A DNA stretch of 64,000 nucleotides from Neisseria bacilliformis (GTDB lineage: Bacteria; Pseudomonadota; Gammaproteobacteria; Burkholderiales; Neisseriaceae): contig NZ_CP059571.1 of NCBI RefSeq assembly GCF_014055025.1, positions 310,001-374,000 of the forward strand. The letters run 5' to 3'. Below, piece after piece: positions 1 through 64,000 of the stretch. The notes below the pieces were generated by a model that was not told the DNA's origin, did no database searches, and saw only the letters and a list, made by a program, of their open reading frames with translations. Every line of letters begins with the position of its first letter. Within the stretch, counting starts at the first letter, position 1. The position numbers and the translations under genes were made by a program.

Positions 1-468
1 CTGGCCAAGCGCAAAATTCGTCCGCGCAAATGGGGCGCATACGCCGCCGACCCCAATGGAAAAATGCTGTGGGCAACCGACAAACCCTACGACACCCCCG
101 AAGCCGCCTCGGCAGACGCGCTGAAAGAATGCCGCGCCAAAGACGGCCCCAACTGCCAAATCTACAACATTTACAGCAATCTGTGCTTTGCCGTGGCGCA
201 GGGGCAGCGCAGCGGCAAACCCTTTACCGCCTTCGGCTACGGCCCCACCGAAAAGATCGCCAAAAGCGTAGGCGTGGCCAACTGCCGCGACCAGGGCGCG
301 CAAAACTGCGAACCCGTCCCCGGCGCGCCCGCCTCCTGCGCCGTGCCCTGCAACCTTGTTACCGACAAAACCTGCCGCTACGAAGACCCCGCCTATATCG
401 TGCCCAGCAAAGGCAAGCGAATGCACAAAATGCCTGCGCTGCTGACGCGTCCGGAGCCGGGCAAATAA
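1..468 (+). CDS. DUF4189 domain protein, 5' partial
   Basis: The frame is open from the first base of the window, so the N-terminus and any signal peptide lie upstream. The visible part is cysteine-rich and matches the DUF4189 type: a KWG..Y start, a TDKPYDTPEAASADAL segment, then NLCFAVAQG, a GYGPT motif and a C-terminal SCAVPCN...CRYEDP block. No function is established for the family, which is usually exported. The next gene downstream is a close paralogue sharing the same blocks, so this is a tandem duplication. The gene ends with TAA and no terminator is obvious before the next gene. Confidence 0.75.
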   Translation: MAKRKIRPRKWGAYAADPNGKMLWATDKPYDTPEAASADALKECRAKDGPNCQIYNIYSNLCFAVAQGQRSGKPFTAFGYGPTEKIAKSVGVANCRDQGAQNCEPVPGAPASCAVPCNLVTDKTCRYEDPAYIVPSKGKRMHKMPALLTRPEPGK

Positions 469-562
469 GGCGGCCTGTCCTTTAACCCCATCGATTTTTT
501 AACCACCATAAATAAGGAATGATTATGCTGTCTCACTGCTGGCCGCCGCCGCGCTGAGCACC

Positions 563-1153
563 TTGCTGGCAGGCTGCCAGGGCTCGCTTGCCTACGAACT
601 GTTGCAGGCTGCCAAGGGCAACAACGCCCCCACTTCCGCGCAGGAAGTCGAATCCATGATGCCGGTTGTGGAAGCAATGAAAGATTTGCCTTCCAAAGCG
701 GAACTGGCCACGCGCAAAATGCACCCGCGCAAATGGGGCGGATATGCCGGTTCGCCCGAAATCAAAATGCTGTGGACAACCGACAAAGCCTTCGACACCC
801 CCGAAGCCGCCTCGGCAGACGCGCTCAAACAATGCCGCCAGGCCGGCGGCAAAAACTGCAAAACCGTCGTCCTTTACAGCAATCTGTGCTTTACTCTGGC
901 GCAGGGACGGCGCAACGGCAAACTCTTTGACGCCATCGGCTACGGCCCCACCCACGAGTTTGCCAAAATAACGGCAACGGGCAACTGCCAAAACCAGGGC
1001 GGCCAGGGCTGCCACCCCACCGTCGGGGCAACTCCCTCCTGCGCCGTCCCTTGCAACGTCATCACCAACACATCCTGCCGCTACGAAGACCCGGGGATCA
1101 TCTTCCCTGAAAAAGGTATGAAAATTAAAAAGATACCGTCGTTTTTCCGCTAG
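563..1153 (+). CDS. DUF4189 lipoprotein paralogue with disrupted signal peptide frame
   Basis: This is the second tandem DUF4189 protein, with the same TDK...DTPEAASADAL, YSNLCF, GYGPT and CAVPCN...CRYEDP blocks as its neighbour. The given start is the TTG at 563. Upstream in this same frame the codons read VSLLAAAALSTLLAGC, a signal peptide ending in a lipobox, but the frame has no ATG or GTG. The ATGs at 519 and 525 are preceded by a good AAGGA site but run into TGA in another frame. One missing base near 519-535 explains both facts. The protein was therefore probably an outer-membrane lipoprotein, and is now either broken or affected by a sequence error. Confidence 0.65.
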   Translation: MLAGCQGSLAYELLQAAKGNNAPTSAQEVESMMPVVEAMKDLPSKAELATRKMHPRKWGGYAGSPEIKMLWTTDKAFDTPEAASADALKQCRQAGGKNCKTVVLYSNLCFTLAQGRRNGKLFDAIGYGPTHEFAKITATGNCQNQGGQGCHPTVGATPSCAVPCNVITNTSCRYEDPGIIFPEKGMKIKKIPSFFR

Positions 1154-1171
1154 GCGGGTTTGAAAGGATTG

Positions 1172-1227
1172 GAGGCCGTCTGAAAACCGGTTTCGGCTGC
1201 GCCGGAACGGCGTTTTCAGACGGCCTC
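1172..1227. terminator. Inverted DUS pair, likely terminator
   Basis: Two DUS copies in opposite orientation enclose a GGCTGCGCCG-type core and can form a stem-loop directly after the DUF4189 gene. Inverted DUS pairs are known to act as terminators in Neisseria. That it does so here is inferred. Confidence 0.6.
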
Positions 1228-1236
1228 TGCCGTGAT

Positions 1237-1346
1237 GTAGGGTGTGTGGCGCAGCCACGCACGCGGTTTCAGGGTTTTCGGGGAGGACTCGGATTTGGTG
1301 ATGCGGCAGAGAACGCGTGCGTCGCCTTGGGGCAACACACCCTACC
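1237..1346. repeat. GTAGGGTGTGT / ACACACCCTAC inverted repeat
   Basis: The element opens with GTAGGGTGTGTGGCGCAGCC and closes with a reverse-complement arm ending ACACACCCTAC. Related arms occur near 8290, 13830, 16303, 24979, 40729, 43551 and several times between 53600 and 54135. It looks like a dispersed non-coding repeat family. Confidence 0.6.
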
Positions 1347-1475
1347 TTAATGTCGGAGGCCGTCTGAAAAGGAGGACGGGCGTTGTAAACGGGTATTTCG
1401 GATTGAGGCCGTCTGAAAAACGAATTTTCGCCGTGCCGAAACTGCGTTTTCAGACGGCCTTTTAAAGGAACAACG

Positions 1476-1985
1476 ATGAAATCCAAACTGTTCAAGCTGC
1501 TCAAACAAGCCGCGCAAATCCTGCTGGTGGTTTCGGCGGTGGGTTTCGGCGCGGACTGGCTGCGCCGTCCCGATGTGCCCGCCGATGCGGCGCAGATGGC
1601 CGTGCCCGCCGCCGACGGGCAGACGGCGACGCTGGCGCAAATCAGCGCGGGGCGAACCGCCGTGCTGTATTTTTGGGGAAGCTGGTGCGGCATCTGCAAA
1701 CACACTTCGCCCGCCGTGCAGCGGCTGCATGAAAACGGCACGCCCGTAGTCGGCGTGGCCTTGCGCTCGGGCAGCGCGGCGGAAGTGCGCGGCTATATGC
1801 GGCGGCAGGGGCTGGATTTCGCCACGGCCGACGACCCGCAGGGCGACATCGCGCGGTGGTGGGGCGTGCGAGTTACGCCGACCATTGTGCTGGTGAAAAA
1901 CGGCAGAATCGTCCACAGCACCACGGGCATCGCCAGCTATTGGGGCTTAGCGGCGCGGGTGTGGCTGGCCGACCGGTTGGGCTGA
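1476..1985 (+). CDS. Membrane-anchored thioredoxin-like disulfide oxidoreductase (TlpA/ScsD type)
   Basis: The 169-residue protein has one N-terminal membrane segment (about residues 11-25) and a periplasmic thioredoxin fold. The redox motif WCGIC is at Cys71 and Cys74, inside FWGSWCGICKHTSP. A later TPT segment supplies the usual cis-proline. Such proteins exchange thiols and disulfides in envelope proteins, for example in cytochrome maturation or copper tolerance. The partner cannot be read from context. The ATG follows AAAGGAAC at good spacing, and a DUS pair lies on each side, so the gene is probably monocistronic. Confidence 0.85.
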   Translation: MKSKLFKLLKQAAQILLVVSAVGFGADWLRRPDVPADAAQMAVPAADGQTATLAQISAGRTAVLYFWGSWCGICKHTSPAVQRLHENGTPVVGVALRSGSAAEVRGYMRRQGLDFATADDPQGDIARWWGVRVTPTIVLVKNGRIVHSTTGIASYWGLAARVWLADRLG

Positions 1986-1996
1986 CGCAAGGTTCG

Positions 1997-2036
1997 AGGC
2001 CGTCTGAAAACCGGAAATTCGGTTTTCAGACGGCCT
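1997..2036. terminator. Inverted DUS pair between convergent genes
   Basis: Two DUS copies face each other around a short ACCGGAAATTCGGT loop. The pair lies between the convergent thioredoxin and TerC genes and could terminate both. Confidence 0.7.
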
Positions 2037-2049
2037 GATGTGTTTGGCT

Positions 2050-3027
2050 TTATTTGTTTTTTTCTATTTTGCGGCTGTATGCCAGCGAGGTGAGGACGGA
2101 TGCGCCCAGTGCGCCGAAGACGACGGCGAGGGAGACGGCGACGGGGATGTGTATCCAGTGGAGGAGGAGCATTTTGCCGCCGATGAAGCTCAGTACGAAG
2201 GCGAGGCCATAGTTGAGGAAGACGAAGCGGTCGGCCATGTCGGCGAGCAGGAAGTACATGGCGCGCAGGCCGAGGATGGCGAAGATGTTGGAGGTGAGGA
2301 CGATGAAGGGGTCGGTGGTTACGGCGAAGACGGCGGGGATGCTGTCTACGGCGAAGACGACGTCGCTTAATTCGACCATGACGAGGACGAGCAGTAGGGG
2401 GGTGGCGAGGCGGCGGCCGTTTTCGCGGGTGAAGAATTTTTCGCCGTCGAGGGTTTGGCTGACGCGGATGTGTTTTTGCAGCCATTGCAGGATGGGGTTT
2501 TGCGAGAGGTCTGCGTCTTCGTCGCCGCTTTGGCGGATCATTTTGATGCCGGTGTAGAGCAGGAATGCGCCGAAGAGGTAGAGTATCCATTCGAAGCGGG
2601 AGACGAGTACCGCGCCGACGAAGATCATGACGGCGCGCAGGATAATCGCGCCGAAAACGCCGTAGAGCAGGATGCGGTGCTGGTATTGCGGGGGGATTTT
2701 GAAGTAGCCGAAGATGAGCAGGAAGACGAAGAGGTTGTCCACGGCCAGCGATTTTTCGAGGACGTAGCCGGTGAAGTATTCCATGACTTTGGTTTTGGCC
2801 AGCTCGTGGCCGTAGGCGGGGTTGGTGGCGATTTCCCAGTAGAGCCAGCCGGCGAAGGCGCAGGAGGCGGCAATCCAGACGGCGGTCCAGGCGAGGGCTT
2901 CTTTGGTGCTGACTTTGTGGCTGCCGTTTTTTTTGAGAGTCAGCATGTCGATGGCGATCATGAGGAGGACGGCGGTGAGGAAGACGCCGTAGAAGAGGGG
3001 GGAGCCGATGTTGGGTTCTGCGCTCAT
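2050..3027 (-). CDS. TerC/Alx family membrane protein
   Basis: This 325-residue polytopic membrane protein matches the TerC family and is close in length to E. coli Alx. Two acidic membrane motifs typical of the family are present: EKSLAVDNLFVF (Asp97) and VELSDVVFAVDSIPAV (Asp222 and Asp228). Family members have been linked to manganese or other metal export and to tellurite or pH response. The specific substrate here is inferred. The frame extends further upstream, but the ATG at 3027 follows an AGAAAG site and starts the conserved region. No yybP-ykoY riboswitch was recognised in the short upstream gap. Confidence 0.85.
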   Translation of the reverse strand: MSAEPNIGSPLFYGVFLTAVLLMIAIDMLTLKKNGSHKVSTKEALAWTAVWIAASCAFAGWLYWEIATNPAYGHELAKTKVMEYFTGYVLEKSLAVDNLFVFLLIFGYFKIPPQYQHRILLYGVFGAIILRAVMIFVGAVLVSRFEWILYLFGAFLLYTGIKMIRQSGDEDADLSQNPILQWLQKHIRVSQTLDGEKFFTRENGRRLATPLLLVLVMVELSDVVFAVDSIPAVFAVTTDPFIVLTSNIFAILGLRAMYFLLADMADRFVFLNYGLAFVLSFIGGKMLLLHWIHIPVAVSLAVVFGALGASVLTSLAYSRKIEKNK

Positions 3028-3077
3028 GGGGCTTTCTTTCTGTTTGGTGTGTGTTTGTGTTTGGTGTGGTGGCAATC

Positions 3078-3127
3078 AGGCCGTCTGAAAACGTTTTTCG
3101 CGGCGGGAAAACGTTTTCAGACGGCCT
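3078..3127. terminator. Inverted DUS pair
   Basis: Opposed DUS copies surround an AACGTTTTTCGC...AAACGTT stem. It lies just after the 3' end of sspB (minus strand) and before terC, so it can separate the two transcription units. Confidence 0.65.
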
Positions 3128-3145
3128 TTGCCTTGGATGCCGCGT

Positions 3146-3595
3146 TTATTTGACGAATTTGAGGACTTTTTTGCGTGTGCCGTTTTCGGGGGGCGTTTTG
3201 TCGGGTTCGTCTGCGCCGCTGCGGTTTTCAGACGGCCTTTTTTCGGGCTGTTTTTGTTCCGCCGCGCTGTTTTCGCCGGGTTCGTAGGGTTCGACTTCAA
3301 AGCCCATGCCTTCGCCGGTTTCGCGGGCGAAGATGCCGGAGATGTGGCCGACGGGTATCCAGATGTCGTGCGCCACGCCGGAGAAGCGGGCGGAGAAGTT
3401 GACCCATTCGTTGTCGATGGTGAGGTTGCGGGCGGCGGCGGGGCCGATGTTGAGGACGATTTCGTTGTCGCGCACATACTGCATGGGGACGCGGGTGTGG
3501 CTGTTGACCCACGCGGCGATGTGGGCAGTGTGGCCGTTGTCGTTGCACCATTCGTAGAGGGCGCGGAGCAGGTAGGGTTTGGTGCTGCTGTTCAT
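3146..3595 (-). CDS. sspB: Stringent starvation protein B, ClpXP adaptor
   Basis: The 149-residue protein has the SspB fold at residues 1-110, starting with STKPYLLRALYEWCNDN and including HTRVPMQYV and PVGHISGIFARE. A charged, poorly conserved linker follows, then the C-terminal KKVLKFVK, which resembles the ClpX-binding tail of SspB. In the family this protein delivers ssrA-tagged substrates to ClpXP. It starts 9 bases after the sspA stop, so the two form an operon. A DUS at 3227-3236 lies inside the linker codons, so the flexible linker has tolerated an uptake word. Confidence 0.93.
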   Translation of the reverse strand: MNSSTKPYLLRALYEWCNDNGHTAHIAAWVNSHTRVPMQYVRDNEIVLNIGPAAARNLTIDNEWVNFSARFSGVAHDIWIPVGHISGIFARETGEGMGFEVEPYEPGENSAAEQKQPEKRPSENRSGADEPDKTPPENGTRKKVLKFVK

Positions 3596-3604
3596 GACGG
3601 CTCC

Positions 3605-4210
3605 TCAGCGGCGCATGGCTTTTTCGGCGGGGGTGAGCGCGTCGATGAAGGCTTCGCGCTGGAAGATGCGTTCGGCGTATTTCAGCAGGGGGGCGGCGGT
3701 GCGGCCGAGTTTGATGCCATAGTGGTCGAGCCGCCACAAGAGGGGGGCGAGGGCGACGTCGATCATGGAGAAGTCGTCGCCCATGATGTATTTGGTGCGC
3801 GAGAACATGGGGGCGAGCATGGTCAGCCCCTGGGCGACGGCTTCACGGGCTTTGCTTTGTTCTTTGCTTGTGGATTCGGGGGCTTCGAGTATTTGGACGT
3901 GGCTGAACAGCTCGCGTTCGAGGCGGTAGAGCACGAGGCGGCCGCGGCCGCGCTGGACGGGGTCGCCGGGCATGAGCTGGGGATGGGGGAAGCGTTCGTC
4001 GATGTATTCGTTGATGATGTTGGATTCGTGCAGGATCAGGTCGCGCTCAACCAAAACGGGGACTTGGTTGTAGGGGTTCATGATGGCGAGGTCTTCGGGT
4101 TTGTTGAAGATGTCCACGTCTTTGATTTCAAAATCCATGCCTTTTTCGTAGAGGACGAAGCGGCAGCGGTGGCTGAACGGGCAGGTGATGCCGGAGTAGA
4201 GAATCATCAT
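3605..4210 (-). CDS. sspA: Stringent starvation protein A, GST-like RNA polymerase-associated protein
   Basis: The 201-residue protein has a glutathione S-transferase fold: an N-terminal thioredoxin-like part (MMILYSGITCPFSHRCRFVL), the NPYNQVPVL and HESNIINEYIDERFP segments, and an all-helical C-terminal half. SspA binds RNA polymerase and affects starvation and acid responses; it does not act as a transferase. In Neisseria it also affects virulence gene expression. It is first in the sspA-sspB operon. The ATG at 4210 is the only sensible start. Confidence 0.93.
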   Translation of the reverse strand: MMILYSGITCPFSHRCRFVLYEKGMDFEIKDVDIFNKPEDLAIMNPYNQVPVLVERDLILHESNIINEYIDERFPHPQLMPGDPVQRGRGRLVLYRLERELFSHVQILEAPESTSKEQSKAREAVAQGLTMLAPMFSRTKYIMGDDFSMIDVALAPLLWRLDHYGIKLGRTAAPLLKYAERIFQREAFIDALTPAEKAMRR

Positions 4211-4397
4211 GTCGTGTTGCTCCTGTGCGGTTGGAAACAGGCCGCCGCCGTAAAGCGGACGCGCCTGATGTGTTTGAAAAATAAGGGAATGATACAGAAT
4301 GCCGTCTGAAAAATCCAGAAAAAGGCTCTAATGCGCTGTTTATTAAAACAAAAAAGCGGAATCCGCAGATTCCGCCTTTGCTCGTTGCCGTTGCTGT

Positions 4398-5183
4398 TTA
4401 ATGCACGTCTTTCCAGTATTCTTTTTTCAGGAAATAGGCCAGCGGCAGCATGACGGCCAGAAGGAAGATCATCACGATGTAGCCGATCTGTTTGCGCTCG
4501 ACCTGCGCCGGTTCGCCCATGTACACCATGAAGGCGACGAGGTCTTTGGCGTATTCGTCATACTCTTTGGCGATGACTTTGCCTTCGGGCGTTTTGCGGG
4601 TCATGGTGCCGGTGGATTCCCAGTAGAGTTTGGGCACGGAGTTGCCGTGTGCGTCTTTCACCATCACCGGCTGGCCTTTGGCATCGAGCTCCACAGCCTG
4701 CACGCCCTGCTGCTGCCACAGCGGGTGCGGCATGCCGACTTTGTCGAACACGGTGTTGTTCCAGCCGGTCGGGCGGGTCGGGTCTTTGTAGAAGCCGCGC
4801 ATGTAGGCGTAGAGGTAGTCCGCGCCGCGCGAGCGGGCGATCAGCGACAGATCGGGCGGTGCCGCGCCGAACCATTTTTTGGCGTCGGCGGGGCTCATGG
4901 CCGAGTGCATCACGTCGCCCACTTTGTCGGTGGTGAACATCAGGTTGTTTTTGATCTGGTCTTCGGTCAGGCCGATGTCGCGCAGGCGGTTGAAACGCAT
5001 ATTGCTGGCCGAGTGGCACGACAGGCAGTAGTTGGTGAAAATCTGCGCGCCGCGTTGCAGGCTGACCTGGTTACCCAAATCGATGTCCGCTTTTTCGTAT
5101 GCGGCGTGGCCGCTGGCTCCGGCGATGCCGAAGGGTGTTGCCAAAGCGAAGGCAACAATCCATTTTTTCAATGTGTTTTTCAT
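4398..5183 (-). CDS. petC: Cytochrome c1 of the bc1 complex
   Basis: The 261-residue protein has a signal peptide (residues 1-25), a haem-binding CLSCH motif at residues 53-57, and a C-terminal membrane anchor ending KKEYWKDVH. The axial methionine region is probably in the DVMHSAMSP segment. It carries electrons from the Rieske centre to soluble or membrane cytochrome c. The open frame extends 10 codons upstream, but the ATG at 5183 follows GAGGG and starts a typical signal peptide. It is last in petABC, 13 bases after petB. Confidence 0.95.
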   Translation of the reverse strand: MKNTLKKWIVAFALATPFGIAGASGHAAYEKADIDLGNQVSLQRGAQIFTNYCLSCHSASNMRFNRLRDIGLTEDQIKNNLMFTTDKVGDVMHSAMSPADAKKWFGAAPPDLSLIARSRGADYLYAYMRGFYKDPTRPTGWNNTVFDKVGMPHPLWQQQGVQAVELDAKGQPVMVKDAHGNSVPKLYWESTGTMTRKTPEGKVIAKEYDEYAKDLVAFMVYMGEPAQVERKQIGYIVMIFLLAVMLPLAYFLKKEYWKDVH

Positions 5184-5196
5184 TTTGCCGCCCTCG

Positions 5197-6546
5197 TCAG
5201 ATATTGGTTGCAAACAGATACGCGCCGATCAGGGTAATGGCGGCGTAAACGAAGAACATGACCTTCTGCCTGCCCGTGCTCATGGTTACGCGTTCGGGTA
5301 CGGGCTTGGTTTTGTCCAGCTTGCTGTAAAACGGCATGCCCAGGAAGAACGCGAAGTAGATGCAGGAGAGGATGCGGGCGACGATGGTGCGGGTGTCGGT
5401 GGCCACCATCGCGCCGAGGATGCCCAGCCCGATGAAGGAGATGACGAACAGCACCAGCGCGGTTTTGAAAACCGGGCCGCGGTAGCGGACGGATTTGACG
5501 GGCGAGCGGTCGAGCCACGGTAAGAGGCCGATCAGCACCACGGCCGCGCCCATGCCGATCACACCCCACACCTGCGTGCCGGCAAACGACGGGATGGCGC
5601 GCAAGATGGCGTAGAACGGGGTGAAGTACCACACCGGCGCGATGTGCGCGGGGGTTTTCAGCGGGTCGGCGGGGTCGAAGTTGGGGCTTTCGAGGAAGTA
5701 GCCGCCGCCTTCGGGGGCGAAGAACATGACCGCGCAGAACACGATCAGGAACACGACCACGCCGAGGATGTCTTTGACGGTGTAGTAGGGGTGGAAGGGG
5801 ATGCCGTCGAGCGGGACGCCGTTTTCGTCTTTGAGTTTTTTGATTTCCACGCCGTCGGGGTTGTTCGAGCCGACTTCGTGCAGGGCGATGATGTGCGCGA
5901 CGACCAAGCCCAAAAGCACCAGCGGCACGGCGATGACGTGCAGGGCGAAGAAGCGGTTGAGCGTGGCGTCGGAGATGGTGAAGTCGCCGCGTATCCAAGT
6001 GGACAAATCCGGGCCGATGACGGGGATGGCGGAGAACAGGTTGATGATCACCTGCGCGCCCCAGAACGACATCTGACCCCACGGCAGCAGGTAGCCCATG
6101 AAGGCTTCGGCCATCAGGGCGAGGAAGATCAGCGAGCCGAACACCCACACCAGTTCGCGCGGTTTTTTGAACGAGCCGTAAATCAGGCCGCGGAACATAT
6201 GGAGATAAACGACGATGAAGAAGAAAGACGCGCCGGTGGAGTGCATGTAGCGGATGATCCAGCCGCCGGAGACGTCGCGCATGATGTATTCCACCGCTGT
6301 GAAGGCGGCGGGCAGGTTGTACTGGTTCAGGTTGCCGTCGGGCTTGAAGTTCATCACGAGGAAGATGCCGCTGACGATTTGGATCACCAGCACCAGGAGT
6401 GCGAGCGAGCCGAAGTAGTACCAGAAGTTGAAGTTTTTCGGCGCGTAGTATTCGGAGAGGTGTTCGCGCCACATTTTAGACAGGGGGAAGCGCGCGTCCA
6501 CCCAGTCCAACAATGCCTTTGCTTTGCTATTGGTTTGGTTTGCCAT
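5197..6546 (-). CDS. petB: Cytochrome b of the bc1 complex
   Basis: The 449-residue multi-spanning protein has the two haem-ligand pairs expected for cytochrome b, His102/His116 and His203/His218. The quinol-site motif reads PVWY, the usual beta/gamma-proteobacterial form of PEWY. LLPWGQMSFWGAQV is also diagnostic. It oxidises ubiquinol in the inner membrane and passes electrons to the Rieske protein and across to haem bH. The ATG at 6546 has an AAGGGA site. It is the middle gene of petABC. Confidence 0.96.
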   Translation of the reverse strand: MANQTNSKAKALLDWVDARFPLSKMWREHLSEYYAPKNFNFWYYFGSLALLVLVIQIVSGIFLVMNFKPDGNLNQYNLPAAFTAVEYIMRDVSGGWIIRYMHSTGASFFFIVVYLHMFRGLIYGSFKKPRELVWVFGSLIFLALMAEAFMGYLLPWGQMSFWGAQVIINLFSAIPVIGPDLSTWIRGDFTISDATLNRFFALHVIAVPLVLLGLVVAHIIALHEVGSNNPDGVEIKKLKDENGVPLDGIPFHPYYTVKDILGVVVFLIVFCAVMFFAPEGGGYFLESPNFDPADPLKTPAHIAPVWYFTPFYAILRAIPSFAGTQVWGVIGMGAAVVLIGLLPWLDRSPVKSVRYRGPVFKTALVLFVISFIGLGILGAMVATDTRTIVARILSCIYFAFFLGMPFYSKLDKTKPVPERVTMSTGRQKVMFFVYAAITLIGAYLFATNI

Positions 6547-6564
6547 GTTGAAGTCCCTTGTTTT

Positions 6565-7149
6565 TTATGATTCTTCGCCGACCAGGATGGTGGTGTCGCT
6601 CAAATATTTGTGCGGGGGGACAACCAGGTTGGTCGGTGCGGGAACGCCGGAATAGACGCGGCCTGCGATGTCGAATTTGGAACCGTGGCAGGGGCAGAAG
6701 AAGCCGCCTTTCCAGTCCGCGCCCAAATCGGCGGGGGCGATGTCGGGGCGGTAGGTCGGCGAGCAGCCCAAGTGGGTGCAGATGCCGATGGCGACCAGAA
6801 TGTTGGGTTTGATCGAGCGGGTTTCGTTCTTGCAGTCTTCTGGCTGGTGGTCCACGTCGGAATTGGGGTCGGCGAGCATGCCGTCCAGGCTTTTGAGGTC
6901 TTTGACCTGCTGGTCGGTGCGGTTGACCACCCAGATGGGTTTGCCGCGCCATTCGGCGGTAAGCATTTGTCCCGCTTCGATTTTGCTGACGTCGATTTCC
7001 ACCGGCGCGCCGGCGGCCTTGGCTTTTTCCGAGGGGAACCAGCTGGCGACGAAGGGCGTTGCCACGCCTGCGGCCGCCACGCCGCCCGCTCCGGCCGTCG
7101 CCAGCACGAGGAAGCGGCGGCGGCCTTGGTTGATTTCTTGATTTTCCAT
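6565..7149 (-). CDS. petA: Rieske iron-sulfur subunit of the bc1 complex
   Basis: The 194-residue protein starts with a twin-arginine type signal (GRRRFLVLATAG) that also serves as the membrane anchor. The 2Fe-2S cluster motifs CTHLGC and CPCHGS are intact. The frame has earlier starts (TTG 7173, ATG 7161). I chose ATG 7149 because an AGGATG site sits about 9 bases before it and MENQEIN is a plausible Neisseria start. It is first in petABC, so its upstream region carries the operon promoter. Confidence 0.93.
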   Translation of the reverse strand: MENQEINQGRRRFLVLATAGAGGVAAAGVATPFVASWFPSEKAKAAGAPVEIDVSKIEAGQMLTAEWRGKPIWVVNRTDQQVKDLKSLDGMLADPNSDVDHQPEDCKNETRSIKPNILVAIGICTHLGCSPTYRPDIAPADLGADWKGGFFCPCHGSKFDIAGRVYSGVPAPTNLVVPPHKYLSDTTILVGEES

Positions 7150-7197
7150 TGTTTCAGTCATCCTGAGATTCAAAATACCGAGCCATTAAACTCCGCA

Positions 7198-7227
7198 ATT
7201 TTACCCGAATTGCCGAGCCTACTTAAA
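7198..7227 (-). promoter_or_regulatory. Candidate petABC promoter
   Basis: On the minus strand TTTAAG (7222-7227) and TAAAAT (7198-7203) are separated by 18 bases, upstream of petA. The match to a sigma-70 promoter is moderate and no regulator site is obvious. Confidence 0.4.
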
Positions 7228-7270
7228 GCACTATTTAAAATAAGGTAAATTTTTGAAGTGTTTTTTGACT

Positions 7271-8020
7271 TTAAGCAGGGTTTTGTTCGTCGAAAAAGCA
7301 GACGGGGATGCCGAATTCGCAGCCGGCGGCTTCGGCCAGTGCCCGTATGCCGCCGCGCTCGGTGGCGTGGTGGCCGGCGGCGATGAAGGCGGTGCCGGTT
7401 TCGTGCGCGAGGTGGTATTGGGCTTCGGAGATTTCGCCGGTGAGGTAGATTTGCGCGCCTTCGTCTATGGCCGTCTGAAAAAAGCCCTGCGCGCCGCCGG
7501 TGCACCAGGCGATGCGCTTGGCGGGGGTGTCGGACGGGGCGATCAGGGTGGGCGTGCGGCCGAGTTTCGCCGCCACTTGCGCGGCCACTTGCGCCGCCGT
7601 CTGCGGCTGTTGCAGGTGGCCGATGTGCAGCAGGTTTTGTTCGCCGCAGGTGTGCTCGGTCTGCCAACCCATCAGTTTGGCAAGCCGGGCGTTGTTGCCC
7701 AGTTCGGGGTGGGCGTCCAGCGGCAGGTGGTAGCCGGCCATGCCGATGCCGTGGCGCAGCAGGGTTTCGATGCGGGTTTTTTTCCAGCCGGTGATGGTTA
7801 CGGGTTCGCTTTTCCAGAAGAGGCCGTGGTGGACGAGCAGCAGCTGTGCGCCCTCGGCGGCGGCAAATTCGATGGCGGCCAGGCTGGCGGTTACGGCGGC
7901 GGCGATTTTGCCGACGTGTTCCGTGCCTTCCACTTGCAGGCCGTTGGGGGCGTAGTCTTTGAACAGGCGGGTTTGCAGGGTGTCGTCGCACCAGGCAATG
8001 ATGTCGCGGAGGGCGGGCAT
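7271..8020 (-). CDS. Nif3-like dinuclear metal centre protein (YbgI/NIF3 family)
   Basis: The 249-residue protein matches the Nif3/YbgI family. Metal-ligand segments are LLVHHGLFW, PLDAHPELGN and the C-terminal AGHHATERGG, which carry the expected His, Asp and Glu residues. Members form toroidal hexamers with a dinuclear metal site; the reaction is not established despite the label 'GTP cyclohydrolase type 2-like'. A DUS copy lies in frame near 7470 in a less conserved stretch. The ATG at 8020 begins the conserved PALRDIIAWCD segment. Confidence 0.88.
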   Translation of the reverse strand: MPALRDIIAWCDDTLQTRLFKDYAPNGLQVEGTEHVGKIAAAVTASLAAIEFAAAEGAQLLLVHHGLFWKSEPVTITGWKKTRIETLLRHGIGMAGYHLPLDAHPELGNNARLAKLMGWQTEHTCGEQNLLHIGHLQQPQTAAQVAAQVAAKLGRTPTLIAPSDTPAKRIAWCTGGAQGFFQTAIDEGAQIYLTGEISEAQYHLAHETGTAFIAAGHHATERGGIRALAEAAGCEFGIPVCFFDEQNPA

Positions 8021-8395
8021 GGGTGTTCCTTGTCGGTTTTAAAAGGCGCGGCATTGTAGCGGAATACGGGGAGGCCGTCTGAAAACTGCATTTGCGGTTT
8101 TGGCTGCGCCGAAGCTCCGTTTTAACTTCGTTGAAGCTGCGCTTTCAGACGGCCTGTTTTTTAGTGGGTACAGATCAAAAGTATCCGATGTAGGCCGGGC
8201 TTCAGCCCGGCAAAATATCGGAGAAATGGTGGGTTAGCCGGGCTGAAGCCCAGCCTACGATGGGCAATTTTATTGTTTTCCCAACCTCAAACTGCGTGCG
8301 TGGCTGCGCCACACACCCTGCCTAAATGGCGGAGGCCGTCTGAAAACCGCAAATGCAGTTTTCAGACGGCCTTTTGCTTTGCAGAACGCGCTGTG
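8021..8395. other. Gene-free interval made of repeats
   Basis: No coding region was seen. It contains a DUS-flanked composite element (8072-8155), a MITE-like inverted repeat (8163-8280), a GTAGGGTGTGT-family arm (about 8290-8322) and a further DUS pair (about 8333-8371) next to the prlC 3' end. Confidence 0.6.
8163..8280. repeat. MITE-like inverted repeat with GTAGGC(C/T)GGGCTTCAGCC arms
   Basis: The element starts with TAGTGGGTACAG and contains two opposed arms based on GGGCTTCAGCCC around a CAAAATATCGG centre. A close relative, with both ends better preserved, lies at 25048-25173, and a shorter fragment at about 26386-26430. It has no coding capacity. Confidence 0.65.
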
Positions 8396-10438
8396 TTACG
8401 CGGCTTCGCCGCCGGTGAGGCCGAGGTGGCGCAGCAGGGCGTCGGGGGTGGCGTCGCGGCCGCGGAAGGCGCGGAAGGATTCGGCCGCGCCGCGCGAGCC
8501 GCCGCGCGAGAGGATTTCGGCGAGGAAGCGCGCGCCGGTGGCGGCGAGGTCGCCGCTTTCTTCAAAGGCGGCGTACGCGTCCGCGCTCAATACTTCGGCC
8601 CAGGCGTAGCTGTAATAGCCTGCCGAGTAGCCGCCGGCGAAGATGTGGCCGAAGCTGTTGGCGAAGCGGTTGTAGGCGGGCTGGGGGATGACGACCACTT
8701 CGGCGCGAACGTTTTCCAAAACCTGCGGCCAGTTTTTCAGACGGCCTGCGTCGCTTTCGCTGTATATCAGCATGTCGAACAGGGCGAATTCGGTTTGGCG
8801 GGCGAGGAAGAGGCCGACTTGGAAGTTTTTGGCGGCGAGCATTTTTTGGTACAGCGCTTCGGGCAGGGGCGCGCCGCTTGTTTCGTGTTCGGACATGGCG
8901 CAGAGGACGGGGTATTCCCAGGCGAAGTTTTCCATAAACTGGCTGGGCAGCTCCACCGCGTCCCATTCCACGCCGTTGATGCCGGACACGCCCAGTTCGT
9001 CCACTTCGGTGAGCAGGTGGTGCAGACAGTGGCCGGTTTCGTGGAAGAGGGTAACGATTTCGTCGTGGCTTAATCGGGCTTCTTTGCCGCCGACGGGCGG
9101 GGTGAAGTTGCAGACGAGATAGGCGGCGGGAAGCTGGATGCCGCCGTTTGCAAGGCGGCGGCGGCCTTTGTAGTCGTTCATCCACGCGCCGCCGCGTTTG
9201 CCTTCGCGGGCGTACAAATCCATGTACACGCCGCCGATGGTGCGGCCGTCTTTTTCCAATTCGTAATAGCGCACGTCGGGATGCCAGGCGGGTATTTCGC
9301 GTTCTTTGAGGCGCACGCCGTAGAGGCGGCCGATTTGGCCGAACAGGCCGGCGAGCACTTTGCCGGCGGGGAAGTAGCGTTTGACTTCGCTTTCGGAGAA
9401 GGCGTATTTGGCTTCGCGCAGTTTTTCCGAGGCGTAGGCCACGTCCCAGGCTTCGAGGGTGTCGAGGCCGAGTTGTTCGCGGGCGTAGGCTTTGAGTTCG
9501 GCGTAGTCTTTTTCGCCGTGCGGTTTGGCGCGGCGGGCGAGGTCGCGCACGAAGTCGAGCACCTGCTGCGGCGAGTCGGCCATTTTGGTGGCCAGCGAGA
9601 GCTCGGCGTAGTTGGCAAAACCGAGCAGGCGGGCTTGTTCGAGGGCGATTTCGAGGCTGCGGGTGATGGTGGCGGTGTTGTCGAATTTGCCGTCGTTGTC
9701 GAGCTCGCTGGCGCGGGTGAGGTAGGCGCGGTGCATGGTTTGGCGCAGTTCGCGGTTGTCGGCGTGTTTCATTACGGCCAGATAGTGCGGGATTTGCAGG
9801 CCGATTTTCCAGCCGCTTTTGCCTTCGGCCTGCGCGGCGGCGGCAAACATGGCTTTTTCGTCGGCATCGAGTCCTTTCAGACGGCCTTCGTCGTCGAAAT
9901 ACAGGGCGAAAGCGTCGGTGGCATCAAGCACGTTTTGCGAAAACTTCGCCCCGAGCTGGGCGGCTTCGGTTTGCAGCGCGGCGAGGGTTTCCTGTTTTTC
10001 GGGCGGCAGTTCCGCGCCGCTTAATACGAAATCGCGCAAATCGTGTTCCAGCTTGGTTTTTTGTGCTTCGCTGAGGGCGGCGGCTTCGGGCGCGGCTTTG
10101 ATGGCTTTGAAGCGGTTGTAAAGCTCGATGTCCTGGCCGATTTCGGTGAAAAATTCGGTGGCCTCGGGCATCTGCGCGTTGTATTCGGCGCGCAGCTCGG
10201 GGGTGTCGGCGACGGAATTGAGGTGGGAGACCACGCCCCAGATGCGGCCGACGCGCTCGGTGAGGTCGGTGAGCGGCTCGACGGTGTTCTGCCACGTCGG
10301 GTTCGGCTCGGCCTTGATTTTCGCCAGTTCGGCGCGGGCTTCGGCCATCGCGCCTTCCATCGCGGGGCGGATGTGTTCGGGGCGGATGTCGGGGAAACGG
10401 GGGGTGTCGCCCAGATGGAGTAGGGGGTTGTCGGTCAT
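8396..10438 (-). CDS. prlC: Oligopeptidase A, M3 family zinc peptidase
   Basis: The 680-residue protein matches E. coli PrlC in length. The zinc motif HETGH is within LFHETGHCLHHLL, and FNFTPPVGG-like and QFMENFAWE segments typical of M3 peptidases are present. It degrades cytoplasmic peptides, including cleaved signal peptides. The frame opens farther upstream, but the ATG at 10438 starts MTDNPLL, which leads directly into the conserved FPDIRPEHIRPA block. It appears monocistronic, with a DUS pair upstream. Confidence 0.93.
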   Translation of the reverse strand: MTDNPLLHLGDTPRFPDIRPEHIRPAMEGAMAEARAELAKIKAEPNPTWQNTVEPLTDLTERVGRIWGVVSHLNSVADTPELRAEYNAQMPEATEFFTEIGQDIELYNRFKAIKAAPEAAALSEAQKTKLEHDLRDFVLSGAELPPEKQETLAALQTEAAQLGAKFSQNVLDATDAFALYFDDEGRLKGLDADEKAMFAAAAQAEGKSGWKIGLQIPHYLAVMKHADNRELRQTMHRAYLTRASELDNDGKFDNTATITRSLEIALEQARLLGFANYAELSLATKMADSPQQVLDFVRDLARRAKPHGEKDYAELKAYAREQLGLDTLEAWDVAYASEKLREAKYAFSESEVKRYFPAGKVLAGLFGQIGRLYGVRLKEREIPAWHPDVRYYELEKDGRTIGGVYMDLYAREGKRGGAWMNDYKGRRRLANGGIQLPAAYLVCNFTPPVGGKEARLSHDEIVTLFHETGHCLHHLLTEVDELGVSGINGVEWDAVELPSQFMENFAWEYPVLCAMSEHETSGAPLPEALYQKMLAAKNFQVGLFLARQTEFALFDMLIYSESDAGRLKNWPQVLENVRAEVVVIPQPAYNRFANSFGHIFAGGYSAGYYSYAWAEVLSADAYAAFEESGDLAATGARFLAEILSRGGSRGAAESFRAFRGRDATPDALLRHLGLTGGEAA

Positions 10439-10470
10439 GGGGTTCTCGCTTGTTTGTAAATGGGAAAAGG

Positions 10471-10503
10471 GTTTCAGACGGCCTCTGAGGCCGTCTGAAA
10501 ACG
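10471..10503. terminator. Tight inverted DUS pair upstream of prlC
   Basis: TTCAGACGGCC and GGCCGTCTGAA are separated by only a few bases (TCTGA), giving a long hairpin with a minimal loop. It lies between prlC and the region after rmuC. Confidence 0.55.
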
Positions 10504-10641
10504 AAACTTCGGCGAAGTAAAAAACGTGCAGTTCGCCAAATGGGGCTTCGTTGGCAAAATTACAGCCCGCAGGGGGGCGGATGGTCGGAACGGAATTTCG
10601 CAGGGTGCGCCGCTGCGGCGGCACGCTCCGTATTGGCTTAA

Positions 10642-10703
10642 AGGCCGTCTGAAAATGTGCAAAACGGTTTTGGCTGCGCCGAAGCCGCGCTTTCAGACGG
10701 CCT
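10642..10703. terminator. DUS-flanked composite element after rmuC
   Basis: Opposed DUS copies enclose TTTTGGCTGCGCCGAAGCCG. It lies immediately after the 3' end of rmuC (minus strand) and may act as its terminator. Confidence 0.55.
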
Positions 10704-10708
10704 TTTGC

Positions 10709-12532
10709 CTATTCCTGCGTATCTTCCGTTTTGTCCGCCGCAATCAGGGCGGCGGTTTCGTTTTCTTCGGCTTCTTCCAGCAGGTTGCGGTCGATCTGTT
10801 TGCCGGCTTTCACGCCGAGTTTGTGCAGTTTCTGGGCGCGGGTGATGAGGTTGCCGCGTCCGTCTTTGAGCTGGCCGAGGGCTTTGTGGTAGGCGGTTTG
10901 CGCCTGTTCGATGTTTTTGCCGACGCTTTGCAGAGTTTCGACGAAGCCGGCGAATTTGTCGTAGAGTCTGCCGCCTTCTTCGGCGATGGCCAGGGCGTTG
11001 CGGTTTTGCTGTTCGTTGCGCCAGATGTTGGCGACGGTGCGCAGGGTGGCCAGGAGGGTGGAGGGGCCGGCGGGCATGATGCGTTTGTCGAAGCATTCTT
11101 GGAACAGGCTTTCGTCCTGCTGCAGGGCGAGCAGGTAGGCGGGTTCGACGGGGATGAACATGAAGACGAAATCAAGGGTTTTGAGGCCGTCGATGTCGCT
11201 GTATTTTTTTTCGGCCAGCTGGGCGATGTGGCGGCGCACGGATTGGACGTGGGCGGCCAGATGGGCGCGGGCTTCGTCGTCGTTTTGCGCCTGGGTGTAG
11301 CGCACGTAGTCGGTGAGCGAGACTTTGCTGTCGATGACGATTTGTTTGCCGTCGGGCAGGTTGACGAGGACGTCGGGTTGCAGGCGGCGCTTGCTGCCGT
11401 CGTCCTGCGTCTGCACGGAGGCGGCCTGCACGGTGTATTCGCGCCCTTTTTGCAGGCCGGAGTGTTCGAGCACGCTCTCCAAGATCATTTCGCCCCAGTT
11501 GCCCTGGGTTTTGTTGCGGCTGCCGGTGAGGGCGCGGGTGAGGGCGGCGGCGTCTTCGTGCAGGCGGCTGTTGAGCTGTTGCAGGCGTTTGAGTTCGTTT
11601 TCGAGGGTGAGGCGTTCTTTGGCTTCTTTTTCGTAGGTGTTCTGCACGAGCTGGGAGAAGCCGCCGAGTTTTTCGCTGAGGGGGTTGAGCAGGATGCCGA
11701 GCTGTTCGCGGTTTTGTTCGCTGAAACGGCGGCTTTTTTCTTCGAGGATTTGGTTGGCGAGGTTTTGGAAGCGGCTGCCGAGGGCGTCGCGGGCTTCGTT
11801 GAGCAGGGCGAGTTTTTCCTGCTGCGCCTGCTGTTCCTGTTCGATGCGGGTGGCGAGGTGCCGGTTTTGCACGCGCGCGTCGGCCAGCTCTTTTTGCAGG
11901 GCGGCGCAGTCGGTTTTCAGACGGCCTAATTCTGCGGCGTAGCTGTTTTTCAGGGCGGACGACTCTTCGGCCTGGGTGGCGAGGCGTTCGTTTTGCACGC
12001 GTGCGTCGGCCAACTCTTTTTGCAGGGCGGCGGATTCGGTTTTCAGACGGCCTAATTCGTCGGCTTGGACGGCGAGGTGGCGCACTTGCGTTTCGAGGGC
12101 GGCGCGGCGGCTGTCGAGTTCGCGGATTTGCCCGTGCAGTTCGTTGGCGGTGCTGCGCCCGGCGGCCAATTCGTCTTGCAGCTCGCTCAGGCGGCGGGCG
12201 TGGACGTTGGCGGCGGCCAGCTCGTTTTCTGCGGCATTCAGACGGCCTCTGAGGCCGTCTGAAAGGCGGATTTGCGCCGACAGCTCTTCTTCGCTGCGGC
12301 GTTGTTCGGCAGTGAGGCGGTTGCAGAGTGTTTCCAGATGGGCGCGGTTTTCTTCGAGGGCGGCGCAGCGGCTTTCGCTTTCGGCCTGTTCGGCCTGATG
12401 CCTCCGCGCGAGTTCGGCTGTGTCGGCCTGGTGGCGGTTGCGGCAGACGAGGGCGGTGATGATGGCGGAAAGGACGGCGGCAATCAGGGCGGCTGCGGCG
12501 GAGAGGATGATGAAGAGGCTTTCGAGGCGCAT
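10709..12532 (-). CDS. rmuC: DNA recombination protein RmuC
   Basis: The 607-residue protein has an N-terminal membrane anchor (residues 4-28), a long coiled coil (about 30-270) and the RmuC domain (GNWGEMILESVLE, GKQIVIDSKVSL, DFVFMFIP). RmuC limits recombination at inverted repeats and is predicted to contain a nuclease-like fold. The coiled coil holds a 42-residue tandem duplication built on LGRLKT..AALQKELADARVQN. Four DUS copies lie in frame at 11916-11925, 12042-12051, 12237-12246 and 12254-12263. The ATG at 12532 begins the anchor; the upstream frame is not conserved-looking. Confidence 0.92.
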   Translation of the reverse strand: MRLESLFIILSAAAALIAAVLSAIITALVCRNRHQADTAELARRHQAEQAESESRCAALEENRAHLETLCNRLTAEQRRSEEELSAQIRLSDGLRGRLNAAENELAAANVHARRLSELQDELAAGRSTANELHGQIRELDSRRAALETQVRHLAVQADELGRLKTESAALQKELADARVQNERLATQAEESSALKNSYAAELGRLKTDCAALQKELADARVQNRHLATRIEQEQQAQQEKLALLNEARDALGSRFQNLANQILEEKSRRFSEQNREQLGILLNPLSEKLGGFSQLVQNTYEKEAKERLTLENELKRLQQLNSRLHEDAAALTRALTGSRNKTQGNWGEMILESVLEHSGLQKGREYTVQAASVQTQDDGSKRRLQPDVLVNLPDGKQIVIDSKVSLTDYVRYTQAQNDDEARAHLAAHVQSVRRHIAQLAEKKYSDIDGLKTLDFVFMFIPVEPAYLLALQQDESLFQECFDKRIMPAGPSTLLATLRTVANIWRNEQQNRNALAIAEEGGRLYDKFAGFVETLQSVGKNIEQAQTAYHKALGQLKDGRGNLITRAQKLHKLGVKAGKQIDRNLLEEAEENETAALIAADKTEDTQE

Positions 12533-12743
12533 GGTGTCGGTTCGGGTTGGGGGTGGGTCGGAGGTCGTTCCCGCCAGTACTCCTGCGGAGCATAAACGCG
12601 GGGATGACGTTTCTGCAAAGGCGGTTTTGGCGCAGTCGGAAACGGGAAATGCTGTTTGTCGGAAAATGCCGTTGCCGTTGTTTGTGTAACAAAGGCTGCG
12701 TGCTTTACTGTCGGGCATCAATGCCCGACCTGCGGCCGTGTTT
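12533..12743. other. Spacer between rsgA and rmuC with repeat fragments
   Basis: It contains a fragment of a CGCGGGGATGACGTTTCTG repeat (about 12596-12620; relatives at 24735 and 56450) and a GTCGGGCATCAATGCCCGAC palindrome at 12710-12729. No gene is visible. Confidence 0.5.
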
Positions 12744-13628
12744 TCAGACGGCCTGTTTGCGGGCGGCAGCCAGCTCGTCGGTGATGCGCTGCAAAAGGGC
12801 GACGCGCTGGGGGAAAACTTCGCCGCGTTCGGCGGCCTGTTTGACGGCGCAGCCGGGTTCTTGGCGGTGGGTGCAGTTGTGGAAGCGGCATTGGCCGAGG
12901 TAGCGGCGCAGGTCGGGGAAGCAGGCGGGCAGTTCGGCGGGGTCGAGGTGGCAGAGGCCGAATTCCTGCAAGCCGGGGGAGTCGATTAAAAACGTGTTGT
13001 CGCCCAGCTCGTACATTTGCGCGTGGGTGGTGGTGTGGCGGCCGGCGTCGAGGGCGGCGGAGATTTCGCCGGTGCGGGCGGCGGCGCGGCCGAGCAGGGC
13101 GTTGGTGAGGGTGGATTTGCCCATGCCGGACTGGCCGAGGAAGATGTTGGTGTGCCCCTGCATATGGGGCAGCAGGGCGGCGGCGTTTTCGGCGGCGCAG
13201 GTTTCGACAAGGGGGTAGCCGAGGCGGGCGTAGAAGGCGAGTTTTTCGCGCCAGGCCGCGCTTTGGGGCAGGTCGGTTTTGTTGAGGACGACGAAGGCTT
13301 CGATGCCGGCGGCTTCGGCGGCGAGCAGGGCGCGTTGCAGCAGGTTTTCGCCCGGGGTGGGGACGGCGGCGGTTACGGCGAACATTCTGTCTACGTTGGC
13401 GGCGATGAGTTTGGCGCGCCATGCGTCTTGGCGGTAGAGCAGGCTTTGGCGGGGGAGGCAGTCGGTGATGACGGCCTGTTCGGCGTTTTGTATTTGGATG
13501 CGCACGAAGTCGCCGCAGGCGAAACCGACGCGCTTTTTGCGGGCGGTGGCGTCGTAGGCGCGGCCGTCGGCGGTGCGCACGGTGTAGCGGCGGCCGTAAC
13601 TGGCGGTGATGCGGGCGGTGTCGGTCAT
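12744..13628 (-). CDS. rsgA: Ribosome small subunit-dependent GTPase A
   Basis: The 294-residue protein shows the circularly permuted GTPase order of RsgA: an OB-fold (residues 1-65), then G4 NKTD, then the P-loop GQSGMGKST, then DSPG. It ends with a zinc-binding CRFHNCTHRQEPGC segment. RsgA checks 30S subunit maturation. The stop codon is the TGA inside a DUS (12743-12752), so the last residues KQAV are partly DUS-encoded. The ATG at 13628 starts MTDTARI. Confidence 0.95.
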   Translation of the reverse strand: MTDTARITASYGRRYTVRTADGRAYDATARKKRVGFACGDFVRIQIQNAEQAVITDCLPRQSLLYRQDAWRAKLIAANVDRMFAVTAAVPTPGENLLQRALLAAEAAGIEAFVVLNKTDLPQSAAWREKLAFYARLGYPLVETCAAENAAALLPHMQGHTNIFLGQSGMGKSTLTNALLGRAAARTGEISAALDAGRHTTTHAQMYELGDNTFLIDSPGLQEFGLCHLDPAELPACFPDLRRYLGQCRFHNCTHRQEPGCAVKQAAERGEVFPQRVALLQRITDELAAARKQAV

Positions 13629-13664
13629 GGGTTTCGCGCTCGGGGAAAGGGCGGATTTTAGCAG

Positions 13665-13715
13665 AGGCCGTCTGAAAAGCGGGTTCGGTGTGCCGAGCCG
13701 TTTTTCAGACGGCCT
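13665..13715. terminator. Inverted DUS pair between rsgA and dinG
   Basis: The opposed DUS copies enclose a CGGGTTCGGTGTGCCGAGCCG stem variant. It lies upstream of rsgA in the spacer after dinG and could terminate dinG transcription. Confidence 0.5.
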
Positions 13716-13719
13716 TTCA

Positions 13720-13789
13720 GTAGGTCGGGCATTTATGCCCGACAGGCGCGGGAAATTTCAAAAATGTCGGGCATGAATGCCCGACCTAC
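13720..13789. repeat. TCGGGCATTTATGCCCGA repeat pair
   Basis: Two palindromic units (GTCGGGCATNNATGCCCGAC type) flank about 30 bases, with outer GTAGG and CCTAC ends. The same layout recurs at 24849-24917, and a single palindrome lies at 12710-12729. It is a dispersed, non-coding family. Confidence 0.65.
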
Positions 13790-13898
13790 AAAGCTGTGTT
13801 TTCAGACGGCCCTTGGTTGGGGCGGCAGGGAGCGCGTGCGTGGCTTGCGCCGCACACCCTACCTCGGGGCGGGCGGATTCGGTTTTCAGACGGCCTGT

Positions 13899-16025
13899 TC
13901 AGATGCGTTTGAACGGGGGCAGGCAGGCGAGGAGTTGGCGGCCGTAGCGTTGGGTGAGGACGCGGTTGTCGAGGATGGTTACGCGGCCGTAGTCGCTTTC
14001 GGTGCGGATGAGGCGGCCGGCGGCCTGGATGAGTTTGATGCCGGCTTCGGGCACGGTTACTTCGATGAAGGGGTTGCCGCCGCGTTTTTCGATCCAGCGG
14101 TTCTGCGTTTTTTCGATGGGGTTGTCGGGCATGGAAAACGGCAGTTTGACGATGACGACGTGGACGCAGGCTTCGCCGGGCAGATCCAGCCCTTCGGCGA
14201 AGCTGTCCAGCCCGAAGATGATGCTGGCGCGTCCGGCGGCGAGGGCGTCGCGGTGGCGTTCGAGCAGGGCGGCTTTGGGGATTTCGCCCTGCACCAGCAC
14301 CAGCGGCAGGTAGTCGGCGTTGAGGCGCATGGCGGTTTCGTTCATTTGTTTGCGCGAGGTGAAGAGGACGAGTGTGCCGACGGGTTCGGTGGCGGAGATG
14401 AGTTTGGGCAGCCATTCGATGACGGCGTCGGTGTGTTCGGCGGGCTGTTTGGGGCTGGCGGACAGGGGCGGGATGTAGAGTTCGCCCTGTTCGGCGAAGT
14501 TGAACGGGCTGTCCAGCGCGAGGGTTTCGGTGTCGGGCAGCCAGACGAGGCCGGTTTGGCGCAGCAGCAGGTCGAAACTGCCCAGCGAGCGCAGGGTGGC
14601 GGAGGTGAGCACCGCGCCCGCCGCGCGCCGCCACAGGCCGCTGGCCAGCATGGCCGCGCCGGAGATGGGGCTAGCGTGGAAGAGGTAGTCGTTTTTGTCG
14701 TTGGGGCGGCGTTCTATCCATTTGGCCAGCGGTTCGCTGCCTTCGGGCGGGCAGGTGGCGAGGAGTTCCCACACGTCGGCGGTTTGTTCGGCGCGGGCGA
14801 TGAAGAAGCCGAAGTCGGCGGCGGTGTGGTCGATGAGCGTGCTGTCTTGTTCTTTTTCGCGGCGGGCGGCGGAGAGGGCGTCGTTGAGGCGGGAAAGGTT
14901 GTGCAGCAGGGCGCGGGCGGCGGCGGCGGTGTTGGACACCAAAAGGCCGAGGCCGTCAGGGATTTGTCCGTCTTCCCACAGCCAGACGGGGTCGCCGCCG
15001 TCTTCGGGCAGATCGAGCGCGGGTTCGCCGTTGAGGTGGAACTGCCATTCGTTGAGGCTGTCGAGCAGGGAGCCGGCGGCTTCGTCGGCGAGGGCGGCGA
15101 TGTCGCCCTTGCCGGTGAGGCCGCTGATTTTGTCCAGCAGCGGCGGCAGTTTGTCGAGCGTCCACAGGGCCTGGTTGAGCGAGTGTTCGGCGGCGAAGCG
15201 GCTGACGGCTTTTTTGGCCAGGTGGTGCGCTTCGTCGATGCAGTAGAAGCTGTTTTCCGGCGCGGGCAGGATGACGCCGCCGCCCATGGCGATGTCGGAG
15301 AGCAGCAGGTCGTGGTTGGCCACGACCACGTCCACGGTTTCCAGCGTGTCGCGGGCGAGGTAGAACGGGCATTCGGCTCTGTTGGGGCAGGCGGCTTTGA
15401 GGCAGCCGTGGCGGTCGTTGGTGATTTGCTGCCACAGCGGGTCGGGGATTTTTTCCGGCCAGGTGTCGCGGTCACCGTTGAAGCGGCGTTCGGCGAAGGC
15501 GTCGGCGATTTGGCGCAGGGTGTCGATGTCGGACGAGGTGGGTTTGCTTTCCCACAGAACGGGGCGTTCGAAACCGGCCAGTGTGCCCTGGGCGTTGTTT
15601 TGCGTGAGCTGGTAGAGTTTGTAGGGGCAGAGGTAGCGGCCGCGCCCTTTGGCCAGGGCGAAGCTCAGTTGCAGGCCGCTTTTTTCCACCAGAAAGGGCA
15701 GGTCGCGGTGCACGAGCTGTTCTTGCAGGGCGACGGTGGCACTGGACACGATGAGGCGTTTGCCGCGCGTCTGCGCCATGATGCCGCCCGCGAGCAGGTA
15801 GGAGAGGGATTTGCCCACGCCGGTGGGGCCTTCGATGACGGCGATGCTTTCGCCCTCGCGCTTGGGCGGCTCTTCGCCTTCGGCGCGGGTTTTGCTGCGC
15901 GAGAAGGCGTTGGCCACGGCCGCAATCATCTGCCGCTGCGCCGCGCGGGGGCGGAACTGCGGCAGGTTTTCGGAGATGGCGCGGTAGTGGTCGCGGATGG
16001 CGGTTTTTTCCAAATCGGTGAGCAT
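13899..16025 (-). CDS. dinG: ATP-dependent DNA helicase DinG
   Basis: The 708-residue XPD/DinG-family helicase has Walker A GPTGVGKS, the DEAH box DEAHHL, and a cysteine cluster CLKAACPNRAECPF that fits the 4Fe-4S ligands. C-terminal helicase motifs include SATLRSLGSFD, FGLDSFAEGLDLPG and QAAGRLIRTESD. It unwinds D-loops and R-loops 5'-3' and is linked to the DNA damage response. The ATG at 16025 is the first in frame near the conserved start. No LexA box was recognised upstream. Confidence 0.95.
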   Translation of the reverse strand: MLTDLEKTAIRDHYRAISENLPQFRPRAAQRQMIAAVANAFSRSKTRAEGEEPPKREGESIAVIEGPTGVGKSLSYLLAGGIMAQTRGKRLIVSSATVALQEQLVHRDLPFLVEKSGLQLSFALAKGRGRYLCPYKLYQLTQNNAQGTLAGFERPVLWESKPTSSDIDTLRQIADAFAERRFNGDRDTWPEKIPDPLWQQITNDRHGCLKAACPNRAECPFYLARDTLETVDVVVANHDLLLSDIAMGGGVILPAPENSFYCIDEAHHLAKKAVSRFAAEHSLNQALWTLDKLPPLLDKISGLTGKGDIAALADEAAGSLLDSLNEWQFHLNGEPALDLPEDGGDPVWLWEDGQIPDGLGLLVSNTAAAARALLHNLSRLNDALSAARREKEQDSTLIDHTAADFGFFIARAEQTADVWELLATCPPEGSEPLAKWIERRPNDKNDYLFHASPISGAAMLASGLWRRAAGAVLTSATLRSLGSFDLLLRQTGLVWLPDTETLALDSPFNFAEQGELYIPPLSASPKQPAEHTDAVIEWLPKLISATEPVGTLVLFTSRKQMNETAMRLNADYLPLVLVQGEIPKAALLERHRDALAAGRASIIFGLDSFAEGLDLPGEACVHVVIVKLPFSMPDNPIEKTQNRWIEKRGGNPFIEVTVPEAGIKLIQAAGRLIRTESDYGRVTILDNRVLTQRYGRQLLACLPPFKRI

Positions 16026-16331
16026 GGTTTTTTACTGGGTGGCGGGCGTGCTGCGGATGTTTTTCAGACGGCCTTTTGCGTCGGCAAAACGGACGGAGGC
16101 CGTCTGAAAAACGCGGATGCGGTTCGGGCGGCGGGTTTGTTTGGGCGGCGCAATGCGTTTTTTTGGCGAAACGGCGTATAACTTGGTTGAAGCTGCGTTT
16201 TCAGACGGCCTCTACGGCGGCAGATGCGTTTGAGGCCGTCTGAAAACTTGGCGCGGCGCGGCTATTCGGACATCGTCGTTTTTTTGTGTCGGCAGATTCC
16301 GTATCCGCGTGCGCGGTTTGCGCCGCACCCC
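16026..16331. other. Gene-free spacer with DUS copies
   Basis: This roughly 300-base stretch contains four DUS copies in alternating orientation, with partial GGCTGCGCC-like loops, and a degraded GTAGGGTGTGT arm near 16303-16336. I see no gene or RNA in it. Confidence 0.5.
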
Positions 16332-17741
16332 CTACGGTTTGGCCGTTTGCGGCGCGGCGGCCGTGCCTTCCGCACGCGGCGCGGGCGGCGGGAAGATCAG
16401 GCGTTCGGTGAGCTTGTCCAATTCGCCCAAAAGCCTGCCCGCGCGGGGGCTGTTGATGATGACCACCACCGACAGAGCCTGATTGCCGTTGAGGTAATAG
16501 CCCGCGAGGGCGCGCACGTCGGCCAGCGTGCCGGTTTTCAGGCGCAGCGGCGCGCCGATGCTTTTGAAGCGCGATTTGAGCGTGCCGTCGTGTCCGGCCA
16601 CGGGCAGGCTGGCGACGAAGTCGCGGCGCAGCGGGCTTTTATAGGCGGCGGCGAGGATTTCGCCCATCATGCGGGCGGAGAGGCGTTCGCGCCGCGACAG
16701 GCCGGAGCCGTTTTCCAGCACCAGCGGGGCGGTGGAGATGCCCGAGAGCAGGAGCTGGGCGCGGACGGCGGCGGCGGGGTTTTGGCGGCGTTTGTCGGCG
16801 GCGGCGTGGCGGCCGACGGTGAGGAAGACGGTGCGGGCGATGACGTTGTTGGAGTGTTTGTTCATTTCGGCCAGCACTTCGCGCAGCGGCGGCGACTGCA
16901 CGCGGGCGAGGGTGCGGGCGGCGGCGGGGGTGTCGCCCTGCATGAGGCCGTCTGAAAGGATGCCGCCGCCCTGCCGCCAGTAGTTGGCAAAGCTGCGGCG
17001 GGCGAATTCGGGCGCGTCGAACATGTTGACGTACACGTCTTTTCCGGCACAGGCACTCGGCGCGCTGCCTTCCAAAACCAGCACGCCGTTTTCGTATTTG
17101 CCGCGCAGAAAGCGGGCAATTTTGGGGCAGGGCGCGGACGTGGCGGCGAAGGCGGCGCGGTTGAGCAGCGGGATTTCCGGCAGCGGCGGGGTGGTGTGCG
17201 GCACGAGCGCGCCGTTTGCGCCGACCTGCGGGGTGAGGCGGACAACCTTGTAGGCGAGCATCTGCGGGTCGGGCGCGGTGGTGAAGGCGCGTTTGGCATC
17301 GTCGGCGAAGCCTGCGGAGGTGCCCGCGTGCGGCCAGACGCTGCGGTCGAACACCAGATGCCCGCCGATGTGGCGCACGCCGTTGTCGCGCAGCTGCGCC
17401 TGCATTTCCAGCAGCTCGGGCATGTCGAACACGGGGTCGCCGCTGCCTGTCCAATACAAATCGCCGTCGAGCAGGCTGCCACGCAGCGGGGCGGCGGATT
17501 TGAACTCGGTCTGCCAGCGGAAATCCCCGCCGAGGGCGCGCAGGGCGGCGTAGGCGGTTACCAGTTTCATGGTGGAGGCGGGGTTGAGCGGCACGTCGGC
17601 GCGGTGTTCGGCCAGCACTTTGCCGCTGCGCAGGTCTTGCACGAAAAACGCCACTTCGTCCGGCCGTATCTGCCCCAAATCCGCGGCGGCGGCGGGCAGG
17701 GCGAGGAGGAGGCAGAGGAGGGGGAGCAGGCGGCGGGGCAT
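16332..17741 (-). CDS. dacB: D-alanyl-D-alanine carboxypeptidase/endopeptidase, PBP4 (DacB) family
   Basis: The 469-residue exported protein has a signal peptide (residues 1-20, ending ALPAAAA). The three penicillin-binding motifs are present: STMK, SNN (within NKHSNNVIA) and KTG (within LKTGTLADV). This is the S13 class, whose members trim or cross-link-cleave peptidoglycan in the periplasm; the gonococcal homologue is called PBP3. The ATG at 17741 starts the signal peptide. A DUS lies in frame near 16950 in a variable insert. Confidence 0.92.
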   Translation of the reverse strand: MPRRLLPLLCLLLALPAAAADLGQIRPDEVAFFVQDLRSGKVLAEHRADVPLNPASTMKLVTAYAALRALGGDFRWQTEFKSAAPLRGSLLDGDLYWTGSGDPVFDMPELLEMQAQLRDNGVRHIGGHLVFDRSVWPHAGTSAGFADDAKRAFTTAPDPQMLAYKVVRLTPQVGANGALVPHTTPPLPEIPLLNRAAFAATSAPCPKIARFLRGKYENGVLVLEGSAPSACAGKDVYVNMFDAPEFARRSFANYWRQGGGILSDGLMQGDTPAAARTLARVQSPPLREVLAEMNKHSNNVIARTVFLTVGRHAAADKRRQNPAAAVRAQLLLSGISTAPLVLENGSGLSRRERLSARMMGEILAAAYKSPLRRDFVASLPVAGHDGTLKSRFKSIGAPLRLKTGTLADVRALAGYYLNGNQALSVVVIINSPRAGRLLGELDKLTERLIFPPPAPRAEGTAAAPQTAKP

Positions 17742-17786
17742 GGCGGAGGGCGGGTGGCGTTGGCGGAAGGCGGGATTATAAGGGAT

Positions 17787-17859
17787 AGGCCGTCTGAAAG
17801 CGCGGCTTCGGCGCGGCCGCAAGCCGTTTGCCGCCTTGCGCGATATTTTCAGACGGCCT
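17787..17859. terminator. DUS-flanked composite element
   Basis: Opposed DUS copies enclose a GGCTTCGGCGCGGCC core. It lies between the 5-formyl-THF cyclo-ligase 3' end and dacB, and probably terminates the former. Confidence 0.5.
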
Positions 17860-17877
17860 ATTGCCTTGTTTCAGGTT

Positions 17878-18471
17878 TCAGCGGCGGGTGAAGCGCAGCC
17901 TGTGCCGCTCGGAAACGAAACCGTCCAGCGGGATGTCGTGCGCTTCGCGCGGCAGGCTGTCGGCCAGCTGGCAGGCGAAACCGGCAGCTACGGCCAGAGG
18001 CCGTCTGAAACGGCAGGCGGCCAGCGTGGCGTCGTAGTAGCCGCCCGCCTGGCCGAGGCGGTATCCGCTGCGGTCAATGGCGACTATGGGCACAATCATC
18101 ACATCGAGGCGGTCGGCGCGGATTCTGTGTCCGGCAAACTGCGGCACGTTCAGTTTGGCGCGGCCGCGTTTGCGCTCGGCCTGCGCACCGGCGCGGCAGG
18201 GGGTGAACCACATGCGTTTGCTGCCCGGTTCGATGTAGGGCAGGCGGATTCGGGCGCGGCGTTGGGCGGCGGTGCGCAGCAGCATGCTCAGGTCGGCTTC
18301 GCTGCCCATTGCAAAATACAGCGCGATGGTTTTGCCGCGTTTGACGAGGGGTTTGAGGCGGCGGACGATTTCGCGTTCGGCACGCTGGCGTTCGCTGCGG
18401 GAGAGGGCGTTGCGCGCGGCGCGGAAGCGGCGGCGCAGGGCGCGTTTTTGCTGTTTGGCGGGGTCGGTCAT
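17878..18471 (-). CDS. 5-formyltetrahydrofolate cyclo-ligase
   Basis: The 197-residue protein matches the YgfA/MTHFS family: a basic N-terminal helix (KRALRRRFRAARNALS), an IALYFAMGSEADLS segment, and the C-terminal ATP/folate motif RLGQAGGYYDATLA. It converts 5-formyl-THF to 5,10-methenyl-THF using ATP. An in-frame DUS occurs near 18000. The ATG at 18471 gives the family's usual length. In other bacteria this gene follows the 6S RNA gene, but I saw no 6S-like structure in the short upstream gap. Confidence 0.9.
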   Translation of the reverse strand: MTDPAKQQKRALRRRFRAARNALSRSERQRAEREIVRRLKPLVKRGKTIALYFAMGSEADLSMLLRTAAQRRARIRLPYIEPGSKRMWFTPCRAGAQAERKRGRAKLNVPQFAGHRIRADRLDVMIVPIVAIDRSGYRLGQAGGYYDATLAACRFRRPLAVAAGFACQLADSLPREAHDIPLDGFVSERHRLRFTRR

Positions 18472-18503
18472 GGCGGTTTCGGTTATGGGAGGCGGATGTG
18501 TGC

Positions 18504-18557
18504 AGGCCGTCTGAAAACGAAGTTTCGGCGTAGCCAAAAACGGTTTTCAGACGGCCT
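18504..18557. terminator. DUS-flanked composite element after ppa
   Basis: Opposed DUS copies enclose AGTTTCGGCGTAGCCAAAAA. It lies just after the ppa 3' end on the minus strand. Confidence 0.55.
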
Positions 18558-18567
18558 GTATGCTGGT

Positions 18568-19098
18568 TCAGCGTTTGTTCCAGCGTTCCTGCGATTCGCG
18601 GATGACGGCTTTGGCTTCGTCGATGCCGCCCCAGTGTTCCACTTTGGTGGTGCCCGGTTTTTTCAGGTCTTTGTAGTGGTTGAAGTGGAATTCGATTTGC
18701 TTAATAAGCTGCTGCGGCAGGTCGGCCAGCGAGGCGTAGGCGTTGCCGTTGTGGCGGTCGTCGGCGGGGACGCAGACGATTTTGTCGTCCACTTCGCCGT
18801 CGTCCACGAATTTCATCACGCCGATAACGCGCGCTTCAAGAAAGATGCCGGTGGGCAGCGGGGTGTCGGTGATGATGAGCGCGTCCAATTCGTCGCCGTC
18901 TTCGTCCAGCGTCTGCGGGATGAAGCCGTAGTTGGTCGGCTTGGCGAAGGCCAGCGGCTCGACGCGGTCAAGCTGCATCACCGCCAGTTTGCGGTTCCAT
19001 TCGATTTTGTGGTTCGAGCCGGCGGGGATTTCGACAACGACGTTGATGATGCCGCCGTCCACGTCGCCCGCATCGAGGATTTGGTTGAAGTCTGCCAT
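18568..19098 (-). CDS. ppa: Inorganic pyrophosphatase, family I
   Basis: The 176-residue protein contains the family I signature with acidic metal ligands, DEDGDELDALI, plus the NYGFIPQTL and GVMKFVDDGEVDDKI segments. It hydrolyses pyrophosphate with Mg2+ in the cytoplasm. The length matches bacterial hexameric enzymes. The ATG at 19098 is preceded by AAAGGAC on the minus strand. The gene stands alone, divergent from the small membrane protein gene. Confidence 0.96.
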   Translation of the reverse strand: MADFNQILDAGDVDGGIINVVVEIPAGSNHKIEWNRKLAVMQLDRVEPLAFAKPTNYGFIPQTLDEDGDELDALIITDTPLPTGIFLEARVIGVMKFVDDGEVDDKIVCVPADDRHNGNAYASLADLPQQLIKQIEFHFNHYKDLKKPGTTKVEHWGGIDEAKAVIRESQERWNKR

Positions 19099-19196
19099 GA
19101 GGGTGTCCTTTCGGTTTGCAAAACGGGAAAAGGCGCGATTATAGCAGCCTCTATATAATGGAGGCCGTCTGAAAACCCGTCCGGAGCCTTCCCGCC

Positions 19197-19394
19197 ATGT
19201 GGCACATCGTTTTAATCGGCTATGTTTTCGTTACGCTGATGTTCTCGCTCGCCCAGCCCGGCCTGGCGCGCAAGCTGATTTATTTCGTCTTTTTCACCGT
19301 GCTGCCCACCGCCTTCATGCTGTGGTCGGCCTACATCCGCCTGCGCAACCGGCGCATGAAGCGCGAAGAAGAAAACGGCAAACGCTTGCCCTGA
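19197..19394 (+). CDS. Small two-helix membrane protein, function unknown
   Basis: The 65-residue reading frame encodes two hydrophobic stretches (residues 3-20 and 27-46) and a strongly basic tail (RLRNRRMKREEENGKR), so the C-terminus is probably cytoplasmic. A TATAAT (about 19154) and a DUS lie upstream, and a weak CGGAG site precedes the ATG. I do not recognise a family. Its position directly before the rpsB promoter and its clean membrane topology make it a likely real gene. Confidence 0.65.
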   Translation: MWHIVLIGYVFVTLMFSLAQPGLARKLIYFVFFTVLPTAFMLWSAYIRLRNRRMKREEENGKRLP

Positions 19395-19414
19395 CGCGCC
19401 CGCGCCCGTATAAT
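19386..19414 (+). promoter_or_regulatory. rpsB promoter
   Basis: TTGCCC (19386-19391) and TATAAT (19409-19414) are separated by 17 bases. The -35 overlaps the last codons of the preceding small gene. Transcription would begin near 19421, leaving a leader of about 120 bases before rpsB. Confidence 0.65.
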
Positions 19415-19418
19415 CCTG

Positions 19419-19446
19419 CCGCTTTTTGTTTCAAAAAGCGTTTTTT
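19419..19446 (+). terminator. Hairpin plus T-run in the rpsB leader
   Basis: The sequence CGCTTTTTG TTT CAAAAAGCG followed by six T has the form of an intrinsic terminator. It can end the upstream small gene, but it also lies at or just after the predicted rpsB start site, so an attenuation role is possible. Confidence 0.5.
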
Positions 19447-19542
19447 GTTTCCAACCAAAGCCCGCATCCCGCGCCAAAGGGTGTTTCCCGCCAAGGAAAT
19501 TCTGTGCGCAGGGTGTATGCACTAACCCTTTCAAGGATATTT

Positions 19543-20289
19543 ATGTCTCAAATCACCATGCGCCAGATGCTCGAAGCCGGCGTACACTTCGGCCACCAAA
19601 CCCGTTTCTGGAACCCGAAAATGGCTCCCTACATTTTCGGCGCGCGCAACAAAATCCACATCATCAACCTGGAAAAAACCCTGCCGCTGTTCCAAGAGGC
19701 GCAGGAAGCCGTCCGCCGCCTCGTGGCCGCCAAAGGCACCGTGCTGTTTGTCGGCACCAAACGCCAGGCGCGCGAAATCATCCGCGAAGAAGCCACCCGC
19801 GCCGGTATGCCCTTCGTCGATCACCGCTGGCTCGGCGGCATGCTCACCAACTACAAAACCGTCAAACAGTCGATCAAACGCCTCGAAGAGAAAAGCGCGG
19901 TGCTGGCCAATGCCGACACCAGCGGTTACAGCAAAAAAGAGCTGCTCGATCTGACCCGCGAAGTGGAAAAACTGGAACGCTCGCTCGGCGGCATCAAAAA
20001 CATGAAGGGCCTGCCCGACGCGATTTTCGTGATTGACACCGGCTACCAGAAAGGCACGCTGGTCGAGGCCGAAAAACTCGGCATCCCCGTGATCGCCGTG
20101 GTGGATACCAACAACAGCCCCGACGGCGTGAAACACGTCATCCCCGGCAACGACGACTCCGCCAAAGCCATCCGCCTTTACTGCCGCGGCATTGCCGACG
20201 CCGTTCTGGAAGGCAAAAACCAGGCCGTAGCCGAAACCCTGGCCGCCGTGCAGGCCGCCGAAGCCGAAGCTGCCGCCGCTGCGGAATAA
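19543..20289 (+). CDS. rpsB: 30S ribosomal protein S2
   Basis: The 248-residue protein is a full S2: [27 protein letters not shown] at the start (family signature), [18 protein letters not shown], and [12 protein letters not shown] near the end. The C-terminal tail is alanine and glutamate rich. It is needed for S1 binding to the 30S subunit. The ATG at 19543 follows AAGGATATTT. The gene is followed by tsf after a short DUS pair, as in most bacteria. Confidence 0.98.
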
Positions 20290-20308
20290 GCCGCACCCGC
20301 TTATTGAG

Positions 20309-20339
20309 AGGCCGTCTGAAAACGTTTTTCAGACGGCCT
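20309..20339. terminator. Inverted DUS pair between rpsB and tsf
   Basis: Two opposed DUS copies around AAACGTTTTT form a compact hairpin. It may partially terminate rpsB mRNA and so set the rpsB:tsf ratio. Confidence 0.55.
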
Positions 20340-20368
20340 GTAACCTTAAAATCATTTGGAGACACAAC

Positions 20369-21223
20369 ATGGCAGAAATTACTGCAAAAATGGTTGCCGA
20401 CCTGCGCGCCGCCACCGGCCTGGGCATGATGGAATGCAAAAAAGCCCTCGTCGAAGCGGAAGGCAACATTGAAAAAGCCGAAGAAATCCTGCGCATCAAA
20501 TCCGGCGCGAAAGCCGGCAAACTGGCCGGCCGCACCGCCGCCGAAGGCGTGTTGGCCTACGCCATCGAAGGCAGCACCGGCGCGCTGGTCGAAGTGAACT
20601 GCGAAACCGACTTCGTCGCCAAAGACGCGGGCTTCGTCGAATTTGCCAACCTGGTGGCTAAAACCGCCGCCGCCAAAAAACCGGCCACCGTCGAAGAACT
20701 CAGCGCGCTGGTGGAAGAAGAGCGCAAAGCCATCATCGCCAAACTGGGCGAAAACATGTCCGTGCGCCGTTTCAAAGTGATCGAAACCCCGAACAAACTG
20801 GTTGCCTACATCCACGGCGCGCTGGCCACCGAAGGCGTGTTGGTCGAATTCAAAGGCAGCGAAGACGCCGCCCGCAAAGTCGGCATGCACATCGTTGCCG
20901 CCAAACCGCAGTGCGTGTCCGAAGCCGAAGTGGACGCCGAAACCGTGGAAAAAGAACGCCACATCTACACCGAGCAGGCCGTAGCCTCCGGCAAACCCGC
21001 CGACATCGCCGCCAAAATGGTCGAAGGCCGCATCAAAAAATTCCTCGCCGAAGTTACCCTCAACGGCCAAGCGTTTGTGATGAACCCCGACCAGACTGTT
21101 GCCCAGTTTCTGAAAGACAACGGCAGCGAAGTGGTCAGCTTCGTGCGCTACAAAGTGGGCGACGGCATCGAAAAAGCCGTGGTCGATTACGCTGCCGAAG
21201 TGGCCGCAGCCGCCAAGGTGTAA
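20369..21223 (+). CDS. tsf: Elongation factor Ts
   Basis: The 284-residue protein has the N-terminal UBA-like signature ([21 protein letters not shown]), the core motif [11 protein letters not shown] that inserts near the EF-Tu nucleotide site, and the C-terminal [12 protein letters not shown] segment. It exchanges GDP for GTP on EF-Tu. The ATG at 20369 follows TTGGAGAC. A strong intrinsic terminator lies 24 bases after the stop. Confidence 0.98.
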
Positions 21224-21246
21224 ACGGCACGGCCGCCCGTTGCAGC

Positions 21247-21278
21247 AAAACCCGCCCGCTTGGGCGGGTTTCGTTTTG
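21247..21278 (+). terminator. Intrinsic terminator after tsf
   Basis: The inverted repeat AAACCCGCCC GCTT GGGCGGGTTT is followed by CGTTTT. It ends the rpsB-tsf transcript. Confidence 0.85.
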
Positions 21279-21425
21279 CCTGCCGCCGAACGCAAGAGGC
21301 CGTCTGAAAATAGGGTTTGGCTTGCGCCCAAGCCGCGATTTGATTTGCTTTTCTATCCCATGACTTGGCAGACGCAGCGATATTGGCGGAATAATCAACA
21401 GTGCCGCCTGCCGTTATGGTCAAAT

Positions 21426-21893
21426 TCAAATTTTTTTAATGGAAAATAATATATAGAGTAAGAAAAATATACCTGCGGCCTTTAAGGCGAACACGGAGCT
21501 GTCAAGCAGGATAAAGATAAGCGTATCTTTATCCTTGGAAAATTTCCTATTCAAATAATGTGTTCCGTCTTTATAAAATTCAAATAAAACACCATTTGTG
21601 GCAAACCGATCATTGTTATTCACGATAATCTTTGCCTGCCCAATATTCATTTTTTGGTTAATGTTTTCCATTGTGCACAGATTGTCAAATCCGTAGCAGG
21701 ATATCCAATATTGGCTTCCTTCTCCGTCCAACCTGATTCGCCTTTCTCCCCTGGGAGGCGAAACAATTGAAATATCGGCTTTGGGGAATATTATTTCTTT
21801 CTGATTAAAATTCAATGCGGAAGGAGTGGCATATAAGACAGATAGTGCGGTACATATTATCGTAAGGAATAAACAAATATTACGTAGTTTCAT
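21426..21893 (-). CDS. AT-rich orphan, predicted membrane or exported protein
   Basis: The 155-residue frame has an N-terminal hydrophobic segment (residues 4-22, signal or anchor), a polar middle with two cysteines (WISCYGFDNLC), and a C-terminal hydrophobic segment (about 128-150). I do not recognise a family. Base composition and codon use are clearly more AT-rich than the flanking tsf and rpmA genes, which suggests acquisition from outside. No strong ribosome binding site precedes the ATG at 21893. The gene lies between two terminators and is not part of an operon. Confidence 0.6.
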   Translation of the reverse strand: MKLRNICLFLTIICTALSVLYATPSALNFNQKEIIFPKADISIVSPPRGERRIRLDGEGSQYWISCYGFDNLCTMENINQKMNIGQAKIIVNNNDRFATNGVLFEFYKDGTHYLNRKFSKDKDTLIFILLDSSVFALKAAGIFFLLYILFSIKKI

Positions 21894-21997
21894 CTTAAAG
21901 AATATGGAATATGGCGGACAAAGTAACGCAGTCCGGGTTGCAGACCGGCCAATTCAATATGTTTCCGCGCTATAAAGCCCGGCCTGCATCGGATGCC

Positions 21998-22029
21998 AAA
22001 AAACCCGCCGTGCGGACAAGGCGGGTTTT
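21998..22029 (-). terminator. Intrinsic terminator after rpmA
   Basis: Read on the minus strand, AAAACCCGCC and GGCGGGTTTT flank a short loop, followed by TTGG. It lies 20 bases beyond the rpmA stop codon. Confidence 0.75.
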
Positions 22030-22047
22030 GTGTTCAGCTGCTGCCGT

Positions 22048-22320
22048 TTACGCTTCTTCGCCGGTGTAGGGGCGCACGCTCACGGTTTTGCGGTTCAGAC
22101 GGCCTTTGACGGCGAATTCCACATAGCCGTCCACTTTGGCGAACAGAGTGTGGTCTTTGCCCATGCCGACGTTGTCGCCTGCGTGGAATTTGGTGCCGCG
22201 CTGGCGCACGATGATGGAACCTGCGGGAATCAGCTCGTTGCCGTAGGCTTTCACGCCCAAGCGTTTGGCTTCGGAATCGCGGCCGTTGCGGGTACTGCCG
22301 CCTGCTTTTTTACTTGCCAT
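22048..22320 (-). CDS. rpmA: 50S ribosomal protein L27
   Basis: The 90-residue protein begins [22 protein letters not shown], the canonical L27 start; the N-terminal arm reaches the peptidyl transferase centre. There is no N-terminal extension of the kind that is cleaved in Firmicutes. It follows rplU in the usual order. A DUS is present in frame near the 3' end (about 22095). Confidence 0.98.
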
Positions 22321-22348
22321 GTTGGATACTCCTGACTTGGATTAGAAA

Positions 22349-22657
22349 TTAGGCGATGGCCACGATTTCGATTTGGGTGAAATTCTGGCGGTGGCCCTGG
22401 CGCTTCTGGTAGTGTTTGCGGCGGCGCATTTTGAAAATGCGGACTTTCTCGCCGCGGCCGTGTGCCACTACTTTGGCCGTTACTTTCGCGCCTTCGATAA
22501 AGGGTGCGCCTACTTTTACAGATTCGCCGTCAGCAATCATCAAAACTTCGGTCAGTTCGATTTGGCTGTCGAGTTCGGCAGGTATCTGTTCTACTTTCAA
22601 TTTTTCGCCAACGGCAACTTTGTATTGTTTGCCGCCGGTTTTTACGACCGCGTACAT
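22349..22657 (-). CDS. rplU: 50S ribosomal protein L21
   Basis: The 102-residue protein begins [14 protein letters not shown] and ends with the basic [23 protein letters not shown] signature region. The open frame extends upstream, but ATG 22657 follows GGAG at good spacing and matches the family length. It is first in the rplU-rpmA operon, with a strong promoter at 22722-22750. Confidence 0.98.
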
Positions 22658-22721
22658 ACTCAACTCCATAAATGGGATTTCGGTTAAACAAAAATTCCGC
22701 GCACCATGCGCGAAACGGCGC

Positions 22722-22750
22722 ATTCTATAGGCAAGTGCCTGTTTTGTCAA
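22722..22750 (-). promoter_or_regulatory. rplU-rpmA promoter
   Basis: On the minus strand a perfect TTGACA (22745-22750) is separated by 17 bases from TAGAAT (22722-22727). This is one of the strongest sigma-70 matches in the window. Confidence 0.8.
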
Positions 22751-22803
22751 ACCGTACCGCGCCCCGCCGCCGCCCGCGTCTTTTTTCAGACGGCCTTTGT
22801 TGC

Positions 22804-22809
22804 TATAAT
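22804..22809 (+). promoter_or_regulatory. ispB -10 element
   Basis: A perfect TATAAT lies 60 bases before the ispB start. The -35 region is a T-run next to a DUS and matches poorly. Confidence 0.5.
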
Positions 22810-22868
22810 CGCGCCCTTTTCCGAAACCCGCCCCGCCAACCTGCCGCTTCTGCCGTTTTGAGTGCCCT

Positions 22869-23843
22869 ATGCTTGAAAACCTGCCCTATTTCCAAAAAAA
22901 CCTCGCAACCGACCTGGGCCGCGTCAACCAAGTGGTCGGGCGGGCGGTGCAGTCGGAAGTTGCCCTGATTTCGCAAATCGGCAGTTATATCATCGGTGCG
23001 GGCGGCAAACGGCTGCGGCCGATCATCACTATTTTGGCCGGTAAATCGCTGGGCTACGACGGCGATCCGCTCTACTCCCTTGCCGCAATGGTGGAATTCA
23101 TCCACACCTCCACCCTGCTGCACGATGACGTGGTGGACGAAAGCGACATGCGGCGCGGGCGCGAAACCGCCAACAACCTGTTCGGCAACGCCGCCGCCGT
23201 TTTGGTGGGCGACTTCCTGTACACCCGCGCCTTCCAGCTCATGGTCGGCTCGGGCAGCATGAAAATCCTCGAAGTGATGGCCGATGCCACCAACATCATC
23301 GCCGAAGGCGAAGTGATGCAGCTGATGAACATCGGCAACACCGACATCAGCGAAACCGAATACCTGCGCGTCATCCAATACAAAACCGCCAAACTCTTCG
23401 AGGCTGCCGCCCAAGTAGGCGCGATACTGGCCGGCGCGTCGGCCGAACAGGAAGCCGCGCTGCGCGACTACGGCATGTACGTCGGCACCGCCTTCCAGAT
23501 TGTCGACGACATTTTAGACTACTGCGGCGACCCCGCTGAAATCGGCAAAAACGTCGGCGACGACCTGGCCGAAGGCAAACCCACCCTGCCGCTCATCTAC
23601 CTGATGCACCAAGGCACGCCCGAAGCCGCGCGCGACGTGCGCGACGCGCTGCACCACGCCGACCGCAGCCGTTTTGAGCAAATCCACGCCCATGTAACCG
23701 CGTCCGACGCGCTGGCCTATTGCGCGCGGCAGGCGCGGATCGCGGTGGACAACGCCCTTTCCTGTTTGGACAAACTGCCCGCCAACGAAACAACCCTTGC
23801 CATGCGCCAGCTCGCGGAAGAATCACTGGCGCGGGTGTCATGA
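22869..23843 (+). CDS. ispB: Octaprenyl diphosphate synthase
   Basis: The 324-residue trans-polyprenyl synthase has both aspartate-rich motifs: [11 protein letters not shown] and QIVDDILDY, plus GGKRLRP and a KTA segment. It builds the C40 side chain of ubiquinone from FPP and IPP. It lies divergent from rplU-rpmA, the same arrangement as in E. coli. The ATG at 22869 is the start; the upstream ribosome binding site is weak. Confidence 0.95.
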
Positions 23844-23860
23844 TCCCCTTTTTTACCAGC

Positions 23861-23935
23861 CTCGCCGTAGTTCAACGGATAGAACGTATGCCTCCTAAGC
23901 GTAAAATACAGGTTCGATTCCTGTCGGCGGGGCCA
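23861..23935 (+). tRNA. tRNA-Arg (anticodon CCU)
   Basis: The 75-base sequence folds as a cloverleaf: acceptor CTCGCCG/CGGCGGG (one G-U), D-arm GTTC/GAAC, anticodon stem TATGC/GCGTA with loop CTCCTAA (anticodon CCT, reading AGG), T-arm ACAGG/CCTGT with TTCGATT. The discriminator is G and CCA is encoded. It starts 17 bases after ispB and reads a codon that is rare in this GC-rich genome. Confidence 0.95.
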
Positions 23936-23993
23936 TCAGACAAGCGGGCGCATCGCGACGGTGCGCCCGTTTCCCCTGCCTGCGGCAACATTG

Positions 23994-24022
23994 AGGCCGT
24001 CTGAAAACTGTTCAGACGGCCT
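23994..24022. terminator. Inverted DUS pair
   Basis: GAGGCCGTCTGAAAAC is followed closely by GTTCAGACGGCCTC, a hairpin with almost no loop. It lies between the tRNA gene and the thermonuclease gene. Confidence 0.6.
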
Positions 24023-24107
24023 CAAACCTTATCCGGCGGCGTTGCGCTTTCAGACGGCCTCTGCGGCAATGCGTTAGAATGCCGCCTTTTGCAACGGAGA
24101 ACCCGTC

Positions 24108-24722
24108 ATGTTCCGACTGAAAATGCTGCCCCTGTGGCTGGCCGCCGTGCTGGGCGTGTTCGGCCTGCCCCGCGCCGCCGACGCGCAACGCTGGCTGCAC
24201 GGCATGTACAAACAGGCCGTCCATGCCGGCGGCACCGCGCACAGCCGCAGCGCACCCAAACACGCCGCCGCAGCGCAGGCCGGCCGCCGCTACGAAGGCC
24301 GCGTAACGGATGTGCACGACGGCGACACCGTCCGCCTCACCGACACCGACGGGCGCAGGCACAAAATCCGCCTCGCCTACATCGACGCGCCCGAAACCGA
24401 CCAGGCCTACGGCCTCGCCAGCCGCGACCGCCTGCGCGGCCTGATACTCGGCAAAACCGTGCAGGTGCGCGTAACCGACACCGACCAATACGGCCGCGAA
24501 GTCGCCTATCTGGTTTCAGACGGCCTCGACGTGAACCGCAGCCAAATCGAAAGCGGCGCGGCGTGGCACTATGTTTCCATCGCCAAAAGGCAGCAGGACA
24601 AAGCCGATTACGCCGCCTATGCCGAAGCCGAAAGCCAAGCCCGCCGCAGCCGCAGCGGCCTGTGGCGCGAACGCAGCCCGACCGCGCCGTGGAAGTTCCG
24701 CCATCAGACACGCGGGCAGTGA
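24108..24722 (+). CDS. nuc: Exported thermonuclease (SNase-like)
   Basis: The 204-residue protein has a signal peptide (residues 1-26, ending AADA), a low-complexity spacer and an SNase domain (about 60-200). Catalytic-type residues are visible in RVTDVHDGDTVRL, KIRLAYIDAPET and DQYGREVAYL. Homologous Nuc proteins in pathogenic Neisseria degrade extracellular DNA, for example in biofilm or neutrophil traps. A DUS is in frame at VSDGL (about 24515). The ATG at 24108 has a CAACGGAGA site. The gene appears monocistronic. Confidence 0.88.
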   Translation: MFRLKMLPLWLAAVLGVFGLPRAADAQRWLHGMYKQAVHAGGTAHSRSAPKHAAAAQAGRRYEGRVTDVHDGDTVRLTDTDGRRHKIRLAYIDAPETDQAYGLASRDRLRGLILGKTVQVRVTDTDQYGREVAYLVSDGLDVNRSQIESGAAWHYVSIAKRQQDKADYAAYAEAESQARRSRSGLWRERSPTAPWKFRHQTRGQ

Positions 24723-24848
24723 GGCCGTCCCCGCCCACGCGGGGATGGCGTTTCTGAAAAAAGCGCGGCTGCGGCCGCAAACGCTTGGTTGTTTTGCAAA
24801 GAGGCCGTCTGAAAAAGCGTTTGTGCCTTTTCAGACGGCCTCTTATGC

Positions 24849-24917
24849 GTAGGTCGGGCATTTATGCCCGACATCTTCCGTTGCCGTTTTGCGCGTCGGG
24901 CATGAATACCGACCTAC
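24849..24917. repeat. TCGGGCATTTATGCCCGA repeat pair, second copy
   Basis: It has the same ends (GTAGGTCGGGCATTTATGCC) and the same opposed second unit as the copy at 13720-13789, with a different spacer. The second palindrome has lost two bases. Confidence 0.6.
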
Positions 24918-25047
24918 CCGTTTTGGCTGCGCCGAAACTGTGTTTTTAGACGGCCTCAACCGTTGTGCGGCCAAGACCGCGTGCGTCGCCTCGGGGCGAC
25001 ACACCCTACCTTACGCCCCGCATTTGCGTTGCCGTACGATAACAAAT

Positions 25048-25173
25048 ATAGTGGGTACAGAACAAAGTATCCAATGTAGGCTGGGCTTCAGCCCAGCAAA
25101 ATATCAGGAAAATAGTGATTTAGCTGGGCTGAAGCCCAGCCTACGATAGGTAGTTTCTATTTTGTTTCACTAT
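25048..25173. repeat. MITE-like element with ATAGTG...CACTAT ends
   Basis: The ends are ATAGTGGGTACAG and GTTTCACTAT, and two opposed arms based on GCTGGGCTTCAGCCCAGC flank the centre. It shares the ATAGTGG-type end with known Neisseria short mobile elements, but the internal arms differ from the Correia repeat as I know it. Related copies are at 8163-8280 and about 26386-26430. Confidence 0.6.
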
Positions 25174-25239
25174 ATGAAGAGGCCGTCTGAAAAACCCGTT
25201 TGCGCGTTTTCAGATGGCCTGTTTGCCCTTATCCGCTTT

Positions 25240-26175
25240 TCAGACGGCCTGTTCTTCCGGCAGGCTCAGCGCGCCTAGGGTGTTGAAGCCCTGGTCGCGC
25301 ACGATTTGGCAGAAGTCGGCCAGATAGCTGTTGTGTTCGTCTTCGCTGCGCATGGCGGCGTAGAGCTCGCTTTGCAGGCCGGCGTCGGTGATTTGGCGCG
25401 ACACGACGTAGCCTTTTTCCAGATACGGCATCACCGACCAATGCGGCAGGGCGGCGATGCCCCGGCGGCTGGCGACAAGCTGGACGATGGCGATGGTCAG
25501 CTCGCTGTGGCGGCGGGCGGGGCTGATGCCTTTGGGCAGCAGCACTTTGCGCAGCAGGTCGATCATGTCGTCGGGCACGGGGTAGGTGATCAGCGTTTCG
25601 TCGGCGAAGTCTTCCGCCTGCCAGATGTCTTTGGCCGCGAGCGGGTGGTCGGGGGCGCAGATGCCGACCATGCCGTAGGCGAACAGCGGCCGGTAGGCGA
25701 TGCCCGCCTGCGGCACGGCTTCGGATACAATGGCCAAATCGGCGCGGTGGTTGAGCAGCAGGCCGACGGGATCGGCTTGGAAACCGGACACAATGTCTAA
25801 TTCCACCTTCGGCCACAGCGGGCGGAACTCGCCCATCGCGGGCATCAGCCAGTCGAAACAGGTGTGGCATTCCACCGCCAGCCGTAACTCGCCCGCCCCG
25901 CCTTCGATAATCTGCGCCATGTCGCGTTCGGCGGCGGCGATTTTGGGCAGCAGCTCGTGCGCCAGTTTCAGCAGCCGCGCGCCGGCGTGGGTGAAGCGCA
26001 GCGGGACGGACTTGCGCTCGAACAGCGGCGTGTCGTAATAGCTTTCCAGCGTGCGGATTTGGTGCGACAGGGCGGACTGGGTGAGGAAGATGCGCTGCGC
26101 CGCCAGCGACACGCTGCCGGTTTCTTCCAGCGCGAGCAGGGTTTTAAGATGGCGCAGTTCGATGACGGATTCCAT
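25240..26175 (-). CDS. metR: LysR-family regulator MetR
   Basis: The 311-residue protein has an N-terminal winged helix (LRHLKTLLALEETGSVSLAAQRIFLTQSALS at residues 7-37) and a substrate-binding half. It follows E. coli MetR closely (LRFTHAGARLL, AVECHTCFDWLMP, GIAALPHW), so homocysteine sensing and control of methionine genes is likely. No met gene is adjacent. The stop codon TGA is inside a DUS (25239-25248). An ATG at 26229 would add 18 residues; ATG 26175 fits the family start better. Confidence 0.85.
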   Translation of the reverse strand: MESVIELRHLKTLLALEETGSVSLAAQRIFLTQSALSHQIRTLESYYDTPLFERKSVPLRFTHAGARLLKLAHELLPKIAAAERDMAQIIEGGAGELRLAVECHTCFDWLMPAMGEFRPLWPKVELDIVSGFQADPVGLLLNHRADLAIVSEAVPQAGIAYRPLFAYGMVGICAPDHPLAAKDIWQAEDFADETLITYPVPDDMIDLLRKVLLPKGISPARRHSELTIAIVQLVASRRGIAALPHWSVMPYLEKGYVVSRQITDAGLQSELYAAMRSEDEHNSYLADFCQIVRDQGFNTLGALSLPEEQAV

Positions 26176-26545
26176 GTTTTCGGCTTTCGGGCAGGGGTTG
26201 GGCGGACGGGCAATATTAAAATAATTCATACGGGCGGCGCAAACGCGTTTTCAGACGGCCTCTAATGTATGTACACCAGAGGCCGTTTGAAAAAGCCGCC
26301 GCAAACGGTTTTGCTTGTCCGCCAAACGCGTTTTCAGGCCGGAGTGCGCCGGTTTGCCGCGCAGTCAAACAAAATGACCCGCCGCAGGCCGGGCTTCGGC
26401 CCGGCAAAATATCGGGGAAATAAAGCCCAACCCGCCTCCGCCATATCGCGGACAAAAAGCTGTCCGCCCGCCGTGCTTTTCAGACGGCCTTTGGCATACA
26501 TACAATAGAGGCCGTCTGAAAACCTGTGATGAAAAGGAAACCGCC
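26176..26545. other. Spacer between metR and nnrD with DUS and repeat fragments
   Basis: It contains several DUS copies (near 26255, 26278, 26480, 26507) and a fragment of the GGGCTTCGGCCCGGCAAAAT MITE-like family (about 26386-26430). The intergenic promoters of metR and nnrD must lie here but no clear hexamers stand out. Confidence 0.5.
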
Positions 26546-27439
26546 ATGGCGCATTCCGCCTACTATCTGCCCTTAGACCTTTCCCTTACCGAAGCCGCGC
26601 GGCGGTTTCCCTTTCTCGCCGCGCCGCGTGCCGAAGACAGCCACAAGGGCACCTTCGGCACGCTGGCGGTGTTCGGCGGCGCGGCGGGGATGAGCGGCGC
26701 GGTGGTGCTGGCCGCCTCCGCCGCGCTGATGGCCGGCTGCGGCAAAGTGTGGGCGGGTTTCAATCAGGCCGCCCTGCCGCTGCCCTTTGTGGCCGGTTTC
26801 CCCGAAATCATGCTGGCCACGGCCGACACGCTGGCGCGGCGCGGCGACGTGTCCGCCCGCGCGGCCGGCTGCGGGCTGGGCACGGACGAAGCGGCGCACG
26901 CGCTGCTCGACACCCTGTTTCAGACGGCCTCCGACACGCCGTTGCTGCTGGATGCCGACGCGCTCAACTTGTTGTCGCAAAACGAAACGCTGGCTGCCGC
27001 AGCGGCGAAGTGCGCACACACCGTCATCACGCCGCATCCCGCCGAAGCCGCGCGGCTGCTCTCCCGCACCACCGCCCAAGTGCAGGAAAACCGCGCGGCG
27101 GCGGCGCGGGAATTGGCGCAACGCTTCGGCGCGGTAACGGTGCTCAAAGGCCACCGCACGCTGGTGTGCCGCCCCGACGGGGAAATGTACGAAAACGACA
27201 GCGGCAACGCCGGACTGGCCACCGCCGGCAGCGGCGACGTGCTCTCCGGCATCATCGGCAGCCTGCTGGCGCAGGGCTGCGCCCCCTTTGCAGCCGCCTG
27301 CGCGGGCGTGTGGCTGCACGGCGCGGCCGCGCAGGTGCTCGCCGCCTCCGCCATCGGCCCGGCCGGACTGCTGGCCGGCGAAATCGCCCCCGCCGCCCGC
27401 TGGCTGCGCAATATGATGATTGATAACAAATTAAAATAA
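26546..27439 (+). CDS. nnrD: ADP-dependent NAD(P)H-hydrate dehydratase
   Basis: The 297-residue protein is a stand-alone version of the YjeF C-terminal domain. Visible motifs are [13 protein letters not shown] near the start, [23 protein letters not shown], and [18 protein letters not shown] near the end. It repairs hydrated NAD(P)H. The epimerase partner (NnrE) is not fused and not nearby. A DUS is in frame at FQTASD (about 26920). The ATG at 26546 follows AAAAGGAAA. Confidence 0.9.
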
Positions 27440-27443
27440 CTGT

Positions 27444-27457
27444 TTGATAAAAATCAA
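27444..27457 (+). promoter_or_regulatory. FNR box
   Basis: TTGATAAAAATCAA is an exact match to the FNR consensus TTGATNNNNATCAA. It starts 4 bases after the nnrD stop and about 104 bases before the hemerythrin start. A TATATG (27481-27486) lies where a -10 would be if the box is centred near -41.5, the layout of an FNR-activated promoter. Confidence 0.75.
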
Positions 27458-27518
27458 GTTCTGCAAAAATAACGCGGTGGTATATGACTCCGTTATCTTT
27501 TCTTTACACCGAACATCC

Positions 27519-27524
27519 TATAAT
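27519..27524 (+). promoter_or_regulatory. Second -10 element before bacteriohemerythrin
   Basis: A perfect TATAAT lies 36 bases before the start codon. No good -35 is present at the right spacing, so it may be a weak or extended promoter acting beside the FNR-dependent one. Confidence 0.4.
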
Positions 27525-27560
27525 CCGCCCTTTCATCAACACCAACCGGGGAATATAAAA

Positions 27561-27968
27561 ATGTCAGAACCCTTTTTGCATTGGACTTCCGATTTGGACA
27601 CCGGCATCGAGCAGGTGGACGAGCAGCACAAAATCCTCGTGCAATACATCAACGAAATGCACGACGCCCATGTTGCAGGCGACCGCGAAGCCGTGGGCAA
27701 AGCCTTGGACCATCTCATCGAATACACCGTGCAGCACTTCTCCGACGAAGAAGACCTGCTGAAAATGGCCGAATACCCGCTGCTCGACGCGCACCACCGC
27801 GTGCACGAAAACTTCGTCAACAAAGTGCAGACCTACAAAGGCCGCTTCGACAACGGCGACGACGTCAGCCAGGAACTGCTGGACATTCTGGAAACCTGGC
27901 TCTTTATGCACATCCGCCGCAACGACCACGGCTATGTGCGCCATGTGAAAGACAAACTCGGGCTGTAA
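27561..27968 (+). CDS. Bacteriohemerythrin
   Basis: The 135-residue protein has all expected di-iron ligands: His23 (DEQHKIL), His59 and Glu63 (HFSDEE), His78 and His82 (HHRVH), His117 and Asp122 (HIRRND). Hemerythrins bind O2 reversibly; in bacteria they are linked to O2 supply or sensing. The ATG at 27561 follows GGGGAATATAAAA. The FNR box upstream suggests induction when oxygen is low, which fits an O2-scavenging role. A DUS-pair terminator follows. Confidence 0.92.
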   Translation: MSEPFLHWTSDLDTGIEQVDEQHKILVQYINEMHDAHVAGDREAVGKALDHLIEYTVQHFSDEEDLLKMAEYPLLDAHHRVHENFVNKVQTYKGRFDNGDDVSQELLDILETWLFMHIRRNDHGYVRHVKDKLGL

Positions 27969-27988
27969 ACCGCCGCCAAACAGGCAAA

Positions 27989-28017
27989 AGGCCGTCTGAA
28001 AAGTTTTCAGACGGCCT
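27989..28017. terminator. Inverted DUS pair after bacteriohemerythrin
   Basis: AAGGCCGTCTGAAAA is followed at once by TTTTCAGACGGCCTTTT, a compact hairpin with a trailing T-run. It lies 20 bases after the stop codon. Confidence 0.75.
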
Positions 28018-28130
28018 TTTGCCCTGCCGATGCCGGATACCGCAAGGCCGCGCCGCAAGGCCGTTTTCAGACCGCCGCGAATAACGGTACAATCCGCGCC
28101 CCGCCAAACGAACCGAACGGAAAACCAGTC

Positions 28131-28907
28131 ATGAGCGCGTACATCGCAGCCGTAGCCAACCAAAAAGGCGGCGTGGGCAAAACCACCACCGCCGTCAACC
28201 TCGCCGCCTCGCTGGCGGCGGCAAAACAACGCGTGCTGGTAGTCGACCTCGACCCGCAGGGCAACGCCACCACCGGCAGCGGCGTGGATAAAACCGCCAT
28301 CGCCAAAGGCGTTTACCACGTTTTGCTGGGCGAGGCGGCGGTGCGCGAAGCGGTGTGCGAAAGCCGCAGCGGCGGTTATGCCGTGCTGGCCGCCAACCGC
28401 GCGCTGGCCGGGGCGGAAGTGGAACTGGTGCAGGAAATCGCCCGCGAAATGCGCCTGAAAAACGCCCTGGCCGAAGTGGCGGACGACTACGATTTCGTCA
28501 TCATCGACTGCCCGCCCACCCTCACCCTGCTCACCCTCAACGGCTTAGTGGCCGCCCAAGGCGTGATTGTGCCGATGGTGTGCGAATACTACGCCCTCGA
28601 AGGCATCTCCGATTTGGTCGCCACCGTGCGCAAAATCCGCCAGGCGGTCAACCCCGCGCTCGACATCCTCGGCATCGTGCGCACCATGTTCGACAAACGC
28701 AGCCGGCTGGCGGTGGAAGTGGGCGAACAGCTCGCGCAGCACTTCGGCGGCAAACTGTTCGCCACCGCCATCCCGCGCAACATCCGCCTGGCCGAAGCCC
28801 CCAGCCACGGCATGCCCGCGCTCGCTTACGACGCCAAAGCCAAAGGCACACTGGCCTATCAGGCTCTGGCGGAAGAAGTGATGGCGCGGGTGCGTGAGGC
28901 CGTCTGA
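28131..28907 (+). CDS. parA: Chromosome partitioning ATPase ParA
   Basis: The 258-residue protein has the deviant Walker A KGGVGKTT at residues 12-19, VVDLDPQGNAT, and DFVIIDCPPTLTLLT, all typical of chromosomal ParA/Soj. It moves ParB-parS complexes. The usual partner parB is not next to it but about 15 kb downstream on the same strand. The last codons (EAV, stop) come from a DUS. No FNR-like or other operator is obvious upstream. Confidence 0.93.
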   Translation: MSAYIAAVANQKGGVGKTTTAVNLAASLAAAKQRVLVVDLDPQGNATTGSGVDKTAIAKGVYHVLLGEAAVREAVCESRSGGYAVLAANRALAGAEVELVQEIAREMRLKNALAEVADDYDFVIIDCPPTLTLLTLNGLVAAQGVIVPMVCEYYALEGISDLVATVRKIRQAVNPALDILGIVRTMFDKRSRLAVEVGEQLAQHFGGKLFATAIPRNIRLAEAPSHGMPALAYDAKAKGTLAYQALAEEVMARVREAV

Positions 28908-28964
28908 AAACCGCTTCAGTACAGTCCAAGCCGCCCCGCCTGCCGCGCCGATAAGATAAGGAAG

Positions 28965-28996
28965 AGGCCGTCTGAAAAACTGTTTTCAGACGGCCT
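28965..28996. terminator. Inverted DUS pair after parA
   Basis: Opposed DUS copies with a short AAACTG spacer and a TTTTC tail. It marks the last resident-dialect hairpin before the region with foreign uptake words. Confidence 0.65.
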
Positions 28997-29124
28997 TTTC
29001 TTGCGGATAAGGTTGGCCGGTTTGCCGGTTTGTGGCAAGCCACGCACGCAGACAACAAAGGTTTAAGCGGCAGGCAAAACCGCAGACCGCAACGGAAAAC
29101 GGTTTTCAGACAACGTTTTTGTTT

Positions 29125-29580
29125 TCAGGCTGCCGCTTCTCCCCGCACCGCCCCCACATCCGCCATCGCCACTTCCTCTCCCGTTCCCTTGTCCTGCAAA
29201 ACCAGCCTGACCGCGTTGCCCGTTGCTTTGTTCACAAAGCGCAGCGGTACATTTTGCCAGCCCGAGAGATTCCATTTGGTGCCGATTTTCGCCATCGCTA
29301 GCATCACCCACGCTATGTCTCTGCCACGCTCGGTGAGGCGGTATTCGTAGCGGTCGGGGCGGGTTTGGTAGAGATGTTTTTCAATTAATCCGTTGTTTTC
29401 CAGCGTTTTTAAGCGGTCGGTCAGCGTGGCGTTGGTGATGTTGCTGGCTTCGCGCAGTTCGCTGAAACGGCTCGCGCCCAGCAATATATCGCGCAGAATT
29501 AAGCCCGCCCATTTGTCGCCGATTACGCCCAATACATCCGCCACGGGGCAGACGATGTTGTCGAAGTCGTTGGATTTCAT
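29125..29580 (-). CDS. HxlR-family transcriptional regulator
   Basis: The 151-residue protein has a winged-helix HxlR domain at residues 8-105: CPVADVLGVIGDKWAGLILRDIL, RFSELREASNITNATLTDRLKTLE and the wing RPDRYEYRLTERG. A C-terminal extension follows. HxlR regulators often sense reactive aldehydes or redox stress and control a divergent gene. Here the divergent gene is an SDR dehydrogenase, and palindromes lie between them. The stop codon is inside a GCAGCCTGAA-type uptake word at 29124-29133. Confidence 0.88.
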   Translation of the reverse strand: MKSNDFDNIVCPVADVLGVIGDKWAGLILRDILLGASRFSELREASNITNATLTDRLKTLENNGLIEKHLYQTRPDRYEYRLTERGRDIAWVMLAMAKIGTKWNLSGWQNVPLRFVNKATGNAVRLVLQDKGTGEEVAMADVGAVRGEAAA

Positions 29581-29637
29581 CTTATTTTTCCTTGTTTATC
29601 AAATCGTTCAGCTATTTTAGCAGATTTTTTTGCAAAA

Positions 29638-29652
29638 CTCTAATGATTAGAG
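29638..29652. promoter_or_regulatory. Palindromic operator candidate CTCTAATGATTAGAG
   Basis: This is a perfect 7-base inverted repeat around a central G. It sits directly upstream of the -35 of the SDR promoter and about 57 bases before the HxlR start. A related site is at 29691-29705. Confidence 0.6.
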
Positions 29653-29653
29653 C

Positions 29654-29683
29654 TTGACTTAATCCAATTATCAGACTTACAAT
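29654..29683 (+). promoter_or_regulatory. Promoter of the SDR-tautomerase operon
   Basis: TTGACT (29654-29659) and TACAAT (29678-29683) are separated by 18 bases. The promoter is bracketed by two related palindromes. Confidence 0.6.
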
Positions 29684-29690
29684 GCAATCA

Positions 29691-29705
29691 CTCTGATTAT
29701 TAGAT
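29691..29705. promoter_or_regulatory. Second operator candidate CTCTGATTATTAGAT
   Basis: An imperfect version of the palindrome at 29638-29652, placed around the expected transcription start. Two sites flanking one promoter suit repression by a dimeric regulator. Confidence 0.5.
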
Positions 29706-29744
29706 AAACAATTTTATCGACGAACCCACAGAAGGAAAATCCAA

Positions 29745-30527
29745 ATGAACAAACAAACAGCATTGATTACAGGCGCATCTTCAGGCATCGGCGCGGTGTA
29801 TGCCGACCGTTTGGCGGCACGCGGCTACAACCTGATTTTGGTGGCGCGTCGTGCCGAACGTCTGCAAAAACTGGCGGACGAACTGGCGCAAAAATACGGC
29901 GCAAACGTGCAGGTCTGCGCCGCCGATTTGGCGCAGGAAAACGGGCAGGCCGCCGTTGCCGAAATCATTGAAAACACGTCAGATTTAACCCTGCTGGTAA
30001 ACTGCGCGGGTTTGGGCGCATTGGGCTTTGCCGCCAACGTCGCATGGGCGGACGTGGACGGGCTGATTAAAGTCAACGTGCAGGCACTCACTCGCCTCTC
30101 GCTCACCGCCGCCAAGCGTTTTATCGCCGAAAAACGCGGCAACATCGTCAATATCGGCTCGATTATCGCCCAAATGCCCGTCGCAGGCGCAAGCGCATAC
30201 AGCGCATCTAAAGCCTATGTGCTCAATTTCACCCGCGCGCTGCACGCCGAGCTTGCCGAAGTGGGCGCAGGTGCACAGGCCGTGATGCCCAGCCCGGTGA
30301 AATCCGAATTTTTTGGCGACAAAGCCGCGCCCTTCCCCGAAGCCTTGTTTATGACTGCTGAAACCTTGGTCGATACCGCCCTCGCCGCACTCGATCAACA
30401 AGAATGGGTGTGCTACCCGAATCTGCAAGACATCGCCGATTGGCAGCAGCTCGAAGCCGCACGCGGCAAGTTCGTACAGGGCGTAACCCAGACCGGCAAA
30501 CCCGCCGACCGTTATCAAACCAAATAA
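29745..30527 (+). CDS. Short-chain dehydrogenase/reductase
   Basis: The 260-residue protein is a classical SDR: cofactor motif TGASSGIG (residues 9-16), NCAG in place of NNAG, catalytic Ser in NIGSIIAQMP, and YSASK. It probably reduces an aldehyde, ketone or quinone with NAD(P)H; the substrate is unknown. It is divergent from the HxlR regulator and is followed 17 bases later by a tautomerase-like gene. The ATG follows AGAAGGAAAA. Confidence 0.9.
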   Translation: MNKQTALITGASSGIGAVYADRLAARGYNLILVARRAERLQKLADELAQKYGANVQVCAADLAQENGQAAVAEIIENTSDLTLLVNCAGLGALGFAANVAWADVDGLIKVNVQALTRLSLTAAKRFIAEKRGNIVNIGSIIAQMPVAGASAYSASKAYVLNFTRALHAELAEVGAGAQAVMPSPVKSEFFGDKAAPFPEALFMTAETLVDTALAALDQQEWVCYPNLQDIADWQQLEAARGKFVQGVTQTGKPADRYQTK

Positions 30528-30544
30528 ATCAAGGAGTAAACATT

Positions 30545-30964
30545 ATGCCAATGTGGAAAATTTATCACCCAAAAAACGCATTCAGCGAGCAGGACAAACG
30601 CGAAATTGCCGAAAAAATCACCGCACTTTACGCTACCTTTCTGCCGAAATTCTATGTAAACGTGTTCTTCCGCCCCACCGACGCGCAAAACTGCTACATC
30701 GGCGGCGAACCGACGGGCGACTTCGTGCGTATCACCATCAACCACATCACCAAATCCATGTCGCCCGAAGAGCGCAAACCGTTTTTAATGGCGTTCAACC
30801 GCATCCTTAATCCGTATGTCGCCGACAAAGGCTACCGCTGGGAACTGCACGTCGGCGAAACCCCGATTGAACTGTGGACAGTGCAAGGGCTGATTCCGCC
30901 CGCGCTCGACAGCGACACAGGACGCAAGTGGAAGGAAGAGAACGAAGCGTCAGCTTATGAATAA
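30545..30964 (+). CDS. Tautomerase_3-like protein (cis-CaaD type fold)
   Basis: The 139-residue protein begins MPMWKIYHPKNAFSEQDKREIAEKIT; Pro2 would be the catalytic base after Met removal. It includes YVNVFFRPT and CYIGGE segments and a C-terminal ELHVGETPIELW, matching the longer tautomerase class. Function here is unknown; with the SDR it may form a small detoxification or catabolic module. The ATG at 30545 follows AAGGAGTAAACATT, so translation should be efficient. Confidence 0.8.
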   Translation: MPMWKIYHPKNAFSEQDKREIAEKITALYATFLPKFYVNVFFRPTDAQNCYIGGEPTGDFVRITINHITKSMSPEERKPFLMAFNRILNPYVADKGYRWELHVGETPIELWTVQGLIPPALDSDTGRKWKEENEASAYE

Positions 30965-30980
30965 GTAATGTTCTGATGGC

Positions 30981-31022
30981 AAAAGGCAGCCTGAAAACCA
31001 AACGGTTTTCAGGCTGCCTTTG
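30981..31022. terminator. Inverted pair of foreign-dialect uptake words
   Basis: AAAGGCAGCCTGAAAACC and GGTTTTCAGGCTGCCTTT form a near-perfect hairpin after the tautomerase gene. The core is GCAGCCTGAA, not the resident GCCGTCTGAA. It takes the terminator role that resident DUS pairs have elsewhere. Confidence 0.8.
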
Positions 31023-31051
31023 CAAAACCCCGCACGCTGCCAAACAGCATC

Positions 31052-31146
31052 ATTCCCGCGCAGGCGTGAGTCCGGTTGGAATGTCGGCAACAGTTTGTTT
31101 CTTCAAGCACGATTAAGTCCCGGCCAAGATTACGCCTGCGCGGGAA
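31052..31146. repeat. NIME-like element with 16-bp inverted ends
   Basis: ATTCCCGCGCAGGCGT at the left is the exact reverse complement of the right end, with about 63 bases between. ATTCCC...GGGAAT ends are typical of the dRS3/NIME repeats of Neisseria. It is inside the foreign-dialect block. Confidence 0.65.
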
Positions 31147-31370
31147 TGGCGGCATGTCCGGCCGTTCGGGCTGCGGGCGGGGTTGTGCAAAGGTTTCAGG
31201 CTGCCTTTGCCGTCCGACCCAAGCGGTGTACGCATTCCCCGCCACAAAACAAATCCGTGTGTTTCCCCAAAACCAAACCGTGTGCGCGGCTTGCGCCACA
31301 TTCCCCGCCTGAGTGGCAGAGGCCGTCTGAAAAATGTGATTCGGGTTTTCAGACAGCCTTTTCCGGCACC
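31147..31370. other. Spacer with mixed uptake words
   Basis: No gene is seen. It holds one GCAGCCTGAA-type word (31195-31204), degraded GTAGGGTGTGT-like arms, and a DUS pair at about 31319-31361 in which the left copy is resident and the right copy (TTCAGACAGCC) has one mismatch. Confidence 0.55.
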
Positions 31371-32381
31371 TCAGCCCAGCCCCAGCTCCGCAATCTGCCC
31401 CGGGCCGGGGCGGTGGTGGCAGAGGGATTCGACAAGCGGCAGGATTTGGTTGCGGTAGTCGGCAAGCGGACGCTCGGAGAGGGCGGCGTCGAGGGCGTAG
31501 AGGCCGGGCAGGCGGTTGATGCCGGGCGGGCTGTCGATCCAGCCGTAGGGCAGGCGGGGGAGTAGAAACACGCGGCGGTTCTGCACGGCTTTCACGCCGC
31601 GCCACAGCGGGTCGGCCTGCACGCGGCGGTAGAAGCGTTCGTCCTGGGTGAGGATGGTTTCAGGCTGCCATTGCAGAATCTGCTCGAACGGCACTTTGGC
31701 CAGGCCGCCGCTGCCTTCGAGCGAGTCGCCCACGCTGCGTGCGCCGAGCATGGCGATGGTTTCGGTGTGGATGGAGCGGTTGCGGCCGGTTTCCAGCCCG
31801 TCTTCGCCGCGAGCCAGATAAACGGCGGGCGGCGCGGCGCGGCGGCTTTTGGCGCGCTCTGCGGCAAAGTCGAGGGCGGTTTGGGCGAGGGCGGCGAGGC
31901 GTTCGGTGTGCGGCGAGGCGAGGATGCCGCCGAGCAGGCGGATTTGCGCGGGGGCTTGGGCGAGGCGGCCGTCCAGCAGCAGGTAGGGGATGCCGAGCCG
32001 TTTGGCGGTTTCTTCGGCGGTGGAGAGCAGTTTTGCGTTCACCCGTCCGGCATCGACGATCAAATCGACTTTGCGCTGTAACAGCTGTTCGGCGGACACG
32101 GGCCGGCCGCGCCCGTTGATGCCGCCGAGCACGGGCAGCCTGCGCGAGGGTTCGTCGAACAGGGCGAGTGCCTGCGGGGACTTTTGCGCGGTCCAGCCGG
32201 CCATGCGCTCGGGGGCGAGGGCGTGCAGCAGCACTTCGGCGGGCGGGCCGGCGGCATAGATGCGGCGGAACGGCGGCGGGTCGGCGGGGGTTTCGTTTTC
32301 AGGCTGCCTGCCGCAGCCGGACAGCAGCAGGCCGCAGGCGGCGAGGCCGTGCAGGAAGCGGCGGCGGGTGATGGGGTTCAC
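31371..32381 (-). CDS. ABC-type substrate-binding lipoprotein (metal-chelate/cobalamin class)
   Basis: The 336-residue protein starts with a basic TRRRFLHGLAACG segment and a lipobox LLLSGC, so it is an exported lipoprotein. The rest resembles class III binding proteins (FecB/BtuF type): VDLIVDAGR, IPYLLLDGR, VPFEQILQWQPETIL and RVFLLPRLPYGW. The GTG at 32381 follows GGGAGG at 8 bases and overlaps the end of the preceding reading frame by four bases. It likely binds a metal chelate delivered by the TonB receptor upstream. No permease or ATPase gene is present nearby. Confidence 0.8.
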   Translation of the reverse strand: MNPITRRRFLHGLAACGLLLSGCGRQPENETPADPPPFRRIYAAGPPAEVLLHALAPERMAGWTAQKSPQALALFDEPSRRLPVLGGINGRGRPVSAEQLLQRKVDLIVDAGRVNAKLLSTAEETAKRLGIPYLLLDGRLAQAPAQIRLLGGILASPHTERLAALAQTALDFAAERAKSRRAAPPAVYLARGEDGLETGRNRSIHTETIAMLGARSVGDSLEGSGGLAKVPFEQILQWQPETILTQDERFYRRVQADPLWRGVKAVQNRRVFLLPRLPYGWIDSPPGINRLPGLYALDAALSERPLADYRNQILPLVESLCHHRPGPGQIAELGLG

Positions 32382-32497
32382 GGCTGCGCCCTCCCTGCGG
32401 CGGCGCGCACCCAAGCGGACGCGGCTTCGGGCTCGGGCGGCAACTCGTCGTCCGCGCCGCCGCAGAACTGCCGCCAGTCGTCCAGATATTTGCGTCA
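32378..32497 (-). pseudogene. C-terminal tail of the DUF2478 gene beyond an in-frame TGA
   Basis: After the TGA at 32495-32497 the same frame continues for 38 codons, beginning RKYLDDWRQFCGG and ending at a TGA that overlaps the next gene's GTG start. The tail fits the expected family C-terminus. The intact gene would be 173 residues and translationally coupled to the binding-protein gene. One base change explains the stop. Confidence 0.65.
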
Positions 32498-32899
32498 CAC
32501 GGCGGTGAGCACGGGGATGCCGGCGGAAACGGCGGCGAGGTATTCGGCGTTCAGTCCCCGGTTTTCGATTTCGGCATGGCCGAATTTGTTGAAAAACAGG
32601 ATGTCCGCGCCTTCGTCGGCGGCACGGCGCAGCACGGATGCCGCTTCGGCGAGCAGGCGGCCGTCGAGTTTGCAGCCCTGCGAGCCGCTGCCGAGCTGTT
32701 GGAAGATTTCAAAAGACTGCCCGTCAGCCACGGAGACAAGCTGCGATTTGATGTGTCGGCCTTGTGCGTCGAGCGGATTGAGCAGCCCGGCGGCGCGGAT
32801 GCCTGCGGCCTGCGCGGCATGGGCGGCCTGCCACAGCGCGGCGGCAGCATCGTCGCCTTCGCCGTCGTACACCAGCGCGGCAATGGCAAAATCGGTCAT
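32495..32899 (-). CDS. DUF2478-like protein, truncated by in-frame TGA
   Basis: The 134-residue frame starts MTDFAIAALVYDGEGDDAAA and contains ILFFNKFGHAEIENRGL and a final AGIPVLTAV, which resemble DUF2478 proteins found near molybdate or metal transport genes. The function is not established. The gene stops at TGA 32495, but the codons beyond continue the family sequence in the same frame. It lies between a TonB receptor and a binding protein, all on the minus strand, so it belongs to the same uptake locus. Confidence 0.65.
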   Translation of the reverse strand: MTDFAIAALVYDGEGDDAAAALWQAAHAAQAAGIRAAGLLNPLDAQGRHIKSQLVSVADGQSFEIFQQLGSGSQGCKLDGRLLAEAASVLRRAADEGADILFFNKFGHAEIENRGLNAEYLAAVSAGIPVLTAV

Positions 32900-32950
32900 G
32901 CGTGTTTTCTTTCGGAGGTTTGGGAGGGGGATTGTACGCGGTCTGCTTTG

Positions 32951-32982
32951 AGGCCGTCTGAAAAGCGGTTTTCAGACGGCCT
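32951..32982. terminator. Inverted resident DUS pair next to a foreign word
   Basis: A standard DUS pair lies in the gap after the TonB receptor 3' end. Nine bases further on, a GCAGCCTGAA-type word (32991-33000) touches the receptor stop codon, so both dialects occur within 50 bases. Confidence 0.65.
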
Positions 32983-33001
32983 CTCGGTTTTTCAGGCTGC
33001 C

Positions 33002-35029
33002 TTAAAAGGTGTAGCGCAGGTTGGTGTACCAGCTGCGGCCGGGCATGGGGTAGCCGTCGGTGAGTTCGTATTTTTTGTCGGTGATGTTGTCGAGGCCGAT
33101 TTCCCAGCTGAGGCCGTCGCGGATGTTCCAAACGGCTTTGGCATCGTACACGGCGTAGCCGCCGAGTTTGCGGGTGCTGCTGCCGTAGGCGGAGCGGCGG
33201 CCGCTTTCGAGGCGGGCGTTGGCGGCAAGGGTGAGGTGGCGGCTGGGGCGGTATTCGGCGAAGGCGTCGGCTTTGTGGACGGGGGTGCCGGTGAGGACGG
33301 TGCCGCCGTCGAGGTCTTTGCGGTTGAGGTAGCCGTAGCCGAGGCCGAGTGTCCATTGGCTGCCGATGTTTTGGCGCAGGCTGATTTCCGCGCCGGTGTG
33401 GCGGGTGCGGCCGATGTTTTGCGCCTGGTTGCAGTAGCCGCGTGTGCCGGAGCGGCGGCAGGCGTTGCGGGTGGGTTCGGGGACGAGGGCGTTTTGGATT
33501 TCGTTGCTCAGGCGGCTGTAAAACACGGCGGCTTCTGCCTGCGCGCCCTGCCAGGGCTGCCCTTTCCAGCCGAGTTCGATGTGGCGGGCGCGCTCGGATT
33601 TCAAATCGGGGTTGGGGAGGGCGCGTCCCATGCGGAAGGAGTAGCGGTCTTTGATGCTGGGGAAGCGGGATTTGCTGGATACGGTGGCGTAGACCATTTG
33701 GTTTTCTGCGGGGCGGTAGCTGAGTTCAATGAGGCCGTTCAGGGAGTGGGTTTTGCCTTTTTGGTAGCCGGCGGGCAGTTCTTTGGCGGCGAGGTGCTCG
33801 TAGTCGGCACTGCTGCGCAGCCGCCATTGGGGGGTGAAGTCGATTTGGTGTTCGACGGCAAACTGGTGGGCGGCATCGCGGAAGCGGGTTTCTTTTTCCT
33901 GGTCGTGGTGGCGGTTGGTTTTGTATTGGTAGCCGAACTGTAAGAGTTGGTTTTGGAAGGCGGAGGTGGAGAAGTTGACGCTCGCGCCGAGGGTGCGGTC
34001 TTTGTAGGGGCTGAGGGCGGCGTCGGGGGTGGTGTAGCTGCTGTCGGTGTAGGACTGCATGCCGTTTTTGTAGCTGTCGTGGTAGAGGCGCACTTTGAGG
34101 CGGTTGGCCTGCCCCAGTGCGGTGTTGCCGATGAAGTAGAAGCTGTCTTTGTCCCAGTAGGGCCAGCGCCAGTAGCGGGCTTGGCTGTTGGGGGCGTCTC
34201 CTGTGTACACGGGCTGTTGTTTTTCGCTGCGGATGCCGCTGTATCCGAGGGCGTATTCGTCGGTTTCGTTGGGGGTGAGGCCGAATTTCAGGGAGTAGTG
34301 GCGGTCGGTGCGGCCGGCGTTTTCGCGGTAGCGACCGGTGTCGGTGGGGCGGGCTTTGAGGTCGCTGAAATCTTTGGGCAGCCTGAAACGGTTCTGGTGC
34401 AGGTAGGCGAAGCCGCCCTGTACGTAGAAGCGTTCGGTGGCAGAGCCGAGGTTGAGTGAGACGTTACGGCCGCTGCTGTCATCCAGGCCGACCTGTGCGC
34501 TGCCTTCAAAGGCTTTCTGCGGTTTGCGGGTAACGAGGTTGATCGCGCCGCCCATGGTGTTGAAGCCGTACATCAGCGATGCGCCGGCTTTGGCGGTGCG
34601 GATTTCGGCGAGGCCGGGGGTGGGGAAGCGGGCGAAGTCGACGTAGCCGTCGTAGGGGACGTATTGCGGGATGCCGTCGAGAAACAGGGGCACTTGGCGG
34701 GCGTCGAAGCCGCGCACGCGGATGCCGGTTTCGTTGCGGCCGCCGGAAAAGTCGATGCTGACGCCCGGCTGGGTGGCGAGTGCCTGGGCGATGTCCCGGC
34801 TGTTGCTGCGGCGGATGTCTGCGGCGCGGACGACGCTTTCGTCCGCCGCCGTGTCGCGCCGCCCGCGCACGGTGATTTCGCCCAGCGTAAAGACGGACTC
34901 GGCGGCGGCTTTGGGGCTGTTCTGGCTGTCGACAGGGGTATCGGCGGGATTGTCGGCAAATGCCTGCGGGGCAAAGGCGGCGGCCAAGAGGGCGAGCAGG
35001 ACGGGATTGGGGCGGGGGGTCGGGTTCAT
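33002..35029 (-). CDS. TonB-dependent outer-membrane receptor
   Basis: The 675-residue protein has a signal peptide (residues 1-25, ending QAFA), a plug domain (about 50-165; GEITVRGRR, QALATQPGVSID, GIRVRGFDARQVPLFLDG) and a 22-strand barrel ending in NLRYTF with the terminal Phe expected for BAM. Substrate is probably a metal chelate or siderophore; it cannot be named. A GCAGCCTGAA word lies inside the gene at 34378-34387. No Fur box was recognised upstream. Confidence 0.9.
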   Translation of the reverse strand: MNPTPRPNPVLLALLAAAFAPQAFADNPADTPVDSQNSPKAAAESVFTLGEITVRGRRDTAADESVVRAADIRRSNSRDIAQALATQPGVSIDFSGGRNETGIRVRGFDARQVPLFLDGIPQYVPYDGYVDFARFPTPGLAEIRTAKAGASLMYGFNTMGGAINLVTRKPQKAFEGSAQVGLDDSSGRNVSLNLGSATERFYVQGGFAYLHQNRFRLPKDFSDLKARPTDTGRYRENAGRTDRHYSLKFGLTPNETDEYALGYSGIRSEKQQPVYTGDAPNSQARYWRWPYWDKDSFYFIGNTALGQANRLKVRLYHDSYKNGMQSYTDSSYTTPDAALSPYKDRTLGASVNFSTSAFQNQLLQFGYQYKTNRHHDQEKETRFRDAAHQFAVEHQIDFTPQWRLRSSADYEHLAAKELPAGYQKGKTHSLNGLIELSYRPAENQMVYATVSSKSRFPSIKDRYSFRMGRALPNPDLKSERARHIELGWKGQPWQGAQAEAAVFYSRLSNEIQNALVPEPTRNACRRSGTRGYCNQAQNIGRTRHTGAEISLRQNIGSQWTLGLGYGYLNRKDLDGGTVLTGTPVHKADAFAEYRPSRHLTLAANARLESGRRSAYGSSTRKLGGYAVYDAKAVWNIRDGLSWEIGLDNITDKKYELTDGYPMPGRSWYTNLRYTF

Positions 35030-35355
35030 GGTGGTTTGTAAGGTTTAGTTAAGATTTGGTGAATGTAACGCGGTATGCGCTTGGCTGTTATCAGCCGATG
35101 GGATTAGGCCGTCTGAAAACTGGGGATGCGTTTTAACGCCGGTGAAGTTTCGTTTTCAGACGGCCTTTCGGTTTTCAGACGGCCTCGACTGTGCCGTTTT
35201 GCATGGCGGATAAGGATGGCGGCAGGCAGGCGGCGGCTGCCGGACGGCAAAGAGGCCGTCTGAAAAACGTCTGCGGCGTGGGGCAACGGCGAAACGGGTT
35301 TTTCAGACGGCCTGTTATATAATCCGCGCTTTCGTTTTTCCGCCGGATTTCTGCC
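35030..35355. other. Spacer between the TonB receptor and dnaE
   Basis: It contains two DUS pairs (35106-35166 and about 35253-35308) and one extra DUS near 35174. A TATAAT-like TATATAAT near 35315 may be part of the dnaE promoter. All uptake words here are of the resident type. Confidence 0.5.
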
Positions 35356-38300
35356 ATGACTGCCCCCGTTTACATTCCCCTGCGCCTGCATACCGAGTTT
35401 TCGATTACCGACGGCATGGTGCGTATCAAAGAAGTGGTGAAAAAGGCGCAGGAGTATGGTTTCCCCGCGCTGGGCATCAGCGATTTGATGAACGAGTTTG
35501 CGCTGGTGAAGTTTTACAAAGCCTGCCGTGGGGCGGGGATCAAGCCGGTTGGGGCGGCGGATGTGTGGATCGGCAATCCGGCCGCGCCCGACAAGCCATT
35601 TCGGGCGATGCTGATTATCCGCAATGAGGCGGGTTATCTGCGTTTGAGCGAGCTTTTAACGGCGGCTTATGTGGGCGAGGGGCGCAATCTGCACCATGCC
35701 GAGTTAAACCCCGAATGGCTGGATTCGGGCGACAACAGTGGGCTGATCTGTCTTTCTGGCGCGCATTTGGGCGAAATGGGCGTGAATCTGTTGAACGGCA
35801 ACGAAGACGCGGCGCGTGCGGCGGCGTTGAAGTATGCGGCGTGGTTCCCCAATGCGTTCTATCTGGAGCTGCAACGCCTGCCCGAACGCCCCGAATGGGA
35901 GGCTTGCGTTTCGGGCAGCGTGAAGCTGGCGGAGGAATTGGGTTTGCCGGTGGTGGCGACGCATCCGACGCAGTTTATGAGCCGCGATGATTTCAACGCA
36001 CACGAGGCGCGGGTGTGCATCGCGGGCGGCTGGGTGCTGACGGACAAGAAACGTCCGCGCGATTTTACGCCGAGCCAGTTTTTCATCCCGCCGGAAACGA
36101 TGCTGGAACGTTTCGCCGACTTGCCCGAAGCCTTGGAAAACACGGTGGAAATTGCCAAACGCTGCAATATCCATATCACGCTGGGCAAAAACTTCCTGCC
36201 CCTGTTCCCGACGCCCGACGGTCTGTCGCTCGACGATTATCTGGTGAAACTCTCCAACGAGGGCTTGCAGGAACGCATGGTTCAGCTTTATCCCGATGAG
36301 GCGGAACGGGCGGCGAAAATGCCGGAATATCAGGAGCGGCTGGATTTTGAGTTGAACATCATCATCCAGATGAAATTCCCCGGCTATTTCCTTATCGTAC
36401 AAGACTTTATCAACTGGGCGAAAACGCACGGCTGTCCGGTCGGGCCGGGACGCGGTTCGGGCGCGGGTTCGCTGGTGGCGTATTCGCTGAAGATTACCGA
36501 CCTCGATCCGCTGAAATACGCGCTGCTGTTCGAGCGTTTCTTGAACCCCGAACGCGTTTCCATGCCTGACTTCGACGTGGACTTCTGTCAGGCAAACCGC
36601 GGGCGCGTGATTGAATATGTGCGCGAAAAATACGGCGCGGAAGCGGTGAGCCAGATTGTTACTTTCGGCACGATGTCGTCCAAAGCCGTGATCCGCGATG
36701 TGGGGCGCGTGCTGGAGCTGCCGTTTACCCTGTGCGACAAACTGTCTAAGCTGATTCCGCTGGAAGCCAACAAACCTTTGGGTTTGGACGATGCAATGAA
36801 GGCGGAGCCGCAGATTCAGGAATTGATTGAAGCGGAAGAAGCGGACGAACTGATTACGCTGGCGAAAAAGCTGGAAGATTTGACGCGCGGTCTGGGCATG
36901 CACGCAGGCGGCGTGTTGATTGCGCCGGGTAAGATTTCCGATTACAGCCCCGTGTATCAGGCAGACGAATCCGCTTCGCCCGTATCGATGTACGACAAGG
37001 GCGACGTGGAAGACGTGGGCTTGGTGAAGTTCGACTTTTTGGGCCTGCGCAACCTCACCATCATCGAAATGGCGCAGGACAACATCAAAGCCACCACCGG
37101 CGATATTGTCGATGTGGGCACAATCCCGCTCGACGACCAAGCCGCCTACAAAATCTTCCGCGATGCGAACACCACCGCCGTATTCCAGTTCGAATCGACC
37201 GGCATGAAAAAAATGCTGAAAACGGCGCACACCACCAAGTTTGAAGAACTTATCGCCTTCGTATCGCTCTACCGTCCCGGCCCGATGGACAACATCCCCG
37301 ACTTCGTCGCGCGTATGAAGGGTCAGGAATTCCAATACATCCACCCGCTGCTCGAAGACATCCTCGCGCCGACCTACGGCATTATGGTGTATCAGGAACA
37401 AGTGATGCAGGCGGCGCAGATTATCGGCGGCTACTCGCTCGGCGGCGCGGACTTGCTGCGTCGTGCCATGGGTAAGAAAAAGCCCGAAGAAATGGTGAAA
37501 CACCGCGAAATCTTCGCCGAAGGCGCGGCAAAACAAGGCATTTCGCGCGAAAAATCCGACGAAATCTTCAACTACATGGAAAAATTCGCCGGCTACGGTT
37601 TCAACAAATCCCACGCCGCCGCCTACGCCCTGATTTCCTACCAGACCGCATGGCTCAAGGCGCACTACCCCGCCGAATTTATGGCGGCAACCATGTCGTC
37701 TGAATTGGACAACACCGACCAGCTCAAACACTTTTACGACGACTGCCGCGCCAACGGCATCACCTTTCTGCCGCCCGACATCAACGAATCGTCCTACCGC
37801 TTTGTGCCCGACGGCAACAAACAGATCCGCTACGCCCTCGGCGCAATCAAAGGCACGGGTGAAGCGGCGGTGGAATCCATCATCGCCGCCCGAGAAGCCG
37901 GCGGAAAATTCACAGGGTTGTTGGATTTTTGCGAGCGCGTCGGCAAAGACCACATGAACCGCCGCACCCTCGAAGCCCTGATACGCGGCGGCGCGTTCGA
38001 CAGCATCGAGCCCAACCGCGCCATGTTGATGGCCAACATCGATTTAGCGATGGAAAATGCCGACCAAAAAGCCGCCAACGCCAATCAGGGCGGGCTTTTC
38101 GACATGATGGATGACGCGATCGAGCCGGTGAAACTCTCCGCCGCCCCCGCGTGGAGCGAATCGGAGAAACTCGCCGAAGAAAAAACCGTGATCGGCTTTT
38201 ACCTCTCCGGCCACCCTTTCGCGCCCTACGAACAGGAAATCCGCCGCTTCGCCCCCGTGTCATTAGGCCGTCTGAAAACGCAGGACAGCGTGCGCGTGGC

Positions 38301-38784
38301 CGGCTTCGCCACCGGCGTGCGCACCATGAACGGCAAAAGCGGCCGCTTCGCCATCGTCCAGCTCGAAGACCGCAGCGGCTTTGCCGAAGTGAGCGTTTCG
38401 GGCGAACTGCTCGAAGAAGCGCGCGAGCGGCTCAAAGCCGACCAAATCCTCATCGCCGAATGCCGCGTCAGCCACAGCGACTACAACGGCGGCGAGCTGC
38501 GCATCCGCGCCAACAGCATCATGACCCTGCCGCAGGCGCGCGAAAAATTCGCCCGCAGCCTCACCCTCACCGCCACCCCCGAGGCCGACATCCCCGCCCT
38601 CGCCGCCCTGCTCGAATCCGCCCGCAAAACCGGCGGCGGCATCCCCCTGCGCCTGCGCTACCGCAACGGCGGCGCGTCGGGCGAAATCGACCTGCAAAAC
38701 CAATGGCAGATCGAAGCCCGCGCCGAACTTTTCGAGCAGCTGCAAAGCCTGCTCGGCGAATACGGCGTCAGCGTCGGCTGGTAA
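35356..38784 (+). CDS. dnaE: DNA polymerase III alpha subunit
   Basis: The 1142-residue protein has the N-terminal PHP domain (LHTEFSITDGM), the polymerase core with GPGRGSGAGSLVAY and the catalytic PDFDVDFCQ, the FEELIAFVSLYRPGPMD segment, an HhH region (GKDHMNRRTLEALIRGGAFD) and an OB fold near residue 970. It replicates the chromosome. A DUS occurs in frame at LGRLKT (about 38265), in the linker before the OB fold. The ATG at 35356 is the start; the family is normally about 1160 residues. Confidence 0.97.
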   Translation: MTAPVYIPLRLHTEFSITDGMVRIKEVVKKAQEYGFPALGISDLMNEFALVKFYKACRGAGIKPVGAADVWIGNPAAPDKPFRAMLIIRNEAGYLRLSELLTAAYVGEGRNLHHAELNPEWLDSGDNSGLICLSGAHLGEMGVNLLNGNEDAARAAALKYAAWFPNAFYLELQRLPERPEWEACVSGSVKLAEELGLPVVATHPTQFMSRDDFNAHEARVCIAGGWVLTDKKRPRDFTPSQFFIPPETMLERFADLPEALENTVEIAKRCNIHITLGKNFLPLFPTPDGLSLDDYLVKLSNEGLQERMVQLYPDEAERAAKMPEYQERLDFELNIIIQMKFPGYFLIVQDFINWAKTHGCPVGPGRGSGAGSLVAYSLKITDLDPLKYALLFERFLNPERVSMPDFDVDFCQANRGRVIEYVREKYGAEAVSQIVTFGTMSSKAVIRDVGRVLELPFTLCDKLSKLIPLEANKPLGLDDAMKAEPQIQELIEAEEADELITLAKKLEDLTRGLGMHAGGVLIAPGKISDYSPVYQADESASPVSMYDKGDVEDVGLVKFDFLGLRNLTIIEMAQDNIKATTGDIVDVGTIPLDDQAAYKIFRDANTTAVFQFESTGMKKMLKTAHTTKFEELIAFVSLYRPGPMDNIPDFVARMKGQEFQYIHPLLEDILAPTYGIMVYQEQVMQAAQIIGGYSLGGADLLRRAMGKKKPEEMVKHREIFAEGAAKQGISREKSDEIFNYMEKFAGYGFNKSHAAAYALISYQTAWLKAHYPAEFMAATMSSELDNTDQLKHFYDDCRANGITFLPPDINESSYRFVPDGNKQIRYALGAIKGTGEAAVESIIAAREAGGKFTGLLDFCERVGKDHMNRRTLEALIRGGAFDSIEPNRAMLMANIDLAMENADQKAANANQGGLFDMMDDAIEPVKLSAAPAWSESEKLAEEKTVIGFYLSGHPFAPYEQEIRRFAPVSLGRLKTQDSVRVAGFATGVRTMNGKSGRFAIVQLEDRSGFAEVSVSGELLEEARERLKADQILIAECRVSHSDYNGGELRIRANSIMTLPQAREKFARSLTLTATPEADIPALAALLESARKTGGGIPLRLRYRNGGASGEIDLQNQWQIEARAELFEQLQSLLGEYGVSVGW

Positions 38785-38796
38785 AACGGCGTTGGA

Positions 38797-38826
38797 GCCG
38801 TCTGAAAACCGTTTTTCAGACGGCCT
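38797..38826. terminator. DUS pair after dnaE
   Basis: Opposed DUS copies form a hairpin 12 bases after the stop codon. Two more DUS copies follow before mnmE. Confidence 0.6.
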
Positions 38827-38971
38827 CAACGCCGAATGCGCCACGCCGTGCAAACAAAATCCCGCCGCCGCCATGCCCTTTCAGACGGCCTCAAAACCCG
38901 CAGAGGCCGTCTGAAAACCGTTAAAACATTCCGGCGCAAACCAAGCCCGCAAACCGAACAGAAAGACCGCC

Positions 38972-40336
38972 ATGTCCGCCACCCCCCAAACCATCGCCGC
39001 CGTCGCCACCGCCCCCGGGCGTGGCGGCGTGGGCGTTATCCGCATTTCCGGCAAACACCTGCTGCCGCTGGCGCAGCAGATCAGCGGCGGCAAAACCCCG
39101 CAGCCGCGCCTTGCCCTCTACACCGATTTTTACGACGCAGAGAAACGCACCATCGACAGCGGCCTGATGCTCTATTTCGCCGCGCCCGCCAGCTTTACCG
39201 GCGAGGATGTCATCGAACTGCAAGGCCACGGCGGGCCGGTGGTCATGCAGATGCTGCTGTCGCGCTGTTTGGAATTGGGCGCGCGCCTTGCCGAGCCGGG
39301 CGAATTCACCAAACGCGCCTTTCTCAATAACAAACTCGACTTGGCGCAGGCCGAAAGCGTGGCCGACCTGATTGACGCGTCCAGCCAGTCCGCAGCCCGC
39401 ATGGCCGTGCGCTCGCTCAAAGGCGCGTTTTCCCAACACATTCACGCGCTTGTGGACGACCTGATTACGCTGCGGATGCTGGTGGAAGCCACGCTCGACT
39501 TTCCTGAAGAAGACATCGACTTTCTCGAAGAGGCCGACGCGCGCGGCAAGCTGGAAAACCTGCAAGGCCGTCTGAAAGCTGTATTGGCGCAGGCGCAGCA
39601 GGGCGCAGTGTTGCGTGAAGGCATGAATGTGGTGTTGGTGGGCGCACCCAACGTCGGCAAATCCAGCCTGCTCAACGCACTGGCGGGCGACGACATCGCC
39701 ATCGTTACCGACATCGCCGGCACCACGCGCGACACCGTGCGCGAACAAATCACCCTCGACGGCGTGCCCGTGCATATCACCGACACCGCCGGCCTGCGCG
39801 ACACCGACGACACCGTGGAAAAAATCGGCATCGAGCGCAGCGGCAAAGCCCTCGCCCAAGCCGATGTCGCCCTGATTCTGATCGATCCCGCCGAAGGGCT
39901 GAACCAAAAAACCCGCGACATCCTCGCCGCGCTGCCCGGAAATCTGAAAAAAATCGAAGTGCACAACAAAATCGATTTAAGCGGCGGCACGCCCGAGTTT
40001 TCAGACGTCCTTTGCAGCGAAAGCGGCGCGGACACCCTTATCCGCCTGTCTGCCAAAACCGGCGCGGGCCTGGATCTGCTCAAACGTGCCCTGTTGCAGC
40101 AAATCGGCTGGCAGGGCGAAAGCGAAGGACTGTTCCTCGCCCGCCGCCGCCACACCGCCGCCCTCGAAGCCGCGCAAACCGAGCTGGAACACGCCGCCCG
40201 CTGCGGCAACCACCAAATCGAGCTGCTGGCCGAACACCTGCGCCTCGCCCAAGCCGCGTGCAGCGAAATCACCGGCGAATTCACCGCCGACGACCTCTTG
40301 GGCGTGATTTTCTCGCGCTTCTGTATCGGCAAATGA
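38972..40336 (+). CDS. mnmE: tRNA modification GTPase MnmE
   Basis: The 454-residue protein has an N-terminal folate-binding domain ([21 protein letters not shown]), a helical domain, an inserted GTPase (GAPNVGKS at 224-231, AGTTRD, DTAGLR, NKID) and the C-terminal CIGK motif. With MnmG it modifies U34 of certain tRNAs. A DUS lies in frame at GRLKA (about 39566). A mutated DUS (TTCAGACGTCC) is at about 40000. The ATG at 38972 starts the family motif. Confidence 0.97.
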
Positions 40337-40352
40337 AAAAGGCCGTCTGAAC

Positions 40353-40694
40353 ATGAAAAAACACCTGTTTGCCCTGTTGCTTGCCGTTTGTGCCACCGCG
40401 CAGGCCGAAGTGTGCATTAACGTGATTTGCAGCGGCGACGAAGAGCGCGAACGGCAGGCCGCCGCAGAATTGTCTGCCGAATTGCAGCGCAGCCAAACCC
40501 TGCTCGAACCCCACCGCTTTGCCGGACTCGTGCACACGCAGCAGACATGGGAAACCTTTGTCAAAGAAGACTGCCGCTACAACCATACCCGCTATGTGCA
40601 ATATTCCCGACACACCTGTTTCATGAAACACTACCGCGACCGTCTCGAAGAAATCAGGCAGCGTAACGATTTGTTTATAAAAAGCATGCAGTAA
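40353..40694 (+). CDS. Small exported protein, LprI/DUF1311-like
   Basis: The 113-residue protein has a signal peptide (residues 1-18, ending AQA) and four cysteines. The pattern QTWETFVKEDCRY...CFMKHYRDRLEEI resembles LprI N-terminal domain proteins, some of which inhibit lysozyme; the similarity is weak. The gene starts 16 bases after mnmE. A DUS fills the spacer where a ribosome binding site would be, so translation may be low or coupled. Confidence 0.65.
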   Translation: MKKHLFALLLAVCATAQAEVCINVICSGDEERERQAAAELSAELQRSQTLLEPHRFAGLVHTQQTWETFVKEDCRYNHTRYVQYSRHTCFMKHYRDRLEEIRQRNDLFIKSMQ

Positions 40695-40945
40695 TACTTT
40701 CAGACGGCCTGTTGTTTAAACGGCAGAAACCGCGTGCGTCGCCTCGGGGCGACACACCCTACGTATGGTTCGGCACGGGCGGGATTCGGCCGCCGAGGTA
40801 GGGTGTGTGGCGCAGCCACGCACGCGGTTGCTGTATTGCGGCGGTTGCCCGGGCGGCTGTTTGCCGCAAAGAGGCCGTCTGAAAAAACGAAATATGTTTT
40901 TTCAGACGGCCTCTGGTTATTGTGTCGCCGCTGCGCGGCGGCGGT
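40695..40945. other. Repeat-filled spacer
   Basis: It contains two opposed GTAGGGTGTGT-family arms (about 40729-40760 and 40799-40828) and a DUS pair (40872-40912). No gene seen. Confidence 0.55.
40872..40912. terminator. Inverted DUS pair
   Basis: Opposed DUS copies around an ACGAAATATG loop, located after the DUF2750 gene 3' end (minus strand). Confidence 0.6.
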
Positions 40946-41413
40946 TCAGTTCAGCCGTTTCTGTCCGGCCATTTCGCGCTCCCATTCGAGGCGGTAGTTC
41001 ATCAGTTCGCCGTAGCCGTCGATCAGTTCGGTGCACTGCATCTGTTCGGCGGCGTCGAGGATGTCGGCCAGCACTTCCACGGGTTCGATTTCGAGGCCGT
41101 AGAGTTCGGGGTCGAAGTCCACGCCCAGGAGTACGGCGTCCTGGTCCATACTGACCAGCCATTCGTGCAGGAAAAAATCCAGCGGCAGTTCTTCGATTTC
41201 GTAGTCGGCCCATTCTTCGGCGGTGCAGGCTTCGGCGGCGGCGCGTTCGTGCCAGACGCAGAATACGGGCACAGGTTCACCGTCGTCTTCTTCATATTCG
41301 GTGGACGGGCATTCGGCCACGTCTTCGTCCAAAACGAGGGTGTAGACGGTCTGCGTGCCGAGTATGGCGCGGATGAAGCGGTTGTAGTCTTCGTCTTGCG
41401 GGTGGGGGAACAT
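40946..41413 (-). CDS. DUF2750-like protein
   Basis: The 155-residue acidic protein starts MFPHPQDEDYNRFIRAI and has VFCVWHERAAAEA, EELPLDFFLHEWL and GVDFDPELYGLEIEP, a pattern like DUF2750 proteins. No function is known. There is no signal peptide, so it is probably cytoplasmic. It starts 9 bases after the darP stop, so the two are co-transcribed. The ATG at 41413 has an AGGAAAA site. Confidence 0.65.
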   Translation of the reverse strand: MFPHPQDEDYNRFIRAILGTQTVYTLVLDEDVAECPSTEYEEDDGEPVPVFCVWHERAAAEACTAEEWADYEIEELPLDFFLHEWLVSMDQDAVLLGVDFDPELYGLEIEPVEVLADILDAAEQMQCTELIDGYGELMNYRLEWEREMAGQKRLN

Positions 41414-41422
41414 GGTTTTTCC

Positions 41423-41968
41423 TTATTCTGCGGGGTGTTGCAGGCCGTCTGAAATGTGGTTTTCAGACGGCCTCTGCGCTTCCATGGCGGCTTTGAGTGC
41501 CTGATAGAGGGCGCGGAAGTGTTTGGGGGGCTTGCCAAGCTCTTTTTCTTTGCGGGCGTTGCGGATGAGGGTGCGCAGCACACTCAGGTCGGCTTCGGGA
41601 TGGTCGGCGGCAAAGGCGGTGAAGGCTTCGTCGTTTCCGATGAGGCGTTCGCGCATGTGTTCGACGCGCTGCAAAAAGGCGTTGTGGGCGTGGTTTTCGC
41701 CTTTGAGGCGGGCGAGGAAGTCGCGGATGGGGGCGGGGTCGGTTTCGCGCATCAGGCGGCCGATGTATTGGTTCTGCCGTTTGAGCGCGCCGTTGGCGGT
41801 GATTTTTTTGTAGTCGCGCACGGCTTGGTACAGGTCTTCGGGCAGGCCGATTTTTTTCAGCGTGTCGTCCGAGAGGCGGGTGAGCTCCATGCCCAGATCC
41901 TGCAAGTCGTTCATGCGTTTTTTCATTTGGGTTTTGCTGACCCACTCTTCGTTGTCGGTTTCGCTCAT
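41423..41968 (-). CDS. darP: Ribosome-associated protein DarP (YjgA)
   Basis: The 181-residue protein matches the YjgA/DUF615 family: EEWVSKTQMKKRMNDLQDLGMEL, ITANGALKRQNQYIGRLMR and a C-terminal LIRNARKEKELGKPPK. It assists late 50S subunit assembly. The last 15 residues are encoded by an inverted DUS pair (41444-41453 and 41462-41471), which extends the protein with non-family sequence. ATG 41968 was chosen because the family signature begins there; the open frame upstream overlaps pmbA. Confidence 0.88.
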   Translation of the reverse strand: MSETDNEEWVSKTQMKKRMNDLQDLGMELTRLSDDTLKKIGLPEDLYQAVRDYKKITANGALKRQNQYIGRLMRETDPAPIRDFLARLKGENHAHNAFLQRVEHMRERLIGNDEAFTAFAADHPEADLSVLRTLIRNARKEKELGKPPKHFRALYQALKAAMEAQRPSENHISDGLQHPAE

Positions 41969-42070
41969 TTTGCGCTGTGCGGTTGGTTGCGGCAGGGGCG
42001 GCATTTTAGCAGCAATATCCGCCGCGCGCGGGTAAAATGCCGCCCGATGATTATGTGCCACGGAGAGATT

Positions 42071-43399
42071 ATGTTCACCCATTCGCCGCAGGAGTTGTCC
42101 GATTTGTGCGCGCTCGCGCTGGATATTGCCAAACAAAAGGGCGCAACCGCCGCCGAAGCCGATTTGAGCGAATCGGTGGGGCAGGACGTGCAGGTGCGTT
42201 TGCAGGAAATCGAACACATCGAGCACCAGCAGGACAAGTCACTGGACATCACCGTTTACCTCGGGCAGAGCAAAGGCCGCGCCAGCACCGCCGATTTCTC
42301 GCGCCGCGCCATTGAGGAAACCGTGTGCGCCGCGCTGGACATCGCCCGCCACACCGCGCAGGACGACTGCGCCGGTCTGGCCGACGCGGAGCTGATGGCG
42401 CGGGAATTCGGCGATTTGGACAAATACCATCCGTGGGAGCTGTCCGCCGAAGAGGCCGCCGCCCTCGCCCGCCGCTGCGAAGCCGCCGCCCTCGGTGCCG
42501 ATGCGCGTGTGAAGAACTCCGAAGGCGCGGACGTGCAAACCTCGCACTACCAGTTTGCCTACGGCAACAGCCACGGCTTTCTGCAACACGAACGCGGCAC
42601 GCGCCACAGCGTTTCGTGCAGCGTTGTCGCCGAAGCGGGCGGTACCATGCAGCGCGACTACTGGTACGACCTCGCCCGTTCGCGCGAAGAGCTCGACAGT
42701 ATGGAAAACATCGGCCGCACCGCCGCCCTGCGCACCGTCCGCCGCCTCGGTGCCGCCAGCCTGCCCACGCGCAACTGCCCCGTGCTGTTCGACGCCACCG
42801 TATCCGGCAGCCTCATCGGCCATCTCGTCGGCGCACTCTCCGGCGGCGCGCTCTACCGCCAAAGCAGCTTCCTCACCGACAGCCTCGGCACGAAAATCCT
42901 GCCCCAAAACCTCAGCCTGCGCGAAGAGCCGCACATCCCCCGCGCCTGGGGCAGCACCTGGTTCGACAGCGAGGGCGTCGCCACCTGCCCGCGCTTCGTC
43001 ATCGAAAACGGCGTGATACAGGGCTACTTCCTCTCCTCATACAGCGCGCGCAAACTCGGCCTGGCCACCACCGGCAACGCCGGCGGCGCGCACAACCTGA
43101 TTCTGAACGCCACCTGCCCGACGCAGGCCGGGCTGCTGCGCCAGATGGGCAGCGGCCTGTTAGTTACCGAGCTGATGGGGCAGGGCGTGAACATGCTCAC
43201 CGGCGACTACTCGCGCGGCGCGGCCGGATTTTGGGTGGAAAACGGCGTCATCCAATACCCCGTCGAAGAAATCACCGTCGCCGGCCGCTTGCAGGACATG
43301 TTCGCCGACATCGCGGGCGTGGCCGACGACGCCCTGCGCCGCTCCTCGCACAAAGTTGGCTCCATCCTGATCGGCAGCATGACCGTGGCCGGGCAGTAA
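42071..43399 (+). CDS. pmbA: Metallopeptidase PmbA (TldD/PmbA family)
   Basis: The 442-residue protein has the PmbA pattern: AAEADLSESVGQDVQVR, DITVYLGQSKGRAS, and the late NCPVLFDATVSGSLIGHL, TGNAGGAHNLIL and MGQGVNMLTGDYSRGAAGFWVENG. With TldD it degrades unfolded peptides and matures some peptide natural products. TldD is not in this window. ATG 42071 follows GGAGAGATT; ATGs at 42047 and 42053 would add a few residues. It is divergent from darP. Confidence 0.92.
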   Translation: MFTHSPQELSDLCALALDIAKQKGATAAEADLSESVGQDVQVRLQEIEHIEHQQDKSLDITVYLGQSKGRASTADFSRRAIEETVCAALDIARHTAQDDCAGLADAELMAREFGDLDKYHPWELSAEEAAALARRCEAAALGADARVKNSEGADVQTSHYQFAYGNSHGFLQHERGTRHSVSCSVVAEAGGTMQRDYWYDLARSREELDSMENIGRTAALRTVRRLGAASLPTRNCPVLFDATVSGSLIGHLVGALSGGALYRQSSFLTDSLGTKILPQNLSLREEPHIPRAWGSTWFDSEGVATCPRFVIENGVIQGYFLSSYSARKLGLATTGNAGGAHNLILNATCPTQAGLLRQMGSGLLVTELMGQGVNMLTGDYSRGAAGFWVENGVIQYPVEEITVAGRLQDMFADIAGVADDALRRSSHKVGSILIGSMTVAGQ

Positions 43400-43701
43400 A
43401 AACACCGCAGAGGCCGTCTGAAAGCACAGCTTCGGCGCAGCCAAAACCGTTACAGATTTTCAGACGGCCTCTGCCGCACGAAGTATGGCGTGCGGCTTGT
43501 CGTGCACGCGGTTTCAGAATGCCTGTAAAACCAAAAACACTCTGCCCTTGACGCAGGGTGTGTCGTCCCGAAACGACGCACGCGATATTTGCCGTATAAC
43601 GGATTGAGGCCGTCTGAAAACCGTTTTACCGATTTTCAGACGGCCTCAATACCGATGCCGAACGGGTATAATCCGCCCGTTTCCAACACCCAAACAAACA
43701 T
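43400..43701. other. Repeat-filled spacer between pmbA and dsbB
   Basis: It contains a DUS-flanked composite element (43411-43470), a GTAGGGTGTGT-family fragment (about 43551-43593), a DUS pair (43607-43646), and TATAAT at about 43668, a probable dsbB -10. Confidence 0.55.
43411..43470. terminator. DUS-flanked composite element after pmbA
   Basis: Opposed DUS copies enclose AGCTTCGGCGCAGCCAAAAC. It lies 11 bases after the pmbA stop and may act as its terminator. Confidence 0.6.
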
Positions 43702-44199
43702 ATGAAATCCTACCGCAGCGTCCTTGCCGCCATCTCCCTCCTTGCTGCCGCCGCCACGGCCGGCTCGTTTTTCGCCCAATACGTCATGGGGCTGAACCCC
43801 TGCCCGCTGTGCATTCTGCAACGCGTCGCCGTTATCGCCGTGCTGGCAGTGTCCGCCCTCTGCCTGCTCTTGCCCGCCGCCAAACCCGCCGGACGCACCG
43901 CTGCTGCGCTCCTGGTGAGCCTGCCCGCCGCATGGGGGCTGTACACCGCCGTTTACCAAATCTGGCTGCAAAGCCTGCCCGAAACCGAACAACCGAGCTG
44001 CGGCGCGCCCTGGACCTTCCGCCTGAAAGAATGGCCGCTGTTCGACTGGTGGCGGTTCGTCGTCGAAGGCTTCGGCAACTGTGGCGTGCGCGAATACGTG
44101 TTGGGCGTGCCCCTGCCCGTATGGAGCGCGCTGTTCTTTTGTGCCGTGCTGCTGCTGGTGTGGGGCATGCTGTTCAAAATGCGGCGGCAGAAAGGTTGA
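43702..44199 (+). CDS. dsbB: Disulfide bond formation protein B
   Basis: The 165-residue protein has four predicted membrane helices. The first periplasmic loop carries the redox pair CPLC (LNPCPLCILQR). The second loop carries single cysteines at PSCGAP and GNCGV. It reoxidises DsbA using quinone. The ATG at 43702 is preceded by a weak site. The spacing and length match the family. A DUS-flanked element follows. Confidence 0.93.
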   Translation: MKSYRSVLAAISLLAAAATAGSFFAQYVMGLNPCPLCILQRVAVIAVLAVSALCLLLPAAKPAGRTAAALLVSLPAAWGLYTAVYQIWLQSLPETEQPSCGAPWTFRLKEWPLFDWWRFVVEGFGNCGVREYVLGVPLPVWSALFFCAVLLLVWGMLFKMRRQKG

Positions 44200-44272
44200 G
44201 GCCGTCTGAAACCACGATTCGGTGCAGCCGAAACCGGTGTGCCGAAAAATAAAACTGCTTTTCAGACGGCCT
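44199..44272. terminator. DUS-flanked composite element between dsbB and parB
   Basis: Opposed DUS copies enclose ATTCGGTGCAGCCGAAACCG. It begins at the dsbB stop codon. Confidence 0.55.
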
Positions 44273-44312
44273 TTCCATTAAAATGGCGCGGATTTTTGTA
44301 AGGAAGAACACC

Positions 44313-45173
44313 ATGGCAAAACTACCGGGCGGACTGGGGCGCGGGCTGGATTCCCTGCTTTCCGGCAGCATAGAAGACGGGCGGGGCGACCGTTTGGCCG
44401 TCGCCGCCGTGGGCGACATCCGCCCCGGCCGCTACCAGCCGCGCGTGCAGATGGACGACGAAGCCCTGCACGAGCTGGCCGAATCCATCAGGGCGCAGGG
44501 CGTCATCCAGCCGGTTATCGTGCGCGAACACGGCCTGTCGCAATACGAGCTGATCGCCGGCGAACGCCGCTGGCGGGCGGCGCAGCTGGCCGGTTTGGCG
44601 GACATCCCCATCGTGGTCAAAAACATCAGCGACGAAACTGCGCTGGCGATGGGTCTGATCGAAAACCTGCAACGCGAAAACCTCAACCCGATAGAAGAAG
44701 CGCGCGGCCTGAAACGGCTGGCCGACGAGTTTTCCCTGACGCACGAAACAATCGCCAAAGCCGTGGGCAAAAGCCGCAGCGCGGTGTCCAACAGCCTGCG
44801 CCTGCTCGCCCTGCCCGAACCGGTGCAGGACATGCTTTACCGGCGACACTTGGAAATGGGGCACGCCCGCGCCCTACTGACCCTGCCGGTGGTCGACCAG
44901 CTGGAATTGGCGCAAAAAGCGGTGAAAAACGGCTGGTCGGTGCGGGAAGTGGAAAAACGCAGCAGAATGGCGCAACAGCCGGCTGCGGAAAAAGCGTCCA
45001 AAACCATCCATCCCGACATCCGCCGCCTGAACGAGGCACTGACCGAGGCTTTGGGCGTGAACGCGGAAGTGAAAAGCCATAACCGCCGCAGCGGACGCAT
45101 CGTGCTGCATTTCGACAATCCGGAAATGCTCGACGCGCTGCTGGAACGGCTGGGCGTGGACAACGGACAATAG
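44313..45173 (+). CDS. parB: Chromosome partitioning protein ParB
   Basis: The 286-residue protein has the N-terminal GLGRGLDSLL motif, the ParB/Srx CTPase region (RPGRYQPR, GVIQPVIVRE, ELIAGERRWRAAQ, GLIENLQRENLNPIEEA), a helix-turn-helix (THETIAKAVGKSRSAVSNSLRLL) and a C-terminal dimer domain. It binds parS and works with ParA, whose gene is about 15 kb upstream. ATG 44313 follows AAGGAAGAACACC; an ATG at 44283 would add 10 residues. The atp operon follows. Confidence 0.95.
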   Translation: MAKLPGGLGRGLDSLLSGSIEDGRGDRLAVAAVGDIRPGRYQPRVQMDDEALHELAESIRAQGVIQPVIVREHGLSQYELIAGERRWRAAQLAGLADIPIVVKNISDETALAMGLIENLQRENLNPIEEARGLKRLADEFSLTHETIAKAVGKSRSAVSNSLRLLALPEPVQDMLYRRHLEMGHARALLTLPVVDQLELAQKAVKNGWSVREVEKRSRMAQQPAAEKASKTIHPDIRRLNEALTEALGVNAEVKSHNRRSGRIVLHFDNPEMLDALLERLGVDNGQ

Positions 45174-45392
45174 GCCGTCTGAAAAACATTCCGACACAGC
45201 GGAGCAGGGCGTGATGCAGGCGGCCTGTTCCATAAACAGCCGAACCGCTCCTCAGGGATGATGCGCACGGGAATTGCGAAAAATATTTTTAAAACATTAA
45301 ATTAAATATGCCGTTACTCGGACGGCAGCGGTTTTGTGCAAGCGGTGGTTTAATCTGCTGTTAAAATATTTCACGAAAATTAACCGAACTGC

Positions 45393-45421
45393 TTGACGGG
45401 AAAATGGGCATTCATTATAGT
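45393..45421 (+). promoter_or_regulatory. atp operon promoter
   Basis: TTGACG (45393-45398) and TATAGT (45416-45421) are separated by 17 bases. The predicted start near 45428 is just upstream of atpI. The flanking DNA (45260-45400) is AT-rich, as expected for a strong promoter. Confidence 0.75.
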
Positions 45422-45456
45422 GCCGAGAATTAGTCTGTCTCGTAGTGTATGCGCCA

Positions 45457-45816
45457 ATGGTAAGGGTTCTTTATTTGCAGTTTTCCGCCTTGGTTGCCGT
45501 AACACTGTTATGCGCTTTGGTGTCCGGTGCTTCCGGAGCGTGGTCTGCCGCAGCGGGCGGGCTGAGTTATTTTGTCCCCTCTCTTGTTACGGTGCTGTTC
45601 TTAAATATTTTCCGCAATATGCCGCAATATGCAGGCTATGCGTTTTTGGTCGGAGAAGGTTTAAGAATAGTGCTGGCTCTGCTTCTGATGCTTGCGGTGT
45701 TCGCATTCTTTCATCGGAGTTTGAAGTTTCTGCCGTTCCTCTTCGGTCTGTTGGCAGTCAGCCAAGTAATTTTTTTTGTTTTTTGGAAAGCTAAATATTA
45801 TGGCAAGCGCAAGTGA
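45457..45816 (+). CDS. atpI: ATP synthase protein I
   Basis: The 119-residue protein has four predicted membrane helices (LYLQFSALVAVTLLCALV, AAAGGLSYFVPSLVTVLF, GLRIVLALLLMLAVFAFF, FLFGLLAVSQVIFFVFW) and the AtpI layout. It is thought to help c-ring assembly. No good ribosome binding site is present; GTG at 45445 is an alternative start four codons earlier. The end overlaps atpB by 17 bases. Confidence 0.85.
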   Translation: MVRVLYLQFSALVAVTLLCALVSGASGAWSAAAGGLSYFVPSLVTVLFLNIFRNMPQYAGYAFLVGEGLRIVLALLLMLAVFAFFHRSLKFLPFLFGLLAVSQVIFFVFWKAKYYGKRK

Positions 45817-46672
45817 AACCATGACAGCAGCCGACTATATCAAACACCATTTGCAGAGTTTGACCAGTTTGTCGCATGTGGACAAAGGACAGGATTTAAA
45901 AAACATCGCCGATTTCTCCTATATCAATCTGGATGCGGTGTTCTTTGCCGTTTTGCTTGGTATCGTCGGCTGCTTTTTGCTGCGCAAAGCCGCCGTTTCT
46001 GCCACTTCGGGCGTTCCCGGCCGCTTTCAGGCCGCAGTCGAGCTGCTTTATGAATTTGTGGACGACATGTGCAAAGGCATCATCCATAATGCCGAATCGC
46101 GCAAAATGGTTGCGCCTCTCGGCTTGACGCTGTTTGTGTGGATTTTCCTCATGAACGCCATGGATTTGCTGCCGGTGGATTTGCTGCCGATGACATGGCA
46201 GGGCATTACCGGCAACCATCACGCGCTTTTGCGTGTCGTGCCGACTGCGGATTTGAATACTTCGCTGGCTTTGGCGGTAGGCGTTCTGCTTGTATGCATT
46301 TACTACAATATCAAAATCAAAGGCGGCAAAGGCTGGGTGCACGAGCTCTTTACCGCACCGTTCGGCCCGTTTCTGTTCCCTGCTAATTTTCTGTTGAATA
46401 TCTTGGAATTTTTATCCAAAACCGTCTCTCACGGTATGCGGTTGTTCGGCAATATGTATGCGGGCGAGCTGGTGTTTTTGCTGATTGCCCTGTTGGGCGG
46501 TGCATGGGCGGCCTCCGGTAGCGTAAGCCTGATGGATCCGGTCTTGTTCGTATTTCATATTGTTGCCGGTGCGGCGTGGGCGATTTTCCATATCCTGATT
46601 ATCACCTTGCAGGCATTTATTTTTATGGCTTTGGCTTTTGTTTACATCGGCCAGGCGCACGATTCACACTAA
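45800..46672 (+). CDS. atpB: F0F1 ATP synthase subunit a
   Basis: The 290-residue membrane protein has the essential arginine segment SHGMRLFGNMYAGE and the C-terminal IITLQAFIFMALAFVYIGQAH. It forms the proton half-channels beside the c-ring. ATG 45800 lies inside the end of atpI, so translation is probably coupled. It is followed by a 97-base gap before atpE. Confidence 0.95.
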   Translation: MASASETMTAADYIKHHLQSLTSLSHVDKGQDLKNIADFSYINLDAVFFAVLLGIVGCFLLRKAAVSATSGVPGRFQAAVELLYEFVDDMCKGIIHNAESRKMVAPLGLTLFVWIFLMNAMDLLPVDLLPMTWQGITGNHHALLRVVPTADLNTSLALAVGVLLVCIYYNIKIKGGKGWVHELFTAPFGPFLFPANFLLNILEFLSKTVSHGMRLFGNMYAGELVFLLIALLGGAWAASGSVSLMDPVLFVFHIVAGAAWAIFHILIITLQAFIFMALAFVYIGQAHDSH

Positions 46673-46757
46673 GTGCCGTTTTGGGTGCTGAGGTGAGCAG
46701 TATAGTTTCTTTTGGTAAGTTGTTTTAATGTAGTTTAACCTTTTGTTTTGTTATTAA

Positions 46758-47003
<246 letters not shown>

Positions 47004-47074
47004 TCCCGAATACAGACTGCTTTGCTTTAAAGCAAAGGGATGTTGATTAACCAAAAATACGAAGGTTGAGTAAA

Positions 47075-47545
47075 GTGAATTTAAATGCAACCATATTTGC
47101 GCAGATAATTGTCTTTGGTATTTTGGTGTGGTTCACAATGAAATATGTGTGGCCGCCGATTGCCAAGGCACTTGACGAGCGCGCCGATAAAATCGCGGAA
47201 GGTTTGGCGGCAGCCGAACGTGGGAAAAGCGATTTTGAACAGGCAGAAAAAAAAGTTGCAGAACTCTTGGCCGACGGTCGTAGTCAGGTTGCGGAACTGG
47301 TGGCTAATGCGGAAAAACGTGCCTCTCAGATCGTGGAAGACGCTAAAAGCCATGCTGCTGTTGAGGCTGCACGGATTACAGCACAAGCCAAGGCGGATGT
47401 GGAGCAGGAAGTTAACCGTGCGCGCGAAGGTTTGCGCGAGCAGGTTGCTGTTTTGGCTGTGAAAGGCGCGGAAGCGATCCTGCGCAGTGAGGTCAATGCC
47501 GCGAAGCATGCCGATTTGCTGAGTAACCTGAAACAGGAGCTGTAA
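47075..47545 (+). CDS. atpF: F0F1 ATP synthase subunit b
   Basis: The 156-residue protein has one N-terminal membrane helix ([18 protein letters not shown]) and a long charged coiled coil forming the peripheral stalk. The GTG at 47075 gives [10 protein letters not shown], matching the usual Neisseria start and length; TTG 47066 would add three residues. GAAGG precedes it. It ends 3 bases before atpH. Confidence 0.94.
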
Positions 47546-47548
47546 GCT

Positions 47549-48097
47549 ATGGCTGAATTTGCAACCATTGCCAGACCCTATGCGAAGGCATTGTTTGATC
47601 TGGCCGATGACAAACAGCAAGCAGAGTCTTGGTTGGGCGGATTGAAAGAATTGGCGTGGATTGTACAGCAGCCGTCTGTTTCTACACTGCTTGACGATAC
47701 ATCCGATACTGTTGAGTATAAAGTTAAGTTCCTGCTTGATTTATTGTCTGACAATCAGGCGGTGAAGAACGAAATGTTCTGTAACTTTGTCAAAGTGGTG
47801 GCGGAGGCGAAAAGGTTTTTTGTTTTGCCCGAGGTTTATGCTCAGTATCAAGATTTGGTTTTATCGCGCAACCATACCAAGCATGCAGTAATATACAGTG
47901 CTTTTGAATTTGCCGGAGAAGGACAGAAAGCCAAGCTTTTGGCCGATTTGGAGCGGCACTTCAATACAAGCTTGGATGCTACTTTTAAAGTTTCCCCCGA
48001 ATTAATCGGGGGTATTAAAGTAGAAGTGGGTGATCAGGTATTAGACCTGTCCGTGCAGAATAAATTGCAGAAATTGTACTCGGCAATGATAAATTAG
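47549..48097 (+). CDS. atpH: F0F1 ATP synthase subunit delta
   Basis: The 182-residue protein has the N-terminal helical domain ([14 protein letters not shown]) that binds subunit alpha and the C-terminal family signature [20 protein letters not shown]. It links the peripheral stalk to the F1 head. It lies between atpF and atpA with very short gaps. Confidence 0.96.
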
Positions 48098-48107
48098 GAG
48101 AATTTTC

Positions 48108-49655
48108 ATGCAGCTTAATCCTGCTGAAATCAGTGATTTACTGAAAGCCAAAATCGAAAATTTAGACACCAAGCAAGAACTGCGTACCCGTGGCACAGTG
48201 ATTTCCGTAACAGATGGTATCGTGCGTGTGCATGGTTTGTCTGATGTTATGCAAGGTGAAATGCTTGAATTCCCGGGTAATACTTTCGGCTTGGCAATGA
48301 ACTTGGAGCGTGATTCCGTAGGTGCGGTAGTGCTTGGTGAATACGAACATATTAAAGAAGGTGATGAAGTCAAATGCACCGGTCGTATTTTAGAAGTACC
48401 TATCGGTCGTGAATTGATCGGTCGCGTTGTCAATGCGCTAGGCCAGCCTATTGATGGTAAAGGCCCTATCAATGCAGAACTTTCCGCTCCAATAGAAAAA
48501 ATCGCGCCGGGAGTAATTGCCCGTAAATCTGTCGATCAACCGATGCAGACCGGCTTAAAAGCTGTTGACTCTATGGTTCCAATCGGTCGCGGACAGCGCG
48601 AGCTGATCATTGGAGACCGTCAGACCGGTAAAACGGCAGTGGCATTGGACGCTATTGTCAATCAGAAAGGTACAGGCGTTATCTGTATTTATGTTGCCGT
48701 CGGACAGAAAGCTTCTTCTATTGCCAACGTAGTTCGCAAATTGGAAGAGCACGGTGCTATGGAGCATACTATTGTTGTCGCAGCTACCGCTTCGGAAGCA
48801 GCTGCGCTGCAGTTTATTGCTCCTTATGCCGGATGTACGATGGGTGAGTTTTTCCGAGATCGCGGTGAAGACGCATTGATTGTATATGATGATTTGTCGA
48901 AACAAGCGGTTGCATACCGACAGATTTCCCTGCTGTTGCGCCGCCCTCCCGGTCGAGAAGCGTACCCTGGCGACGTATTCTATTTGCACTCCCGCTTGTT
49001 GGAACGCGCTGCCCGTATCAATGAAGACGAAGTTGAAAAACTGACTGATGGCGCAGTGAAGGGTAAAACCGGTTCTCTGACTGCATTGCCAATTATTGAA
49101 ACACAGGCGGGTGACGTATCTGCTTTTGTGCCAACCAACGTGATTTCGATTACCGACGGTCAGATTTTCTTGGAAACCGATTTATTCAACTCAGGCATTC
49201 GTCCGGCGATTAATGCAGGTATCTCTGTATCTCGTGTGGGTGGTGCTGCTCAGACTAAAGTCATTAAAAAACTTGGCGGCGGTATCCGTCTTGCATTGGC
49301 TCAGTACCGTGAATTGGCTGCGTTTTCCCAGTTTGCCTCTGATTTGGATGAAGCCACCCGCAAACAGCTTGAACATGGTGAAGTAGTTACCGAACTGATG
49401 AAGCAGAAACAGTTCAGCACGCTCAATACTGCCGAGATGGCATTGACTTTATGGGCGATTAACAACGGCTCGTATAGTGATGTTCCTGTTTTAAAAGCGT
49501 TGTCGTTTGAAGCCGACTTTTTGAACTTTGTCCGCACTCAGAATCCCCAGGTTTTGGAAAGTATTAATGAGTCCGGTGCGATGTCTGATGAGGCTGAGCA
49601 GAGTTTGGGCGAAGCCATGAAGGCCTTTAAGGCTTCGTACAGCTATGCCGCATAA
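48108..49655 (+). CDS. atpA: F0F1 ATP synthase subunit alpha
   Basis: The 515-residue protein has Walker [10 protein letters not shown] (about residue 170), [11 protein letters not shown] and the signature [17 protein letters not shown]. It carries the non-catalytic nucleotide sites of F1. ATG 48108 follows AGGAGAATTTTC. Base composition here is less GC-rich than in the neighbouring regions, as for other highly expressed genes in the window. Confidence 0.98.
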
Positions 49656-49678
49656 GGCCGTCTGAAAAGGAGTCTGAA

Positions 49679-50557
49679 ATGGCAGTAGGAAAAGAGATTC
49701 TCACCAAAATCCGAAGTGTTCAGAATACCCAAAAGATCACTAAGGCGATGCAGATGGTGTCAACCTCTAAAATGCGGAAGACTCAAGAGCGGATGCGTTT
49801 GGCGCGTCCCTATGCCGACAAAGTCCGTCTGGTTATGAGCCATTTGGCTCAAACACAAGAAAATCACGGCATCAAACTGTTGGATGAACATAGGGAAGTC
49901 CGCAGAGCAGGTTTTATCCTGATCACAACGGATAAAGGTTTGTGCGGCGGATTGAATGCCAACGTGCTGAAAAAATTTTTGGCACAGGTGCAAGAATATC
50001 AGAGCAAAGGCATAGCCGTTGATGTTGTCTGTATCGGCAGTAAAGGATTGGCTGCTTGCCAGCGCATCGGTTTGAATGTGGTTGCCAGTGTGGCCAATCT
50101 AGGTGATACGCCAAGATTGGAGCTTTTGGTAGGCGCATTGACTGAGATGTTCCGACGCTATGAGAAAAACGAGATTGACATTATTCACATTGTCTATTCT
50201 TGTTTTGTGAATACCATGCGCCAAGAACCTCGGATGGAAGTATTGCTGCCAATAGGCGGAAATACCCTTGAAGAGGCAAATAGCGAAGCCAAAAGCTATA
50301 ACTGGGACTACCGTTACGAGCCAAGCCCTGTACAGGTGTTGGAATATTTGGTTCGCCGTTATTTGGAATCTGTGGTTTATCAGGCATTGAGCGATAACAT
50401 GGCCTCCGAGCAGGCTGCGAGGATGGTGGCGATGAAAGCTGCAACCGATAATGCGGGCAATGCCATTAAAGAGCTGCGCTTGGTGTACAACAAATCGCGC
50501 CAAGCCGCAATCACCACAGAATTGTCAGAAATTGTTGCGGGTGCGGCGGCAGTTTGA
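49679..50557 (+). CDS. atpG: F0F1 ATP synthase subunit gamma
   Basis: The 292-residue protein has the conserved N-terminal helix (EILTKIRSVQNTQKITKAMQMVSTSKMRK) and C-terminal helix (NAIKELRLVYNKSRQAAITTELSEIVAGA) that form the rotor shaft. A DUS fills the gap after atpA and the start follows AAGGAG. The family length is about 290. Confidence 0.97.
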   Translation: MAVGKEILTKIRSVQNTQKITKAMQMVSTSKMRKTQERMRLARPYADKVRLVMSHLAQTQENHGIKLLDEHREVRRAGFILITTDKGLCGGLNANVLKKFLAQVQEYQSKGIAVDVVCIGSKGLAACQRIGLNVVASVANLGDTPRLELLVGALTEMFRRYEKNEIDIIHIVYSCFVNTMRQEPRMEVLLPIGGNTLEEANSEAKSYNWDYRYEPSPVQVLEYLVRRYLESVVYQALSDNMASEQAARMVAMKAATDNAGNAIKELRLVYNKSRQAAITTELSEIVAGAAAV

Positions 50558-50588
50558 GGCCGTCTGAAAACTCGGATAGAAAACTTAG

Positions 50589-51995
<1,407 letters not shown>

Positions 51996-52007
51996 TAGGA
52001 GGGCGGC

Positions 52008-52433
52008 ATGAGTGTCATGCAAGTTGAAGTGGTAAGTAACGAATACAACATCTATTCGGGTGAGGCCAGCTTTGCAGTTGTTCCCACCGTGCAGGGTGAG
52101 CTCGGTATTTACCCGCGACATGAGCCGATTATGAGCTTGGTGCGCCCCGGTGCGCTGCGTTTGCAGGTTCCGGGCAGCAGTCAGGAAGTTTTGGTTGCCG
52201 TTTCGGGCGGCGTGCTGGAAGTGCAGCCCGACAAGCTGACTGTTTTAGCGGACGTGGCCGTACGCAGCAGCGAGATGGATCAGGCGCGTGCCGAAGAGGC
52301 GAAAAAAGCGGCCGAGAGTTCGATTGCGAAAGCAACCGACGACGAATCTTTGGCTAAGGCACATGCGGCTTTGGCGGCTGCAATTGCCGAGCTCAAAACG
52401 CTCGACTATCTCCGCTCTCAAAGGCATATGTAA
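52008..52433 (+). CDS. atpC: F0F1 ATP synthase subunit epsilon
   Basis: The 141-residue protein has the N-terminal beta-sandwich (MQVEVVSNEYNIYSGEA, GELGIYPRHEPIMSL) and two C-terminal helices that can inhibit rotation. It starts 12 bases after atpD and is the last gene of the operon. A clear terminator follows. Confidence 0.97.
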   Translation: MSVMQVEVVSNEYNIYSGEASFAVVPTVQGELGIYPRHEPIMSLVRPGALRLQVPGSSQEVLVAVSGGVLEVQPDKLTVLADVAVRSSEMDQARAEEAKKAAESSIAKATDDESLAKAHAALAAAIAELKTLDYLRSQRHM

Positions 52434-52447
52434 GGTTTGGCAACATC

Positions 52448-52478
52448 AAGAAAGCACGGCATGTCCGTGCTTTCTTTA
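52448..52478 (+). terminator. Intrinsic terminator of the atp operon
   Basis: AAGAAAGCACGG and CCGTGCTTTCTT form a 12-bp stem with an ATGT loop, followed by TTAAT. It begins 14 bases after the atpC stop codon. Confidence 0.85.
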
Positions 52479-52599
52479 ATATGTGCACAATGACAAGCAG
52501 GCGGATTGCCGTGCCGCGCGGTTTCCGGCAAAAGCCTGCCGATGCCCGTATCCGCGCCGCAGTCGGCCGTTATGGGATGATGACAAAAAGGGAAAGCAA

Positions 52600-53097
52600 A
52601 TGAAATACACAGCGTACATATTGGCATGTGGCCTGTTGGTTTTGGCCGGCTGTGCCGCGCATCCGGCCGACAGCGAGGCACTTGCAGGCAAGTGGAAGGT
52701 AGAGAAAATCATGGGAGAGCCGTTCGCTGGGGATGCTGAATTGTCTTTTGACGGGCAGACAAGCCTGCTTGCCAGCTATGCGGGCTGCAACCGCATGAAT
52801 ACACGCTATTCTTCCGAGGGCAAAGGCCGTCTGAATTTCGGATACACCGCTTCCACCCGCATGTCCTGCCCCGAAAACCAAGCCGACGCGGAGCAGCGCA
52901 TCAGCTACGCGTTCACCCAAACCGAAGCATTCCGCATCGGCGGCAGCCGCCTGCTGCTGGAAGACGGGCAGGGCAAAGTGCTGTTGCAGGCGGCGAGAAT
53001 GCGCGGGCAGCCAGTCGCACAGAAAGACAGGCCGTCTGAAAATCACCGCAATCAACCCGCACAATCCGGGAAAAGCTATTTTGCGCCCCTGCATTGA
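52600..53097 (+). CDS. META-domain lipoprotein (HslJ-like)
   Basis: The 165-residue protein has a lipoprotein signal (lipobox LVLAGC, Cys18) and a META domain: GKWKVEKIMGEP, ELSFDGQTSLLASYAGCNRMNTRYS, STRMSCP and RLLLEDGQGKVLL. Such proteins are heat-inducible or stress-linked in other bacteria; function is unproven. The C-terminal part after RMRGQPVAQKD is encoded across a DUS (53031-53040) and looks like added sequence. ATG 52600 follows AGGGAAAGCAA. Confidence 0.8.
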   Translation: MKYTAYILACGLLVLAGCAAHPADSEALAGKWKVEKIMGEPFAGDAELSFDGQTSLLASYAGCNRMNTRYSSEGKGRLNFGYTASTRMSCPENQADAEQRISYAFTQTEAFRIGGSRLLLEDGQGKVLLQAARMRGQPVAQKDRPSENHRNQPAQSGKSYFAPLH

Positions 53098-53184
53098 CAG
53101 CCCGAACCCGTGCCTCAGCCATGCCGGCATAATGAAATTCCGCCATACTCATTGAAACCGTGGCGGAACAAACGGAGGCATACT

Positions 53185-53518
53185 ATGGAAATTGCTTCGC
53201 AGTCAGCCTGTGATACCAATCCGTCCATAACGGCACGGCTGCGGATGACCACTGGTTTGAAGAAAGCATCGTCCTTATCCGCGCCACAGGGCAATCCGAG
53301 GCGGAGGAAACCGCCGACCGTTACGCCCGCAGCCAAGAGGCGGCTTACCGCTCGACAACGGGCGGCGCCGTGCAATGGAAATGGCTCGGCATCACGGGTA
53401 TTTTCGCGGTGAGCGACCCCGTTTCCGCGCAGATGGCACGGTCGAAGTCTTTTCACGAATGCTCAAACGGCAGGAGATTCCCGCTGCTTTTCTGCCGCCG
53501 CCCGCTGCCGCGGCGTAA
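53185..53518 (+). pseudogene. Decayed DUF4288-like gene
   Basis: In frame 3 the codons give CFAVSL, a TGA (53211), then YQSVHNGTAADDHWFEESI, VLIRATGQSEAEETADRYA and VQWKWLGITGIFAVSDP. After about 53430 the expected ending DGTVEVFSRMLKRQEIP is in another frame and stops at TAA 53516. The ATG at 53185 is in a third frame. So there is one internal stop and two frameshifts. The intact form would be a DUF4288 protein of about 110 residues, of unknown function. Confidence 0.6.
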
Positions 53519-54198
53519 GCAGCAGACGTAAAGAGGCCGTCTGAACAACCCCGGCAAGTGTTTTTCAGACGGCCTCACATTCAGACGGCCTGTTGCCGTA
53601 TGTAGGGTGTGCCGCCCCGAGGTGATGCAGCAAAGACCGCGTGCGTGGCTGCGCCACACATCCTACCTTGTCATCTGCCTTTGCGTTGTTGGCGAAAACG
53701 CCGCCCAAACGGAGCAGGTGTTTCCGCTGTAAGGAGGCCGTCTGAAAACCGTTTTGGCTGTGTCGGAAACGTTGTTTTCAGACGGCCTCAATCCGTTGTG
53801 CGGCAAGACCGCGCGCGTCGCCTCGGGGCGGCACACCCTGCCTCGCTTTGCCGTCGGGCGGTTGCTAGAACACATCATAAGAGGCCGTCTGAAAAGCGTT
53901 TTTCAGACGGCCTTAATTCGTTATACGGCAAAGGCCGGGTGCGTCGCTGGGGCGACAACCCTACCTCACGCGCCGCATTTGCGTTGTCGGCGAAATGCCT
54001 GTTTTCAGACGGCCTGTTGCCCTACATGTAGGGTGTCGCCCCGAGGCGACGCACGCGGTCGGTGCGGCACGGCGAATCCGTGCGTTTTACCCGAAAACCC
54101 AAACCGTGTGCGTGGCTTGCGCCACACACCCTGCTTCAACGGCAAGAGGCCGTCTGAAAATCGGTAAAACGGTTTTTGGCTACGCCGAAGCTGCGCTT
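53519..54198. repeat. Repeat cluster of DUS pairs and GTAGGGTGTGT arms
   Basis: This 680-base stretch has no gene. It contains DUS pairs at about 53533-53576, 53735-53788, 53881-53914 and 54147-54209, plus a single DUS near 54003. Alternating with these are GTAGGGTGTGT-family arms at about 53601-53668, 53808-53842, 53935-53975, 54026-54060 and 54105-54133. It is the densest repeat cluster in the window. Confidence 0.65.
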
Positions 54199-55083
54199 TC
54201 AGACGGCCTTTGCCCCTTCTGCGCCGCTGTGGAAACTTTGCAGAAAGGCGGCCAGCGGGTGGTCGGGGGTGGTGAGGCGAAGGCGGTGCAGGAGGCTGAG
54301 GGTTACGAGGGCGGAGTCGTTCATCATGCGGCCTTGCGCGATGGCGGCGGCGGTGTCGGCGGGGGTCATCAGGGTGAAGGCGGCGACTTCGCCGTCTTGG
54401 TTTTGCGGGGTGAAGCCGGGCGGCAGTTGGAGGTCGAAGATGTGCAGGTGTTCGCGGTGCAGGCCGCGTTTGACGGGGTGGACGCTGAGGAGGGTTTCGG
54501 CGGGGACGGGTGTGAGTTCGGGCGGGATGCCGGCTTCTTCCCAGGCTTCTCGGCGCATGGCGGGGGCGGGGGTTTCGCCTGCTGCGACGCCGCCGCCGGT
54601 GAGGTTGTCGAGTTTGCCGGGGTCGACGGCTTTGTGCGTGCTGCGGCGGGCGATCCAGAGGCGCGGGCCGTCGGGTGTTTGGCAGAGGCCGTTGAGGTGG
54701 ACGGCGCGGCTGGTGAGGCCGAGCGGGCGGAAGGCGGCGCGTTCGAGGGTGAAGAGGACGCGGCCTGTTGCGTCGCGCACGTCGTGTTTTTCGTCGCGCC
54801 AGCCGCCGAGGAGGCCGGTTTGGTGCCAGCGGCGGGCGGTGTCTTGCAGGATTTGCCCCGTGCTGTGCCAGTCGCCGGTTTCGAGGGACAGGCCGTCTGA
54901 ATGGGTTTTCAGACGGCCTGTCCAGTCTTGGCGCAGGCGGTTGTGCCATTGCGCGTTGAGCAGGCCGAGGGGGAGGCCGTTGAGCCGCAGGGGGCGGAAG
55001 TCTTGCGGGCGGTGGCGGAAGGCGTTTTGCAAAAAGGCGAGCAGGGCGGTTTGCACGGGGCGGGGCAGAGGCGGGGTGTTCAT
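54199..55083 (-). CDS. DUF4743/Nudix hydrolase
   Basis: The 294-residue protein has an N-terminal DUF4743-like domain and a Nudix box GGGVAAGETPAPAMRREAWEEAGI (GX5EX7REUXEEXGU, allowing the spacing seen). This architecture is typical of proteins near thiamine pyrophosphokinase-like Nudix enzymes; the substrate is unknown. An inverted DUS pair (54892-54901, 54908-54917) lies in frame in the N-terminal part. The stop codon is in a DUS. Its ATG overlaps the rsmJ stop (ATGA). Confidence 0.85.
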   Translation of the reverse strand: MNTPPLPRPVQTALLAFLQNAFRHRPQDFRPLRLNGLPLGLLNAQWHNRLRQDWTGRLKTHSDGLSLETGDWHSTGQILQDTARRWHQTGLLGGWRDEKHDVRDATGRVLFTLERAAFRPLGLTSRAVHLNGLCQTPDGPRLWIARRSTHKAVDPGKLDNLTGGGVAAGETPAPAMRREAWEEAGIPPELTPVPAETLLSVHPVKRGLHREHLHIFDLQLPPGFTPQNQDGEVAAFTLMTPADTAAAIAQGRMMNDSALVTLSLLHRLRLTTPDHPLAAFLQSFHSGAEGAKAV

Positions 55084-55826
55084 GCGGGCGCGGGCAGGTA
55101 GATGTCGAAGCGGGTGGATTTGCCTTCGTATTGGTAGGCGGGTTTCGCGCCGGCGAGGAATGTGCCGAGGCGGGGGCGTTTGACGGCGACGCGTTTTTTG
55201 GCGGCGGCGCGGGCGGCGGCGAGCAGGGCGGCTTCGTCGTCGGGCGGGGCGTGGCCGATGAGTTGGTGGAAGTAGGCCATTTCTTTTTTGACGGCGGCGG
55301 ATTTCTGACGCTCGGGGTACATGGGGTCGAGGCAGACGGCGTCGGGGGGCAGCGCGGCGGCCAGTGCGGGCAGGAGGGCGAGTGCGTCGCCATGGTGGAG
55401 GGTGATGCGTGCGGCGGCGGGGGCGGTTTCTGCGTCGGCCAGTGCGCGGGCGAGGCCGTCGGCAAGCAGGCAGGCGGCGGCGGGGTGGCGTTCGATGACG
55501 CGGACGGTGAGGCCGTGGGCGGCGAGGACGAAAGCGTCGCGGCCGAGGCCGCCGGTGGCGTCGATGATGTGGGCGGCTGTGGTGTGGCCGACGGCTTTGG
55601 CAATGAGTTCGCCGCCGCCTTTTGTGCGCCGGTATTGCGCCGCGCCGGCGGTGAAGTCGACGCGGACGCGGCCTTTCGCGCCCGCTTGGCACAGGCTGAT
55701 GCCGTCGGCGGCGGCGTGGAGGAAGAGGCCGTCTGAAAACGGGTTTTCAGACGGCGTGAAGCCGTAGTGCGCGGCGAGGGCGAGGGTTTCTGCGGGCGCG
55801 TCGGCCGCTGCGGTGAGGGGAATCAC
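55080..55826 (-). CDS. rsmJ: 16S rRNA (guanine-1516-N2) methyltransferase RsmJ
   Basis: The 248-residue protein matches RsmJ/YhiQ: RVRVDFTAGAAQYRRTKGGGELIAKAVG, the SAM motif IIDATGGLGRDAFVLA, and the catalytic-type CLDPMYPERQKSA. It methylates G1516 of 16S rRNA. The start is GTG 55826, overlapping the previous stop by four bases. An inverted DUS pair (55728-55737, 55746-55755) encodes part of the N-terminal region (PSENPFSDGL). Confidence 0.9.
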   Translation of the reverse strand: MIPLTAAADAPAETLALAAHYGFTPSENPFSDGLFLHAAADGISLCQAGAKGRVRVDFTAGAAQYRRTKGGGELIAKAVGHTTAAHIIDATGGLGRDAFVLAAHGLTVRVIERHPAAACLLADGLARALADAETAPAAARITLHHGDALALLPALAAALPPDAVCLDPMYPERQKSAAVKKEMAYFHQLIGHAPPDDEAALLAAARAAAKKRVAVKRPRLGTFLAGAKPAYQYEGKSTRFDIYLPAPA

Positions 55827-56410
55827 GGCCGCGCCTTTTCTTTGAGCAGGCCGATTTTACCGCCTGCGGTGTCGGTGGGCGGCAGGATGTCGTCGGCGGT
55901 GAAGGGGATGTTGTCCGCGCCGACGCTGCGCAGGTAGTAGTGATCCGCGCCGGCGCGTTCGTAGTGGAACAGACGCGGGGTGGCGCGGATGTCGGAGGGG
56001 TCGTAGATAAACAGGGGGGTGTCGGGCTGGGCGGCTTGCAGCGCGGGCAGGGATTCGGGGTATGCGCCGTGTTGCAGTTTGTAGAATTCGACGGACTGGA
56101 CGAGGGTAGCGAGCTGGGTTTGCGCGAGTCGGACGCGCAATTCGTCGTACACGCCGCCGCGCTGTTGGAGGCCGAAATAAAAGAGTGCGCCGTACACGCC
56201 TATGGTGCAGAACATGCCCGCTGCGCCGATGAGGGCGGCGATTTTGCCGCCGCGTTTTCTGCGGCAGACCAAGCCCCAGATGACGGCGGCCAGGCCGAAG
56301 GGCAGGCCGAGCAGGGGGATGAAGGAGATGCCCGCCAGCACATAGGCGGCGGGATGGATGCCCGGGGGGCGGGGGTCGGGCGCGGCGGCTTGTTCGGGCG
56401 TTTGTTGCAT
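55823..56410 (-). CDS. DUF4190-like membrane protein with pseudopilin-like C-terminal domain
   Basis: The 195-residue protein has two membrane helices (AYVLAGISFIPLLGLPFGLAAVIWGLV and ALIGAAGMFCTIGVYGALFYF) and an exported domain with YKLQHGAYPESLPAL...YYLRSVGADNIPFTADDI, which resembles the C-terminal part of GspG-type pseudopilins with its aspartate-rich Ca-site-like loop. There is no prepilin peptidase site. It is first in the operon with rsmJ and the Nudix gene. ATG 56410 follows AGGAGCACGCC. Confidence 0.75.
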   Translation of the reverse strand: MQQTPEQAAAPDPRPPGIHPAAYVLAGISFIPLLGLPFGLAAVIWGLVCRRKRGGKIAALIGAAGMFCTIGVYGALFYFGLQQRGGVYDELRVRLAQTQLATLVQSVEFYKLQHGAYPESLPALQAAQPDTPLFIYDPSDIRATPRLFHYERAGADHYYLRSVGADNIPFTADDILPPTDTAGGKIGLLKEKARP

Positions 56411-56676
56411 GGCGTGCTCCTGCGGGTAGAAAAGGCCGTCCCCGCCTACGCGGGGATGACGTTTCTGAAAACCGGTTTTGCGCATTTTCAGACGGCCTTA
56501 TTGTAGCAATATCCGCCGCCGCGTTGCGGCAAAAAGCCGCCGCCCTTTCGGTTATAATCGCCGCTTTCCCATTTCCAGGACTGCCTGCCGCGACCGATTT
56601 GGTATTCGGAAAGCGCAGAGGCCGTCTGAAAAGCCGTTTTTTATTTGATTAATGTCCACCTGATAAGGAATCAACC

Positions 56677-56924
56677 ATGAAAAACATCTGCTTGCCGCCG
56701 CCACCCTGTTCCTGCTTGCCGCCTGTGGCGGCGCGGCTGACGAGGCGCACGATGTGCAGTGGTATCTCGACCATCCGGCGGAGCATGAAGCGCAGATGGT
56801 CAAATGTAAAAACGACCCCGCCAAACTCAAAGATACGCCCGCCTGCATTAATGCTGCGGAAGCAGTGCAGAGACAGGTAAACGACACCGAGCTGCTCAGC
56901 CAACCCTATAAAAGCCGCCACTAA
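56677..56924 (+). pseudogene. EexN-family lipoprotein gene with a one-base frameshift in the start
   Basis: From about 56688 the frame reads LLAAATLFLLAACGG, then DVQWYLDHPAEHEAQMVKCKND, KLKDTPACINAAEA and stops at TAA 56922. This is an EexN-type small lipoprotein (related to entry-exclusion lipoproteins). The ATG at 56677 is followed by only five A, placing it in a different frame; six A would give MKKHLLAAATLFLLAACGG. So either a base was lost from the A-run, the A-run is phase variable, or the sequence has an error. A good AAGGA site precedes the ATG. Confidence 0.75.
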
Positions 56925-57006
56925 CCCGCAGCCGATTCCATGCCCAAAGCGGCCCAAAACCCGCCCGCCCCGTTTTTCAGACGGCCTCACCCTTTGAACC
57001 CTTTAA

Positions 57007-58386
<1,380 letters not shown>

Positions 58387-58425
58387 GGCGGCGGCATTTG
58401 AATCAATATAAGCAGATATAAACGG

Positions 58426-58457
58426 AGGCCGTCTGAAAAACACTTTTCAGACGGTCT
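58426..58457. terminator. DUS pair after purB
   Basis: Opposed DUS copies, the right one with one mismatch (TTCAGACGGTC), form a hairpin 40 bases after purB. Confidence 0.55.
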
Positions 58458-58501
58458 CTCAAATCATCAATGGCGACAACGGATAGATAAAGGATCGGCA
58501 T

Positions 58502-59404
58502 TTGAACACACTCAATGAGCAAATCATTTTTCAAATGGGTTTGAACCTGAAAAAGTATCAGGAAATCGAACGGACGTTGAAAAATCTGATCAGTTCTTCC
58601 GGACAAACCATATCGACAAGTATCCGAAGCGATCAGGACAAGTCGGACACGGAGGCTAAGTCAAATTATCCGGGTGTTTGGCGGGGAACTTTGGGCAAAA
58701 ACAAAGACTATGTGCTGCTGAAAATGTCAAATTATCCGGGTGTTTGGCGGGGAACTTTGGGCGGCTTGTGGGCGGCTTTGGAACAAACTCAGAATTTTTC
58801 GGACAATCCATGCGACACATCCGAGCATATTTCAGATATGGTTTGCTTAAATATGACTTACCAAATCCCGCTTATTGCTTTGATCAAGGATCGGCAGCAA
58901 TTTGAACAGCAGTTCAAACAAATCGTGTCCGATAGAAATGCCTTTATCCATCCTTCGACTGATACGGAGTGTTTTACTGAGGAAAGATTGCATTCAATGC
59001 GGCAAGCGTATCGCAGGGCAGAGTGTTTTCAAAAAGAATACCTTGATCCGTTGGCTGAGAGGTTGCGCGAATGCTTACTTTATCAACTCGATCAGATGAT
59101 AAAATTATTAAATTATTGGGAAACGCACAGTGAAATTGAAGTATGCGCCTTTTTTGACGAGGTATACCAAAAATGCAAGCGCAAAGACGGTTGGGCAGAT
59201 TGGTCGACGGTTATGCGGGAAATGCGTGGGGAGTTCCTATACCCACTGGAAAAACTTAGGGAAAAAAGTTCATTGGGAAAAAACGTGCCTTGGCACAAAG
59301 TTGCAAAAGATATATTTCCAAAATGGCAGTTCAAAGAAGAAACCACAGACAAAGGCGGCAAACAGCTGTTGGTTAAAATCAATAATGAAATCGATGTCTT
59401 ATAA
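58502..59404 (+). CDS. Putative HEPN-like protein with LOTUS-like C-terminus
   Basis: The 300-residue protein is AT-rich and stands alone. Residues about 125-150 contain SDRNAFIH, an RNxxxH motif like the Rx4-6H active site of HEPN RNases. The C-terminal DGWADWSTVMREM...PWHKVAKDIFPKWQFKEE...KGGKQ looks like a small winged-helix of the OST-HTH/LOTUS type. Both calls are by pattern only. An N-terminal 12-residue unit SNYPGVWRGTLG occurs twice (36-bp DNA repeat). The start may be TTG 58502, after AAGGATCGGCAT, or ATG 58535. Confidence 0.7.
   Translation: MNTLNEQIIFQMGLNLKKYQEIERTLKNLISSSGQTISTSIRSDQDKSDTEAKSNYPGVWRGTLGKNKDYVLLKMSNYPGVWRGTLGGLWAALEQTQNFSDNPCDTSEHISDMVCLNMTYQIPLIALIKDRQQFEQQFKQIVSDRNAFIHPSTDTECFTEERLHSMRQAYRRAECFQKEYLDPLAERLRECLLYQLDQMIKLLNYWETHSEIEVCAFFDEVYQKCKRKDGWADWSTVMREMRGEFLYPLEKLREKSSLGKNVPWHKVAKDIFPKWQFKEETTDKGGKQLLVKINNEIDVL
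58661..58762 (+). repeat. 36-bp direct repeat inside the HEPN-like gene
   Basis: The 36-base unit beginning TCAAATTATCCGGGTGTTTG is identical at 58661-58696 and 58727-58762. The offset is 66 bases, so the frame is kept and the protein gains 22 residues. Confidence 0.9.
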
Positions 59405-59408
59405 AGAA

Positions 59409-59445
59409 AGGCCGTCTGAAACTTAGAAAAGACTTTCAGACGGCC
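59409..59445. terminator. DUS pair after the HEPN-like gene
   Basis: Opposed DUS copies around an ACTTAGAAAAG loop, five bases after the stop codon. Confidence 0.65.
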
Positions 59446-59583
59446 GCAACATGCCATCCGATTGCCAGCCTGCGGCCTTGCCGCTACAATCCGTTACAGC
59501 ATATCGGGCATACGGCTGGGAAATCTGGCCGTATGCCTTGCTTGTACATAATCAAACGCAACTACACACCAACGGGAGACACA

Positions 59584-60795
59584 GTGGCCGCATTTATCTA
59601 TGATGTCGTGATTATAGGCGCGGGGCCGGCCGGATCGGTGGCCGCCGCGCTGCTCAACAAACAGGGTTTCAACGTCTGCGTGCTGGAAAAGCAGCACTTC
59701 CCCCGCTTCGTTATCGGCGAGAGCCTGCTGCCATACGCCATGGACGTGCTAGACGAAGCCGGCCTGCTGCACGCCGTCCGCGAGGCCATGCTCGGCTTCC
59801 AATACAAAAACGGCTTCGCTTTTTCATGGGGCGACCGCTACACCTCGTTCAACTTTCTCGACAAATTCAGCGCGGGCCACAATTTCGCCTTCAACGTCCA
59901 ACGCGCCGATTTCGACAAACTCCTCATCGACGAAGCCGAAAAACGCGGCGTGGCCGTGCGCTACGGCGAAACCGTCAAACGCTTCGACAACGAAGGCGAT
60001 ACCGTCATGCTCGCCGTGGAGCGCGAAGACGGCACAGTGTACGACATGGAAGCCCGTTTCGTGCTCGACGCCAGCGGCTTCTACCGCGCCCTGCCGCGCC
60101 TGATGAACTGGGAGCTGCCGCCGCAGACCGTCATCCGCCAGGTGCACTTCACCCACATCGACGACCGCATCACCTCGCCCAAATTCGACCGCAACAAAAA
60201 CCTCGTCTGCATCCACCCCGAGCACCGCGACATATGGGTGTGGCTCATCCCCTTCGCCAACGGCAGAAGCTCCATCGGCGTGGTCGGCGAAGAACACTAC
60301 TTCCGCCACGAAAGCACCGCCGCCATCCTCAAAGGCATCGTGGCCGAAATCCCCTTCCTCGCCGAAATCCTCGCCGACGCCGAATGGGACAACGGCTTCC
60401 CCTTCCGCTATCTGCCCGGCTACACCACCAAAGGCAAGGGGCTTTACGGCCGCCACTTCGCCCTCTTGGGCGCGTCCGGCGAGTTTCTCGACCCCGTTTT
60501 CTCCTCCGGCGTAACCATCGCCGTGCAGTCGGCCAAACTCGCCGCCGCCTGCGCCGCCAAAGAGCTGCGCGGGCAGCGGCTCGACTGGAAAAACGAGTTC
60601 GCCGTGCCCCTGATGAGCGGCGTAACCGCCTTCGGCAGCTACATCCAGGGCTGGTACGACGGCCGCTTCCAAGACCTCGTGTTCGACGTGGACAAAAACA
60701 GCGACACCGGCCGCATGGTCTGCGCCATCCTCGCCGGCTACGCCTGGGACAAAGAAAACCCCTTCGTGCGCGAATCACAGATATTGTTCGGATAG
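59584..60795 (+). CDS. FAD-dependent oxidoreductase, halogenase-like
   Basis: The 403-residue flavoprotein has the FAD motif GAGPAGS (start of the Rossmann fold), FPRFVIGESLLP, and WVWLIP, which fits the WxWxIP motif of flavin-dependent halogenases. A Lys in QYKNGFAFSWG is in the position where halogenases carry the catalytic Lys. Related enzymes also occur in aryl-polyene and other lipid clusters. GTG 59584 follows GGGAGACACA; ATG 59533 would add 17 residues. No obvious partner gene is adjacent, so the substrate is unknown. Confidence 0.8.
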   Translation: MAAFIYDVVIIGAGPAGSVAAALLNKQGFNVCVLEKQHFPRFVIGESLLPYAMDVLDEAGLLHAVREAMLGFQYKNGFAFSWGDRYTSFNFLDKFSAGHNFAFNVQRADFDKLLIDEAEKRGVAVRYGETVKRFDNEGDTVMLAVEREDGTVYDMEARFVLDASGFYRALPRLMNWELPPQTVIRQVHFTHIDDRITSPKFDRNKNLVCIHPEHRDIWVWLIPFANGRSSIGVVGEEHYFRHESTAAILKGIVAEIPFLAEILADAEWDNGFPFRYLPGYTTKGKGLYGRHFALLGASGEFLDPVFSSGVTIAVQSAKLAAACAAKELRGQRLDWKNEFAVPLMSGVTAFGSYIQGWYDGRFQDLVFDVDKNSDTGRMVCAILAGYAWDKENPFVRESQILFG

Positions 60796-60831
60796 GCCGT
60801 CTGAAAAAAAACAAACCGCCCAAACGCCAAT

Positions 60832-60872
60832 AGGCCGTCTGAAAAACCGTTATCCGCGTTTTCAGACGGCCT
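60832..60872. terminator. DUS pair after the halogenase-like gene
   Basis: Opposed DUS copies with a ACCGTTATCCGCG loop. The right DUS overlaps the -35 region of the fba promoter. Confidence 0.6.
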
Positions 60873-60889
60873 GCCAACTTTGCTATAAT
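60861..60889 (+). promoter_or_regulatory. fba promoter
   Basis: TATAAT (60884-60889) is 17 bases after TTCAGA (60861-60866), which is part of a DUS. So an uptake word may supply the -35. Confidence 0.5.
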
Positions 60890-60932
60890 CCGCGCCCTAC
60901 ATCCGATTACATTTCATTTTTAGGAGTTTTTC

Positions 60933-61997
60933 ATGGCACTCGTATCCATGCGCCAGCTTCTCGACCACGCCGCAGAAAACAGCTACGGCCTGCCCGCATT
61001 CAATGTGAACAATCTCGAACAGATGCGCGCCATCATGGAAGCCGCCGACCAAGTCAACGCCCCTGTTATCGTGCAGGCCAGCGCGGGCGCACGCAAATAC
61101 GCCGGCGCGCCGTTTCTGCGCCACCTGATTCTGGCCGCCGTGGAAGAGTTTCCGCACATCCCCGTGGTCATGCACCAAGACCACGGCGCATCGCCCGATG
61201 TGTGCCAGCGCTCCATCCAGCTTGGCTTTTCATCGGTGATGATGGACGGTTCGCTGATGGAAGACGGCAAAACCCCGTCCAGCTACGAATACAACGTCAA
61301 CGCCACCCGCACTGTGGTGAATTTCTCCCACGCCTGCGGCGTATCCGTTGAAGGCGAAATCGGCGTATTGGGCAACCTCGAAACTGGCGAAGCGGGCGAA
61401 GAAGACGGCGTGGGCGCAGTCGGCAAACTTTCCCACGACCAAATGCTCACCAGCGTGGAAGACGCGGTGCGCTTTGTGAAAGACACCGGCGTGGACGCGC
61501 TGGCGATTGCCGTCGGCACATCCCACGGCGCATACAAATTCACCCGCCCGCCCACCGGCGATGTGCTGCGTATCGACCGCATTAAAGAAATCCACCAGGC
61601 CCTGCCCAACACCCACATCGTCATGCACGGCTCAAGCTCCGTGCCGCAGGAATGGCTGAAAGTGATTAACGAATACGGCGGCAACATCGGCGAAACCTAC
61701 GGCGTACCCGTCGAAGAAATCGTGGAAGGCATCAAACACGGCGTGCGCAAAGTCAACATCGACACCGACCTGCGCCTAGCCTCCACCGGCGCAATCCGCC
61801 GCTTCCTTGCCGAGCATCCCGCCGAGTTCGACCCGCGCAAATACCTCGCCAAAACCATCGACGCGATGAAACAAATCTGCCTCGACCGCTATCTGGCATT
61901 CGGCTGCGAAGGCCAGGCCTCGAAAATTAAACCCGTTTCGCTGGAAAAAATGGCCGAACGCTACGCCAAAGGACAATTGCAGCAAATCATCGGCTGA
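60933..61997 (+). CDS. fba: Class II fructose-bisphosphate aldolase
   Basis: The 354-residue protein has zinc-site segments [12 protein letters not shown], the family signature [17 protein letters not shown], and [16 protein letters not shown] and [10 protein letters not shown]. It splits fructose-1,6-bisphosphate in glycolysis and runs in reverse for gluconeogenesis, which matters in Neisseria since many lack phosphofructokinase. The ATG at 60933 follows TTAGGAGTTTTTC. A DUS pair follows. Confidence 0.97.
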
Positions 61998-62016
61998 GCA
62001 GGCGGCGAACACGTTG

Positions 62017-62056
62017 AGGCCGTCTGAAAACCGGTTTGCAGGTTTTCAGACGGCCT
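62017..62056. terminator. DUS pair after fba
   Basis: Opposed DUS copies around ACCGGTTTGCAGG form a hairpin 20 bases after the fba stop. Confidence 0.7.
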
Positions 62057-62165
62057 CAAATGCGAAAAAGCGAAACAAACGGGTGCCTGGCGCAAGGATG
62101 ACGCATCTTTGGCGGATGTTTTCCAACACTCTGTGTCAAAAATACCGGCTTTGTCGTTTTTTCCC

Positions 62166-62195
62166 TTGAAAATACAGCCGGTAATATAGTATATT
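62166..62195 (+). promoter_or_regulatory. Promoter of the rplC operon
   Basis: TTGAAA (62166-62171) and TATATT (62190-62195) are separated by 18 bases, with AT-rich flanks. Transcription would begin near 62202, leaving a leader of about 80 bases before rplC. Confidence 0.55.
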
Positions 62196-62282
62196 CCGCG
62201 CCTTGGCGTTTTGCGCCAAGAATCTTTTTTGTGCAATGGTCGGCCAATCGCAGCTGACCCCTTTATTTTAAGGAAAATAATC

Positions 62283-62927
62283 ATGACGTTAGGTCTGGTT
62301 GGGCGCAAGGTGGGTATGACCCGCGTGTTCGACGAGCAGGGTGTCTCTGTTCCCGTAACCGTGTTGGAAATAACCCCCAACCGCGTCACACAACTGAAAT
62401 CCGAAGATACCGACGGTTACACAGCCGTGCAGGTTACCTTCGGTCAGAAAAAAGCAAAACATACCGGCAAGGCCGAAGCCGGACACTTTGCAAAAGCAGG
62501 TGTTGAGGCCGGTCGCGGTTTGGTTGAGTTTGCCCTTTCTGCTGAAAAGCTGTCCGAATTGCAAGTAGGCGGCGAAATCTCCGTTTCCCTGTTTGAAGTC
62601 GGCCAGTTGGTCGACATCACCGGTACCTCAAAAGGTAAAGGTTTCTCCGGTACCATCAAACGCCACAATTTTGACTCCCAACGCACTTCCCACGGTAACT
62701 CGCGTTCGCACCGTGTCCCCGGCTCTATCGGTATGGCACAAGATCCCGGCCGCGTATTCCCGGGTCAGCGCATGGCCGGCCAATACGGCAACACCAAATC
62801 TACCGCGCAGAATCTGCAAGTGGTGCGTGTTGACGCCGAGCGCAACCTCTTGTTGGTAAAAGGTGCTGTTCCCGGTGCGGTGAATAGTGATGTGATTGTC
62901 CGTCCGGGCGTGAAAGTGGGTGCGTAA
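62283..62927 (+). CDS. rplC: 50S ribosomal protein L3
   Basis: The 214-residue protein begins [20 protein letters not shown] and has the family signature [24 protein letters not shown], including the Gln-rich loop methylated by PrmB in some bacteria. It is the first gene of the cluster here: rpsJ (S10), which usually precedes it, is not in the 285-base gap after fba. The stop overlaps the rplD start (TAATG). Confidence 0.97.
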
Positions 62928-63547
62928 TGGAATTAAAAGTAATTAATGCGCAAGGCCAGGTTTCAGGTTCTTTGTCTGTATCTGATGCTTTGTTCGCACG
63001 CGAATATAATGAGGCACTGGTACATCAGTTGGTAACCGCCTATTTGGCTAATGCCCGCTCCGGTAACCGTGCCCAGCTTACCCGTGCCGAAGTGAAACAT
63101 TCCACAAAAAAACCGTGGAGACAAAAAGGAACAGGCCGTGCCCGTTCCGGTATGACTTCCTCTCCTTTGTGGAGAAGTGGCGGCCGCGCGTTTCCGAACA
63201 AACCGGATGAAAATTTCACCCAGAAGGTGAACCGTAAAATGTACCGTGCAGGTATGGCTACCATCTTGTCTCAACTTGTGCGCGACGATCGTTTGTGCGT
63301 TATTGAGCAATTGGCTGCGGCCACTCCTAAAACCAAAGATTTTGCCGAGCAGGTGAAAAATTTTGGTTTGGAACAGGTTTTGTTTGTAACCAAACAATTG
63401 GATGAGAACGTATATCTCTCTTCGCGTAATCTGCCGAACGTGCTGGTACTTGAAGCGCAGCAAATCGATCCTTACAGCCTGCTGCGTTATAAGAAAGTAG
63501 TGGTTACTAAGGATGCGATCGAGCAACTTGAGGAGCAATGGGTATGA
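62927..63547 (+). CDS. rplD: 50S ribosomal protein L4
   Basis: The 206-residue protein has the extended loop region [32 protein letters not shown] that reaches the exit tunnel. In many bacteria L4 represses its own operon by binding the leader. It overlaps rplC by one base and rplW by four (ATGA), so the genes are translationally coupled. Confidence 0.97.
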
Positions 63548-63858
63548 ATCAAGAACGCTTAATGAAGGTAATTCTGGCACCTGTTGTTTCTGAAAAGAGT
63601 AACTTGCTGGCCGAAAAACACAATCAAATGACTTTCAAAGTGCTGCGGGATGCGACAAAACAGGAGATCAAAGCTGCTGTTGAATTGTTGTTTGGTGTCC
63701 AAGTTGCTTCGGTTACTACCGTTACCACCAAAGGTAAAACCAAGCGTTTTGGCCGCAATATGGGTCGCCGTAGTGATGTTAAGAAAGCTTATGTCAGCCT
63801 GGTTGAAGGTCAAGAGCTTAATCTTGAATCGGCTGCGGCATCTGCTGATAAGGAATAA
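63544..63858 (+). CDS. rplW: 50S ribosomal protein L23
   Basis: The 104-residue protein begins [19 protein letters not shown] and has the [22 protein letters not shown] signature. It lies by the tunnel exit and binds trigger factor and SRP. ATG 63544 has AGGAG at 8 bases; ATG 63538 is too close to that site. Confidence 0.97.
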
Positions 63859-63863
63859 ATGGA

Positions 63864-64000
63864 ATGGCTATTGTAAAAATGAAGCCTACCTCTGCTGGTC
63901 GTCGCGGCATGGTTCGCGTAACCACAGATGGTCTGCATAAAGGTGCGCCTTACGCCGCATTGGTTGAGAAGAAGAATTCTACTGCCGGCCGTAATCATAA
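63864..64000 (+). CDS. rplB: 50S ribosomal protein L2, 3' partial
   Basis: The first 45 codons encode [19 protein letters not shown] and KNSTAGRNH, the typical L2 start. The window ends inside the gene. It follows rplW by five bases, with AAGGAA before the ATG, as in the standard order L3-L4-L23-L2. Confidence 0.95.

Follow-up and report, generated by a model that had tools for sequence, protein, structure and literature searches.

Uptake-sequence dialects are regarded as barriers between Neisseriaceae species. The AG-kingDUS, the word of Alysiella, Simonsiella and Kingella oralis (PMC10715097), has a transformation ratio of 0.0002 to AT-DUS in N. meningitidis, while S. muelleri is reported to hold the king and sim dialects in near equal numbers (PMC3630211). 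In addition, N. subflava ATCC 19243 carries a 7-kb folP segment with seven mucDUS and one AG-DUS, with mucDUS positions that are found in N. sicca (PMC3630211). Heterodialect genomic islands, in which a foreign DUS is over-represented and the resident one under-represented, have been read as horizontal acquisition (Hughes-Games et al. 2020, PMC7371117).

The 64,000-base window analysed here contains a block with the same two features, resident DUS being under-represented and one foreign dialect over-represented. Compared with the islands as described in PMC7371117, however, the tracts of this genome are short and many, with core genes and mixed-dialect arrays; the block has no integrase or conjugation family, and the window contains no sim words (12 without king-word overlap occur in a 464-kb sample). 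The AG-DUS host and AG-kingDUS foreign words are those treated by Frye et al. 2013 (PMC3630211), but here a single genome has dialects from both sides of the barrier, unevenly and in tracts. The folP segment resembles the block in being short and of foreign dialect, another strain of its species having the AG dialect; its mucDUS positions recur in N. sicca, whereas no matching donor was found here. Our literature search found no report of mixed AG/king arrays, while heterodialect islands were already known.

The block runs from the last resident word before it to the first after it, and is laid out as follows (strand in brackets where assigned; PBP, periplasmic binding protein; SDR, short-chain dehydrogenase/reductase).

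28967..28994: resident-word hairpin, parA-side flank (resident word map)
28996..35107: king-dialect block, eight king and three resident words
29124-29133 (-): king word over the last codons and stop of the HxlR gene (word map)
29125..29580 (-): HxlR-type transcription regulator (PF01638, E 4.9e-24)
29745..30527 (+): SDR (PF00106, E 9.5e-44)
30545..30964 (+): Tautomerase_3 (oxalocrotonate-tautomerase-like) protein (PF14832, E 1.7e-47; longer frame 30404-30964 scanned)
30986..31017: king-word inverted pair, terminator-like hairpin 3' of the tautomerase gene (words and sequence)
31195..31204 (-): lone intergenic king word (word map)
31218..31364: dispersed intergenic repeat holding resident word 31322 and imperfect partner 31348 (copies elsewhere in the genome)
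31371..32498 (-): PBP (Pfam PF01497), in-frame king words 31659 and 32298
32495..32899 (-): DUF2478 protein (PF10649, E 6.8e-35)
32953..33000: array of both dialects, two resident words in inverted orientation (32953+, 32971-) and then king word 32991-, next to the stop codon of the TonB gene (word maps)
33002..35029 (-): TonB-dependent receptor (PF00593, PF07715), in-frame king word 34378
35108..35311: five resident words, dnaE-side flank (resident word map)

An exact count placed the king word GCAGCCTGAA at 29124(-), 30986(+), 31008(-), 31195(-), 31659(-), 32298(-), 32991(-) and 34378(+), all eight inside the block and none elsewhere in the window, as the first-pass annotation had listed. 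Chance was rejected as its source, since 100 shuffles of the window gave a mean of 0.21 and a maximum of 2, and the reversed 12-mer is absent genome-wide. The full 12-mer AGGCAGCCTGAA, with its AG prefix, is present at five of the eight sites, and the king word at 34378 reads F-R-L-P in the TonB frame and supplies that gene's sole AGG codon. The same annotation gave the word to both Kingella and Eikenella: the Kingella type stands, as this is AG-kingDUS, but the Eikenella dialect is the sole one with A at +4 (PMC3630211) and is therefore another word. The resident word GCCGTCTGAA, with 120 copies across the window, is depleted in 28996-35107, where three (31322, 32953, 32971) are found against 12.35 expected (Poisson P 0.0017). 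The two dialects do lie side by side at 32953/32971 and 32991, and the imperfect pair is real, with an exact resident word at 31322 and one mismatch at 31348 (GCTGTCTGAA). Of the intermediates one step away, the window has no GCAGTCTGAA and a single GCCGCCTGAA, so there is no sign there of resident words drifting into king words.

The window alone could not reveal how frequent the king word is in the rest of the chromosome. The genome, the only one representing the species, holds 272 copies of AGGCAGCCTGAA against 3951 of the AG 12-mer AGGCCGTCTGAA, and the block is one among many tracts; the highest king 12-mer count among 45 genus-mates is 54. The 192 king 12-mers of the first 1.7 Mb form 53 groups, and the 25 groups of at least three contain 157 of them. 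If a tract is any run of at least three king 12-mers spaced less than 5 kb apart, this region holds at least 25 tracts, spanning 0.8 to 26 kb, and Pfam matches place the core genes mnmG, nuoG, glyS, mfd, valS and a RadA-like ATPase inside tracts. Because king words are clustered (variance/mean 3.6 in 20-kb bins, simulated maximum 1.75), they do not occur at equal density across the genome.

Finer patterns were measured in 464 kb of the 2.49-Mb genome, made up of the window and 20 stretches, 18 of them chosen for king words and two king-poor controls; in one set of five stretches, the analysis took in two short ones. Resident words reach 3.38/kb within 60 nt of a king word, fall to 0.80/kb at 60-500 nt and stand at 1.68/kb beyond 500 nt. 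By greedy, rough ORF calls, 133 of 249 king words are ORF-internal versus 161 of 399 resident words more than 2 kb from any king word (P 0.0012), a direction kept in all four ORF settings. A resident word stands in tandem at most 24 nt away from 41/249 king words, compared with 14/722 resident words. The sample contains 43 same-direction pairs of a resident and a king word 12-24 bases apart, and the expectation for mixed tandems within 24 nt is 5.6 by circular shift (maximum 15) or 3.5 by local jitter (maximum 12). Whole genomes give 69 mixed tandems here and at most five in each of 82 others, with 38 over the 45 genus-mates, which have 446 king 12-mers together. The arrays are unsupported as recombination junctions: of 40 with a single transition, 9 are concordant and 16 reversed, the remainder having both sides resident (9) or both king (6). 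The earlier proposal that resident words were added later agrees with a genome-wide pattern of resident words beside foreign ones, but not with the word at 31322, which sits in the dispersed repeat between the two gene groups (further copies at G000:244370-244511, 81%, and 1066649-1066796, 77%). At locus L061, the intergenic site matching the mixed array at 32953..33000 holds one AAGCAGCCTGCA.

The cargo of the block is rare in the family. At E<=1e-30, the SDR was matched in one of 83 family genomes, its own, and relatives of the TonB receptor above 50% identity occur in two of the 82 others. For the TonB-DUF2478-PBP genes, the nearest relatives are those of G039, also a Neisseria (amino-acid identity 62-67%), which has eight king 12-mers; the relatives at L061 reach 62% for the PBP and 63% for DUF2478. 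At the DNA level, the HxlR gene has a 66% match over 418 bp in the same-genus G037, and the longest matches to the block among the 82 other genomes are those of G039, at 67-68%, higher identities appearing only in pieces under 150 bp. No same-dialect donor with high identity to the block was found in these 82 genomes. An SDR origin through plasmids was rejected, as all 2819 matching records are below 60% identity, and the 15 of them listed come mostly from soil or root bacteria, the best at 47%. At the TonB loci L064 and L070, outside this genome, eight neighbouring ORFs were scanned; four had no TonB/ABC-uptake match and three no match of any kind. At L070, the matches to an ABC ATPase and to a binding protein suggest TonB/ABC uptake of an unnamed substrate. 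The parA-dnaE comparison carries no information on the block: a search of some 10 kb of upstream sequence next to dnaE found parA in none of the 20 relatives compared (20 of the 83 genomes).

The import from another genus proposed in the first-pass annotation is thus favoured by clustering, resident thinning and cargo rare in the family, but meets no sampled Kingella-type donor. With a slight balance of confidence in its favour, we consider that repeated DNA uptake from king-dialect Neisseriaceae, followed by partial re-wording, best explains the tracts. One or more king-dialect Neisseriaceae would have supplied DNA to an AG-dialect Neisseria chromosome many times, natural transformation being the simplest route; the donor was probably a lineage outside the sampled set with a base composition close to that of the present genome. 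The incoming DNA may have both replaced core genes and brought new cargo (HxlR-SDR-tautomerase; TonB receptor-DUF2478-binding protein). After entry, the direction of replacement would be towards the resident dialect: AG-DUS words would accrue mostly between genes, with a preference for sites no more than some 24 bases from a king word, and those king words that lie in coding frames would persist and slowly erode.

A rather unlikely competitor is that ComP takes both words and that mutation and biased uptake created king words where they now stand, next to resident words. The composition of the tracts, which is the genome's own, fits this: GC3 is 0.693 near king words and 0.686 far from them (P 0.60) and gene GC 0.593 versus 0.609 (P 0.008; rough ORF calls), and no foreign composition of adjacent genes was seen. 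The ComP tree (34 sequences, 82 genomes with a match) groups this ComP with those of G020 and G039; with G041 and G024, the group is sister (support 0.83) to a clade of king-type and other non-Neisseria ComP, and residues such as TTWA and INQD also occur in some king-type ComP. Yet G020, with its related ComP, has just 29 king 12-mers. In one tract, king words at 1379895-1379947 stand on a resident hairpin common to the AG-dialect G029, and at 1379472 a king word takes the place of one arm, which gain in place may explain. The nar tract was compared with 14 genomes picked from nar DNA matches, and informs few sites because six of its 27 king words could be placed on the alignment. King word 19472 corresponds to an AG word in both G029 and G050; at 18761, G029 has GCAGCCGGAA and G002 the exact king word; 19907 is an indel-broken word in G029; and at 1817, 7731 and 17206 (three of the six) the relatives have no uptake word. 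Among the matches listed, the best king-rich genome, G001 (78%), lies below G029 (84%), and eight genomes of g7 and g8 gave no match at E<=1e-30. The intermediate GCAGTCTGAA occurs six times near king words and never far from them, while GCCGCCTGAA is unenriched (3 near, 8 far). A maintained word would not be expected to show the more frequent one-off variants of king words (0.11-0.17 per exact copy, 0.04 for distant resident words) or their looser AG prefix (57% versus 90%). Strong clustering, resident thinning and the rare cargo of the window's block also speak against gain in place. The AG prefix is present on 57% of the 249 sampled king words and on 78% of 40 from six loci in three king-rich genomes. 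Counting against repeated uptake, in turn, are the native composition, the low GC of the king-rich genomes, the nar comparison, the arrays that do not resemble junctions, the mixed tandems of genus-mates, the lack of a donor in the sampled set, and the resident words near king words, which at 0.13 one-off variants per exact copy have no better purity than king words.

Less probable still is a recent switch from king to AG, with tracts as residues awaiting replacement or re-wording. Core genes of native composition inside tracts, and a narH segment with a resident word that is 95% identical to G029 between parts at 81-85%, would suit it, but the ratio of 272 king to 3951 AG 12-mers and the uncommon cargo do not, and since G020 is AG-dialect despite its related ComP, the switch would need to be recent and separate. 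It is very unlikely that the DNA was imported recently from a known Kingella or Eikenella. K. oralis, Alysiella and Simonsiella do use this word (PMC10715097), and the TonB receptor of G078 (genus g10) shows 52% identity. However, the Eikenella word differs, the king-dialect genomes in the set of 83 gave no match to the SDR (E<=1e-30) or to the TonB receptor (E<=1e-20), and the king-rich genomes G001, G057, G064, G066 and G082, as judged from pieces only (two below 1 kb), have 39-50% GC, compared with 59% near the king words of this genome and a GC3 of 0.83 in the TonB and PBP genes. Least probable of all is an integrative element moving as a unit. ICENmu is reported to insert at DUS sites (PMC7371117), and the two flanks share a perfect 19-nt match, made up of two overlapping 18-mers, that includes a resident word (28962 and 35250); this match, the only one between the flanks, consists of resident-word consensus. 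Against an element, the six proteins scanned contain no integrase, relaxase, secretion or conjugation family, a resident repeat lies inside the block, and its halves differ in GC3 (0.66-0.70 versus 0.76-0.83).

If repeated uptake from king-dialect relatives is correct, a genome with tracts of another dialect by the dozen and with numerous mixed arrays would mean that the dialect barrier leaks often. The tracts would then give a relative record of crossings, with king words eroding and resident words accruing. It is tempting to speculate, although we think it improbable, that the species lives in two dialects and that its tandem king/AG arrays are bilingual uptake sites through which its own genes and those of neighbours cross the barrier both ways, the arrays recording repeated crossings. 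Under repeated uptake, too, the mixed arrays would offer natural bilingual sites to study the choice of DNA by ComP and the change of dialects.

The first-pass annotation had reported eight copies of the king-dialect word GCAGCCTGAA (hereafter, king word) at 29124-34378, and all of them were confirmed in place, with none elsewhere in the window; five of the eight carry the full form AGGCAGCCTGAA. The resident word GCCGTCTGAA has 120 copies in the window, and only 3 of them lie in the block at 28996-35107, versus 12.35 expected from the remaining window. The proposed owners of the foreign word were right for Kingella, since AGGCAGCCTGAA is, in the available text of PMC10715097, the AG-KingDUS of Kingella oralis, enriched along with AG-SimDUS in Alysiella, Simonsiella and K. 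oralis. They were wrong for Eikenella, whose own dialect is described in the available part of PMC3630211 as unique in having A at +4.

Both 12-mers were counted genome-wide, as had been proposed. The genome is one 2.49-Mb contig, with the window at 310001-374000, and holds 272 king and 3951 resident 12-mers and no copy of the reversed king 12-mer used as a control. The resident count is similar to the 4265 AG 10-mers given for N. bacilliformis in the text available from PMC3630211, and AG-DUS is also dominant in its near relative K. potus (PMC11316581, as far as accessible). The 45 other genomes of the genus hold at most 54 king 12-mers (G015), with a median of 6 and fewer than 20 in 40 of them. 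The counts are 1109 to 3449 in nine genomes of genera g7, g8, g9 and g12, 898 in G001 (genus g2), 289 in G081, 217 in G054, and merely 34 and 67 in two incomplete g8 genomes.

In stretches L254-L257 of the g8 genomes G062 and G060, which hold 67 and 34 king 12-mers, we found no king, king3 or sim word; there, AGTCTGCCGGAA is strongly over-represented (23 copies across 30.6 kb and 18 across 24.0 kb; about 0.001 expected), and its 10-mer TCTGCCGGAA forms eight close pairs, every one in hairpin orientation. Aligned with simDUS, AGTCTGCCGGAA shows two differences, one of them within the CTG core, which is held to be required in DUS. It is a candidate for an undescribed uptake dialect, and a literature text search for TCTGCCGGAA gave nothing on uptake among the matches listed.

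The block comprises two gene groups separated by a repeat:

29125-30964: HxlR regulator, SDR and tautomerase genes; GC 52-58%, GC3 0.66-0.70; inverted pair of king words at the end
31218-31364: repeat with its own resident-word hairpin, found again at 244 kb and at 1067 kb in the genome
31371-35029, minus strand: TonB receptor, DUF2478 protein and binding protein genes; GC 64-71%, GC3 0.76-0.83

The lone resident word at 31322 is explained by this repeat, which brings its own hairpin; its other copies lie in stretches without king words. Inverted ATTCCCGCGCAGGCG-like arms, which we take to resemble the Neisseria dRS3 repeat, lie at about 31050-31150 in the king-marked part. None of the 82 other family genomes matches the SDR at E<=1e-30. 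The TonB receptor has relatives at 67% identity in G039 (JAUMUU010000075.1, Neisseria sp. S12M_Sa_23, by identical match coordinates), 52% in G078 and, in part, 38% in three g4 genomes. Outside the family, its 18 best-matching loci reach 44-50% and include Comamonas, Delftia, Alcaligenes and Rhodanobacter. The order of the three genes of the TonB group is identical in G039, which has no king word at the places of the three in-frame ones (31659, 32298 and 34378) and carries one AAGCAGCCTGCA in the TonB-DUF2478 gap. This is AA-King3DUS in the available text of PMC10715097, and that one word would fit an earlier stay of the operon in Kingella-type hosts. From its protein families, the operon is predicted to take up a metal complex or cofactor by a TonB-dependent route; Pfam identified no permease among the six block proteins. 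Nearby, dnaE (35356-38784) shares 86-89% identity with 16 genus members but 82% with G020, which is, together with G039, nearest by ComP; a dnaE replacement is possible.

King words are clustered along the chromosome. In the first 1.7 Mb, where the place lists on both strands are complete, grouping with a 5-kb gap placed the 192 king 12-mers in 53 groups, with 157 of them within 25 groups of at least three and up to 23 words across 26 kb; in 20-kb bins, the variance/mean is 3.6, versus at most 1.75 in 2000 simulations. A Pfam scan of 19 long tract ORFs, on whose families our gene names rest, matched 15 at E<=1e-8 and left four without a match. Among the matches are the core genes mnmG, nuoG, glyS, mfd, a RadA-like ATPase and valS, and as accessory ones a type I specificity subunit, a type III-like restriction subunit, a DNA methylase, AcrB-type and OEP efflux and a phage tail protein. 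Some tract genes also contain resident words (glyS, two king and six resident). The 1360-1380-kb tract (L150), by our naming of its ORFs without a Pfam scan, reads as a nitrate-reductase and molybdenum-cofactor locus. In composition, the genes of the tracts do not look foreign: GC3 is 0.693 close to king words and 0.686 far from them. King-rich genomes have 39-50% GC in sampled pieces of 0.8 to 12 kb each, and the donor, if one exists, must be similar in composition to N. bacilliformis. One king tract includes an ORF of 34% GC with a DUF4145 match (L140:9754-10509); the genome sample has 59% GC.

The receptor gene comP (1009642-1010082), located with a probe sequence, lies outside the tracts of the first 1.7 Mb. 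In the ComP tree, N. bacilliformis clusters with G020 and G039 (support 0.95) and not within the clade of five king-rich genomes; together with G041 and G024, this group has as its sister (support 0.83) a clade that combines king-type ComP with other ComP from outside Neisseria.

The two words are frequently found together. We sampled 464 kb (the window plus 20 stretches of 20 kb, 18 picked for king words and 2 king-poor controls), with 722 resident and 249 king words. Mixed pairs at most 24 nt apart comprise 43 tandem, 20 divergent and 1 hairpin, versus circular-shift means of 5.6, 2.9 and 2.9 (maxima 15, 10 and 10). Resident-resident pairs in that range are chiefly hairpins, 50 against 7 tandem and 5 divergent ones. 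Counted by word, 41/249 king words have a tandem resident word within 24 nt, versus 14/722 resident words. Resident-word density is 3.38/kb up to 60 nt from a king word, 0.80/kb at 60 to 500 nt and 1.68/kb beyond 500 nt. Genome-wide, mixed tandems number 30 + 39, compared with 38 summed over the 45 other genus members (at most 5 per genome, with 446 king 12-mers between them) and 6 over 37 genomes of other genera; thus, the habit is not exclusive to this genome, though far commoner there.

Other words accompany these arrays. At 1365598, a king word is followed by GCTACCTGAA, which we take to be the eik word, the intermediate GCAGTCTGAA and a resident word, in that order. Comparing zones near king words (10-200 nt, 65 kb) and far from them (>2 kb, 222 kb), we counted 6 and 0 copies of GCAGTCTGAA, 7 and 1 of GCTACCTGAA, 17 and 11 of GTCGTCTGAA, presumably the muc word, and just 3 and 8 of the other intermediate GCCGCCTGAA; 15 of the 27 sim words in the sample simply overlap king words. 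The mixed arrays are not simple junctions, as their transitions are 9 concordant, 16 reversed, 9 both resident and 6 both king. We found no description of mixed AG/king arrays in what was accessible of the open-licence literature searched; heterodialect DUS mapping for finding islands has already been published (PMC7371117, available part).

Our main explanation is the import of king-dialect DNA followed by partial re-wording with the resident word, and a rival is the gain of king words in place. In favour of import, king words lie inside ORFs more often than distant resident words (133/249 vs 161/399), are less pure (0.11-0.17 one-off variants per exact copy vs 0.04) and carry the AG prefix less often than resident words in general (57% vs 90%); resident words near king words are as impure as these (0.13). 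Against import stand findings in L150, where only 6 of 27 king words can be aligned to relatives and, at three of the six places, the relatives have no uptake word. In place of the king word at L150 19472, G029 and G050 have a resident word and G003 has GCTACCTGAA; the king word at 18761 is exact in G002 and one base off in G029; and at 1379895-1379947 (L150:19895-19947) abutting words run resident (-), king (-), resident (+), king (+) on a resident hairpin also present in G029. The lack of foreign composition in the tract genes and of simple junctions in the mixed arrays likewise counts against import.

In the same stretch, the narH segment L150:18600-19450 matches G029 at 95% identity and G003, from another genus, at 93%, against 81-85% with G029 over the adjoining 16510-18600; of nine relatives aligned there, G029 alone has an exact copy of the resident word at 19191. 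The gene region is mosaic.

AG-kingDUS transformation in N. meningitidis is 0.0002 of that with AT-DUS (PMC3630211, available text). In the most likely course of import and re-wording, king-dialect DNA would get in despite its poor word match, or by another route, and then recombine. Segments gaining a resident word would be better taken up within the recipient population, so that resident words would accumulate, and intergenic sites where a king word already lies may tolerate them best, which would produce the tandem arrays.
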